Of a stretch of 64,000 bases of DNA, positions 1 through 64,000 are shown one piece after another (the stretch's first letter is position 1; the number at the start of each line of letters is the position of its first letter). Under the pieces are notes generated by a model. It did no database searches. It was not told where the DNA came from and worked only from the letters and a program-made list of their open reading frames with translations. The position numbers and the translations under genes were made by a program. Source of the stretch: Fomes fomentarius (lineage: Eukaryota > Basidiomycota > Agaricomycetes > Polyporales > Polyporaceae); NCBI GenBank assembly GCA_022606135.1, contig JABYQN010000003.1, positions 806,001 through 870,000 of the forward strand, read 5' to 3'.

Positions 1-1457
1 ACTCGTACGGTTCGATCACTCGAGGCCGTATACAAGATGCCCTTTCCATCAAGGCCCCCGCCGCCCCACCGGACCACATTGACACTGGCGGTATGTCCGC
101 CTAGTGTGTACTCGCAACGTCGAACAAGCGTAGACCATACACGTACTGTTCCGTCCTTCGACGATGACGCCAGGCGCGGGGCAGAAGGATTCCTACTGCG
201 TGTTAGCAACCCTCTATCGGAGGTCACTTGAACTCAGCACATACAGATGTATAGGCTCCCACGACAGCGAGGTGACCCATTTTGTATGGCCCTTGAGTGC
301 ATCTCCGATTGGTTTTCCAGTCTTTGGATCCCATAGTCTGACCTGATCCGCATAACAAGATAGCTGAAGTTCTCTCTGAGCATTTGAGTACGAAGAATGA
401 ACACTTACATGCCCGTCATGCCCGCCAGTGGCAAGCTTCCGCTCCATCGCTTCCCATTCGACACACAGGACCCATCCTTTGTGCCCCGAAAGGACATGCG
501 AAGGAGTCTCGGTAAACAGGTCCCATAACCGCGCGTTGCAATCGCCAGATCCTGTCGCAAGCAAATTTCCTGTCGGAGAGAAAGATGCGCACAGAATCGG
601 GGATGTATGTCCTAGAAGTACGAGCTAAGTTGTTAGGCCAAAAGAACTGTTCCGGATAGACGCACCGGACAATGTGGATGAACATCTTGTGGCTGGTCTG
701 ACCTTGAAGACCGCTTGAGGCGAACAGTGTACCACAAACACATCTTCTGGGGTGAACGCTTGAGACGGATGTGATAGTACATCGCCTTCTATGGATTTTG
801 ATATCACTATTCTTGTCGGGGCGCCTGGCGTTTGCGCATCTGCTGGAAGGGATACGTGAAATGAGAAAGGTACAGGGTCGTCGTCCTGGAATTTGGTTCA
901 GTATACGTTTCTGTTATCGACACTCTAGAGATTGGACCTATGCCATCGAATCAGATACAGGATGGTAACGTACAGTCAGCACAACTGGTGTGGATAGCAG
1001 TATTGTTGCATCCAATCTTATAACACATTAGAGTCAACCCATAAGTCCTGCCAGCGGCACACTCTTTGCTTGTGGACAGGTACAATGAGAAACTATACGA
1101 TATAATTGCCCGCACATGAAGTTGTTCATCCTTGACATGGAGTACAGTAAGTTCCAGATGCAGAACACCAGCCTTCGTGCGGGTCTTACCCGAGCTTCCA
1201 TGGCATAGGTCCCTCCAGCTACATGCCCCGGAGATGAGTATAAAACGAACCTTTGTATTCAGCTTGTTTACGATCGCCTCTAACCCTTCCCTCGAGACAT
1301 TCGCCGGAAGATTGACGGCAGGAGCAAGAGGTTGTCCATCATCCTCGCTCACAAATTGTACAACGACGTGTGGTGACGGCTTCGGAGCTTCATGCTCTGG
1401 TTCAGAAACACCGTGGTAGACTTTTTGTCTTTTTGGTGGGGGTAGAAGGGTCGCCAT
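1..1457 (-). CDS. RSA4: Notchless/Rsa4 WD40 ribosome-assembly factor (3' end outside window)
   Basis: Nuclear 60S assembly factor of the Notchless (NLE1/Rsa4) family; family members bind the Rea1 AAA-ATPase on pre-60S particles. Exons read on the minus strand: 1251-1457, 666-885, 409-611, 245-342 and 1-192 (continuing off the window); all phases agree. The ATG at 1457 opens a short basic N-terminus, then the NLE domain (residues about 25-105, containing VVVQFVSEDDGQPLAPAVNL and DDDPVPFSFHVSL). WD40 blades follow with typical endings such as NARLWDL, VRLWDP and VRVWS. The conserved WEPIHLNPSAPRLASSSKDG stretch is seen. The first intron is long (365 bp) and could hide a small exon, though the join is in phase. 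It is divergent from pirin, 412 bp away. Family assignment is firm; the C-terminal blades cannot be seen. Confidence 0.93.
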
Positions 1458-1869
1458 AGTCAGCAGCAGGCGGAAGGGGGAGAGCGTGCAGGATAGAAAA
1501 CCAAAATTGGTGGGGCGCCCAGCAAAACACGAAAAGATTAGATAAAGTTCCTCGCGCGCTTACGGCCTCGTGGGTACGATACTCCTTCTAAAGGGAATCC
1601 TAGATCGTAATCGACATCGTTCTTCGTAACGCCGTCCACGCTCGAGCGGAAGATGATTGATGCATCTTGCTCTGCACGTCATAGGCTGGACACCTTTATA
1701 AGCCAGGAGAGCTCTCTCAACGACCTCACAATTCTTCAGAAGCCGACCGCGACGTTGAACCCCACGAAGCTCTATCAAGCTGTCTCTTCTCAGATACACT
1801 CACATCACTCGCCCACTCGACTTCTATATCATTCGTCGTAGACCCTTCTCATCGACCCCTATCACCGCC
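1458..1869. promoter_or_regulatory. shared divergent promoter of RSA4 and pirin
   Basis: This 412-bp gap separates two divergent start codons, so it must carry both promoters. A TATA-like TTTATAAG lies near 1693-1701, about 170 bp before the pirin ATG. The last 60 bases before the pirin ATG are pyrimidine-rich, as is common before fungal start codons. No further element was identified. Confidence 0.5.
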
Positions 1870-2778
1870 ATGAAGTTTGTTTCTCGCCCTAACAATGAGC
1901 GTGGCCATGCCGACCACAGTTGGTTGAAGACCTTTCACACCTTTAACTTCGCCGGGTGAGTAGTGTCGCATACGGATAGTTTAACATCGCATACTGATGG
2001 TCATACCACTAGTTACTACGCGCCTGAGCATGATCACTTTGGCTGCCTCCGAGTCATCAACGAAGATCGCGTCGAAGCGAAGACTGGATTTGGCATACAT
2101 GCCCACCGTGAGTTCGAGATCTTCTCGTACATCGTGAATGGCGAACTCGAGCAGTAGGTGCCTCCTACATGAATCAATGATTTACAGCTGATCTCCCCAA
2201 ACTATAGTCGGGATTCGATGGGTAACGTCGAAGTCATGAAGCGAGGGGATCTGCAGATGACCTCCGCCGGAACAGGCATTCGCCACAGCGAGCACGCCCA
2301 CGGCTCCAAGCAAGTGCACTTCCTGCAAATCTGGAGCATACCCTCAACCAAAGCCCTCACACCGCAATACTTCACTCGACACTTCACTGACGAGGAGAAA
2401 AGGGACCGGTGGGCACACATTGTAGCGCCTACTGGTACGGTCGGGGTTGTCGAGAAGCGCGAGGCCGCCGGACCCGCTCCGGTACACTCGCCACTCAACC
2501 TACATGCGACACTGATCTCCCCGGAGAAGAAGTTGTCCCACGCCTTCCACTCATCTGACGTCGCGCAGCGGAAGGGCTATGTGCACGTCGTGCAGACGTC
2601 TGGGTATAACCCGAAGGAGGCCAGCGGTGCACATGTACGCCTGGTTGGTGCCGAGGGCGGGCCTCTAGACCTCAAGGAGGGTGATGGTGTATATATTGTG
2701 GCAGCTCCGGGCGAGGAGCTGACTGTGGAGAACGTTGGGGATCGCATCGCCGAGGTGTTGCTCTTCGACATGGAGTGA
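1870..2778 (+). CDS. pirin family cupin protein
   Basis: Pirin-family (double cupin) protein of 265 residues. Members are metal-binding nuclear/cytosolic proteins, some with quercetin dioxygenase activity. Exons 1870-1955, 2013-2153 and 2208-2778; phases agree, and the second join restores the family sequence GELEHRDSMGN. The cupin metal ligands are present: His58, His60 (FGIHAHREFE), His102 and Glu104 (TGIRHSEHA). The C-terminal cupin half (LEGDGVYI-like and AEVLLFDME end) is complete, and the length is usual for the family. The start is the first ATG and gives the expected short N-terminus (KFVSRPNNERGHADHSWLKTF region). The biological substrate cannot be told from sequence. Confidence 0.95.
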
Positions 2779-3167
2779 GATCTTCTTCCAGAGGCCGATG
2801 ATGTAGCGGCTGCGCTAGTACTAAATCGCATTCATTTCCTAAGTTTCTTCTCAGACAATGGACGTTCAACGTTCAACAGCGAGAGTGCGGCACTGACACT
2901 GACGTGCGGTGGGAACTGCAAAACTCGCTATGACCTGGAGGCGAGACAAGAGGTTGAGACGCACGAGAGAAATTGGCACTTACCTCATTTTTAATCTACT
3001 GGACAGACAGCGCAGACGATTGATAGTATAAGCTGCGCATCGGCAATACCCGGACATTCCATGTCAGGCACGTGATCGCGAACCATCTTTGCGGACGCGA
3101 CAACGCGCGTCAACCGCGTTTTGTGTTCTTTAACCTCGTGCACATCGCCCGATAACCAACTGGTTGA
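2779..3167. other. intergenic, pirin 3' end to HAUS6 start
   Basis: 389 bp between two genes on the same strand. It should hold the pirin terminator and the HAUS6 promoter. ORFs here on either strand show no family motif and no sensible splice continuation. Nothing specific recognised. Confidence 0.5.
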
Positions 3168-5778
3168 ATGGCGCCGGAACAGAGCATACCGAACAGCTTG
3201 CTCATTATCCTTCATCTGCATCTACTCAACTATCCACTGCAGGATGCTACAGGATACGATGAACGGCTATTCGATCCAAGTCGCGGGATGCGCGATCGAA
3301 GCAAGGCCATGGAAGATATAACGTACTTTCTTGTGGGAAAGATTGAAGGCGGTAAGGAGCGTGCAAAGGGTGTGCGTACTGCTCTGAAACTCACTCCGTG
3401 AATATGTCGTCTGATAGTGGGCATTTTAGATCCTACCCACTTATCCATGTGTGCAGCCATCAGATTCGGCCCCATTCAGGATCGCGCTGTCGAAATATTT
3501 TGAGGCCATGAGAAGCGCTATCACGCACACCACGCATTCCAGTGGCTCCAAAGGGAAACTGGCCGCTCTTTCAACCATTGACCAGGGATCAGCGTGGTGG
3601 TGGAAGGATGTGGTGGTGCGGAAATCAATCCTGGACGAATGTTCTGGTGACCGGTTAGTCCTGCCTGTATCCTCACATCCGTCGCACGGCATACTGAGTT
3701 CTTCAGCTTTGAGCGCTTGATCTTGGCGTTGTCTAGTCACGCAGTCCTCAAGAACACCACAAGGGTGTCCTCGTTGTCTTCTTCATCTGCTAAAGGTCAC
3801 GAAGTGCGTACGAAATGAATCTACATCACTTCATCTCCGTCAGTTGACCAAGCCTGGATGTGCACACGTACAGGGCGACCTCGCTGCATTATCGAAGCGT
3901 TACACGATGCGCCTCGTAGAAGCACAGAGGTCAAGGTGCCAATGGGAGTGTTCTGCCGCGGTGCTCCTCCACAGGCAACTCGATTCATTGAACATCCGCG
4001 TAGGTCCCAAGTTCCCCTGTTCAGGTGGACTGTACGTTGCTCAACATGATGGTAGGCCCGTCTCGCGAAACGAGGATCCTCAAAATACGACCCCTTGTCA
4101 ACAGACAGGCTTGTGGCCTTGAAAGATTCACGTCATCAAGATCTACTGCGTGGCTCCTGGAAAGGCGAAGAAGGCCTTGCTGGACTGCGACTGATCATGG
4201 AACTTGCGGGTCTGCTTGACACACCGATCGCGCGAGCTGCAAATTCATCCAACGAGGAGGCTGAAACAGGGGTTGAAGATCTGGCTTCCCTCCAGGTCCG
4301 TGTGCGGTTTATCACGCAACAATCGCCTGGTTTGCTGAACACTCCGTGATCACAGACCGTAGATACACCTCCACCCTTGCCCGTCGCCGCGGCACGCCAT
4401 CCTACCCGTCTTCATTCACTAAGACAACCGCTCCTCCTGCAGGCGCAGTCTAATCGCTTGTATGGTGAGGTCACAGATGACGATCTAATGTCTACATCAG
4501 TGCCTCATGCGGTCAGTGAACGGCTTGCTGCGATTGAGAGGGTTCATCGCACTCTATACATTGCGCTGGCCAATGCACAGACCATTAGTAGACAGCTACA
4601 TCACCAACGTGATAAAGTGAAGACCAGCGGAGCATCGCATGCACCGTCGCAAAAAGCGAAGATTGATCAGGTCCGCCTCGATGTCAACTTGTGGGATGCC
4701 AGATCTGGGACGCCAATTGATTTCAAGGTATCATTTATTTCCCTTGTGAGACATGACGCGATAAATTGCTGAACACTGTCGTTCATGTTTCCTTCCGCTT
4801 CAGAAACTCCCTGATGCGGACTCCCTTGCACGGTTCGGACTGGCCCCCTCATTGTCCGAGAACACCATTGAAGACCGCATCGCGCACATCCGTACCGGTC
4901 TTCTCCCACCCTTCACCGCTGCTCCTCTCCCCGCGTCTGATTCAGAACCCGAGCCTGAACCGCCTGTACGACAGGCACACTCCCGGTTACCTGAACCGTC
5001 ATCTCACAACTATACACATTCATCAAGGAGTGCACACCGTGGTGGACCTCATCTCGACGACCGCTCGGCGAAGTCGAGGCTGGATTCGAGAGCTGCTTCT
5101 ATAATGCAAGTGCGCGTAGCAGGAGAGTCTAGACCCACACGCATCCCATCCGGACGGCAAAGAGCGTATGAGGCAGCGAACGCGAAGACGCGTAGACTGT
5201 CCCGTCGTGCATCCGCCGCTAGAACCCGGCGTTCAACAATGTTTGGACAAGGAGAGGATGCGGAGATCTTCCGAGTGCGTCTTGAACACGTCACGATCGT
5301 CGTCGATTAATCCTCATTACCCTCTTCCGCATAGATCGTGCGGTCCGTGCAAGACTGCTCCGAGGACGAGGACGAGACTGAATCAGAGCTATCCGGGCAG
5401 AATGCCCTCGCTGGAACCCCACAACCGCGCACTCCAGCCAAGAATCGCATCACACACGGAATGCTACTCTCAAGTGTGAAGAAGAGCGGCCCTCGACAAT
5501 CATTCGACATCGAGAAGTACGAACGAGTCGACGTCCCACGTTTGCCAAGTATACGTCTTGAAACAGCCCTAGAACTTGACGAGGACGAAGAGCCCCTCAC
5601 AAAGGAGCCAGGATATGAGCGCACTTCTATCAGGGTTGAAGCAGAAGACGATGACGAAGCCTACGAAGGTCACAGCATGACTTTGGCAGACATCTTGATG
5701 CAAGCGGGGCACCAGGGGGGCATGTCGACGCAACTACTAGAAGAAGATGAGTTAGAAGACATGTCTGACTGGGAATAG
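3168..5778 (+). CDS. HAUS6: HAUS6-like augmin complex subunit
   Basis: Homologue of HAUS augmin-like complex subunit 6, which in animals and plants helps recruit gamma-tubulin to existing spindle microtubules. Eight exons: 3168-3371, 3430-3653, 3707-3803, 3844-3999, 4056-4295, 4356-4727, 4804-5274, 5335-5778; every join keeps frame and the product is 735 residues. The N-terminal HAUS6 signatures are clear: LLIILHLHLLNYPLQ, YDERLFDPSRGMRDRSKAME, YFLVGKIEGGKERAKG, WWWKDVVVRKSILDECSGDR and FERLILALSSHAVLK. The middle has KYDPLSTDRLVALKDS. The C-terminal third is acidic and probably disordered, ending EEDELEDMSDWE. The third intron is only 40 bp. Augmin is absent from many yeasts but occurs in several filamentous fungi, so this identification is worth noting. 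Convergent with RPL37. Confidence 0.85.
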
Positions 5779-6015
5779 ATCTTCATGTCCGATATGTGAT
5801 TCAGTGTGCTGGCCTCGCATATGTCAGATCGAGAAAGCGATGATTCCAGAATATGCATGCATAAGAAAGGCATGGCATAGCTCATGTATTTTGTGCAGTG
5901 GGTGTGGCAGAGTGTGCCAGTACTTGTGTGGCGATATACAGGTAACAAGACATAAGGAGACGAAGATGAGCCAGCAGTCTCTGCGATATCGTATGAGTCA
6001 TGCTTATGTAGATGT

Positions 6016-6798
6016 TTATGCCTCCGTCGTCTTCTTGGTACGCTTGACTGCTCGAGTGTTCTCCCTATCACAGGGCGCCATCAGAAAACCAACGAACAGC
6101 GTCCACAGATACAACTCACCGGAAGCCGTTCTTGAACCGCCTCGAGACGGTCTTCAAGTAGCGCATGCGACCAGTACCGGTCGTCTTTCGGCGCTTGGCC
6201 TTCTGGCCCCACTCGTACGACCGGAGCTTCGCGCTGGGGTAGCCACACTGCGCGCACTCTATCGATGAGAATAGATGAGTAACACGCACATGGCCGTCAT
6301 GAGGGGGTAGTATAGCGGAAACGAGCAAACGAGATAGAGCAGCGTAAGCCAAAGTTGACGAATACACACCTTTGTGCTGCTTGTGGAATGCGCGGTGGCC
6401 GCAACGTCTGCAAAGCGTGTGCGACTTGGTGTGCCGCTTACTACACGCATATAGAGGATACTCAGCATGTCGAATAGAAAATATAGCAGGAAAACGCACC
6501 CGAAAGAAGTGGTACCTATGTACCAACGATTATACCCAGATCAGTCCTGTCATCTCCATAGCACTGTCAACCATAGCGTACGAACCTTTGGTCTACATAT
6601 CAAAGAACATCGTGAGTTGTAGGCACACGCAGAGCCAGGATCAGTCAACATGTCAGGAGAACATCCAAGCGTCATCTGAATGTGTTCAATCCAATCCATC
6701 CCTCCAACGCCCGCAATCCACTCTTTCCTGCCAACATGACGCATCCTGACGGCATGGATGCCCTTCTGGCGTGCAGGCTACGAGCATGAACTCACCAT
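6016..6798 (-). CDS. RPL37: 60S ribosomal protein L37 (eL37), six exons with two microexons
   Basis: Zinc-binding 60S ribosomal protein L37, 94 residues. Exons on the minus strand: 6796-6798 (the ATG alone), 6586-6592 (7 nt), 6500-6515 (16 nt), 6370-6440, 6120-6258, 6016-6064. All have GT-AG borders and matching phases. The product begins [19 protein letters not shown], then the CRRCGHRAF and [10 protein letters not shown] zinc ribbon cysteine pairs, [33 protein letters not shown] and a short basic tail. The first exon was placed by the ATG|GTGAGT at 6796-6798 because no in-frame ATG is adjacent to the ACCAAAG exon. Extreme 5' intron splitting is common in fungal ribosomal protein genes. Intron 1 is 203 bp; no convincing snoRNA boxes were found in it. 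Confidence 0.9.
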
Positions 6799-9632
6799 TG
6801 TGTCTTGATCTTGAGGGGCCGGTCGGGTGTGCTTGGGCAAAACGTCCTCTGACCGCGAAAGCCACCGCGCCTGATCGACCACGTGGATTAGGCGCACATG
6901 CGGACACCCTACTGAACGCCCACGTTTGTGACGCATGGAGCCATTCGACGCATCGCGAAAGGGTTCTCGCGTTCCCGTTCGGGGTTGATGCGTGAAAATA
7001 CGAGTAGGACAGTCGAGAGTCGACAAGGTTTGGTATAGTACAAAGCTGAGCCCGGTTCTATCAGAACTTTGCATAGTAATTACACGGCATGATGAGATCG
7101 TCGTTGGACCCGCTGAAATACGAGACTCGAAATCCCCGAGCCTCGTATCAAGTTTGGCTAATCTTCTTCTCCGCTACCAGCCTGTCAAGACTAACACTTA
7201 TTGTGGAGAGGCTGACACAGATGCACCACGAAACTTCCAAACAGTAACCTCAGCTTCCTACAGGTGTATCTGGGGATGACCGCCGGGACAGTAATACCGG
7301 TCCTCAAACGGGGTATAGAAGCCCTGCTTGCTGATAGCCTGAATCCCCTAGGACGTCCTCGGAACGCATGCATCTATAGCAGGGAAACTTGAAGGCCGCC
7401 CAGGCTGTGGTTCAGCAGGTGACCGCACCCTGTAGTCCAATTCGGACATCGGACTGCGCTACGCAAAACAATAGCCTGTGAACTTACAATTTTGAATGGT
7501 ATACGTACGGGCTACCGCCGTGTAACTCTAGCCTTAGTGGATTACACCTGGCGGGCCCCTCCCAATTCGCCAGCTCTCATTCCTTGGTCGGATCCATGCC
7601 TAGATGTTTCCCCATTGCATTGCAAAGCGTTCAACCTCTCAATCGGCACGAAAAATCTTCTGAAGGCGTATAGTATGTACTCGCATGGGATCAAAACGGT
7701 TGCGCTCGCCATCTCACCATGCATTCGTCTGTGGTAACATCCACACTCAAGATACGCCGAGTCGCGGCCCTGGCAGGCGGCTGAGGCTGACTTTGATGAC
7801 GGCCCACCAGACAACTTGGGCGATACACTGCATGCCACTGGAGACAGCCTCGAAACTGCGTCTGCCTGCATTCGTTGAAGTAGGATAGGTGCATGAACAA
7901 GCACATATATGGCGGTTCCACGGACGCAGGCGTCTAATATGCCGTATTTATTAGCTCAACGTGACGCACAGGCATTTACTAGGGTGTTGCGCGAAGAGGA
8001 CCTGACATTCGTGCTCCCCCCTTCCTCATTGCGCTCGGGGGTCTTGGAACCGGGAGCACTCAGGGGGGGGGGCACACCAAAGCCTCGAAGGTCAGTCGCT
8101 CGCCGTGAGTCTCAAACCCAAGAAGTCGTACTCACAAGCATCATTATCTAGACTCAAAGGGACTCTGACCGAGTTCAGTGAGGCGCCTTCGAGAGGCGGG
8201 TCCCAAGCATTGTCCAGCGCGAGCTATCCAGTATCGCGGAGGTATTAGCATCTGGACATACACCGACCGTCTCTAGTGTTGTGACTACTCTCTCAAATTC
8301 CAAGGCTTAGGACGGACGTCATTGTCTCAAGGATATGTCGACTGTTGCCCCTAGGACGGTCTGGTGATGCAGTTCCTTCATCCTTGTGCCAACCTAGGTT
8401 AAATTTCAGCACGAAATATATGAAATCGATTGTACGTACCGTGATCGCACTGTCAGTGAATCCATTCACGAAGGGCACTCTTGGTTGAACTACTCCGTCA
8501 CATGCTCGTAGTATCCGTTCTTTCCAAAGAGATGGTCGCAGACATACTACAGTAACACAAGCCGGATGTAGTTTGTCTGCCAATTTCACTCGAGATTGGC
8601 AATGAGAGTATATATACTTACAGTACTACCAGAGGTGATCGTGCCTGAATCCTTGAGGTATTTCGGGACTGATAGATGCCACCCGGATGGTGTGTGGCCG
8701 TGTTGTGTGTTTCTGATTATTCGCGACCAACGCGTGTAAGTTATATAGGGTCGCGGCGCACTAGGAGGTTTCGCACAAGAAACGTCTTCTTGTATATGAG
8801 TTACGTAAGTATCTGCATAGTTATGAAGGCCGCTCGCCGTTCGCGTACCTTGTACACTCCCGCCATCCATCGCCAAAAGACCAAATGATCTCGTGTACAT
8901 GAAAGGAGGTATGTGGATGGTCACGGGTCCGTAGGTTGAGATTGTGCTGATGGTTTCTTGCAGCCTCCCTCATTCAAGTTCGCCGGGCGCCCTTGTATCG
9001 CGTAAGTCGAAGTACGACTTGGCAGACGCGGCAACTTCAAGATAGCTCTGTCGCTCGCGCGTTTGTACCACAAGGCTGACATGGAGGAGATAGGGCCGCG
9101 AGTTATCTGCGTGGTTATCAACGAGTCGAATATCAGGATAAGGACCGTTGACGTGGATAAAGACACCGATCCGCATAGTTAGCCGCCCAGGATTGCTTCC
9201 ATCCCTCTGGGTCTGGACTCGAGCGATGGCACGATCGGCCGGCTTTCGTCATGATGCGGGGAAATTGTGAATATAGCGCCGTGCAGCAGAGCCCCGCCGT
9301 TGCACAAATTTTGCGTTTACATGGCACTTCCAAGTACCATTTCAAGTGGGGTTTGAGTATATGTGCTAGTCGCTAGCGTCTATGAGCAAGGGACCAAGAA
9401 CCACAGATGCCGTGAACGGACGAACGGAGGATGGGAATGAGGCAAACTTGAAACGTGTGAGTAAAGCCCAAATGCGGAGAGGGTTCCCGTTTGCTTCGGA
9501 GCTTCCGTCCAAGAGGTGTAACGACGGTTTTGTCGAACAAGTGCCTCAGATATACATGGTGAGCCAAGATGTGCCAACACACTGTGAAAGTTTAGGGGGG
9601 AATGGGGCCAGAGACAAGTCGAGAACGGTGGC

Positions 9633-9648
9633 GATAAGATATGATAAC
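9633..9648 (+). promoter_or_regulatory. paired GATA motifs upstream of the GATA repressor
   Basis: GATAAG at 9633-9638 and TGATAAC at 9642-9648 lie about 330 bp before the repressor ATG. Fungal iron GATA repressors bind sites with a GATAA core. Two cores 10 bp apart are suggestive, but each is a short motif that occurs by chance. Confidence 0.3.
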
Positions 9649-9739
9649 GAGGGGTCCAATCTAGTGATAGACGCCCTTCGGCACCGCCCTAATGCTCGCA
9701 CTGCGATTGGCCGGAGCACGGACAAGTGTGTTATCTAGC

Positions 9740-9967
9740 TTTTTATCAAGAGGCGTCCCGTCCTCCTGACTTTTGCCTCTTTACCTTCATCACTCTCCCC
9801 GAGTGTCCAGTCCTAGCATCGCCAACACACCTGTCATCGTCGTCCTCCGCCTCCTGCTTCCCGCCGTCCACCATCACTCTATAGCTCCTGCCAGCCTGGT
9901 CTCACACCGACCTCCCTGACTAATACCTTCTTTGCAACCATACTCCCTCTTAATCTCGCCCATTATA
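9740..9967 (+). promoter_or_regulatory. pyrimidine-rich tract before the GATA repressor
   Basis: The stretch is strongly C/T-rich on the plus strand and leads directly to the start codon. Such tracts are typical of fungal core promoters and 5' leaders near the transcription start. An in-frame ATG at 9932 lies upstream of the preferred ATG at 9968. Confidence 0.45.
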
Positions 9968-12957
9968 ATGGCCCCGGTCGTGCTTGAGTCGCCCGTCGTG
10001 AACATACACAACGCCGCGCTCTCCCCTATGTCGAGACTGCCATACAACGGCCATATACACACCCCACCTCCTTCTGATCACTCTAGGAACGACGACGCCT
10101 CCCCTCTGTCTGCTTCGGCCCCCCTCCCTCCCCTACATCGGAACGCGAATTCCCCATTTCCTCTCGACCCCGCTTTGAAAGAGCGGGCTGGAGACAGCGC
10201 AGATCCGGCTGCGGACCAGAATGATCCACCCGCTAATTCAGACTTGGTCTGTAACAACTGCGGGGCCATCAGTACCCCCCAGTGGAGACGCAGTGACGAC
10301 GGCAAGTCGATCTGTAACGCTTGTGGTGAGTAGACATCCAATCTTCTATCACTTGCTGGATATCTCCGCCGCGAGTTATTGCGTTCTCATCTTCATTATC
10401 CAAATGAGACTGGGGGGACAGAATGATTTGCCTCCTGCGCCACGTGTCCCGCGCGTTCGCTCGTAGGCTCGGGGGCAATCATATCGATTCCTCGCTGCAT
10501 CTACGCGTTGAGCGCATGTGTCGTGTCAGACGTGCGGATATCGCTCCTCATACGCGCAATGCCGCGTTGTTGCATACTATGACGATTACTTTCCTGCTAA
10601 GGGGGTTGTGTTATCACGATGCCGGGATGCACTGGCTGTTTCGTCTGGACAACCTCTCGACAATCCGCACTGCAATGTGCCTGCTGACATGCTCATGTTG
10701 CGCCGCGTTGGCTGATATATCGTCTCACTTTGCCCTGTTGCCTCGTTGACTGATCATAACCCTCCCTAGGTCTTTACTACCGTACAAAGCACGTCCCTCG
10801 CCCCGTCTCTCTTGGTCGTACATCGACGCTGCAGTCGGCGACTCATCCGAACGGGAAGCAATCCGTTCCACCTAGCCCCTTCCAGTCCCAAATCCAGACC
10901 GAAGGCAATAATCAGGATCAAGGCACTCGTAGAACAGCTTCCCCGCCAACCATGCCGACACCCGCCGCTTCTCCTGCACTACACCAAGCCAAAACTCAGC
11001 CAGCAGACGCTCCACGTCCGCCCACCCAGAAGCACCAAGGTGGCACATGCCCTGGTGATGGACGTTGTGACGGGACTGGAGGCACGTCCGCTTGCAATGG
11101 CTGCCCTACTTATAACAACGCGATCCAAGCAGGAGCCATTGAAACAACAAATGGACCGGTACCCGCCCAGAAGGCAGATGCCGTTGCCCCCGCTGCAGAG
11201 CAGGGTGCGGAGACGTCTGGGGCCGAATCATCTCCCGTCATCAGTTCGCAAACCCCTACCAACAGCCGCTCGCGAGTTCGGAGTCAGGTCGGCGCGCTCA
11301 GCTGTGCGAATTGCGGGACGAGCACTACCCCTTTATGGCGGAGGGATGATGTAGGGAATAATATCTGCAATGCTTGCGGTGCGTCTCAGTCTCATCTTGT
11401 TCATAAGTTATCCATCCCCTTGTCTCGTAAGTTAAAAGTGGGGGTGAGGACGGGGTTTGTTCTTGATTCCTTGTCAACATCAACCTCCGTATGCCGAGCG
11501 TCTATGCCGCGTGAGATATGATCCCACCGCGTATCTGAATCTTATCAGATAACGTGTGTGCACTTGATCTCTCATTGGTGGAGGTATCGAGTAGCCTCTG
11601 GCGTGAGTCTAGCGAGAGCGCGCACCGTCGTCAGAGGCCCGACGGACTGGTCGCGGGCCCAGTGCGTGTTGTGTCTGATGATGCAGGGTTTTATTAGGGC
11701 CATTTTCCGAGACGTGGAATGTCTCGTCATTCGTGGCGTTGCTTGTTTGGTTGAGGACCTTCATTGACGCGTTTCCTTCCCTGCCACGCAGGTCTCTATT
11801 TCAAACTTCACGGCACACATCGTCCAAACTCGATGAAGAAGACCGTGATCAAGAGGCGAAAGCGCGTCCCTGCCGCCCCTGGCGGGCCAAGCTCTCCGAC
11901 CCCTCAGGATCGTATGACCGACCAAGCCGCCGCAGAGGTGCTTGCTAGTGTCGGTCGTGCGCTACCCTCAGGTTCCGCTGGCGCGCAGACGGAGAGTGAG
12001 GAGGAGCAGCCGAAGAAGCGGGCGCGTCGTCCACGTACCTCCAAAGTACGCGACAAGGATGCCGAGGGAGATGTCGACGAAGAGGACGACGAAGGCAAGC
12101 CGCGTAAAGCGCGCAGAACTGCAGGGCGTGGAACGGCTCGCGGTGGTTCACATGAGGGTAGCAGTGCTCAGGCGGGTCAATGGGGAGAGACGATGATGCA
12201 GGGACTTGGTGAGCCATCTGGCGGCTATGGTCCAGGCGCCCCTCGCGGAAATCCGTTCCCTCACCCCCACGCCTCTCAAACGCTCCCCGGGCTCATCGCG
12301 GCACTCGGTCCTGAGGTTGTTACCAGCTTGATGAACACACAGTATGGCGGCGTACCGCCCCCTCCTCCCAGCTACGTTCGCTCGGGATCCGCGCAGGGTA
12401 ATGTTTCGATGGGACCTGGGGTTCCGAGCAGGACGCACTCGCCGTTGGCGGGTCATGGCATGAACGCTCCCCCAGGCGCACCCTACGGTATCCCCCCTCC
12501 GCTCCACGTACCCGCACACGCCCCTCCGCCGCATTTCCCTGGACCCGTCGGCCACTCGTTTTACCACAGTGCTTCGGCTCCTCAGCCCATGGAAGGCATG
12601 TTGCCCATCCCCAGCCTGGCTGAGCTCGACCATCATTACCGCCAGCTTGCGGAGGAGCGCAGGCGTATGGAGGAGATGCTGGAGAGGACGGACAGGATCA
12701 TGGCGGGCGTGAAACGCGGCTTGGACGAGATGCGCGCCGCCGGTGGGGCTTCGTCCCAGGAGGCCCAACAGCCACCGCAAGCCCAGGCTCAGCAGCAATC
12801 GCCGTTACAGGGACAGGGACAGGCCCAGGCTCAGCAGTCTGACGGGTCCCCGTCTGTCGTCCCGTTGAACAGGCAGGAGAAAGGTAGCAAGGAAGGCGCG
12901 AGCGCGCCGGTATGGCATGTCGCGTCGCCTGCTTCGCAATCTGCCGCACGCGAATGA
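9968..12957 (+). CDS. URBS1: URBS1/SRE-type GATA repressor of iron/siderophore genes
   Basis: Two-finger GATA transcription factor of the Urbs1/SRE/SreA/Fep1 family, which represses siderophore synthesis and iron uptake genes when iron is sufficient. Exons 9968-10325, 10770-11378 and 11792-12957 give 710 residues. Finger 1: Cys95, 98, 116, 119 (CX2CX17CX2C). Finger 2: Cys298, 301, 319, 322. Between them lies the diagnostic iron-sensing cysteine patch [12 protein letters not shown]...CNGCPTY (Cys213, 219, 228, 231). The C-terminal part is basic/acidic and Pro-rich, with a coiled coil at about 598-640 ([20 protein letters not shown]), as expected for corepressor contact or dimerisation. Introns of 444 and 413 bp are unusually long for this window and interrupt both fingers at the same place. 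A 12-residue longer start at 9932 is possible. Confidence 0.93.
11542..11552. promoter_or_regulatory. palindromic ATCWGATAA site inside intron 2 of the GATA repressor
   Basis: TTATCAGATAA contains the reported Urbs1/SRE consensus ATCWGATAA perfectly on both strands (ATCAGATAA on plus, ATCTGATAA on minus). It sits mid-intron in the gene for a protein of that family. An autoregulatory or intragenic repressor site is inferred, not shown. Confidence 0.4.
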
Positions 12958-13493
12958 GCGTGTCGGTGTGGCGCGATACTATGGAGTATGTATGTGGTAT
13001 GCGGACCTTTCGTCATTCGGAAAATGTGCATAGCACCCCTCCCCCTACTCTATCTCTTGTGGGTCGTGATTGTTGGGTGGACTGTTGGATATCTTATAGG
13101 TTTTCCCTCGCGTACGGATTTCTATTATGCATGTATGTATAGGGCGTCGCTGCCGATAGTGTAGAGCACTTTATTCTATCATGAGTCCCTCATTCTGTTC
13201 ACTCGAGATGGCCTGCGCGGTGCTCTCAGGCTCGACGCCGGGGCACAGTGGCAAGAAGCGGGTGTGTGGGAAGGACGGGCACGAGGCCGGGCGGCTCGAT
13301 AAGATTTGAATTGTTGGTCGCACGTGAAAGCAATCGTGTGGAGGGTTTCATGTGCTTCTCGCATCCCCAAAGCAAAGCTCGTCGCGGGGCTCAGCGCCCT
13401 CTCGCTCTCCCCTTCCTGCTTGACAATCACTTACCCGACTCCTCTCCCACCTTCCGAGCCCGCCGCTCCGCCCCCGCACGCCCGCCAACGTTG
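12958..13493. other. intergenic, GATA repressor to OPI1
   Basis: 536 bp between two plus-strand genes. The distal part carries two sequences resembling inositol/choline-responsive elements (separate entry). No further feature recognised. Confidence 0.5.
13320..13355. promoter_or_regulatory. two ICRE-like bHLH sites upstream of OPI1
   Basis: The yeast inositol/choline-responsive element is WYTTCAYRTGS. CTTTCACGTGC on the minus strand (13320-13330) and GTTTCATGTGC on the plus strand (13345-13355) each match 10 of 11 positions and lie about 140-175 bp before the OPI1 ATG. A feedback loop as in yeast is inferred. Confidence 0.35.
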
Positions 13494-16459
13494 ATGGCCC
13501 TTGCCGACCAAGATGAATCCGTCCGCATCGCAGTGCGCGCCCTAGGCGATATGCGCAACAGCACACAACACGGCTCCTCATGTGCGTATGAATATATATG
13601 GATTCTTACCCCAAAGCTTTGTTCCTGACACCCTGCGGCCCCTGCAGCATTCCAGACGACGCCCGCGCTCTCGGTGACCTCCGCAACATCGTCGCCATCG
13701 CTGCCGTCTCCCTCACTGATGGACGAGGATCTGCGCGAAGAGGACGGAGAGCAGCGCAGACGCGAAGGAACGCAGACACAGACGGAGGGCATCAGGGATC
13801 GGGAGGGTGAGGAGTGGAAGTCGCTGTCGCGCGTGTCGAACCTCCCGTTAGTGAATACAGCGCTGCGCGCGTATGAGCAGAGCAAGGCGAGCTCGCGAGT
13901 CGTCAAGGTGCGTCCCTTGCCCCCCTTCTCTTCCCTGCTATCGATCCAATTTGGCTCACCGACACGATCGCTATTTACATCCCGAACGCCACGGACAACG
14001 CATGCTGCCGTTCAATCTTCCTGTCAAACTCTACGCTGGGGAACGTATCTGCAGTACGGCGCGGAGATGATGGAGTCGTCGATGAAGTCCATCTCGCGGC
14101 CTGTGATTGACCGCCTACCCGTCGGGCAGCTCGATGACTTTGCGTGCAGACAGTTGGATCGGGTAAGTGCCGTCTTCCCCGTCGCCTTCCCCCACGGTCG
14201 TCTTCTCTGTCTTCTTTGCCATCGTCTTCTTCCGCTGCGGGGGAGTCATCTGAGGGTGGTGCCAGGCCTTGCAGGCGGCGCGAGGTGGATTGTGCTCCCA
14301 CCGCCCTTCAAACGCTATCTGGCGTTATACAGGAAATGACGGCATGACGTCTGGGCCGTGTCTGTGGGTCCAGGGACCAATAAGCCTTCCGGCCATTATC
14401 TCTCTGTCATATTTGGCCCGTCGGTCCACGTTTAAGGACGCAATTGCGCTCTTACTCCTTGGGGACACTTCGCATCGGCCCCGACCTTCCAAGTCGCTTA
14501 TCGATCTGCCGCAGTCGTGTGCGCCCGTCTGCGTCTATGATCAGATACAACGTACATCGTCGGGGAGCTTGTGTGCTGACGCAGTGTTGTCTTGTAGTTT
14601 GACAACTATGCACGCCGCACTTCCAGCCGAGACAGGACGCGCAGCGAATCGGTTGACACCCCAGATCCGAGGAGACCTTGGGAAGATAGGGATGTGTCCA
14701 TGACACGCAAAGATAGCTCGTCCAGCGAGCGAACCAGGGAGGATGAGGCACGATCGCGAGAAGGTGAGCGCATAATGCCATGCGGTATAATGCTGAGACT
14801 AAGTATTCGCAGTGACATTTCCAAACGGGTTTTCAGAAAGCCGCACGCCTACGCCCCATTCATCTGCAAGTACCAGCTCGCAGCCACAGAGACCGACTCT
14901 GCCACCAGCATCAACATTGACACAACATGCAGATGCACAGGAGAACCAACAGGTGGCGCAGCGCAGCCGATGGCAGGCCGTTTTCCTCGAAGCGGGGGGT
15001 ATCAGCGCTGCCCTCAGCGAGGAGAGCATGAGGAGGTTGAGGTATTGCCTGCAATGGCTACAGGTGCGCAGGCCGGTCTTCGCACAATGTCACAAATGCG
15101 CATGTTTGTGGCTCATACACCTCGTTCGTTCATACAGTACGCTACAACACAGATCGACGCTCAGATCCTAGTCCTCCGTAACTTCATTGCCTCGCTCCAA
15201 CCCAACGGTAGCTCAGGCAGCTCTTCACCCATATCGCCACAGCACCTGCGCACGTTGCAGACGGCGAAGCGCGATGTTGTGGACACGATTCGCCAGGTTG
15301 TAGAGGTCGTCAGCCGTTATGCAGGAGGCGCGCTACCAGAACCAGCACGTTCACGTGTCCGCTCATTCATTCTGCACCTCCCGCGGAGATGGGCCGCGGC
15401 GTCAAGTGTCGGCCTGGAAGGTCAACATCCTGCGACAGCCCCTGGACACGATGTCCGTGGTGAGAGTACTGCAACTTCATCTAGCTCGGCGAGGGGAAGA
15501 CATCGCGGGGCAGCCCCTTACAGCTACGGTCCTGGCGAAGCTGGTCCCTCCCCACGATCGCGCCCTGCCTCGCGTGCTACATCTCCAGTCCGTGGCTCCA
15601 GCAGGGCACACGGGCACTCTAGGCAGGGCAGCGCCGGTCCGAATGGTACGACGCCCCCGACCGTAGATGGTGCGACACAAGCTGCCCAAAAGATTCTTAC
15701 CTTGGCTACGGAGAGCCTCGACATGTTGCGCAGCGTGACAGGTATCTTCAAGGATAGTTTGGAGCGGGCCGACATGTCAGTATACTGTTATTTACCTCCT
15801 GATCCCGCGGTGCTGATTGCTCTCTTTCGTACAGCTGGGTTGAACGTCTTCGTGTCGTCGGGCTGCAGCGCGGACAGAACGGCCACCCGGAAGGCGATCC
15901 CGACAATGACTCTATGCTGAACTTCCGTGACAACCATCTCCCTCCTTTCTCCCTTTCTCGAGCACATGAGCACAGATCACATACGCACTCACCTTCGTCC
16001 CCCCTCTCGCCATACGCTTCACTCACCCCAACTACATCCGGCACGCCTAGTTCGGGATATTCCACTCCTTTCTACAGTCTCCCTCGTTCGTCCAGTACGA
16101 GCTCCCTCACCGGTCTCTCGCCGGCATTCCCTGGACCCCTCAGCATGGCACCTCCATACGATGCGCCGTCGCCCGGTGGTGGTGCCGCTGCGAGCCTCGA
16201 CAAGCTCACCTTGTCTTCGAATCACTCGGAAGCAGGCTCGCGTTATGCGACGCCCAAGAGCGCATTGCCCGGACTCCCTCCGGAAGGTGACTCCGGGGGT
16301 GGTGGTGTTCGAGGCGAAAAACGGCGCAGCGAGAGCGACGAGGGCGATGCCGCGGTCATGGCTGCGACGGCGTTGGCCGGTATGGCCGGCTCGAGTGGGC
16401 TGCCCATGAAGCGCATCAAACAGGAGGAACGTGAAGTGGGGATGGATGTGGACGATTGA
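13494..16459 (+). CDS. OPI1: Opi1-family phospholipid biosynthesis repressor
   Basis: Opi1-type transcriptional regulator, 711 residues. In yeast Opi1 represses inositol/phospholipid genes and is held at the ER by phosphatidic acid and Scs2. Exons 13494-13581, 13648-13907, 14055-14162, 14598-14763, 14813-15063, 15138-15775, 15835-16459; all joins keep phase. Family signatures: SVRIAVRALGDMR near the N-terminus, SRVSNLPLVNTALRAYEQSK, YGAEMMESSMKSISRPVIDR, LPVGQLDDFACRQLDR, SRWQAVFLEAGGISAALSEE, RRLRYCLQWLQ, and ADIWVERLRVVGLQ. The C-terminal 200 residues are Ser/Pro-rich and probably disordered, ending in an acidic patch. The 435-bp fourth gap (14163-14597) could contain an extra exon, but none is needed for frame. 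The start is the first ATG after a GC-rich leader. Confidence 0.93.
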
Positions 16460-17820
16460 AAGGGAGGGAGTAATTGATGTACGGCAGATGAAGAGAAGGA
16501 TGCCCGCCCACGGTGCTCCGCGATATATAACGTGTCCCGGTGGCGCAGGTGCAGCCTGTTGCTCGTGGGCCGATCTCCGGATACCCACCTTCCAACGTCC
16601 CTTTCCTTCCACTTCGCCAGTGTACATCTCCCAGATCTTGATGTGCCCATTCACTTGGACCTCACGCTTGGCCCCAGTCATCTCCCACCCGTGTCCTCCC
16701 GGCACTGTCTCCGTCTCCTCCAGTGCTTTCGTTTGTACATCATATGAACAATCATCCCGTCTTCCAGCTTCGATCAGGGTCTCGCCCTCCCGCTCCCTCT
16801 TGCTATCTCGAATCGGACATCGGACATCGCACACGCACCATACCACTAAGTACCTCTGTACTCGAGCCCCCATCCCACATATTCTCGATGCCACCACACT
16901 AGCTCGGAGGTGTGCAGAGGTCTGCTCGCCCCGACATCCCCTTGACCGAGTCTCAGCGTACACCCCGCATCGCCCCACATCTCACACCCCACACCCCTTC
17001 ATTGCGCCGTTGGTCCGTCTTCTCGGTTTTCCCGGTCGTCAACGCTATGTATCACACAGACTGATCCGCCTATATCTATTCTATCGATCTCGGTGCTCTC
17101 TCGCCTCCGGCCCTAGTACCTTACCTCACCGGGCCCCACCGGACCCCACCGAGACCGCGCGTACCTGCGCTCGTGTACTTGTATGCACCTCGTCGTCGAA
17201 AGTACCTGTACTCACTCCGCCGTCCAATGTGTAGTGTACTTACCTCTACCGTCACCAATCATCTTACCTGAGACTCGAGAGCTGCGTGCGGTTTGATAGC
17301 GTCTTGATGACTTTCGTCGCCTGTCATGGCTCGCTAAATAATAGACGGTGCACCATCGCATCAGAGGGGTCGCTGCCGTGCACGTCCGTCCGCGTCAGCG
17401 TGAAGCCCTTACCACTATAGGTTACCATTGGCCTAAGCAGGTACGTCGAGGTTTGTAGTATATCTGTCATTTGCCCAATCGGTTGGGCAGGGACGGGACT
17501 TGGCATTCGCCTGCAACACTCCAGCAGGTCGATACATGATTGGTGGCATGGATTATATTGGCATACATACTATGCGAGGCCTACAGGCGTGACACATGTT
17601 GTCTATGGGGATGCGAGTGGGTTGCTAAACGAACACGGACACTCTAGCTATACGAGGAACTGATACAGGCTGCTGATACCTAAACTTTGGGGAAGACATG
17701 CCTGTGAACGATGCATGCAAGGGAGCATGGGTTGGAAACAAGGCAAACACATAGTGTGGCCTATCGGGGTTCGCGTATATACAGGATGAAAGTGGTAAAA
17801 AGTACTTATGATGCGTACAC
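16460..17820. other. convergent intergenic region, OPI1 to IBTK-like gene
   Basis: 1.36 kb between two 3' ends. 16,560-17,230 is rich in C and T on the plus strand and keeps several long but motif-free frames open (one of 267 codons from 16431 and one of 319 on the minus strand). These appear to be composition effects. No gene, RNA or repeat recognised. Confidence 0.5.
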
Positions 17821-20800
17821 CTACGTCTGGGGCTGCGCGTCCTGTTTGCGTCCATCGTCTTTGCCTGGACCCTGGGGCCGCCGTCTGCGGGGCTTCCCTC
17901 CCTGTGCTTGTCCCCCTTGAGTCTGAGCTTTGGGAGGGCGCTCGTGGCGTTGCTTCGAAGTCGGGGGTTCCCTACCTCCGCCCTTCGGTGCTCCCTCTAG
18001 AGGCGCGGGAGCAAACTTCGGCGCCTTGGGCTTCCGCGGCTTCTTCGGGGGCCCGGCGGTGAGGAGGGCCGCCGTAGCGAGCTCTTCCGCCTTCACTCGT
18101 TCCTCCTCCGCAGACCACCAGCGGAGGAATTCTTCCTCGGCCTGGCGGGCGCGCTCTTCTTCCTGGATCTGGAGGAGCGAGCGCTTGTCCTTGCTCGGCG
18201 TGACTTCTTGCTCGGCTTGTGCTTGCGACAGCTGGATCGCGGTGAAGGACATGGCGGAGCCTGTAGACGAAACGACGGGCTGGACAGGTGGCGGGGTCCA
18301 TACGTTGCCACTCCTGTTGTTCCAGAAATGACCGTTAAATCAGACAGTTTGCTATCAGTGGATTTACTTACGGGACACGCTGGATGGAAGAGCTCGAAGA
18401 AGAGGCTTGCTTTGTCGGCGTTATCACAGGACCAAGGCCTGGTGCTGCGGGCTTGCGAGGTGTAGTCGGCTGTGAGCGTGGGGCCGTCGATGGAGTCGCA
18501 GTTGCAGTAGACGGACCCGACGTGGAAGGCGGGGCGCTGGGACGGGGTCGCGCATCCTTCCCAGGCGACACTACCGCCGAATTGGCATAGGGAGGAGTAC
18601 CCGCCTGAATGCGCCATGATGAGCCCGATGGGATGCGCGGAATAGGCCACCCCCGACAGGAGCTTCCATAGGGGGACGTGGAGGAGTCCCACGCGGCGGT
18701 TCTGGTGCGCGAGTCGCAGAACCGATGGGCTTGCTTGGTCCCGCCTTGCTCGTGGAGGCCTCAGCTATGATGGACTTCATGTCGACTTTCGGAGCGGACG
18801 TGATCGTCTTCCAGCCACTGACCGGTCTGGCTAGGGACTCACTTCCACTTGGCACACGCGCGGGCATTCCTGGAGCAGCTACAGGCGCAGGAGCAGCAGT
18901 ACCAGCTACAGGAGCCTCGGGCTCGTCCATCATGAACACCTCGTCATCGGGGATACCTGTCGCAGCAGGGCGCGAACTGAATGTAGGACGCAGCAGCGGG
19001 CTGTTGGGCACAGACACGTTCGACTGCCTGTTGCCACGCTTGGTGGGTCCGGGAGGGGACAGCTTCGGAGAGTCCTTGAACGCTCTAGAACGGAACGAAG
19101 GCACGATGGGTTGTGGGATATCTTGGAGGGCCAGCCAGTCGCCCCATGTCTCCACCGCCTTGTCGACGATTCGCGTCGAACGGGACACGGGATACTTCTT
19201 GGCCTGTTCGGCGCGTACGAAGGCGGAGAGCTGCTTGATGAGGTCTGGAGCGAGGTCTTCGAGCATGCGACCCTCGAGGAAGACTTCCATGTTGATCGCC
19301 AAGTAGTCCTGCAGAAGGAGGATGAGAGCCTTTGCATGGTAGTGGGTCGCATCAGTTAGGACAGAGCAGACGTTGTTGATCCAGACGCGCTTCATGATGA
19401 CCCAGGCGCATACGAGCATGAGGCGGTCAATGTGTAGCTCGTTCTACGACGACAAGTCAACAAAACCCTTGAACTGAGCGGCAAGGGTACTCACTGCGAC
19501 AGCCATGACCTCGAACATGAAATCGATCAACTCCTCTGGAGAGCGCACATCCTCCACAACATCGAAGATCTCCTTGTCGCCACCACAGCAGAGGTACTTG
19601 AGCACCGGCTCAACAGCGCGCCACTTCATATGCTTTGAGTTGATGACGACGGTTCCCTCCGATGTCCACCGCTTGATCGTCCAGTCCTTGTCGTCGAAAA
19701 ACGCCGCGAAGAACGGGGACCTCGATCGGATAATAACCGAATGACAAGACACCTCCCGGTCAGCCAGCTGTAAGACGACGTCAGGCGCAAGTGGACGCCG
19801 AGCCCGTGCCCCGACGCCCTCGGTCTGATTGGCGGAGAAGAGCTTCTCCAAGTCACGCGCGAGCGTCGGCTTCGGCGTACGTTTGACAGGAGCATCCAGC
19901 ACGTCAGACAGAGCAGGCAGCTCGAGAAGGGAGGCAAGGGATTGTAGCTCGCTCTTGATCTGCGTGGGCGTCACCTTAAGCTGCTTGAGCTGCTTCTGAA
20001 TCGCATGTCCAATCCGATGATCCCATACGGCCAGCGACTCATCCGAGTAGAGATACGTCAGGAGGACAAGGACAGAAAGGGGGTTACAGCCCGTGAAAGT
20101 AACCTTTGCGAGCTTCTGCGAGTTGGCCTTCGCGAGATGTCCTTGGACTGTAACGCTGTAACGGGAGTCGCGGACAGTCTTGCCATCTGCAAGGATGTGG
20201 AGAAGCACAGAGGAGCGTGCAGCAAGGATCACGCGATGGGCGGGGAGCTCGATGCCGGTAGACTGCAAGTGAACTACAAGATCGGCGTCGTAGGGCATGT
20301 TGTGTGGGTCGAGGACAGCGGCGCCGTCGACACCCCTCCTTGCCTCCTTGAGCTTGACTATAACGGAGCAAAGGTTCTTCAATAGCTTGATATCGGTCTG
20401 CACAGCGATATCCTCCTCTTCATCGTCCGAGTCAACAGCCGGATCGGAGGAAGGGCTAGGAGCAGTACTCGTTAGGACGGGCGATGTGCCTTGAGGGTCT
20501 TCCTTCGCGCTGTCCAACTTCAGATGCAAGTACGGCTGCACGGTTGCGAGGTCCTGTGATAGACAATTGCCCATCACCTGAACCTCCTCGGGCATCCTGT
20601 CCATGCGCAATGCAGCAAATGCACCGGTGGCATTCGCGCAGACCTTGGTGACGCGTTGGATGTAGGGAATGCGCTGGAACTTGAACGTCTTCTGCGAGGC
20701 ACCCTGACCGGCCTTGAGGTTGCGCGAACGCACGAATACATGTCCGGACTCAGTGCAGATGATGATGCTGCCATCGACACCGAGTGCAACGTCCTGCGAT

Positions 20801-22569
20801 GCATCAAATGAACCCGCCGATCCACATCTAAAGCTGTAAGAACTCGCTTACCCTAACGGCGCTGAATTGCTTGCGCAAAGCCCATACACGCTGTGGCTGG
20901 ACATTGAAGCGTGATTTATTGGTGCTGTTACTGCCGTCAGGCGGAGCGGGCAGCGAAAACGTGAAGAGTTCTCCGCTCGATGATAGTGCGGCAAAGGTGT
21001 CCTCGCAGCTCGTGATCTTCTCAACGCTGGCACTGTTCCTGTTCGCTGCCTGGGGCGGCCGATATGCAACGAATTCGGATGGGAAAGAATATGCCGGGAA
21101 ACTGGCAGAGTACGGTCAATGTGCGACCTAGTGGGAGTAAGGAAGAAACTTACTTCACTTTATAGTGACCATCGTTCCACAGACATATCACTTCTTGTGT
21201 ATCCAACAGGCAGGCCATAGCGGAATCCTGCAAAGTGTAAGACACATTTCAATGCGGGAGTGAATATACATACTGTGATAGCAACCGATAGCACCGGCTT
21301 CGTGACTTTTGTCACTATCCGAGGGGCAATCTGAACTGGCTGAGCCGCACGGTCGTATCCTGGCGAACTAGTCAGTATCTCTATTGTACTATAAAGGTAG
21401 TCGCGACTGACCAAGCTGCCCATGATTTGTACCCCATGTGAAGACTTCATGCTCCGTCCAACAGGCCGAAGCAGTCTTACATGCAGCCACGCCAATGACA
21501 AATTTGTTCCTCAGAGCTGCTCCTGCAATCTTCCGAGGTGTAGACTGTACTGGTTCTTCGACACGACCTCCAGTCGTAGTCTCAACGATATATCCCAGCT
21601 GGGAGAACCTGTTCAGGCCCCAGCTGTGGACCTCGCCACCTTTCGTGAGGACGAGAGTGTGGTCCTGGCCGACGGCTACGGCAGTGACAGTGTGATTGAA
21701 ACTGGGTAAGGGTATAGGAACGTATTGTGTATGCTGTCCGGGGCCTAGTCTATCTGCCCTGTGAGGAGGACGTCGAAGAGGGCAGAACAGATTACATACC
21801 GGCCTCCGCTACCAAAGCCGCATACACGAAGATTTCCTTGAGGCTCGTCGGTGACAATGACTGTGCGTGTACCGTTACACGAACGAACAATGAGGTATGA
21901 GATTGTTCACGCACCTGTATGCAACCTGGACATGGCAATCTGTCGGACGCGAATAGGCGTGAATCTGGCGTCGACGCTGTCCCTCTCAGACGATTCGCCC
22001 GCGCGAAGAGATATCAATTCGGGAAATGACCTGTCGTTGCCGTCTCCGACACCGAGCGCAGCGTTCCTGTTGGAACCCCAGGTGTATAGCTCTTCTCCTC
22101 GCTCCGACTCATGATTCGGGATAGTGCCTTCGATAGTCGAGTTATACAGGTCGAAAGGGGTGTAGCCTTCGATGTCACGGGCGGAGGTGTCGACGTCTGA
22201 CCTCTGGAGCAAAAGCAAAGCCGTCGCGAGATTGCTGTGGTAGAGCGCACGATGCAGCGCAGTCCAATGGCTCTCCTGGTCAGCGATATTGACATTGATT
22301 GTCGGGTGCGCGAGAAGCAATCGGACAAACTCCGGTGCGGAAGCGTCCTGGGACGACGCAGCAAGATGGAGGACAGTCCGTCCGAGGTGGTCGCGCGCGT
22401 TGACGTCGCATGGGGATACAGAGCTCAGCGGACTGGGGCGCGACCAGGATTTGCCTCCGCTGGTGCTGATACCGCCGCCCGAGTGCGAGTGCTGGCTCCG
22501 GGCGGGGTCCAGCAGGCGCTGGAAGGCCTGCTGGTTGTGTTGGTGGAAGTAGGCATGGAGAGCGGTCAT
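17821..22569 (-). CDS. IBTK-like protein: ankyrin, RCC1 and BTB domains
   Basis: Fungal relative of IBTK (inhibitor of Bruton kinase homologue), in animals a BTB substrate adaptor of CUL3 ubiquitin ligases. Minus-strand exons: 21915-22569, 21800-21860, 21412-21749, 21274-21359, 21154-21227, 20852-21101, 19495-20793, 18658-19443, 18372-18604, 17821-18313; all phases agree, giving 1424 residues. Order: ankyrin repeats (about 55-145, DHLGRTVLHLAA), RCC1 repeats (about 160-490, ELYTWGSNRNAALGVGDG, VHSWGLNRFSQLGY, VFTWGTNHGQLGYD), two BTB segments (about 655-770, DADLVVHLQ...PAHRVILAARS; and about 825-960, PDVVLQLADREVSCHSVIIR). A Pro/Ser-rich linker follows, then a conserved SFTAIQLSQAQAEQE / EEEFLRWWSAEEERV tail and a basic end. 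The ATG at 22569 precedes the first ankyrin repeat. The kinase link itself is not expected in fungi. Confidence 0.88.
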
Positions 22570-23741
22570 ACAGTGGCAGGTGGGCACGAACAGCGACCAG
22601 GAGTCCTGATGACTCCCTTACCGGTCAGGCTGTTCGTAGGCGTTGCGCGAGGATGAGGGCGCAACGATAAGCCTAGAATACAGCGAGCTTTGCGGACGCT
22701 CGACGGTGGGTTGAGCACGGCAGTTGGGAAGACGGAGGGGGCGAAGAGCGAAGAGGAATAAGTTAGGATGGAAGGCGGTGTCGGGGACGGTGAGTCGAGT
22801 TACTTGACTCTGAGTCTGAGCCGACGGCGGCGCCGGTCATGTTAACCAGCGTTATTGTGCACGTGCGCCCTCTAAGGGATCTTCACGACTCGGATAACCA
22901 ACGTTCTCTCCCAGACACGTTCAACTTCCACGTCGTCCACCAGCGTCACGCTGGTCGTATCAATCAAGTCGTCTCCCGAGTCTCTGCTGAGTTGAGGGCG
23001 CTGTTGAAAGAGATCACTAGCAATCGTACTATTCGTCTTGGTTCATTCGACTCATCAAGTAGGTACCCTCTATGACCTCAGCGGTAGCCCTTACTATGTT
23101 TGCTTATGAGATCCTCCTAAAAGCCACTATTGATGCAGCGAGCGTTGAGACAAGTATCCATACAGGCCTCTCAATGATCATCTTGAACGCTAGGTTTGCT
23201 GCCAATGACGTCTATGCATCGTGATCAATGCTGAGAAACCATTCACCTCCGACTGCCCTAAACAGCATGTCAAACCTTGCTCAATCTCCGAACGTTCGGG
23301 ACTGTAGCACTTCTCCTCCCATCCAGACGTGGAAGGACCGTAGACTGCCGCACGAAGGATCGTGTAATGACCTGAAGAGTAGGACGGTGGGCGAATAGGA
23401 GGACACAGAATAATAACTGATCACTACTCACTTCTTGAATCAATGAAGATGTCAAGGGTGTCAGTGCACAAGGAAACAGGGCTTCCACAAACCTTCAATT
23501 TCCTCCCACACGACTCCAGATGAAGGGATTCCATGAACACCGTGGGTCTGATTCAAGCCAGCACTCCGATTTTCGCGCCCATGCCGGTGGAGCAAACTAG
23601 CTCCGGTTTTTACAAGGTGCTGCCAATGCTTGGCGGAGTTTAGCAAACTTTGGCCTCAGACACGTGCCATCGAGCGCTGCTCAGGTATAAATCCTGTAAG
23701 CAATGCGGCGTTGCGATGTGAAAAGTCCCCGGGTGTGCGAC
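22570..23741. other. IBTK-like/P450 divergent intergenic region; holds the outer end of the palindrome
   Basis: The left arm of the inverted repeat begins near 22,805. From there to about 23,700 it still aligns with 43,000-43,800 in reverse complement, for example around the shared CCACCAGCGTCACGCTGG. It does so with many substitutions and indels. An ORF at 22839-23075 falls in this diverged part and its frame is not kept in the other arm, so it is not called. A TATAAAT lies at 23686-23692. Confidence 0.6.
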
Positions 23742-26018
23742 ATGGAAGACATGGGGTGCGTCTTGGCTGTGTCCGGGCTCTTGCTCATCTTCCTGTTTGC
23801 TCTCTCGCGCCGCTTAGGGCATCGCGCGGGTACACGTCTTCCACCCGGTCCTCCTGGACTCCCTCTCGTAGGCAATGTTCGTGATATTCCTCCTCTAGAC
23901 GAGTATCCATTTGCCAAGTACAAGGAACTATGTCGCAAGTACAGTGAGTGTGCCTCAGATTCATCGCTCATGTTCACTGTGAGATGCCGTTTCTAACATC
24001 GTGACAGACACTGATATCTTGCGCCTCAACGCACTCGGTCTGAACATCATTGTGCTCGACACACTCGAAGCTGCGACAGAATTGCTCGACAGGCGATCCT
24101 CGATATACTCAGGCAGGTCCGTGATCGTCTATCTTTCTCTGGGAACAAGCCGCTTGTCTTATTCTGCCGCTGCTCAATCTTGACTCTTCAGGCCCCGCAT
24201 GGTCATGTTGAACGAGCTGTCAGTACTTTGTCTGCCTTCCTTCCCTATGTCTTGATTGCATCTCTGCATACAGTGCCGGCTTTGGATGGAATTTTGCCTC
24301 AATGGACTACGGCGAGGACTGGCGCGTTTGCAGGAAGATGGCGCGCCTCGATTTCCATTCCGCTTCCTTCGCAAAGTACCGCCCAACCCTTCGCAACCAT
24401 GTCCACCAGTTTGTCCGCCGACTGGCCGAGGAGCATGGAGCTCGCCTACCCGTCCACCTGAAGCAGTGAGGAGTGTTAGCCCATCACTTCATCACACACA
24501 CTCATTCCGCTTGGTCTGGCTGGTGCTTGACTTTAGCTTGATCGGAGCAAACATTATGGACGTGATATATGGGATCAAGGTTCTTCCCGAACATGACCCA
24601 TTCATTGAGCTAGCGGAAGCTGGTCAAGAGTGTCTCAGAGAATGTGCCGTAGCTGGACTGTACCTGGTTGATATCGCCCCCATTCGTGCGTCCCCATTTG
24701 CACCAGTATGCCCACGACTGATTGTTGTGCACAGTCAAGCATATTCCGGCATGGCTCCCTGGAGCTGCATTTCAACGTGTGACCAGGGCATGGCACAAGA
24801 AAGCCACCTTGCAACTCCATATGCCATACATGAACTTCATGAAGCGTCTAGTAAGCTCCTCCTTGCATGATTTCGCAGTATAGGCATCCGAGTCTGTTTG
24901 CGCTGAAGCATGGCTTCTTTTACCCAGAACTCAGGGAACGCAGATGATTGCATGGCTAAAACACTTGTAGAAGAATTCGGTGACGAAGGGTCCGAGCAAG
25001 TTGAGCGCCACATAAAGATGACCACCGCAACGATGTACCTTGGTAAGGATCGCTGTCTGGTGCTGTCAGTCCACTAGAACCTGACATTTGTTCCTTAGCC
25101 GGTGCAGAAACAGTTGGTATCTGACAGGGCCGACTCATAGCATGGATGTTGACATTCCTGCCCATAGACTGCGGCAGCGCTGCACACGTTCATTCTTGCC
25201 ATGGTGCTCTATCCGGAGGTTCAGGAACGCGCCCGTCGCGAACTCGAGAAAGTGATTGGGACACATCGCCTCCCGACATTCAACGACTTCGGTGCCGTGC
25301 CCTACGTCGATGCACTCATCAAGGAAACGCTCCGTTGGCATCCCGTGATTGACCTCAGTAGGCACATATCACAATTGTTGAGAAGTGACATTGTAAACTG
25401 AGGGATTATGCTATGCAACAGACCCTCATCACAAGCTCCGCATGGACGATCTATACAACGGCTACTTCCTCGAGAAGGACTCGTTGATCCTGGTGAACAT
25501 CTGGTGCGCCCAACCTAGTCCCACTGTGTCAACCGGGCTACATATTCATCACCTACCGTCGTCACTGTGGCACTCCGCAGGTCAATCCTACATGACGAAC
25601 AGGTTTACCCAGATGCACTCACCTTCAAGCCCGAGCGCTTCCTCAAGTCTGAGGAAGGCACACTAGTGCTGAACCCAGACATCCTCGATCCGGAGGATGT
25701 GGCATTCGGCTTTGGGCGGCGCGTATGCCCAGGTCAGCATATGGTGTATGGCACCATGTGGATTGCGATCGCAACTATGCTCGCCTGTCTTGAAATTGGG
25801 AAGGCCAAGGACAAGTTTGGTAAGGAGATCGAGGTCGCAGAGGAGTTTGTGAGCAGATTTGTCACGTAAGTCCGTCCGGTATGACAACTAGGTTGTGGGC
25901 AGCAGTGGCACCAGACAGCGGCTGACAAAGTGTTCAATCCAGGGAGCCAAAGCCGTTCCCGTGCGACATACAGTTCCGGTCAGCAGAACATGCAACGCTG
26001 CTGGTGGGAGAAGTATGA
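23742..26018 (+). CDS. cytochrome P450 (left-arm copy)
   Basis: Microsomal cytochrome P450 monooxygenase, 518 residues, 12 exons: 23742-23943, 24008-24116, 24192-24218, 24274-24465, 24537-24685, 24735-24850, 24928-25042, 25099-25112 (14 nt), 25168-25357, 25422-25503, 25581-25865, 25943-26018; all phases agree. N-terminal membrane anchor (CVLAVSGLLLIFLFAL), proline hinge LPPGPPGLPLVGN, helix C WRVCRKM, helix I AGAETT (304-309), K-helix ETLR (361-364), PERF (416-419) and heme loop FGFGRRVCPG with Cys448. I chose the ATG at 23742 over 23703 because a TATAAAT lies only 11 bp before the latter. Substrate unknown; secondary or xenobiotic metabolism is typical. All residues from exon 10 onward match the right-arm copy, while about two dozen earlier residues differ. 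Confidence 0.92.
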
Positions 26019-26695
26019 CCAGCGCACGAGGGCCGGATCTTCTCGTTCTAGTGACTGCTTACGCGGTGTACGCTTTCTGAGAAGTGTGAGTGATAACAAG
26101 TGCACAGGTTCCTTGCCAAGCTGTGAACTCACTCTTGTCCGGGACAGTGCCTTGCAGGCCACTCGAACAACTTGGCCTCTGCTAGTGCGAGTCGTGGACT
26201 GCTATTGATTGCCTGTACAGTGTGTTTCATCCTAGTCGCCGGGACACGCATGTATATAAAACGAATTCTGGACGCCCTCCTTCCACAGGTCTCTGAATAG
26301 CCTACGTGCCACCTTAGACACGGTGTAACGACGCGTTGAAGCATGTCCCCACCGTACGGACTACTTGCGGAACCTGCATGATCCCCTTCGCTGTCGTATT
26401 CCTACACGATGCACAATGCATGAATTTGGTGCGGGACTGTCGTCGTCGTCTCTCGAGTCCAACTGACTTTGATGGGCTCACACTCTGATCTTCGTGTACT
26501 TCGTCCCCTCGGCTCGACTTCCGGCGTCGTGCTAAATGCGCAGTTCACAGGGTGTGAGGAAAGTGAGACATTCCAAACTCAACAAGCTTGGTAGACGCTC
26601 AGCTACCAACAATCCAATGTCAAATTCTAAGAGTTGAGCGGAGGAGTCGGGACGACTCGATCGATGGTGATTAAGCATGCCATGCTAATCCAACC
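26019..26695. other. convergent 3' intergenic region, P450 to GTPase (left arm)
   Basis: 677 bp between two 3' ends, identical to its mirror at 40,005-40,681. ORFs here lack family motifs. A TATATAAAA at about 26,249 sits between convergent genes and serves no recognised promoter. Confidence 0.5.
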
Positions 26696-27809
26696 TTATG
26701 GCGGACGATACACTCTTGTCTCGGCCTTCGCGAGCCCACACGTCTCAGCGATGCTCGCCCGCATCGCGTCCACACCGAAACGTGGTTGCTGGTGCGCGGA
26801 CGTGAGGATCGGTGGCAAGCACGTGGGTGCCGTTTCGAAGATGTCGCGCTGAATACCCTTGATCGTGTTCTGGAGCTCGCTCGAGCGCAGAGTGTCGACC
26901 TTTGTGATTATCGCCTGCAGCGTCCACCGGAGCCCGCCAGAGGACTGGCAGTGCGCGTCGAGAGACTGGAGCATGAGCCGGTCTGTGTCGTTCAGCCCGT
27001 GCGAGGCGTGGAAGAGGATGAAGACGCGGCGGAGTCTGCAAGGCGGGTGTTGGTGTGAGCTGCTGAGTCTGGGAGGAGGAGAGAGAAGGGGGAGGAGGGA
27101 GATGTGCTCACTCCTGACGATTCCGCACGTAGTGCTCAAAGAGCTCGCCCCATTCAGCACGTCCGCGTGCACCATACCCTGGCGCGTCTACTAGGACGAG
27201 GTGCCCCGGCGGAGGGCCAACACGATAAAAATTGAGTGTCTGGGTCCGGCCCTGTGGCAGACCGCACGTTAATAGTCAGCAAGGCGGATGGCATGGCAAA
27301 TACGACCAATGATGTACATAATCAATAGGAAGTGTCAGCTTCCGGGCTTCGACACAGCAGACTGTTTGCCACGTACGGGTTTTTTGCTCATGTGAAGCAA
27401 GTTGCGTCTCCCGAGGATGGCGTTCAGGAGGGTCGATTTACCCACGTTGGCACGACCTATTCTTAGTTGAGTATAGTACATAACGCAACGGCAACGTGGA
27501 TGGGTACGTGGGACCTACCTGTTACGATGACCTGCGAGTTAGTGTGATGTGGTCAGCATGTACACCCTCAAGAAGAGGAAGTGCTCGAGAGCTGACCTCG
27601 GGACGACCCTGCAAGTTTGGTAATGAATTCGACGTGGCCGCTGCTGCGAGGAACTCTGCTGATTGGGCGTGTGCAAAAACATCGCTTGTGGCCTTGTTCG
27701 ACATGCATCGTCGTACTACTGGCTCTACACCCGGATGCGATGAACCAGCGAGCCTTGCCAAGGTTGATGATGTTGCAAGCGACATTCTCTGGCAGAGTGC
27801 TGACATCAT
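26696..27809 (-). CDS. MRX8: EngB/YihA-type GTPase, probably mitochondrial (left-arm copy)
   Basis: TRAFAC GTPase of the EngB (YihA/YsxC) family; the fungal and animal members (Mrx8, GTPBP8) act in mitochondrial large-ribosomal-subunit assembly. Minus-strand exons 27597-27809, 27519-27531 (13 nt), 27377-27456, 27112-27251, 26696-27035; 261 residues. The N-terminus (MMSALCQRMSLATSSTLARL) is rich in Ser, Arg and Leu with few acidic residues, fitting a mitochondrial presequence. G1 GRANVGKST at 76-84, G3 DAPGYG at 124-129, G4 TKVD at 193-196 and a G5-like TSAH follow. The 13-nt microexon ends on the first base of the P-loop glycine codon. The sequence is identical to the right-arm copy, introns included, by eye. 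Confidence 0.9.
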
Positions 27810-28591
27810 GGTTGAGGGCGCTGCTGGTGACAGCAGAGGTGCAGCTGAAGGCGAGAGTTTGTATCCGCTGCGCCAAATCTATGGACAACTCTGAGCTTGA
27901 GTTGACCCGGTGGCAGTGGCAGGACCACAACTTCCGAGTGACCGTAAGCGCCAGCATGTACCTTCCGCTGTGACTAGCGCCAGATATAAGTAGACGATGG
28001 TCCTGCTTCCGGCACTCACTACATGTATCGTACACCGCTGGAAATGCGGTTGCTAGCTTCGTTATTTCAACAAAATAAAGGAGAATTCCAGCTGCTTCAA
28101 TTCGCTCCGCCTTACGAAGCCCAATGAGACTGACACTGGTCCGATGGCTTTGAAGGCTCCAGACAGGGGTATCCATCGCATTAGGTCCCGACACTTGTTC
28201 TTGAATACAGCCAGCCCTTATATGCTTTTCCGATGTTCTAGGCCTAGCTCCCGCACGTTCTTTGGCTTCAGCTGGAATCTTACCGCCCAGCTGCCAGCCC
28301 CATCCTCAATCCGACATGTCCAAGTGGGACATCCAGCCAGTCCCGCTGCAATTTATAAGCTGCCACTCCTATCCTAGATGGCTGTGTGGACTCGCTCTGA
28401 CATGTATAAATAGACGTGCTTAACACGATGATTTGGGCACCCAAGTCTCCCTCATCACCACAGTTGCCTGGCGCAACTTTCGCTTCACTCCTCAGCTACA
28501 TCTTTGCCTCTGCATTCAGGTACGTGCACTCCGTTTCTTCTTGCTCCGTGCTATCTGCTCACGATCAGTATCCCTTTCTTTGCCAACAGAT
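27810..28591. promoter_or_regulatory. divergent promoter region, GTPase and SILK-motif gene (left arm)
   Basis: 782 bp between divergent starts. TATAAATA at 28405-28412 is the likely core promoter of the SILK-motif gene. A GT-AG pair (about 28,519 to 28,590) suggests a 5' UTR intron ending just before its ATG. Overlapping ORFs on both strands are carried unchanged in the other arm, but so is everything here, so that is no evidence for coding. Confidence 0.5.
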
Positions 28592-29090
28592 ATGTTCTCC
28601 ATCACTGCCATACCCCACCCCCGCAGCATTTTGAAGCGAACCTCCGTATCATCCACATCCACGACCTCGTCCGAGTCTGCGCAATACACCCACGCACTTG
28701 TTAGAGCGCCATCCGGCAGTTCGATGCTCACCACGTACGCTGCCTCTGGAAGGCCGTCAGCGACCAGCATGGATGTGCCGCCATCTCAGAAGAGATGCGT
28801 CAGCTTCTCCGAGGATGACGAGGTCCGCTTTTACTCGCCCCTCGACCCACCCCACATAAAGCCGCCGAGCGCTGCTTCGCGGATGCTCAGTGAGTATCAT
28901 CGACATGTCGCATCAGTACGATGGACGATGGGTGACGGCTGCTTACCGTTCGTTCACAGAATCATTCGTGGATTCGATTTGCGTTGACGCAGCGAACCTA
29001 TACGCAGCACCGCCACCACCACCACCAAAGTATATCGTCCCAGCCAGGCACGTCAGAATGCAGTCGATGGACCACCGCAGATGTGCATGA
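28592..29090 (+). CDS. small SILK/RVxF-motif protein, putative PP1 docking protein (left-arm copy)
   Basis: Unrecognised 142-residue protein in two exons, 28592-28889 and 28960-29090. It has SILK at 12-15 (PHPRSILKRTSVSS) and R-C-V-S-F at 68-72 within QKRCVSFSEDDEVRFYSPL. A SILK motif followed by an RVxF motif is the standard docking pair of protein phosphatase 1 regulators, so a PP1 link is inferred. The rest is Ser/Thr/Pro-rich with a PPPPPP run at the C-terminal side. The ATG follows a probable 5' UTR intron. An upstream ORF from 28433 runs through this intron and was not used. A larger gene at 45,349-47,663 shows a related motif order. Identical copy in the right arm. Confidence 0.6.
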
Positions 29091-29312
29091 GAGACGTCGA
29101 GGAGGTCAGATATCTCAAACAGCTGGACACTGTTTGTATCCCACATGTATTCAATGTCACAAAGACCCAATACCCATTTCATTTCATTCCGTTTCGATCA
29201 CTATGGTTTGGTTACACGAGAGGCATACACACATCATCGCGAGATCACGGAAGAGAGAAATATACATTTAGCGATCGCGACCACAAGAAACTCACATATT
29301 CTTCTGTCCCCT

Positions 29313-29373
29313 CTCTAACCTTCTGTCAGCCCTCTAACCTTCAGCCCTCTAACCTTCTGTCAACCCTCTGAAC
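29313..29373. repeat. short tandem repeat between SILK-motif gene and ATPase
   Basis: Imperfect repeats of CCCTCTAACCTTCTGTCA and shorter CCCTCTAACCTTCAG units lie just after the ATPase stop codon. An identical mirror copy is at about 37,327-37,387. Confidence 0.7.
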
Positions 29374-29378
29374 ATCTG

Positions 29379-32300
29379 TCACACTGATGGCTTGAACCAC
29401 TTCAACTGCAGTGCCACCAGCACAACCGGTAGCACACTGACAATTTCCCCAAGCCCTGCATACGCCGGCGAGATACGCACCCGCACAAACGCCCCCGCCG
29501 CGAGCAAAATCGCAAACAGGTTGTACACGAACGACCACCCAAAGTTCATCGCGATCCGGCGCGTGACCGCGTCCGACAGCTCAAACAGGGTCAAAATCCC
29601 AGTGAGAGAAGGGTGCGTCAGAACCACATCTGCCGCAGTAGACGCCGCCATGCCAGCACCATCCCCAGTGTGTAGGTGCACCCCAATCGCAGCTTGAGCG
29701 AGAGCGACGGCATCGTTCGTGCCATCTCCGCAGAATAACACTGTCTTGCCCTGTGCGGTGAGCTCCTTGATATATGCCTGCTTGTCGGCAGGAAGACACC
29801 CGGCGCGCACGCGCTCTGCAGGGATGCCAAGGGAGGCCGCGACATTGAAGACAGCGTTGGGATGGTCGCCGCTAAGGATAGAGACATGGATGTTGCGCGC
29901 TGTGAGCGACCGGATGACCTCTTGGGCTTCGGGACGGAGAGTGTCGGATAAGCCGAACGCGGCGAGAAGACGTTCGCCATGGACGACACAGAAAGCGGTG
30001 AGGCCCTGGGCGATGAGAGGCTGGACGGCAGTGTGCGATTCCAGTCCGAGCCAACGAGCGCTACCGCCCCGGAGTGTCTGGCCGAGTAACTTGCCCTGCA
30101 TCCCTTTGCCCGTGACCATCTCGATGTCCTGGACAGACGGCTGGCCTTCAAGGGGGACAGAGGAGTCAGCGGCAACGGCGCGGGCGACAGGGTGGCGGCT
30201 GGTCGCGACAAGCTCTGCGACGATCGCGGAAACGTCAAAGTCCGCACTCTGTTCAATGAAGCGGCTAACGACCGACAGCTTGCCCAGCGTGACTGTTCCG
30301 GTCTTGTCCAGCACGACGTGGTTGACCTTGCGCGCCTGCTCGATCGTCGTCGCTGCCTTGAATACCAGCCCGAGCTTCGCACCAACACCACCCGCGATGA
30401 GGATGACCATTGGTACCGCCAGCCCGATTGCACAAGGGCATGAGATGGCAAGGACCGAGATCGCATAGGTGAGCGCGCCGATCGCCGACTCACCCTTTGA
30501 CTGGTGGCGTACCGTAACCCCGACCGCCATCTGCACGGCGAAGGTGACGAGCGCGAGGACGAGCACGACGGGGACAAACCAGCCGCAGATCCAATCGACT
30601 ACCTCTTGCACATGAGCACGAGAGAAGCGTGCGTCATCGACCATGCTCGCAATATCACTGATCGTGTTCTCTCCTGGGAGGCGCGTCACTTTGATGAGGA
30701 GTGTACTGGGGCCATTGAGGGTGCCTGCGATGACAGTGCTCCCTGCGGCCTTTTCCACGGGACGCGACTCGCCTGTCATCATCGACTCGTCGACCGTGCT
30801 GTTGCCTGAGATGACCTCGCCGTCGGTGATGATGGCTGAATCGGGCATAACCTTGAAGGTGTCGTCGTATTGCAGAAGTCGTACGTCCACCTCAATTTCG
30901 CTGTTGTCGGGGAGCACGATGCATGCAGTACGCTCTTGGAGTGATCGGATGGAGATGGCCTCTATCGCGCGTTGGCGTGCGATAGCGCTGACGAGCTGAC
31001 CGATCACAATGAGGGTGACGAGCAACGTGCTCGTTTCGAAGAATTCTCCCGTTGCAAGGGGCTTGCCAAGCATGTCATAGGCGAATGCGACGACAGAGTA
31101 GACGTACGCCGCAGTCGTGCTCAGCACGATCAGAGTCTCCGTCTCAATCAGACGGGAGAAGACCAGACTCTTGAACGAGCTCACGTAGAATGGCCCAGTG
31201 ATTACGACCTGCACAACGGTCGCTAGTATGAGGGAGGCGATAGCGTAAGCATGAGGATGGGGAGGAAGCGGAGCCCAAGTCATGACCAGTACGGGGATCG
31301 TGAGGATAATCGATAGCAGTGCCCGTATGGTCAATTTGCGAATGTGCTTCGCTCCCGCGGTAAGAGCAGGATCGGGCGGCTCTGGAGCAAGCACTGGAGA
31401 GAATGACTCGTAAAGTTCCAAAACCTTGCGAGCACCGATGACGTTGGGGTCGTAGATGATCAGCACATTGTCCTTGTCGCGGGAGGCTTCGACCACCTCC
31501 ACTCCAGAAGGACGCTGCATCGCAACAAACTTCTCTTGCAAGGGTCGCGGAACGGCGAGCAGGAGCTCGTGCGTAGAACCCGCCTTGATGACTTCCGCAG
31601 AGAATCCAGATCGTTTTTCGATGAGTTGCACCAGTGACCCAACGTCCGCCATTTCTTTATCGAAGTCAAACTCGGCGCGGCATAGGACAAGGCTGACCTT
31701 GACGTTACGAAGGGCCGGAATTTCATGGAGAGTGCGCCTAAGTTTGTTCTCGCAACCAGTGCACGTCATGCCCTTGACCGCTAACACAGCGTGCTCCGTG
31801 GACGTCCCGGCACCCTTCTCCGTCATGTTAACAGCGACATGTTGGCTCTTCTCATCCTGAGTAGAGCCGAGATCATCGCACGACCCTCCGCCGCAACACC
31901 CGTCACGGCAGCAAGATTCAAGGGAGACATGAGAGCGTGACTTGTTGGATGCGGAGGTCCTCGGATCCAGATGGCCACGGTAGGGAACGCTGCGAATGCT
32001 CAAGGCCGGGCCACCACAGTCGCTCTTGCCGCAACACGAGTGAATAGAAGCGGGGTGGGAGCTTTCGGAGGACTTGCGGCCGGGGAAGATCAAGCGCGCG
32101 CTGCGCTTGCTTGAATTAGAACGCGCGACAGATTTCCCACCTAGCTGGGAGGTGGGAGAGCAACAAGACTTGAGGCCACGCGCCAGCAAGGCCTTGCAGA
32201 CGCACCCGAAGGCAGCGAGGGTGTCGTTGTAGCGACTTCGAGCAATGGTGCGATGCTCCCCGCACGCTTCCTTCCGAGATTCGGGGACAGGATCGGACGC

Positions 32301-32817
32301 CTTGGTGACTGAACGCTTGCGGAGGCCATTGTGTACGCAGCTATCAGGGCCAGCGGAAGGGACAGTGCTGGAGCCACCCCCGGGTTCGGCGTGAGTTGAA
32401 TTACTGTCTACCTCGTTCTTCTCGCAACAGGTGCAGTCGGAAGCATTCGCTAGACCAAAATCAGAATACACAACAGGAAGTGCTATGATGGGAGGTACTG
32501 ACTGTTCTCAACACAATCGCTGCAACAGGAAGCTGCATCGGCCTTGGGAGCCTCACTAGCTTGACCGTGGATGTGCAATTCGTCGTCGACACAGATGACC
32601 CGAGCGAGTTCGTCGAAACACGCATCTGAGGAGGGACAAGGAGTGAGGGGATCAATGTGTGGGCAGACACGCTGGACTCACCATCACACCCACAGATTGA
32701 GCCGCCACAGCATCCAGGCTCTACAGCACCTTCAGCGTCCTTCACAGAGGCATCAGTCTCTTGGTGCAGGCTCTGGACTTCGACGTCGCTGGCACAGTCG
32801 TCACAGCAGCTACCCAT
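29379..32817 (-). CDS. P1B-type heavy-metal ATPase (Cu/Cd exporter, PcaA-like)
   Basis: Membrane P-type ATPase for copper/cadmium-class metals, 1109 residues, minus-strand exons 32682-32817, 32503-32625, 29379-32449; phases agree. The first 220 residues are very Cys-rich (GSCCDDC, GCCGGSICGC, SCCSDC, CTCCEKN, SCCRDGCCGGGSCDD), as in fungal PcaA-type detoxification pumps. One HMA domain follows (GMTCTGC). Core motifs: TGES actuator loop, SCPCAIG transmembrane metal site, DKTGTVT phosphorylation site, SRHPVARA (HP motif), GDGTNDAVA hinge. At least six hydrophobic helices are visible, ending [17 protein letters not shown]. It lies in the palindrome spacer except for its last 53 codons, which belong to the left arm. 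A tail-only copy exists in the right arm. Metal specificity cannot be fixed from sequence. Confidence 0.93.
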
Positions 32818-33760
32818 GGTCGTGGTTGTCGATTGAGTGGGGGCTTATCGGGGGAGATGCCAGCCAACGGGAGCCGAGCCTGAAGAGAGACCAGGGTGCC
32901 AAATATGACCACAGCAAGCGAGCCTGGAACACAGAACGCAGCGCACGGACCAGTTGCGGGAAACGTGGTCACGACGCGCGAGAAACCGGGTGCTGCTCGC
33001 TGGGCGCTGACCCGTGAGTGTGACGGCCGAACGAACGGCGACGCGGGGATTGAGTACGCCATGTCGCCAGGCGAAGGCGAAGGCGAAGAGGAAGGACTGT
33101 CGGATACCGATACCTATCCCTCTACTAGCATGCAGTCCACTGGCTGGTGAGAATACGAACGTTGGATAGGGGAAGTCGCCAGAGAATACCAGAGTACTAG
33201 TGCGCAACGTCACGGTCGCATAGGTCATGCATGCGGGTTCTTTGCATTCTACTGTGCGGATGGTTGAACGAAGACGTCCGGGCGATGGAAGAGGGGTGGT
33301 GGGGGTTAAGACAGAGGTTGGGAAAGCTGCGAAAACGGTATGCTGCAACACATAGCTGTCACTGGTGCGGTACTCGATTCTGGCAAGCGCCCTCGGGGCC
33401 TGCCCTGTACATGCAGCACACCCAGAGCACACCTATCTTAGTATCTATCTTCTTCCTTGCACACAGCCGAAGCACGGCAGACGGAACATATGCCATGAGG
33501 GCGGTTCGTGACCACGTAGCATTCCCAGCAGACTCGTTGAAGAAGCACTGAGTATAAGACCCGGAAGTCAAACATCCCTCAGTCCAGCTGACTATTCTCG
33601 TTCTATTACAGTAGGCACAATGACATAGCTACCAGATGTGTGCTCGCAGGTGGTTCTTCTTGTACCATGTTGGTACCTGGGTCCACACCGTGTTGTCTCG
33701 CCAATTCGCATCCCATACGCAAACATCTCGTGCGTCGCCGGAACGCACCGATGCCTCAGG
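32818..33760. other. ATPase promoter / hydrolase 3' flank
   Basis: 943 bp between the ATPase start and the hydrolase stop. It must hold the ATPase promoter; no TATA box or clear metal-response element was recognised. A plus-strand ORF at 32896-33150 ends in a Glu/Gly/Ser-rich tail without motifs. The last part, 33584-33749, is duplicated in inverted orientation at 37,001-37,165. Confidence 0.5.
33584..33749. repeat. source copy of the segment found at the palindrome junction
   Basis: Reverse complement of 37,001-37,165 with about six substitutions and one single-base indel. It lies just past the hydrolase stop codon. The match at this end stops at CCAGCT, and the mirror continues into ATPase sequence through the shared TGG. 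Confidence 0.9.
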
Positions 33761-35835
33761 CTACTGTTCAACTTTGTGGAAGAAGACACCCGCCCGCTCC
33801 CGAATAGTCTCACCCTTCCATGGTTGACCATCCTCGATACCTATGAACGCACATCCGGTGACTCTCGCAGAATGCTGATCTACCTCGCACTCGACGGTGA
33901 ACCACCCTTCCATGCTCCCATATTCGAATGGAGTTGAGTTGCGCCCATATCCGTGCGGAAAAATCGTCACCGTGTCCGCTGAATATGCTTCCGAACCACT
34001 TGTCGTACGAGTTCGGCGCAGCTTGATATGCGTTCGCCATATACCGGGGAGCGTTCCGTACAGCGTGTCATGATCAAGTTGGCCATTAGGGCTGACTGAT
34101 GTCCAGTCTGACAGGATCTTCGTGCACGGGGGCGACGTGCTCCCTGGGGCGCAGAGGAAGATGGTCCCGTACCCTAGGTCGTGGTATTCTCCGGTGTAGT
34201 GTTCGACAGGGATCCCGGATGCGTGATCTGAGGCATGAAAAGGGGACTGGTGGCGGGCTGAAGAGAAACGAGGTGTTAACGAGAACTCGTTTCCATCCGG
34301 GAGCTCGAAGCTATGCTTCAACTCTAAGTAATCATCAATGACCCGGGTACGAAGGAGGGTCTCAGCGTTATGGGATCCGTCGGCGTTCGCGAATGTGACG
34401 ATTCCGATATTGTCACTTGGGAGGAAAGTGACGTCCGTGAGGAAACCTGGTAGTCCGCCACCGTGGGAGACCATCTGCGAAGGTTACCACATATCAGAAC
34501 GAGCATGGCGGATAACTGGAGTCACAGGACCTACGTCGTGGCCCGAGTACGACACACGTTGCCAGCCCATACCATACCCAGCGATCGATAGAACAGAGCT
34601 CTGTGCTTGACCCTTGACAATGGAGTGGGCGGTAGTTATCTCCTCATAGGCTGAACGAGGGATGACCCTGTGGTTGGTGGACGGGTCAACACCTTCGTTG
34701 AGCAGTGTCGCGAGCCACTTGGTCTACATAGCATGGTATGAGTGTTGAGACTACTAGTATTGCGCTCTCAGCCAGGACTCACCATGTCGATCGTGTTAGA
34801 GATGATCCCTCCAGCGCCTGCGATCAATTCTGACAGAGACTCGCCTTTGAACCAGTAGGGTATGCGTCGACCTTGAGGGTCCCACGAATGGCTGAGTAGA
34901 CCGCTTGCTTCCGCCTCGTCTGCTCGGTACGTAGTCGAGGTCATATTCAGCGGATCGAATATCCTTTGCTGTACGAAGTCCCGGAACGCCAAACCAGAGT
35001 ACGTGGAGACAAGGTGAGCGCCAAGGATGTACATCTACTCGTCACTCGTCAGTGTCCTGCTCCTGGCGCTGCTTTCGATAAATGACACCTACGATGTTGT
35101 TGTACGACCAGTGTTCGCGCAACTCGTACTTGGTCCTCAGGTGTCGTATCCTCCGAATGATGTCGATAGGCCTATCATCTCCATGGTAGGCCGTATCATG
35201 CCTGCGAAACTCTCTTTCAGCTACATTGCGATCAAGTCTCATAAGGAGATCAAACCTCGTTAGTCCTGACACGTGAGTAAAGATATCTCGAAGGTTCGCC
35301 TTCTCCGTTGACCATTCCCGGTCGAGCTTCCAGTCCTCCGGAAGCAAAAGTTTGACTTTCGTGTCCCATGTCAGGGTCGATACGGAGGGGGCAACACGGT
35401 GACGTTGCGGCCGGTGGCGAAGTCGTCGATCAGGATACCTATCGCGCTCACGAGGAAAGCCTTTGAGCAAGATCCGATGCTGAAGAGCGTCTGCGAAGTC
35501 CACGGTGAGCTTGGCGCAGAATCACAGAAGTTGTTGCTTATTACCTCTGGTCGCACGGAGTCGCCATCTTCTGTCATGTTACCCCAAGCACCAAACTCGG
35601 TCGTGATCTTGTCACCATCCTGCCGCACAAAGCCAGTAGAGAGCCCAGGGACACCACGCTCCGTCAATAGCCTCTCTGCGAATGCCGAGATTTCCGGTGT
35701 GAGCGCCGTCTTCGTATTGTGGGCTGATGAGGTAGCTGGGTCCAGCAACGGAACCTGCGCTGGGGCACCAAAGAGGTTGGCATCTGCGCCGAGCAAGAGA
35801 GCAAGGAGTGGCAACGACTTCCTCAACGACAACAT
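33761..35835 (-). pseudogene. secreted beta-lactamase-fold serine hydrolase with a one-base frameshift
   Basis: Serine beta-lactamase/D-aminopeptidase-like (LACTB-type) hydrolase. Minus-strand exons 35545-35835, 35256-35490, 35093-35201, 34783-35034, 34535-34723, 33761-34474. A secretion signal (LRKSLPLLALLLGADA) starts the protein. Catalytic motifs are present: SCSK (SxxK), WSYNN (YxN) and SHGGGLPGF. Exon 2 is one base short: its first half reads through GRNVTVLPP and the second half continues as STLTWDTKVKLLL in another frame. The break falls in a run of five G (plus strand 35387-35391), and no GT-AG intron explains it. Either the gene is disabled, or the consensus lost one base in the homopolymer. 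Introns at 35491-35544 and 35202-35255 are both 54 bp and stop-free. Substrate unknown. Confidence 0.75.
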
Positions 35836-37000
35836 GCTGTTCAGTTGAGCAAGGTAAAGAGAGGCGGGTGCATCTTTGAATTCAAGTAAGTACAACGAAC
35901 GCCAGCCGCGCGGGTTTGCTGCGTACTGTCACTTGCCACTGATGCGCCTTGCCCGCAATATCATGATATGATGACGACAGCCCTGACAGCGCTGCGACGG
36001 TGCCACTGCGGCTGCAGGCATGATATCTAGTACATCACTGTACATTATGTAGGTCATTTACATTGTATTGGCATTCGATGATGCGGATGAATGCTGAGTC
36101 ACGCAATCATGTGCCGCAAGTTGAGACCGTGCCACACAGGACAGCTATCTCCAAAATTGGTGCCCGCTCATCTCCGACTGACGCACGCGCACTTTCGACA
36201 CGAAAAAGTCAGAAAATTCAGACAAGTTGACTGTGCTCCTGCTGCTGCACCTCTTGCTCTGGAACTAGTTATACACACTGCTACAAGCATAGCTGTACCT
36301 TGTGAATCTACATAGATACTTGGTTTTGCGAGTTACACATGCCAGATCATCTAGGAACAATCCCCAAGTTCTGACGAAGATCCGTCCACAGGAACCTCCT
36401 CTCTTCACCCTAAAGATCCCTAGCAAACTGTATACACACTCCCTACTTTCTATGTCAATTTTATATAGTCTACGAGTGATTCTGGGTTTCTAATGCCTTG
36501 CTGAAAGATGTCGCCCTTTGGCGCCCAATGACGTGGTTACTAAGGTAAGGCCAAATAGTGAATTTCTGTCCCTCGTGAGGCTTGAAAATGGCTCAGTGCA
36601 CTCAACCGTACCTCCCGATGAGTTCTATCGGCCACTCGAGGTGAGAACGTGAAGTGACCTCCCATATGTTTTTCGAATTTTTCGTGTGCAAAGTGTGCTG
36701 TGCAGTTCGGCGCTCGGCCACTAAAATCGCAACCAGCTGGAGGATGCTTGTGATTCTGAAGTCCGACGTCCGTCAGCCGACAGGTGGTCACGGTGACTGA
36801 AGGATGCGTCTCACAACTTCCGAAGTGTCGGTGGGTTAGTATAACCGTGTACTATAGGAAGTGGGTATGTTGGGCGGCCCGTCCGCTGAGTTTGCTCCTG
36901 TATGAATCCCTGACCCTGCACTCCGTGAATAACAAGTCAAATCATCCCCAGACGGCAGTATTTAACAGGCGCATGCAGAAGAGCGACGAGAGTCGCTCAA
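35836..37000. other. spacer DNA without a supported gene
   Basis: 1.17 kb upstream of the hydrolase and left of the palindrome junction. It is more A/T-rich than its surroundings around 36,100-36,500. ORFs are short and motif-free. No repeat or element end was recognised. Confidence 0.45.
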
Positions 37001-37165
37001 GGTGCGTTCCGGCGACGCACGAGATTTTTGTGTGTGGGATGCGAATTGGCGAGACAACACGGTGTGGACCCAGGTACCAACATGGTACAAGAAGAACCAC
37101 CTGCGAGCACACATCTGATGGCTATGTCATTGTGCCTACTATAAAGAACGAGAATAGTCAGCTGG
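37001..37165. repeat. inverted copy of 33584-33749 at the palindrome junction
   Basis: This segment is the reverse complement of spacer sequence 3.4 kb away and abuts the right arm. Its last three bases (TGG, 37163-37165) are also the first three bases of the ATPase-tail copy, so the two homologies overlap by a 3-bp microhomology. It fits a templated insertion made during template switching. Confidence 0.9.
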
Positions 37166-37321
37166 TCGTTCGTGTACAACCTGTTTGCGATTTTGCTCGC
37201 GGCGGGGGCGTTTGTGCGGGTGCGTATCTCGCCGGCGTATGCAGGGCTTGGGGAAATTGTCAGTGTGCTACCGGTTGTGCTGGTGGCACTGCAGTTGAAG
37301 TGGTTCAAGCCATCAGTGTGA
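37163..37321 (+). pseudogene. truncated 3' end of the P1B-ATPase (53 codons)
   Basis: Copy of the last 53 codons and stop of the ATPase, from [12 protein letters not shown] to KWFKPSV, in the opposite orientation to the intact gene. No upstream ATPase sequence is present and no start or splice site serves this frame. A 191-codon ORF (36784-37359) runs across it in a different frame and is an accidental chimera. Confidence 0.92.
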
Positions 37322-37609
37322 CAGATGTTCAGAGGGTTGACAGAAGGTTAGAGGGCTGAAGGTTAGAGGGCTGACAGAAGGTTAGAGAGGGGACAGAAGA
37401 ATATGTGAGTTTCTTGTGGTCGCGATCGCTAAATGTATATTTCTCTCTTCCGTGATCTCGCGATGATGTGTGTATGCCTCTCGTGTAACCAAACCATAGT
37501 GATCGAAACGGAATGAAATGAAATGGGTATTGGGTCTTTGTGACATTGAATACATGTGGGATACAAACAGTGTCCAGCTGTTTGAGATATCTGACCTCCT
37601 CGACGTCTC
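37322..37609. repeat. mirror of the ATPase/SILK-gene 3' interval
   Basis: Same sequence as 29,091-29,378 in reverse complement, including the tandem repeat CAGAAGGTTAGAGGG at about 37,327-37,387. It now lies downstream of the ATPase-tail fragment and of the right-arm SILK-motif gene. Confidence 0.8.
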
Positions 37610-38108
37610 TCATGCACATCTGCGGTGGTCCATCGACTGCATTCTGACGTGCCTGGCTGGGACGATATACTTTGGTGGTGGTGGTGGCGGTGCTGCGTAT
37701 AGGTTCGCTGCGTCAACGCAAATCGAATCCACGAATGATTCTGTGAACGAACGGTAAGCAGCCGTCACCCATCGTCCATCGTACTGATGCGACATGTCGA
37801 TGATACTCACTGAGCATCCGCGAAGCAGCGCTCGGCGGCTTTATGTGGGGTGGGTCGAGGGGCGAGTAAAAGCGGACCTCGTCATCCTCGGAGAAGCTGA
37901 CGCATCTCTTCTGAGATGGCGGCACATCCATGCTGGTCGCTGACGGCCTTCCAGAGGCAGCGTACGTGGTGAGCATCGAACTGCCGGATGGCGCTCTAAC
38001 AAGTGCGTGGGTGTATTGCGCAGACTCGGACGAGGTCGTGGATGTGGATGATACGGAGGTTCGCTTCAAAATGCTGCGGGGGTGGGGTATGGCAGTGATG
38101 GAGAACAT
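37610..38108 (-). CDS. small SILK/RVxF-motif protein (right-arm copy)
   Basis: Exact mirror of 28592-29090. Exons 37811-38108 and 37610-37740, 142 residues, with SILK at 12-15 and RCVSF at 68-72. Its likely TATA box (TATAAATA on the minus strand) is at 38288-38295 and is unchanged. Both copies therefore have the same promoter and may both be active. Function inferred only from the motif pair. Confidence 0.6.
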
Positions 38109-38890
38109 ATCTGTTGGCAAAGAAAGGGATACTGATCGTGAGCAGATAGCACGGAGCAAGAAGAAACGGAGTGCACGTACCTGAATGCAGAGGCAAAGAT
38201 GTAGCTGAGGAGTGAAGCGAAAGTTGCGCCAGGCAACTGTGGTGATGAGGGAGACTTGGGTGCCCAAATCATCGTGTTAAGCACGTCTATTTATACATGT
38301 CAGAGCGAGTCCACACAGCCATCTAGGATAGGAGTGGCAGCTTATAAATTGCAGCGGGACTGGCTGGATGTCCCACTTGGACATGTCGGATTGAGGATGG
38401 GGCTGGCAGCTGGGCGGTAAGATTCCAGCTGAAGCCAAAGAACGTGCGGGAGCTAGGCCTAGAACATCGGAAAAGCATATAAGGGCTGGCTGTATTCAAG
38501 AACAAGTGTCGGGACCTAATGCGATGGATACCCCTGTCTGGAGCCTTCAAAGCCATCGGACCAGTGTCAGTCTCATTGGGCTTCGTAAGGCGGAGCGAAT
38601 TGAAGCAGCTGGAATTCTCCTTTATTTTGTTGAAATAACGAAGCTAGCAACCGCATTTCCAGCGGTGTACGATACATGTAGTGAGTGCCGGAAGCAGGAC
38701 CATCGTCTACTTATATCTGGCGCTAGTCACAGCGGAAGGTACATGCTGGCGCTTACGGTCACTCGGAAGTTGTGGTCCTGCCACTGCCACCGGGTCAACT
38801 CAAGCTCAGAGTTGTCCATAGATTTGGCGCAGCGGATACAAACTCTCGCCTTCAGCTGCACCTCTGCTGTCACCAGCAGCGCCCTCAACC
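38109..38890. promoter_or_regulatory. divergent promoter region, SILK-motif gene and GTPase (right arm)
   Basis: Mirror of 27,810-28,591, with no difference seen. It contains the TATA box of the SILK-motif gene at 38288-38295 and the presumed promoter of the GTPase. Confidence 0.5.
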
Positions 38891-40004
38891 ATGATGTCAG
38901 CACTCTGCCAGAGAATGTCGCTTGCAACATCATCAACCTTGGCAAGGCTCGCTGGTTCATCGCATCCGGGTGTAGAGCCAGTAGTACGACGATGCATGTC
39001 GAACAAGGCCACAAGCGATGTTTTTGCACACGCCCAATCAGCAGAGTTCCTCGCAGCAGCGGCCACGTCGAATTCATTACCAAACTTGCAGGGTCGTCCC
39101 GAGGTCAGCTCTCGAGCACTTCCTCTTCTTGAGGGTGTACATGCTGACCACATCACACTAACTCGCAGGTCATCGTAACAGGTAGGTCCCACGTACCCAT
39201 CCACGTTGCCGTTGCGTTATGTACTATACTCAACTAAGAATAGGTCGTGCCAACGTGGGTAAATCGACCCTCCTGAACGCCATCCTCGGGAGACGCAACT
39301 TGCTTCACATGAGCAAAAAACCCGTACGTGGCAAACAGTCTGCTGTGTCGAAGCCCGGAAGCTGACACTTCCTATTGATTATGTACATCATTGGTCGTAT
39401 TTGCCATGCCATCCGCCTTGCTGACTATTAACGTGCGGTCTGCCACAGGGCCGGACCCAGACACTCAATTTTTATCGTGTTGGCCCTCCGCCGGGGCACC
39501 TCGTCCTAGTAGACGCGCCAGGGTATGGTGCACGCGGACGTGCTGAATGGGGCGAGCTCTTTGAGCACTACGTGCGGAATCGTCAGGAGTGAGCACATCT
39601 CCCTCCTCCCCCTTCTCTCTCCTCCTCCCAGACTCAGCAGCTCACACCAACACCCGCCTTGCAGACTCCGCCGCGTCTTCATCCTCTTCCACGCCTCGCA
39701 CGGGCTGAACGACACAGACCGGCTCATGCTCCAGTCTCTCGACGCGCACTGCCAGTCCTCTGGCGGGCTCCGGTGGACGCTGCAGGCGATAATCACAAAG
39801 GTCGACACTCTGCGCTCGAGCGAGCTCCAGAACACGATCAAGGGTATTCAGCGCGACATCTTCGAAACGGCACCCACGTGCTTGCCACCGATCCTCACGT
39901 CCGCGCACCAGCAACCACGTTTCGGTGTGGACGCGATGCGGGCGAGCATCGCTGAGACGTGTGGGCTCGCGAAGGCCGAGACAAGAGTGTATCGTCCGCC
40001 ATAA
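38891..40004 (+). CDS. MRX8: EngB/YihA-type GTPase, probably mitochondrial (right-arm copy)
   Basis: Mirror of 26696-27809, exons 38891-39103, 39169-39181, 39244-39323, 39449-39588, 39665-40004. The 261-residue product is the same as the left copy, with G1 GRANVGKST, G3 DAPGYG and G4 TKVD intact. The first exon ends LPNLQGRPE and the 13-nt microexon encodes VIVT plus the first base of the P-loop glycine codon. A housekeeping organelle-ribosome GTPase in two identical copies is unusual, so dosage or one silent copy should be considered. Confidence 0.9.
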
Positions 40005-40681
40005 GGTTGGATTAGCATGGCATGCTTAATCACCATCGATCGAGTCGTCCCGACTCCTCCGCTCAACTCTTAGAATTTGACATTGGATTGTTGGTAGCTG
40101 AGCGTCTACCAAGCTTGTTGAGTTTGGAATGTCTCACTTTCCTCACACCCTGTGAACTGCGCATTTAGCACGACGCCGGAAGTCGAGCCGAGGGGACGAA
40201 GTACACGAAGATCAGAGTGTGAGCCCATCAAAGTCAGTTGGACTCGAGAGACGACGACGACAGTCCCGCACCAAATTCATGCATTGTGCATCGTGTAGGA
40301 ATACGACAGCGAAGGGGATCATGCAGGTTCCGCAAGTAGTCCGTACGGTGGGGACATGCTTCAACGCGTCGTTACACCGTGTCTAAGGTGGCACGTAGGC
40401 TATTCAGAGACCTGTGGAAGGAGGGCGTCCAGAATTCGTTTTATATACATGCGTGTCCCGGCGACTAGGATGAAACACACTGTACAGGCAATCAATAGCA
40501 GTCCACGACTCGCACTAGCAGAGGCCAAGTTGTTCGAGTGGCCTGCAAGGCACTGTCCCGGACAAGAGTGAGTTCACAGCTTGGCAAGGAACCTGTGCAC
40601 TTGTTATCACTCACACTTCTCAGAAAGCGTACACCGCGTAAGCAGTCACTAGAACGAGAAGATCCGGCCCTCGTGCGCTGG
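40005..40681. other. convergent 3' intergenic region, GTPase to P450 (right arm)
   Basis: Mirror of 26,019-26,695; no difference seen and no feature recognised. Confidence 0.5.
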
Positions 40682-42958
40682 TCATACTTCTCCCACCAGC
40701 AGCGTTGCATGTTCTGCTGACCGGAACTGTATGTCGCACGGGAACGGCTTTGGCTCCCTGGATTGAACACTTTGTCAGCCGCTGTCTGGTGCCACTGCTG
40801 CCCACAACCTAGTTGTCATACCGGACGGACTTACGTGACAAATCTGCTCACAAACTCCTCTGCGACCTCGATCTCCTTACCAAACTTGTCCTTGGCCTTC
40901 CCAATTTCAAGACAGGCGAGCATAGTTGCGATCGCAATCCACATGGTGCCATACACCATATGCTGACCTGGGCATACGCGCCGCCCAAAGCCGAATGCCA
41001 CATCCTCCGGATCGAGGATGTCTGGGTTCAGCACTAGTGTGCCTTCCTCAGACTTGAGGAAGCGCTCGGGCTTGAAGGTGAGTGCATCTGGGTAAACCTG
41101 TTCGTCATGTAGGATTGACCTGCGGAGTGCCACAGTGACGACGGTAGGTGATGAATATGTAGCCCGGTTGACACAGTGGGACTAGGTTGGGCGCACCAGA
41201 TGTTCACCAGGATCAACGAGTCCTTCTCGAGGAAGTAGCCGTTGTATAGATCGTCCATGCGGAGCTTGTGAGGAAGGTCTGTTGCATAGCATAATCCCTC
41301 AGGTTACAATCTCACACCTCAAAAGTTGTGATATGTGCCTACCGAGGCCAATCACGGGATGCCAACGGAGCGTTTCCTTGATGAGTGCATCGACGTAGGG
41401 CACGGCACCGAAGTCGTTGAATGTCGGGAGGCGATGTGTCCCAATCACTTTCTCGAGTTCGCGACGGGCGCGTTCCTGAACCTCCGGATAGAGCAACATG
41501 GCAAGAATGAACGTGTGCAGCGCTGCCGCAGTCTATGGGCAGTAATGTCAACATCCATGCTATGAGTCGGCCCTGTCAGATACCAACTGTTTCTGCACCG
41601 GCTAAGGAACAAATGTCAGGTTCTAGTGGACTGACAGCACCAGACAGCGATCCTTACCAAGGTACATCGTTGCGGTGGTCATCTTTACGTGGCGCTCAAC
41701 TTGCTCGGACCCTTCGTCACCGAATTCTTCTACAAGTGTTTTAGCCATGCAATCATCTGCGTTCCCTGAGTTCTGGGTAAAAGAAGCCATGCTTCAGCGC
41801 AAACAGACTCGGATGCCTATACTGCGAAATCATGCAAGGAGGAGCTTACTAGACGCTTCATGAAGTTCATGTATGGCATCTGGAGTTGCAAGGTGGCTTT
41901 CCTGTGCCATGCCCTGGCCACACGTTGGAATGTAGCTCCAGGGAGCCATGCCGGAATATGCTTGACTGTGCAAACAATCAGTCGTGGGGCATACTGGCGC
42001 GAAAGGAGACGCACGAATGGGGGCGATATCAACCAGGTATAGTCCAGCTACGGCACATTCTCCCATACACTCTTGACCAGCTTCCGCTAGCTCAATGAAT
42101 GGGTCATGTTCGGGAAGAACCTTGATCCCATAGGTCACGTCCATAATGTTTGCTCCGATCAAGCTAAAGTCAAGCACCAGCCAGACCAAGCGGAATGAGT
42201 GTGTGTGATGAAGTGATGGGCTAACACTCCTCACTGCTTCAGGTGGACGGGTAGGCGAGCTCCATGCTCCTCGGCCAGTCGGCGGACAAACTGGTGGACA
42301 TGGTTGCGAAGGATTGGGCGGTACTTTGCGAAGGAAGTGGAATGGAAATCGAGGCGCGCCATCTTCCTGCAAACGCGCCAGTCCTCGCCGTAGTCCATTG
42401 AGGCAAAATTCCATCCAAAGCCGGCACTGTATGCAGAGATGCAATCAAGACATAGGGAAGGAAGGCAGACAAAGTACTGACAGCTCGTTCAACATGACCA
42501 TGCGGGGCCTGAAGAGTCGAGATCGGCCAGCGTCAGAAACAGACAAGCCGCTTGTTCACAGAGAAAGATAGACGATCACGGACCTGTCTGAGTATATCGA
42601 GGATCGCCTGTCGAGCAGTTCTGTCGCAGATCCGAGTGTGTCGAGCACAATGATGTTCACACCGAGTGCGTTGAGGCGCAAGATATCAGTGTCTGTCACG
42701 AGGTTAGAAACGGCATTTCACAATGAACATGAGCGATGAATCGAAGGAACACTCACTGTACTTGCGACATAGTTCCTTGAACTTGGCGAATGGATAGTCG
42801 TCTGGTGGAGGAATATCACGAACATTGCCTACGAGAGGGAGTCCAGGGGGCCCGGGTGGAAGACGGGTACCCGCACGACGCCCTAATCGGCGAGAGAGTG
42901 CAAACAGGAAGATGAGTAAGAGCCCGGATACAGCCAAGACGCACCCTATGTCTTCCAT
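40682..42958 (-). CDS. cytochrome P450 (right-arm copy)
   Basis: Mirror of 23742-26018 with the same 12 exons: 42757-42958, 42584-42692, 42482-42508, 42235-42426, 42015-42163, 41850-41965, 41658-41772, 41588-41601, 41343-41532, 41197-41278, 40835-41119, 40682-40757. All splice sites and frames are intact, giving 518 residues with AGAETT, ETLR, PERF and FGFGRRVCPG. About 24 residues differ from the left copy, all in exons 1-10. Examples: PPPDDYPFAKF against PPLDEYPFAKY, VNIIVLDTLGSAT against LNIIVLDTLEAAT, VIGL against VIDL. Exons 11-12 are identical. Differences fall in the half of P450s that holds most substrate-recognition regions, so the copies may differ in substrate. Confidence 0.92.
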
Positions 42959-44082
42959 GTCGCAAACCCGGGGAATTTTCACATCGCGACGCCGCATTGC
43001 TTGTAGGATTTATACCTGAGCAGCGCTGAATGGCACGTGTCTGAGGTCAAAGTTTGGTAAACTCCGCCAAGCATCGGCAACACTTTGTAAAAACCGGAGC
43101 TAGTTCGCTCACCGGTATGGGCGCAAAAATTGGAGTGCTGGCTTGAATCAGACCCACGGTGTTCATGGAATCCTTCATCTGGAGTCGTCAGGGAATTGAA
43201 TGTTTGTGGATACCCTGTTTCCTTGTGCACTGACACCCTTGACATCTTCATGCACATCTGATTAAAGAAGTGAGTAGTGATCAGTTATTATTCTGTATCC
43301 TGTAATCGCCCACCGTCCTGCTTCACCAGGTCAGTACACAATCCTTTGTGCGGCAGTCTACGGCCCTGTCACGTCTGGATATACCTCACTTGTACATCAC
43401 CGATCGAATGAAAGATGGAGATCGAGCACGGTTTGACATATTTCGGAGGTGAACGACTTCTCGGTATTGACCACGATGTACCGATGTCAGCGAAACTGGA
43501 CTTCAAGATGTTCATTGAGAGACCTCTACGAATACGTGTCTTCAAGCTCGCCGATTATATTGGCTTTGAGGATGATCTCATGAGCAGGGTACCTACTTGA
43601 TGAGTCGATTCCACCAAGAATAACAGAGCGATTCCTGTGAGAATACCTACGGCCAGCGTGACGCTGGTGGACGACATGGGAACGTTGGTTATCGCAACGA
43701 TCCCAAACGCCTATCTATGGGCGTCGGTGTGCGGACAGGGCGCACGTGCATAATAACGCTGGGCAATAGACGGCGTCGACGTCGCTCAGAGCCAGAGTCA
43801 GGCTCCTTCCCGCCTCCACTTCGAGTTGAGGGACTGAACCAAGGAGGAGGGAGTACAGGGTATACTCCACACATAAGCCTTCACCCAAGTAGACGCACAC
43901 TCAGGTTAAATCACGTGCTATGTTAGTCCCTCAACTCTCAGTGGTCCTGGAGGCTGGCGTCAAACACATAGGAAGACTTCATCCTGGCTTTGACTTGTGT
44001 ACTGACTGTATACCGCAGTACTTAGTGGGTACTGGTAGCTGAACGTCTACACGTTAAATGAAGTGAACCGGTACCTTGCAGA
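42959..44082. other. P450 promoter and outer palindrome end, then unique DNA
   Basis: Up to about 43,800 this aligns with 22,805-23,700 in reverse complement with many changes. The TATA-like TATAAAT before the right P450 is kept. From 43,800 to 44,082 no homology within the window was seen. Short ORFs (for example 43415-43600) are not conserved between arms. Confidence 0.5.
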
Positions 44083-44604
44083 TAGTGTATAGGGCAGAAT
44101 TGTTTTGGGCAATTCTGCCGGCAGATATGGCACAACGGCAATTGCCAAAGGCGGCAAAATCTGGCAGATATTTGGCGCCCGCGCGAGTCCGTACCACAAT
44201 TTCTGCAGAATTCTTGCTCTCAATTCTAATCGCGAGACTTCCGAAGTGACCTAGAGTGAATTTTACAGACTGATGAGAGTGAATGCGAGACAATGTCGAC
44301 TAATTGGCCTTTGAGCAGGTGGACCCAATCACCCCGTCCGGCGTCTACCTCAGACTACCTGTGGGATGGTCTCAAGACCTTCCAAATCGCCCCGATCCTC
44401 TCTTGTCGCATTTTGAAAGCTGTTAAGAACTTTTTTTCATACTTCCATCAGCTCTACGGGTCACCATATGACGAGAATTGATTGTATGCTCATCGGCGCT
44501 TAGGTTTATCTGCCATATTTTGCCCGCTACCTTCGCCGGCAGAATGGCAATTGCCGCTGGCACATGCCAAATGGCAGAATGGCAGCATTCTGCCTCGCAC
44601 ACTA
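44083..44604. mobile_element. 522-bp hAT-like MITE with 8-bp target-site duplication
   Basis: The left end reads TAGTGTATAGGGCAGAATTG, and the reverse complement of the right end reads TAGTGTGCGAGGCAGAATGC. Both are followed by similar subterminal sequence including CGGCAATTGCC and GGCAAAAT-TGGCAGATA, so the inverted similarity extends about 90-100 bp. The element is flanked by direct repeats CTTGCAGA at 44075-44082 and 44605-44612. An 8-bp duplication with TAG-starting inverted repeats is the hAT superfamily pattern. The interior has no transposase, only short ORFs, so it is non-autonomous. Small stem-loops (GGCAGAATTG/CAATTCTGCC at 44093-44119; GGCAGAATG/CATTCTGCC at 44573-44594) lie just inside each end. 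Confidence 0.75.
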
Positions 44605-45348
44605 CTTGCAGAATAGTCCTAGTCTCGGTTCGTTCGATCGTCGAACGATAGATACCCTTGGAAACGACTGCTCGCCATTGAAACATCATGACATGACATC
44701 CCGCAAAGTGGAGGGGGCCATATCGAGGTTGAGAAACAGCAAGCCGACTCACGCCAGCTCGCCAATCTATATTTACAAGCACGACACAACGTACGGAAAT
44801 ACAGTAGAATAGCATACGCAGCATGACGCCCATGGCCAGTCTAACAGCGGCAGATGATTTCGAATGGGTGCATGCGGGAAACGTGTAACGTCCGACAGAT
44901 TGCGTAGATCGTCGTTCATAATCCGGATCCACAGCAGGTCACCAGAATAAGGAGAAGGTCGGTCAAATATACGAAAGACGAATATATGGGTCGATGAATA
45001 ATATGCGGTGAGGTATGTTAGCCATGAAACAAATGCGTGATGCGATGGTGGAATGTGACGAGAGCAAGGATGAGGATGAGGATGAGGACGGACAATGCGG
45101 TTGCGGGTGTGGGTGTGGGGAGGCGAGGCATGAAGAGACGGGAATTTATGTATAATGTAGGATAGAATACGATGTCTCGAAGGGTGGACATGCGCAAATA
45201 TAGAGGGCGTGCGTGGGTCCATATGCAGATAGTGACAATAGCGGAGAGCAGCATATAGGAAACATACGTGAAACACTGTGATTGCGTGGTTGACGGGAAG
45301 AACGTGAGTATATAAGAGAGGTACGGCAGAAAGAATAACTTCTATGAA
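44605..45348. other. intergenic, MITE to disordered-protein gene
   Basis: About 740 bp, partly A/G-rich on the plus strand, downstream of the minus-strand gene ending at 45349. It probably carries that gene's 3' UTR. A 167-codon minus-strand ORF at 44773-45276 is low in complexity and motif-free. Confidence 0.45.
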
Positions 45349-47663
45349 TCATGACATTCGTCTCCTGCTAAGACTAGGGGAAATTACGACACCCGTCCCC
45401 GCAACGATGCTAGCACGAGCATGTGCGTCCCAAGAGGCGCGAACGTTCTCGACCGTGAGTAATGGGGATCCGTCTGGCGTGCTGGCGTCGCTGTTGGCAA
45501 TGAGAGTCCGTAATCTGGGAGTCGCGTCGGGGCGAGACAGCTCCGCCAAATCCAAGCCTTCCAGCTTCTCTCCAACCTTGCCCGCGACGCCGGAGAGTGA
45601 GATCTCCGTGACTTCCACACCATTCTTCGCCACTGCCTTCGGACCGCCACGAATACTATTTGGTTCAAGCTCGAACGGGCTCGGGGGGACGAGCGTGGGG
45701 CTAGGCAAAGCCTCGAGCATGAGCTTCCTCCTCAGTGTCGTTGACAGAGGTGTGGTGGGCTGAGATGAATCTTCTGCCAACGAGGGTAGGATCGGATGAG
45801 AAGGAAGCACCGGTAGCGGAGCAACAGCATCCGGCTCGACAGAAAAGGGAACCATGGGGGTTTCCAACTTCTCAAACGACGTTTGAGACGCGGATACAGA
45901 TTGGACATCTGGAGGCAAGAGAGGCTGTGCTTGCGACTGTGGAGAAGGGTAAAGCACGGACAGTGGAGGTGTCTGGCCAGGCTGGGTAGAGTACGGTTGG
46001 GCGATGATGACATGTGTAAGTACATCCTGAGCTGGACGGTCAACAAGGGCCGTAACGGGTGGAAAGTAAGAGCCCAGATCCGAGTCCCTGGGCATGCGCG
46101 GGTAGCAACCGGGAGGTACGAGCTCCGCGTCCAACTTCAGGTCGTCGAGAGCGTTGTCGCTCTCGTAGTCGCATGGTGGAGATGACAATGAGCTACCCCT
46201 CGTGCTGACACTCGGAGCGTCGCTATCACCGTCCGTGTCGGTGTATGTGTCGGTTTCCGTGTCAGTGTCAGATTCGGCATTGAACGGCACCACGGGCGCG
46301 ACGGGCAGGGACAGCGAAAGGCCCGGAGGTGACATAGGCGGGGACACGTCCGAGGTGGTGCTCGTAGTGGGTGTAAGGGACTTCAGGTCTGACTCGGAGG
46401 TGGTAGATGTGAGCTGGCCAGCGTCTGGGCTCGGATCAGTACCAGTGACGGAGGACGATGAAGATGGCAACGGGGCGCCGGCCCACATTACCACCCCACT
46501 GGGGACTGGCATGCTTGATGTGTTCACACTCACGTCTTGGATCGACGATGGCGACTGGGCTTCAGGGATCGCATTCACAGGCAGGAACGTCATATTTAAT
46601 TTGCGCCTTGGCGGGGTAGGTGCGCTTGAGATGATCACTGGTATTGGTGGGGGGTCCTGCACAGGCAGTAACGGCAAAAATGAAAAGTTCGGTTTCCGAG
46701 GGGCTGTGGATGGTGGAGGCGAGGCCACGGTCGGAACAGGAGGCTCTATGCGTAGTTCCGGGGGCTCGGATGGCGGTTTGATGGTCGGACGAGTCTCGGG
46801 CGATGCGGTAGGGGTGGGTGTCTGAGGATGAGGATCCGGTGCAGCCGGGGGCTCAGACTGTGCGAGAGACTGGGGGAGAAGAGGAAGGAGACGGATGGGA
46901 ACAGCGTCGAGGTAAGGAAGAATGTCCGGGTCGATGCCGGGGCGCTGGGGCTCGGATCGATTCTTCCACTTTGAGGGAGTATGGGATGCCGTGGATGCAA
47001 ACCTGGAAATGGGGAAGGAAGGCTTGGACGATGACGGGGTGGATGCCTGGCGAAGCGGGGGAGGAGGGGGCGAGCAAGGGAGATTCACGCGGAGCTGCTT
47101 AAGCTCAAGAATGTCTCTGCAGAACGGAATTAGCTGTGTGCATCCAACGGCGGGTATATATGGCAAGAGAGGCGAGGTCGGGCCAACGCAGCGAATCGTC
47201 GGCCGGAGGCAGAGTGCGATGGAGGCGGCCGTCATGGATGACGTCGCGGCCCATCTTTGGACCTAGGGTCGGCAAGCACGGGCACATGGCACGCATCAAA
47301 ATGCTACATACTCTACGCCTTGGCCTTACGATTCGCAGCGTAGACGACGAGGGGAAGGAGGAGGCAGCAGAAGAGGAGAGCATGGACGCACTGGTACGAC
47401 AGCTTCGGCGTGACGGCTGCGGGCGAGCGGTCCCACTCATCCGCCCAAAAGACCTCTTCCAGCTCATCATCCGAACAAAACGAAACAGTCTTTCTTCCGC
47501 CACTTCCAACAGAAGAGCCGCTGTCGCTCATGATTGAAGGCGACGTACGGCCAGAGGTGCACGGGCTGGAGGCAACACTACGTTCTGGGGTGATCGGCGG
47601 GGTGACCTTGAGACAGCTCTTCAAAGCCGCTCGTGTGCGCATCTGCATAGTGTCTTCAGCCAT
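45349..47663 (-). CDS. large disordered protein with SCLK/TVSF N-terminal motifs
   Basis: Unrecognised 679-residue protein. Minus-strand exons 47392-47663 and 45349-47116; the join (KLSYQ|DILELKQLR) keeps frame. The N-terminus has RAALKSCLKVTPP (SCLK 16-19) and GRKTVSFCSDDELEEVFWAD with an RVxF-type K-T-V-S-F at 58-62, then WDRSP and KLSYQDILELKQLR. This layout resembles the small SILK/RVxF gene in the palindrome and suggests a phosphatase-docking or similar adaptor. The remainder is Pro/Ser/Thr-rich and low in complexity (PNFSFLPLLP, LNMTFLPVNA, YFPPVTALVD). A longer ORF start at 47235 was rejected because it reads into the 275-bp intron. Function unknown. Confidence 0.6.
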
Positions 47664-50659
47664 GTCGAAGCAGAGGGGGCTCGCCGTGAACAGCGCTTGT
47701 ACGCGTCACGCGACGGAGGAGGAGGAGGGAGCGGAGGAAGAGGGACCTGGTGGGAGCGTTGGGAGGTGTTATGAGCGGTGCATCCAGGGTGCATCGAGGA
47801 GGGCAAGGTGAACAGGACAGGAACAACGATTGGACGCCTCCTTCAAGCGTTCGACAGCCCTCCAGTCCGGAAAAATGTAGATTCCCACACGTGATTCGTG
47901 TATTTGCGGAACGGAACTCCACCTGAACAGTCGGCTCGCTGCTCCGATTGGCTAACTTCACGCCCTCATAGATGGTGTGCACAGCTGCCCGCCTTTAGCC
48001 CGCGTTGGTCGCCACCAATGCAATCCGCCCAGCTGGGTCTTACGCTGTCTTACGGCCAAGTAAATCTCGTTCAAGTTCCCAGTCTAGCCTTGTTCTGTGT
48101 TCTTCGCCCTGACGTACATGTCTTGTGGCTTGCACACACCGCATACCACGCTTCCGCACACAATCAGTCCGGTGACTGCAGGAAGACGTACATAACGCTC
48201 GTCTGCCGCGCCCTCCCCACGCAACACCCATTTGCTCCGACCGACAAACATTTCCTCCCTCGCCACGAACGAAGCGGCGGGGTCTTCATCATCCGCAACT
48301 CTCAGTACGTACCTGTACGTACTGGCCTCACTCTTCGTCTTTCCCCACATCCTCATGAACCAGAAGAGAGTCGATCTCAGGCACGATAAATCTCGGGCCG
48401 GTCCGTTCAGCATGCATGTCTGTCCGGGCGTAGCAGTACCTTCTCCTCGCGCCTTGGCCGTGCTCAGATGTGTTCGAACGGCTCGTTGGCGAACAGTATT
48501 TGTGAATCCGACTCCAGAGCGTTCCATAAACCTCTCTCTGGACAACGCCTACCGCGCGGTTCGCGCGTTTCTGGATCTGGACGTCTCTCTCCATGCATGC
48601 CAGTCGCGCATACCGCACGAAGTCCATGCCAGCTTGCTCCCACCATAACGAACACCGTCGACGCCATTCCGGATACCGCCGCCAGCGTTGGTTTGAGCGT
48701 GCAGCTTGACTGACAGGATCGCGCCGACCACGCCTCCAATAACTCAAAGCACTCATCGCTATACTCCGCTATGTACCGCGTAGGAGCCCGATGCAGCCCG
48801 CCAAGCACCTCACTACCCTCTCAGCAAGGCTGGGTTTACCAATCGCTGACATCTATCAAGGTTTCCCTATCGACAGCTCCACGGATGGTTACATACGCCG
48901 GAGGCTGGCGGGGCAAGTGGACAACCTCTTCGGGTATAGGACTATCGGATTTGCTCTCGGCCTCGGTGCTCATCGCTCATTGATGGCCTATTCAACGCCG
49001 CTGCACTGTATGCACACAGGGCGCGGAGGATTCGTGTGTCGCGCGGTGGCGCAGCCGTCTGCGCACTGCTCGCCGTCTCGGGTTGCCAGGATTCGCTGCT
49101 AGTTCGCCCGTCATCCTGCCTGTCGATGGATTCACGGTCTCAGGCGTCCTGACCCTGCGTATCGCCTGTCAGCTCGCGGACTGGCTCACGCTCAAGCTGG
49201 GGCTTCCAACGGCAGATAGCATGAGAAGCCTGGTCCAGGAATGGCTCTGTCTTCGGTGCGTTCTCGTCTCTGTTCAACCTTTATTTTGACTTCAGACCCT
49301 AGTGCCTAGCTATTCTTGACGGCGCTGCGGCTCTGAATAAGCCAGGAGCGCTTTCCCGGACAGAGTTCCAATGTTAGCCACGCCAGTCCATGGAGCCTGA
49401 CCCCGTGAAGCTCCGCGTTCCATACCTGCCAGTACGTGTCCTGTTGACAGCTCTCCGCCAGTCGATGCACGCTCTGCATATTGTGGGATTCCATTCCCAT
49501 TCGAGCTCACCGCGAATCCATTACTTATCACAGGCTTCAGCGAGCGTTCCGAACTCGGACTTTGGAGCACCGGAGGGACGGGTGTTCAGCGACTCTCTCC
49601 AACCTTTGTCATTACAGCTTCTATCGATCGCGCGTCCACTACGTCATCGTGCGGCAGGCAGAGCACCGTTCCCTGCATATAATCTATCAACAGCAGACTG
49701 CTGGTAAAATAGCCAGCCGTCGCGAGAGCGACTGAACGATGAAGGTCTACTGCGGGTGCATGCCTAGATGTGCGCCTGTGGCCACGAACTGTGAATACCC
49801 GCCGCACGCCGCAAGCCGCGGACGTGTGCATTGAGACACAATCTACGCTCTTGTGCTTCAATGTTGGGGCATGTACCCTATTTCTACACACCTATCGCTG
49901 ATTACAGGGCTGCGCGCGGGGTCGTCAAGACCGTCCCGGATGCACTGAAGAGTTCATCCGATTTCCTTATAAGATGTCTATCCATCTATCGACTAATATA
50001 TACGAAGGACCGCTCCGCGGTAGCATCATGCTGCCCCCATATAGTGCCTCACGACTCATTGGGAGGATGGCGCGACCGAGTCACAGCCGGGAAGGAGGTA
50101 TCTGAGATATTGAGGACTGATTCACTAGGATTAGGAGAGCCCTCCACCCATGCGTCATTCACGGCCATGACGTCGTCCAGCGCGTTTGCGGTGTTGAGGT
50201 GCTGTTACATACTAGTGCCGAGCGGCCTGGTGCAGAGTAGCACGGTGAATGCTCTAGATGTTATTGCAGGAGATAGGATGCATCCGCACTGGTCCTCTAT
50301 ATCGACTACACTTACTAGGACCGCCCCTTGGAATTCGTACCTTGGTAGTCATGTGGATCATGTTCACGCCTGTCGACGCGACCGCAACCGCAAGCTGCCA
50401 CGGAGAAGGGCGTCAAGGACCGGGAGTTGCGAGTTGCGAGTTGAAACTTTGGAAGATCTGTACATACTGGTGCAACTGACACGCGGTAAGTTCTGGAGCT
50501 CTGGAGTCTCGTCGTGGCGTACGGTAGTTACAAGCGCCACATAGTGGACATGTCCGTCCTCAATCAAGGAGCTTCCTGTCAAAATGTCTACGCATGGGTA
50601 TATATTGTTTCTATGCGTATGTGTACAGGTGGGTGCAATTCAGTTCTTTTAGTGTGTCG
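47664..50659. other. 3 kb without a supported gene
   Basis: Contains the promoter of the 45349-47663 gene at its left end. Plus-strand fragments at 48,791-49,102 (LPIADIYQGFPIDSST) and 49,083-49,289 look protein-like but have no recognised family and no coherent splice chain. A 237-codon plus-strand ORF at 49831-50544 is long for chance but motif-free and lacks introns. Nothing here is called as a gene. Confidence 0.4.
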
Positions 50660-51371
50660 TCGTAGCCCTTCAATGAGCACGAGGATTGGTTTGAAACCTG
50701 CTGAAATGTATGTCCTCGCGAGGTGGGTCTCCGACAACATCAATAAATACTGTTCATGCGCGTCTGCTCAGAATCAATCATTTCACCTGCACTGCGAATA
50801 CAAGCACGAGTCAACGACATCATGACAATATATTGCACTACACCTCACTCACGAGCTCAGCTCACTCACCAATTTGCGATAAAGCTAAAATTCGTGACAC
50901 TGCATCAGTCCTTCAGGCACTTCTCGACCTGCCTCGGTCACCTCGAACATGTCCAGACTGGCAGACCCGTTGATGTATTCGAGTGCTAACACCCATGCCT
51001 GCTCCTCCCAGGGCATTTGAACCTAGAGATTTAAGTAGTAAGTTGTCATCTTTTTTACGCATACAGACACGCATAAGTCATGTAGAACGCACCTCGAAGA
51101 CACCATACATGTACGGGACAGTCAGGCCCTGGAACTCGAGAAGAGCATCGTAGGCAGCGACAGCGCGCCTGGCGATGGTGAATGGATGCTCATATTCATA
51201 GTGTGCGAGCCGCATGAGCCCATCTTTGTCCATGGGAATCCTAGGTATCTCTGCGTCACGGTGGGAGGACTTGTGTTTTCTCATGATCAGTGACGTCGCA
51301 CTCTTGTGCTTGCGGTTCCGCCAACCAGACCTGTGCTTTGCGGTAACGCCAGTTTGCAAGGGTACCTTCAA
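50660..51371 (-). pseudogene. decayed fungal protein-kinase-like gene fragment
   Basis: The minus strand shows pieces typical of Agaricomycete kinase-like proteins: ARRAVAAYDALLEFQGLTVP and YMYGVFE (51,090-51,200), then after a plausible intron QMPWEEQAWVLALEYINGSA (50,930-51,010). Farther down are VSRILALSQI and LILSRRA-stop-TVFIDV, which recall the catalytic HGD..N.LLS region. The last part has in-frame stops near 50,780-50,830 and the first exon lacks a start. The expected glycine-rich loop and His-Gly-Asp are not seen. A relic is more likely than a working gene; the boundaries are approximate. Confidence 0.45.
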
Positions 51372-51449
51372 GACATATGTCGTGTCTATGCCAAAGGGAA
51401 GCAGAGGGATAGCATGCGCGCGCCGGCTCGGGACCTCGGGTTCACCAAG

Positions 51450-52254
51450 GTGAGGTTCGTGGGGTATTCCTTCTTCAGAGGTCTGGTTTTCCTTGCTCTT
51501 CCGCTCATATTCAGATCTTGACTCAAAACAAATAATTTGGCGTCTGGCCGTGTACGCACCACCGGCGCTTCTCCACCGAATACATCATCCGGGGTCCGTC
51601 ACGCGTCATGACCAGGGCGCGCGTCCCCTCGGCCTACAATGCGCAGTACATCGATGAGCTCAGACATATGCTCTTCGCTCACAGGTTGGGAGCAATCGTC
51701 TACTAGGTGCATCCTCTTCCATCACAGTCTAACGTGCCCACTTCCCTCAACGTCTGACTCAGACGAGTCTACCAGATGCCCGGCGTAATTATTCACAAAT
51801 CCACTGCTGGCACTCGGTGAGTGGATCTGTCTGTTTCTGGAGTGGCCAGTTAGTAATGCTCCGAATGCCACCCGTTTCATCGGGATATATAGCTACACAG
51901 TAAGCCACTCAAAATGAAAACGCATCCTAATGTAGCCTTCATTCAGACCGCAATAGGAAGTTCACGGCGACTCTGCGCCTAGTCGGAGTCTGTCCTTCAG
52001 GGATGTGTTGTGATATATGCCGCTCACTCGATACGAACCTCTCCTCCCCCCACGTGAAACACAAGTCGAGGATGCTGACACATCATGCATGGGTGGTTCA
52101 AGTACGAGGTTTCTCCGACAACTCGGGGATCGGAGTCTTAGTCTCTGTTTCAAACCAGGGATATAAACTTCCTCTGTCATTTCGCAGGGTCAAAGCTGCC
52201 CCAAACATCTGTGGATCTGAGAGTTCCACGGACACCAAGTAGTATCCATCCGCA
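51450..52254. other. intergenic before the NADP reductase
   Basis: About 0.8 kb. A short plus-strand stretch at 51,565-51,690 (TEYIIRGPSRVMTRARVPSA) looks coding but is isolated and unrecognised. The rest should be the reductase promoter. Confidence 0.4.
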
Positions 52255-53972
52255 ATGGGCCCAGTCAGGAACGGACGCTTGCTGTTCAACGAGATTGCCA
52301 TCGACGGTAAGTGTATCCGTGCACAAGTCTCCACCAGTAGGAGGCGTATCCAAGCTCACCTCCTTTCTCATATAGGGAATATCGTGCCCGGGAAGACCAC
52401 GGTCTACGACGATTCTCAGACCATCGATCTCGACACCGTCCCGCTTGGCGGCGGCTTCCTCCTCAAAGTCCTCGTCCTCTCTGTCGACCCCGGCCCCACT
52501 GTGTTGCGACTGCTCCCTTGGGTCGTGCACCATGTGCGTACTGCCTGAAGAGCCGTTCGATGCAAACGTAACGCACTGTCTTACAACAACGTTGACCCTG
52601 CCTACAGCCAATGGGACCGTTCAAGGCTGGCCAGCCGTGAGTATCCCCAATACCTGCACTGTGATCATGCTAGGATGCACTCAACGAGCACACTTCGAAT
52701 AGTATTGATAACCTGGGCGTCGGTGTCGTATTGCGCTCCGAGAACCCCGACGTGAAAGCAGGCGACCACCTGTGCGGGCTCATTCGTACGTGCGCGGAAC
52801 TGCGGTTCTACCTTACATGCGCGACGCGCAGAAAGGCTGATGCTTCGACGACCCTATACAGCCTTCGAGCAGTATACGATCCAGAAGGATGCAAAGGCAT
52901 ATCGTAAGGTCGAAAGGAAGCCTAACGTGCCGTGGTCCGCGTACGTCGGGGTCGCTGGCATGCCTGGTGCGCATATTCTGTCTGCACGAGCGCGATGGGT
53001 TGTGAAGGTGGCTGACGGATTGCGCAGGGGAGACTGCGTTCTATGGGTGGAAGGAGTATGCCAACCCCCAGAAGGTATCGCGCCGTGTCTTGTCATCTAC
53101 AGTGAAAAGGAACGCACTGATGGCGGTGTCTTAGGGTGATGTGGTTTTCGTCAGTGCTGCAGCTGGTACGTACGCTATACAGGACCGTCATCATCGCTAT
53201 CATAGATGAAGCTGACTTGTTTGTTCCACATAGGTCCAGTGGGGGCGTAAGTCGAATACGCCTTTGACTCAAGTTCACTCTGCTCACCACCGTCACTACG
53301 ACAGTACCGTCGTGCAGATCGCGAAAGCCGAAGGCTATAAAGTAATCGCCTCTGCAGGATCTGACGACAAGGTCAAATGGATATCCTCTATAGGCGCAGA
53401 CGTCGCCTTCAACTACAAGGAGACTGATACTCACGAAGTTCTCAAGGAAGAGGGTCCGATAAACATGTGCGTGATGTTCCGCGACATTGCCTCCCCTAGA
53501 GGCTAGGCGTGTCGCTCACTAGATACGGTCCTTGATGCATACAGCTACTGGGACAACGTTGGTGGCAAGACACTCGAAGCCGCGCTGGGTAACGCTGCGC
53601 GGGGCGCACGCTTCATCGTGAGTACCGCACCTCTAGATCTTCCCTGGACCATCTCGTTAGGGCTAGCGACTGACCCTTGGCAAATTATGGTAGGAATGCG
53701 GCATGGTCTCAGAAGTCAGTTCCCCGCACCCAATCAAAAGCCTTCTCAACATCGTCGCGCGTGAAGTGCGCATCCAGGGCTTCCTCGTGTACAGCCTGCG
53801 CGACAAGTACGTCGACGAGTTCCACTCAAACTTCGTCTCGCGCATCTCGAAGGGCGAGATCCAATACAAGGAGCACATCGTGCGCGGGCTCGAGAATGGC
53901 GGGCAGGCGATCGTCGACGTCCATACCGGGAAGAACTTTGGGAAGGCTGTCGTGGTCGTTGCTGATGACTGA
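52255..53972 (+). CDS. NADP-dependent medium-chain reductase (PTGR/LTB4DH-like)
   Basis: Zinc-independent medium-chain dehydrogenase/reductase, 353 residues, reducing alkenal/enone-type double bonds in relatives such as prostaglandin reductases and plant AERs. Eleven exons: 52255-52306, 52376-52533, 52608-52636, 52703-52785, 52832-52966, 53028-53074, 53135-53165, 53234-53246 (13 nt), 53305-53466, 53545-53617, 53694-53972; every join keeps frame. Seen: LLKVLVLSVDP, IDNLGVGVVLRSENPDVKAG, KPNVPWSAYVGVAGMPG, TAFYGWKEYANPQKGDVVFV, nucleotide loop AAAGPVGATVVQIAKAEG (about 176-193), YWDNVGG, and C-terminal GKAVVVVADD. The usual YMRxRM loop after SVDP is missing and replaced by an odd stretch from exon 2, so that region may be mis-modelled or diverged. 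Confidence 0.85.
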
Positions 53973-56900
53973 ACACATCTATTTGTATCTTTATAGACCA
54001 CATATTAGCTTGCTCCTCGGACATGATGTACAACCAAGTGATACCTCGCGTTCTATCACTTGACCTCCGACCCTCTGTTCACGCACAACAGAACATAATC
54101 GGACACATCGCACCCGAGAGCTTGTCTTGCGGAGCGCTGAGGCCTTAATGCCTCTTTCGGATGCTTAAAGTTCCTATCTGGCACCATGGGCGCGGCCCGA
54201 GCGCAGTGACGGGGTAGTCGTAATCCCGGCTGGTTCCAAGAATGCTATCAATTCCTGATATCAGTGTGCTACCGTCCAAGTGTAGCGCTTCTCACTGGCA
54301 AGTAGTATGATCACCGGTCCGCACTCGATACAGTCATACAGTATCCGCCATAACGTTCCGAGTCTTACACACTAGCGCACCCATGGCCATTGAATGTACG
54401 CTCTCGTTCGCAGTCATTCCGAGTTACCGTCTTCTTGCCTTCGTCCGACTCGGAGAACTTTGACTAGACTCTGGCTTCGCCTTCGCAGAGCCCGCCGACA
54501 CCGAGCCCGACGACCACAGCAATCGACGGCCACCGAATAGACCATACTGATAGTCATTTAGAAGCCGAATGCGCAAGCAATTGCCACTGCCCGAATTTCT
54601 CTTAGGTTGGGAGCTCGATGGTAGCCCGAAAGTCCGCGACCCGGAAGCTCGAGAGTATGACAGCTTGATGTGGGCGCGGTAGCTCGAATGGTCGAGCTGC
54701 GCTCTGAGTCTGAGCCTGGTGGGTGCCCGAATGATTGATGGTCGCGCCTTGCCTTTGGAGGCCTGAGGCCTCATCCCGAGAATCAGATACTCTGGGCGAG
54801 AAGTATTAGCAGCGCCGCCGATGGGCGTGACCCATCGGACTATTCTTGCTCGCTTCTCGAATCGAGAAGTTCGAAGAGCCGCCTAGTCGCCGGATTCAAT
54901 TTCCTGCGGTGGCAATTGGTGCCACTCGGCCTGCGTACGTGTCGGCGCTGTAGGCGAACTTGAACCCGACTCATGAGACTCCGTGTTCAGACTCTCACCA
55001 GACTTGCCTCGTTGTACGTATGGCCAGACGCCATGCACCCTCGGAGAGTTCCTCGCCGGCATTGCGTGGCATTGGGCACAGATTCAGCTCGGCCGCGCTC
55101 GGCGTCTGTACGGTGGCCCTGTGTTGTGCACTGCGCACGCGGACTCGGAGCTCGATGTAACTTACCATATCTGGAGACAGGAGACTGGAGACTGGAGTGT
55201 CAATGCAACCGTCAAGTTCTCGGACTAGTCGCAACCAACTCGGCCGCTTTCTGCAGGTACTTCGCTCGACCCCTATTCTCTGTCGTCCACCTTCCCCTCC
55301 TGGGGCCACGATACAACTCTCATCTGGCCAGAAGCATCGTGAAGACCGGACTTGGCGTCGCGGCCTTGGCTACCCCAACTGTTCACCACATCAGAAAGCT
55401 TGTCCTCGATGGTGACTCGGAGCTACCTTGACACATCTGTGATACAGGGCCACTGGCACCCGCCGTGGGGACGTATGCCTGTATTGTCGTGACTCGTCGC
55501 TCCGCCGGGTGCGCACGTACAAGGGGACATGTGGGTCCAACTCGGCGCGAACCTTGTCCATCCGTACCTGTCCGGACATACAATGTGCGTAAGCGGGTCT
55601 GCGACGATGTCACACGTCCGCAGTAGTATCAGGGGTTTGCGGATGCGGGGCGAGATCTCATAGGCAGATCTACGCTGAATACTATTCTCAGAACTCTCAG
55701 TGCTCCATCCGGCGTCGTGGTTGTAACCTGTTGTCGCTACGCGTCGGTATACATTCGCATCAATATCTCTCAAACACACCCGCCTAGCCACCGGTATCCA
55801 ATATCCCATGTACTCATCGCGGTACATGCCCGTATGTCGGAGCCGAAGGATCGCGGTGCTACTAGTGAGATGGATCCTGCTTGTAATATCCAAGTCGACG
55901 TGGTACTCGGGAATCGCACAGCAATACAGCAACGGCACTCCACCGATTCGCGTCCTTCAAGGCATGGTACTTGGACAAACAATATGGAAACCTCGGGCAA
56001 GGGCTCGGCCTCGCATCGCGCACCGCACCTCGCGCCTCGCGACGATTTCCCGCAGAATTTTTACATTCCACACTCCCCTATCCGAGTCGTTGCTTATAGC
56101 CGTCCTTGTATTCTGGTCCTGAAGCGCGCCCAGCGATGTTGCTGTGCACGCCAGTAGGCGCACTCGCCGGAGCACCCCGTGGGTTGCCATTCACTGCCGC
56201 TTGAAGCTTGAAGACTAGTACTCGAGACAGGCGACATAGTCGCGGAGTTTCATGCGTGGGCGGATAGCAGGCAGTGGCGGAGAAGCTCGGGAATATACGG
56301 GTACGGACCGCAGGCTCTCATTCTTGCTGTGTGGATTCGATAACGTTGTGCCGTAAAACGTACGGCAACGTAGCTGGCGTCCATGCGCCGCGGATGTTCG
56401 GATTCCTTAAGTGGGGCGAACACCGCTGCGGCGTTCAAGGTAAGGTTTGACAGAATCCGCATAAGCACGGATCACTTGACATGTAGCAGTACGTCGATGG
56501 CGCAGAACATACCATCGAACTCCTCGAGGCTGCGGAGTCACAGTGCTTGCTCTCACATGAAAAAGGCATCCGCGTACACAGGAATAGTAAGGTTTAAGGT
56601 TTTCTTCGTATTCGACTACTACGCCGACAACAATTACAGCGACCAAGTCCGAGAAGTACATTATGTACAGCGCCGCCACTGCCACGGCTATTGTAAGAAG
56701 GAAGCGAGATTGGTGCAAATGCAAAGCAGATAGTGATCGGAGGAAATTTGGATGAATCCAACATATTGAGATGTTCAAAATGAAGACCACTCTACACGAG
56801 AGTGCGCCAACAATTGCAAGTGCAGGTATGGGTGCAGGGGAAACAAGGAGTGTGCGTATACGGTAGACGTATTAAGATCGATCTAGAGCACGACGATAGA

Positions 56901-57492
56901 AGCGAGCAGGCAGATGGAGCGGTCGAGTGCAGTAAGATATAGGTACAATGCGAATTGTAGATCAAAATCGGTCCGAGCAAGACCTGCGTAATGTGAAATG
57001 GTGAACAGTGAAAGTTGAATGCAGGTACTGATACTGTGTGTAATGGAGATGGTGCCATGTGCTTGTGCAAGAGACGAGAAGTGGGAAGAGAACGGCTCCG
57101 GTGCGGCAGTGGGAATAGGACGTCCAGCGCCCCGAAACCGATTAAGCAGTGGAAGTTATGATAGTGGGAGGCGACGTGGGACGCAATAAGCCGCGCGAGT
57201 GTCGTAGCCAGAGGGCCAGAACAAAAAATGGAAGACGAGCGAGCGTGTTCGCAGAAGCGCGCTGTATGTGTCCAGTCGGGGTTCCCAAGAAAACCGATCA
57301 TCGTATTGATACAGTGGGGCTCACGTCCGTGCGGCGCATAGTCGTCGTCGGCGGCGTGTCGTCAAGGTGGTAATACAGCGGGGGTATATCGTGTCCCGTA
57401 AGAGGCGACATGAGGTGGGAGTGGTGTGGTGCGGATAGCGTCAGACGCGCACAGATACCTCGCGAATGGTGAGATGGTAGAGGCGCGCCGGC
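53973..57492. other. 3.5 kb without a supported gene
   Basis: Many short overlapping frames on both strands, none with motifs. Short local repeats occur, for example GGAGACAGGAGACTGGAGAC at about 55,180 and CGGAGCT-rich stretches around 54,600-55,420. It may be old transposon debris, but no inverted or long terminal repeats were identified. Confidence 0.4.
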
Positions 57493-58682
57493 TTAGCCGT
57501 CACGTAGGTTCACCCCAGGGACAACGGAATGACGCCCGCTGTCTCTTGTCCGCTGAATGGCGGCCCAATAGGGCGCCTGTTTCTCCTGGAGACCGCGCAG
57601 TAACCTGAACAGGGTCGAGCGGACCATAGGGTTGTACCGTGCGAGAACTTCAGGGGAAGGCGTTTCGGCGAGAAGGCCCTCGAGCACAGTGCGGAGCTTG
57701 GCTGGGACGTCGAACAAATCGCTAGAATCAGATATTGTGAGTCGGACCATTCTCTGACTCATGAAAATCGTAAGACCAGAGAACAATAAAAGGGTGGAGG
57801 AATTTATCTATTGGATGAGACAAGCAGGATTCGGAATACGTGTTCATCCGTATGTGTAGTGAAGCAATGCGTAGCGTAGGTGGCTGAAGTCAGAAGGTAA
57901 ACAATGGAAGACAAGATACATGGAATAGGAAAGGCGGATGTGGAGACCGCACGCGACCGGAGCTGGGCTGGCCGGGACGGGAGGAAGGGTAACGTGAGAG
58001 GGTGTGCATATGGAGGGAGCTATGAATGGAAGCCGCGGCCAATGACCGCACCGGAAAGCGCCGAGAGGCGCGTCCGAATGGGACAGGCGGCACGCGGTGA
58101 GAGTGTACAGGTCAGGGAGCGATAGGCAGTAGGGGGGAATGCGGGGAGCGAATACTGCCAAATATGGAGAGCAGGCAATATGTACAGGAAAGTACAACAC
58201 GGGAAAGGAAGGCAACGGCGGGAGCGAAAGACTCACCTCATGTCAACGCCAACGCGCCAGAATGCATGCACAGTCGAGTCGAATTGACTGCCGACGAGAA
58301 CAAAGGCATCGCTAACGTCCTCTTCGTACGCGAGCCCATTGGACCAGAGGGTGAGAACGTCTTGCAATTGTTTCGTAAGACTGAGCAGACGCGACACGGC
58401 GCGCTGCACTTCAGTCTCTGGGCGCGAGGTCACGCTGGCAGCTGATGGGGAAACTGGGGATGAAGAGGTTGACGATGTGGTGCAGGTAGAATCAGCAGAT
58501 GCTGGCCGCCTTGCGGTCTGTTGAGTAGGGTCAGGATGTTGAGATAAGACAGGAGGGCGGGAAAAGGTATCACATACGTTGATGCTGATCTGTTGTGGCT
58601 TTGGGAGCTTGCGAGGCCATTTCATAGCGGGAGTGATGGGCTGGCCAATGACGAAGCTACTTGGGGAGATTGGGACCTGCAT
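57493..58682 (-). CDS. Bud6/Aip3-like N-terminal-domain protein
   Basis: 224-residue protein, minus-strand exons 58237-58682 and 57493-57721, joined in phase (GVDM|SDLFDVPAKLR). The region EVQRAVSRLLSLTKQLQDVL-TLWSNGLAYEEDVSDAFVLVG, then VHAFWRVGVDMSDLFDVP and LRTVLEGLLAETPSPEVL...LFRLLRGLQEKQAPY, resembles the N-terminal domain of the actin-nucleation/polarity factor Bud6 (Aip3). The actin-binding C-terminal part of Bud6 is absent. The N-terminal 100 residues are Pro/Ser/Thr-rich. The single intron is 515 bp, about nine times the local norm, and might hide alternative exons. Identification rests on remembered family pattern and needs a profile search. Confidence 0.5.
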
Positions 58683-61600
58683 GATTCCAGGGCAGGGCGA
58701 GGAGGTAAGGTTAGGAGCTGCGGAATGAGGGGCGGATGACGGCGGGGATGGGGAGAAGGAGAGGAGGTATATGTAGTCTGCGGGTAGAGAGTAAGAAGAC
58801 CGGGTGCGGTGGGATCTGGACTAAGGAGAGTACGGAGTCCGTCAAGAACGGGGAACCAGGGTCTTGGAGCGCTCAGAAGCAGGCGTACTCATATAGTAAT
58901 TTCGCTCGCGACCTTTGCCGCCGGCGTCGCCGCCACAACGCTTCTGACCTTCTCCTTACCTAGTCCTCCAATGCACCGGATTCTACCACCTCCACATGGG
59001 CTGCTGAGCGCTCGCGACGTCGATCCGTTTCACGATCCCCACCATCGCCGAGGGGCGTCTCAGGCCGACTTTGTGCTCAATGCGACAACGAAGGGGAGAG
59101 GGAGGACGACATGGGGAGCTTACGCAGACCCGGCCGCAGTGCTGCGTGCGGCAGGACACGAGTGTCCAAACCGACTGCATTCCACCCGACTGCAAGTTTC
59201 CAGAAGGTCTGAATACGCAACTTATCTGAGATTGGAGGCGTCATCCGGACTGAGCTCGGGTGGCAGTTCACGCGCGTTGCCGCCCCTTCTAAGTACCTCC
59301 CACATTTGTGCTCACGTCCCTGACCGCGAGCCCTGTTCCTGCGTAGTCACGCCCAGGTCACGTCGCCACTTCCTTCTCGAGTCAGTCCCACCCAGGTCCC
59401 ACTCTCCTTCCCAGAGCACTCTTCTTGCCCCCATTTATTCAGACACGTATCACGACGTGAGATAGCTCAGCAAGTCCCTTTTCACGCAGCCTCGCCATCA
59501 GCATCATGATCCCTCCTGGCAGTCTTCATAACCTGTCTACATCCTCCAGTAGTCTATCCAGACATGGCGCATCTGACGCGCACCCGCGGTCGGCCTGATC
59601 TCAGAGTGCAGCACCGGAGCTATTCTCCCGATCCTCCGTACTCTATACTCCGATTGCTTGTCCGACAGCATCCGCTTCCCCCGGTCGCTGGCGCCGTCAT
59701 CGCCGCGCATGCGCACCCCCATCGGCAGCGCTATTGCCCCGGAGAACGCGTCCACAACTTCCTCATGGCGCGTGTTGTGCATGCATGGACGTGAAAATGT
59801 ACACGCGTGACTGCTCTCGAATGCTCGTACACCTAGGTACGAGACCATACTTACCAGTATCCGGACCAATTCACAATATTTTCTCTCACAACTGCACAGC
59901 AGGCCGTCCCAGGGACATGGCGCGCCTTGGGCGCGTCGGGGGCTTCTCAGCAGTGCACTCATCTTCTGCGGTTATCCAGATTCCACAAGTCGGTATCACT
60001 TACTGCCTGGGGCTGACCGGTAAGTACTGTGCAGCCTACGTACAGGCAAATCACGATGCGAAGGTTGCCTCTACGAGGATCTCACTATGCTTTGACCTCA
60101 TGAACAAGACTCTACGGAGACACGCCATAGATAGGATTGCTCTATGACTCATTGACTGGCGGCGTCTCATCGAGCCCGTCATTATCAAACTTTCTGTAAC
60201 TTGTTGCAGCTCGTTCTACTGAATATGCAACCAACCAAGATAAATGACTTGATGGACTCGGATCGTCGTGCAGCTCCATTTCCAACGGCCTTCCCATCGT
60301 TCCCTCCAGCAATGTTTCATCCTGTCGCGATGCCCCACCGCGAACCCCGTTTCTCCGGACTCCGAGTAGGCCGGGGGCGGCTCACCGGCCATTCCTGGCG
60401 CACGCAGGTCATACGCACCGCGATCACTCCGCCCGACCCCGCGTCCTGCAGAAGGGCGTATGAACTAGAAGCAAGCCCACGTAGATGCGCTCCGCGGGTA
60501 AGCCTCACGATTAGGCTCATGCTCGAGACAAGGTCGACCCTCGTACCCACTGGACATTACGCCGCCAAAAACCGCACGCCGCGCGCTCCGCGTCCGCTTT
60601 CCGAATCGGACACGGTGTGCCCCGGTGACAACACCGAGTGCGCACGGACGGGCACTTCAAGCTCAGGCTCGGTGAAGCAGGCGCGATTGATCGCTGTGAC
60701 GCTTCGAGGGGCGGCTCGGTTGTGCAATATTACGGGAGGCATGTTCGGGTCCAGCTCGGGCCTGCCGCCTGGGCCCTGTGGTGGCTAAAAGTTAGCTTCA
60801 TATGCTCGCTTCGCCTTCCCTGACTTCGTGCTCATCCCGCTGCCACCCGTCGGCGTAAGTACCTCGGTACTGTCCCGCCGCTGTCTGCGCCTTCCGCGAG
60901 GTGGCGAGTGGGGCGGGCCCGGAATATAGTGGGTGAGGGCGTTAGGTCATTATTCATCGGGTCCGCGCGTTCGCGCCTGACACGCTTTGACTCGCGCGCC
61001 CTCCATGCGCGACCGGGCGGGTCTATTCAGGGTGTTGGAGTTTGAATAGAATGCTCAACAGTCTAGACACACTTGGTATGTTTCGTACATGAGGCGAACC
61101 CGTAAGGGGCGTCGCTACATTGTGTTGCTAACTGGTTGACAGCACGGCGCGACTGCGGCGGTGGGGCGTTTGGAGTTCATATTGGAGACCAAGAGACGGC
61201 CTCACGCAGTGGGATGTGTGGCAAGCTCACATTCGCTGGTCCTGCTTGGTGCGTGCCCTGCCGAGATGTTTCAGTATCTCGTATCCGTTCTCATGCAAAA
61301 TCGAGATACCAGTTGGCAACGTTGAACTCCCGGAGATATTCTTGAGACACGATTCATGACACTTCAAGTTGCCGCTTGGTAATGTAGCCAATTTCGACCA
61401 ATACAGGATTGGGGTGCATGGAAGGGTTGGAGCGTCGCGCCGCTCGCCGACTAGAAGTTTCGTATCGTTCTGGCACGGAGGTCTTGACGCTAGACCAGCC
61501 AAGCATGACCATAGGAGCTTGAACCACACTGGCACGAGGCCCTCGGAGACCGGAGACGAGATAGTCTAATTCATCGCGCCATGCTTGCTGAGAATCTTGG

Positions 61601-62291
61601 CTCTATCGAGCACTTTCTTCTGGGAATACACGAGGACGTCGTTGCGGCGCACAATTCAACTGAGATGTATCTCGTGGCAACTCGGACGCTCGGAGCGCGG
61701 GCGGAGCGGCCTTGAGACTTCCAAAATGGGAGCTGATGCGCCCTAGACGTTTCTCGCGCCCCCGACGCGCGTTTGTTTGAGCAAGCGCCCGATTGAACTG
61801 TTGATGACCGCAACTTGCGAATCTGATTTCGGAGTTGATCACTGCATACCCGAGGGCTGACTGTGACTGGTCTGGGATCTCTCCAACACGGCCTTCCTGC
61901 TTGCTCATCCCACACGCCCTCCGATTGTAATTACTTCCGTGCGGCACTTGCGGAGGCTTGGAAGCTGCGTCATCTGTGCCGACCAGCATTAATCAAGCAA
62001 GATCACCTCCCCACTCTCACTCCGATTCCCGACATCACTCGTCCAGCGCAGCACTGCGTAATTTTTGGTCTTCCTCGAGTACGAGACCAGTGCCACTCGC
62101 CGCGTATCCGGAGGCCGACGTGGAATACGCAGGGAACCATTCATTTGAGTCGGCGGTTCTGGCTCTGATTCTGGTTTTGGTTCTAGCCGCACAGGGCTGG
62201 TAATTGGCGAAAGAGCTACTAGTAGGTGGCGATATCACGGCGGTTGTGGAAGCTGGGAAGAGACACAGCGATTGAGTAAGTACTCACCCTT
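58683..62291. other. 3.6 kb without a supported gene
   Basis: The left end should contain the promoter of the Bud6-like gene. Plus-strand ORFs at 58809-59465 and 60201-60788 (218 and 195 codons) and minus-strand ORFs near 61571-62238 lack motifs and splice logic. No element ends recognised. Confidence 0.4.
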
Positions 62292-62797
62292 CTACCCGTC
62301 TTCTACTGCACTCCCGCTTGCTTGCCTTTTCGGCTTTGAACTGTCGCCCGGCTCTCGTACGCCTAATTTTTCCATTTCTCGAAGGAGTGCGGCTGCTGTG
62401 GAAGTGCTTAGAACGGTTGACTTGTTCTCCGATGCTGGGCGGGGCGGGACTAATTGTCGTGCCACCCGCGTCACATCACCCGAGGACGCGACAGAGGGCG
62501 GTGAGCAGAGCGTGACATACCAGGACGTGTCTACTTCTGTTCTTCTGGACTCTGGGATTCCACAAGGTGGATATCCGCTGTCTGGAACGCCGCGAGGTGA
62601 CCACTGTGGTCTGTCTTCCATACTGTAAGGATCCGCCCAGTATATTTGCCTATTGCCGCTATGCTGGGACCTCGAGAGTCGAAGCTCAATGACCATACCT
62701 GACAGCATCTAACCTCATGCTCAGTGGCACTCATGCGGTAGCTCTCAGAGTTTGCGACTGACCTTCCTATTCCACAGAACCACCGAAGCACTTTCAC
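62292..62797 (-). CDS. uncharacterised exon-like ORFs (possible small gene)
   Basis: Two overlapping minus-strand frames (62531-62797 and 62292-62708) lie head-to-head with the next gene. The second contains an orderly Ser/Pro-rich stretch (STSTAAALLREMEKLGV) and ends in a stop at 62292. A following frame at 62035-62238 (RTADSNEWFPAYSTSASGYA) could be another exon. No start, splice chain or family could be fixed. Confidence 0.25.
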
Positions 62798-62858
62798 ACC
62801 GAAGTATCTATCCGGATATCCAGCACAATAGCACCGGCACGTCTAATTCAGTGCAACC

Positions 62859-64000
62859 ATGAGCAGACGCGAAAGCCTCTTCCCCACCGGCTCGATAGGA
62901 CGCTCTGGCATCAGTCTGACGCGGAACACTTCGCACGAAAGCCTTACGGCGCATCCGCTACTATCCCCTCCGCCCGGACCTTCCTCGTTCACTTCACCGA
63001 ATAACCCCGCAGCTGCTTCCACGTCTACGTCTCCAACCGCAAGTTCTGTGCCAGCGGGCACTAGTACAGATTCGACTTCGCCCCTACATGCACCGCGATA
63101 TGTCCCCTATACCCCTCGGCATCGCGGTGCACCGTCACCAGCCATAACGACTCCTGCAACGGGCACAACGGCTCATCCAACGCCGCCAGACCGCGATGCT
63201 GCGAACCGATTGCAGTTGATGCATTTGAAGGCTGCGGCGCAGAACGTCGGATTGGATGCTGCGAGCACGGGCTGGGCGATATTGGAGGGGTTTGCGCTCG
63301 AGGCTGAGCGTACGACCGAGTGGAACGACCTCTGGAATGCGGTGACTGAGGGCAAGGTGAGTACCTGTGTATGCTCATGCATTGCGGATCCTTAGCTCGT
63401 CGCATATAGGCTACCCTCCTCTTGCCCCGAGACCCATATCCTTCCAATGTCGCTGTGACTGCGGAGTTCATCAAAGACCATGTCGCGTTCTGTGGTGGTG
63501 GTGCAGGCTCCAAGACCACAAGCATGACCACATTGTCGGGGCTTCGAGGATACATTCATGAGTACGCCATCGATAGCCATCTTGTACTCAATCTCCTGCT
63601 AATCAAGAGTCGTCCTGACACATTATTATGATGCGTGTGACCTGCAATAGCAATATACTCACTTTCCGGTCAACATTGTCGCCGTCATCCAAGCCGTTCC
63701 AAGCTCTCCTGACGCCGTCAACCCGGGTATCTGCATTCACATCCCTCGCTCCTCTGCCTAGACCTCTGTCGGCTTCTCCTCCACCATCAGCAGACGGACA
63801 CGGCCATCATCGCCAGCACTCACGCAGCGTATCGCCGTACCCTTCGTTTAGCGTACAAACGCACACCAGTAGTCTACCTCTCCCTCCACGACCCGCCGTA
63901 CAGGTGAAAGGCCCGCCCCTTCCCCCACGCCCTAATGCAAGACCGACACTCCCCGGAACTTCGGGCAGCGGGAGCGGCACACGACTCTCTAACCCATTTG
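62859..64000 (+). CDS. uncharacterised Ser/Pro-rich protein, 5' part (runs off window)
   Basis: Gene entering from an ATG at 62859 with exons 62859-63356, 63410-63561 and 63651 to beyond 64000; phases agree and the third exon stays open to the window end. Residues 1-120 are Ser/Thr/Pro-rich. A folded-looking segment follows: NRLQLMHLKAAAQNVGLDAA, GWAILEGFALEAERTTEWND, then ATLLLPRDPYPSN, VTAEFIKDHVAFC and TLSGLRGYIHDNILTFRSTL. After that it is low complexity with repeated PLPPRP motifs that could bind SH3 domains. I do not recognise the family. It may be a cytoskeletal or trafficking adaptor, but that is a guess from the Pro-rich context. Confidence 0.7.

Follow-up and report, generated by a model that had tools for sequence, protein, structure and literature searches.

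In the genome of Fomes fomentarius, two arms of several kilobases lie in inverted orientation on one contig and carry the same genes, and the locus raises the question of how they arose and how one part of them comes to be free of any difference while identity falls away outside it. The locus was analysed within a window of 64,000 bases, corresponding to bases 806001–870000 of contig C3 (3,501,534 bases) in a genome of 40.9 Mb and 24 contigs; the data comprise one assembly of one strain, and the analysis used sequence only. The initial annotation described a giant gene-bearing palindrome, and such a structure is present in the assembly. Self-BLASTN of the 64,000 bases aligned 23101–29537 with 43586–37163 on the minus strand (6453 columns, 96.99% identity, E value of 0), that is, 97% over 6.45 kb, and three short, weaker blocks extended the inverted match outward to 22805/43800. 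The inner pair 24728–29537/37163–41972 (4810 nt) was given as 100% complementary by a repeat search of the window, which is a rounded value, with single differences present up to 25428. The pieces of the palindrome were the sole inverted pairs of at least 60 bp in the output of that search, and the flanking regions, 1–22804 and 43801–64000, showed no match to each other. It had also been noted that left and right positions add up to 66,700. A base-by-base check covering 23903–25428 and the inner end showed that the sum is correct at the single differences and at the inner end, but that it fails in the short stretch bounded by 1-base indels at 24711 and 24727. The features of the locus are listed in Table 1.

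Table 1. Features of the inverted repeat on contig C3 (positions in the window)
Feature	Position	Strand	Remarks
Left arm, outer decayed part	22805–23442	+	Identity to right arm about 63–77% (200-bp bins); gapped
Left arm, partly homogenised part	23443–25428	+	P450 upstream DNA, exons 1–9 and start of exon 10; 87 clustered substitutions
Left arm, identical inner block (4109 bp)	25429–29537	+	0 differences from right arm
Segment in left arm, absent from right arm	29538–33586		Putative 4049-bp deletion; CCA overlap at joint
Innermost end of left arm	33584–33749	+	96% to 37001–37165
Central spacer proper (3.25 kb)	33750–37000		Proposed from self-BLASTN and joint alignment
Innermost end of right arm, adjoining deletion joint	37001–37165	-	96% to 33584–33749
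Right arm, identical inner block	37163–41271	-	Base-by-base alignment
Right arm, diverged outer part	41272–43800	-	Self-BLASTN and alignment
Cytochrome P450, left copy	23742–26018	+	12 exons, 518 aa, open; PF00067
Cytochrome P450, right copy	40682–42958	-	Open; 24 of 518 residues differ from left copy
EngB/YihA-type GTPase, left copy	26696–27809	-	5 exons including a 13-nt micro-exon, 261 aa; PF01926
EngB-type GTPase, right copy	38891–40004	+	Identical to left copy
SILK-motif gene, left copy	28592–28987	+	About 131 aa from ATG; stop-to-stop frame 28424–28987
SILK-motif gene, right copy	37713–38108	-	Identical to left copy
Heavy-metal P-type ATPase, PCA1 kind	29379–32817	-	Main frame 29379–32507; 5′ part to 32817 by eye
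Putative serine beta-lactamase/transpeptidase-like hydrolase gene	33761–35835	-	Initial long frame terminates at 35371; remainder in other frames
Dispersed repeat of about 600 bp in spacer	36141–36743		At least 39 further places, 76–89%

The P450, GTPase and SILK-motif genes assigned earlier to both arms were all confirmed as open in each. All 11 introns of the P450 gene have GT-AG borders in both arms, and the spliced frames are open across the 12 exons. The P450 matched a public protein of F. fomentarius, P0121 (494 aa, 100% over 95% of the query), the model of which lacks the last exon and ends 24 residues short. The five-exon GTPase gene is likewise open and identical in the two arms; its Pfam match was MMR_HSR1, and the EngB/YihA-type label is a presumptive one carried over from the initial annotation. 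When the GTPase protein was searched against the whole genome, eight matches were obtained, four per arm, with no match outside the two arms. The SILK-motif frame lies inside the identical block of each arm and had no Pfam match. Elsewhere in the genome, at least 21 partial matches (65–82%) to the 23.7–29.5-kb region were detected, all of them in its last 1.34 kb, the end that carries the SILK-motif gene and the end of the ATPase.

The 7.6 kb between the arms had been regarded as a single spacer carrying the ATPase and the hydrolase. These 7.6 kb are not one unrelated spacer: a 166-bp inner match had been overlooked, and some 4 kb of a longer arm is missing on the right side. The segments 33584–33749 and 37001–37165 form an inverted pair of 166 columns (96%) that is collinear with the arms, in the same order and orientation, and abuts the arm end; a genome search found this match at no place beyond these two. 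Going inward, the left side consists of the arm, the ATPase, its upstream DNA and the 166-bp segment, and the right side of the arm and the 166-bp segment. Because the pair follows the arm order on both sides, the most plausible reading is that the right arm corresponds to the left arm with about 4.05 kb (29538–33586) missing, joined at a 3-bp CCA overlap. The true arms would then be about 10.9 kb long around a 3.25-kb spacer. The ATPase carries HMA, PCA1-type HMA, E1-E2 ATPase and hydrolase domains (Pfam) and shares 80% identity with an Earliella scabrosa protein and 94% with another database protein. It lies partly inside 29538–37162, in agreement with the initial annotation, but its frame straddles the left inner border at 29537, and its 3′ end is found again in the right arm (C3:843157–843318, window 37157–37318, residues 989–1042, 96%). 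This truncated 3′ end occupies 37163–37321, so that the right arm keeps only the last 52 codons or so. The sole long ATPase copy found in the genome is the one at the left arm of the window, and we consider on the basis of its position that the PCA1-type metal ATPase is a gene of the left arm.

The identity of the two arms was then followed outward from the inner end in 200-bp bins, gap columns being excluded. After the 4109 bp without a difference, it fell to about 98% (24.2–25.4 kb), about 93% (23.4–24.2 kb), about 77% (23.0–23.4 kb) and about 63% (22.8–23.0 kb). Base-by-base alignment gave 0 differences across 25429–29537, intergenic DNA and introns included, and the outer edge of this block is sharp, with 10 differences within 77 bp at 25352–25428 and then none. 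Further out, 21 of 293 columns differed in the P450 upstream DNA (23443–23741; 7%, plus 6 gap columns), and 66 of 320 ungapped columns differed in 23101–23442 (about 21%, plus 30 gap columns). The 87 substitutions in 23443–25428 are clustered: the observed sum of squared gaps was reached by 0 of 5000 shuffles, and the largest gap by 54 of 5000. Clustering was weaker in 24182–25428 alone, where the corresponding numbers were 148 and 852 of 5000 shuffles. The same gradation is seen in the P450 gene, in which dS between the arms is 0.155 in exons 1–3 and 0.018 in exons 4–10, with no divergence in exons 11–12. Exons 4–10 (24274–25503) show 15.5 non-synonymous versus 3.5 synonymous changes, with several of the introns between them identical; the resulting ratio of dN to dS above 1 is based on 19 changes, and we do not take it as evidence of selection. 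Repeat-induced point mutation was considered as a source of the differences and was not supported by the 49 transitions versus 38 transversions in 23443–25430; over the whole arm, the transition types were balanced (24, 22, 18 and 18). Purifying selection is rejected as the cause of the identical block, since the block takes in intergenic DNA and introns.

Two gene-bearing inverted arms of several kilobases are thus present, with sharp tract edges and with non-coding identity that locally exceeds what a single duplication age allows. We consider it likely that an older inverted duplication, a deletion in the right arm and subsequent gene conversion between the arms explain the locus. According to this history, an inverted segmental duplication of about 10.9 kb would have arisen on the chromosome, its copies separated by about 3.25 kb that contained the hydrolase gene. 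The right copy would then have lost about 4.05 kb, comprising most of the ATPase gene and its upstream DNA, at the 3-bp overlap, after which the arms would have exchanged sequence by gene conversion. Conversion is invoked because one duplication event would leave arms of uniform age, yet identity falls in stairs and the differences cluster. The latest conversion would have covered at least 4109 bp, from the deletion to a point within the P450 gene; earlier conversions of a patchier kind would account for the steps at about 98% and 93%, and the outermost DNA would have escaped and decayed. The identical block stops at the very point where the deletion interrupts the homology, as would be expected had the last conversion followed the deletion; the opposite order is also conceivable. 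Crossovers between the arms are predicted to flip the spacer. The anatomy, the stairs of identity, the open frames and the collinear inner match were observed directly, and from these we infer the order of events, conversion as the process and the flipping of the spacer by crossovers. The palindrome had further been described as prone to hairpins and recombination: recombination is to be expected, and the stair-like identity fits conversion, but hairpin formation is unlikely because the spacer is kilobases long (3–8 kb).

The main rival to this history is that the inverted repeat is real but the block without differences is a product of assembly or polishing, in which the reads of both arms were merged, so that the arms may differ by a few percent throughout. 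The identical block is long and would be the hardest part to keep apart; its outer edge is sharp, immediately after the 10 differences in 77 bp, and the arms were kept apart in the assembly at the deletion joint, both of which count to some extent against a merger. We regard assembler smoothing as unlikely. A separate, later inverted re-duplication that replaced the inner block on an older palindrome would also produce the sharp edge at 25428/25429. However, the identical block is in register with the older outer arms (the sum of 66,700 applies in both parts). This follows directly from conversion with nothing else assumed, and we consider re-duplication an improbable substitute for it.

The contents of the spacer bear on another explanation, in which the 166-bp ends are the terminal repeats of a 3.6-kb mobile element that carries the hydrolase and landed between the arms. 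In the hydrolase region, one exon matches PF00144 at 23.3 bits, which is under the cut-off of 27, and the other four frames had no Pfam match; the frames lie in several registers, and the putative hydrolase gene is not called intact. The 166-bp inverted pair does flank 33750–37000, as the ends of an element would. Nevertheless, none of the five frames of at least 150 aa within 33584–37165 matched a Pfam transposase family, no target-site duplication was seen by eye at 33584 and 37165, and neither the ends nor the hydrolase part (33750–36100) recurred elsewhere in the genome. Moreover, the outer end coincides with the arm end, which is unlikely by chance. A DNA transposon with terminal inverted repeats is disfavoured, as further copies, a transposase and a target-site duplication were all looked for and not found, and we consider an inserted element very improbable. 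Dispersed repeats do occur at the locus. The repeat at 36141–36743 was counted by scoring 40 of 75 candidates, so that the number of places in Table 1 is a lower bound. Another, of about 520 bp, is located just outside the right arm (44083–44604); it shares 99% identity with C11:687059–687580, and nine further places carry most of it (87–96%). This repeat is probably a short mobile element that was active recently.

In this group of fungi, much of the life cycle is spent as a dikaryon, and an allele from the second nucleus could in principle have been mis-joined head to head; this deserves hardly any credence, as the outer flanks do not match each other and genome searches with 19000–23700 and 43000–48000 found only the other arm and dispersed repeats, with no second allelic locus.

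The SILK-motif gene and the ATPase were also surveyed elsewhere in the genome, in 12 genome stretches compared of the 14 drawn. DNA matching the SILK region was present in 10 of the 12, at 11 places. Clear pieces of the ATPase were detected in six of these 10 stretches (L029, L030, L031, L032, L035 and L037) and a marginal one in L033, with no full gene in any; L040 (C3:1.963 Mb) carried ATPase pieces without SILK, and L034 carried neither. The ATPase pieces on C8, C12, C5 and at C3:1.963 Mb are broken at different points. On this comparison, loss of the ATPase beside a retained SILK copy seems to have happened repeatedly, the right arm being one more case. The paralogues at L029–L033 and L035–L037 (C8, C12, C16 and C5) are dispersed, and their upstream DNA is conserved. 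Nine paralogue regions and the window's own all have stop-to-stop SILK frames of at least 160 residues, extending up to 597, and several of the long frames carry many repeats of about 20 residues of the kind MYTTDPEEHVRAPSRR. Among 5.8 billion proteins, one relative of the short form in the window was found by a search that needs shared 5-residue words and similar length, by which longer members would be missed. The SILK-motif set looks like a lineage-specific orphan family, and it may be more unusual than the palindrome itself.

We also considered whether the locus is a mating-type palindrome. Matches to the STE3 pheromone receptor were found on C16 (257–349 kb) and, at a distance of about 420 kb from the locus, at C3:405 kb. 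Those to M3 peptidases, which serve as an HD-locus marker, were on C2 and C7. As the locus is not near these candidate sites, a mating-type palindrome is not supported. In the C16 region (G000:C16:257351–349647), several STE3-type receptors form a cluster, the span of which includes the SILK paralogue L036 (C16:281–291 kb).

Structures of a similar kind have been described in other organisms. The closest fungal parallel found is the flip/flop region of Saccharomyces chromosome XIV (PMC9731477), in which a 24-kb region with 15 genes is bounded by two almost identical, gene-bearing 4-kb inverted repeats that are continually homogenised. Like the F. fomentarius locus, this is a homogenised, gene-bearing inverted repeat of a fungal nuclear genome with unique genes between its arms; the Saccharomyces inversion is known to be polymorphic and has a history spanning the genus, whereas inversion is here a prediction from one assembly. 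The palindromes of the human Y chromosome, such as P6, are reported to have near-identical arms through gene conversion (PMC3723533), with kilobase tracts and rare inversions. Their inverted arms are similarly kept alike by conversion, but they exceed 99.9% identity and belong to the male-specific region, whereas in Fomes the outer part would have escaped conversion and none of the mating-type candidates found lies close by. Long inverted gene pairs of Caenorhabditis are near-perfect and hold whole genes, as do the Fomes arms, and are reported as apparently actively maintained (PMC1803023). Related species were compared in that case; the Fomes locus is known from one genome. By analogy, the locus may work like the flip/flop region, the Y palindromes and the worm inverted pairs, and would add a new location to a type of structure that is already known. 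No description of it was found in the literature on F. fomentarius genomes and copper ATPases, fungal inverted repeats, gene conversion and mating-type inversion, a survey outside of which most subscription papers lay and from which absence in print is not claimed.

It is conceivable, if rather doubtful, that the arms serve as a device for partial homogenisation, in which conversion would prevent the GTPase and the heme-binding end of the P450 from diverging, its front would diversify at the escaping edge, where exons 4–10 show mainly amino-acid changes, and the spacer would flip between strains. General knowledge of such repeats is unchanged by the locus. What it offers is a compact record, confined to a single locus of a basidiomycete, of what would be a duplication, a short-overlap deletion and stepwise copying from arm to arm, with clear tract edges that make it typeable across strains. 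In addition, the gene of the EngB-type GTPase, for which the genome showed no match outside the arms, is kept here as two identical copies.
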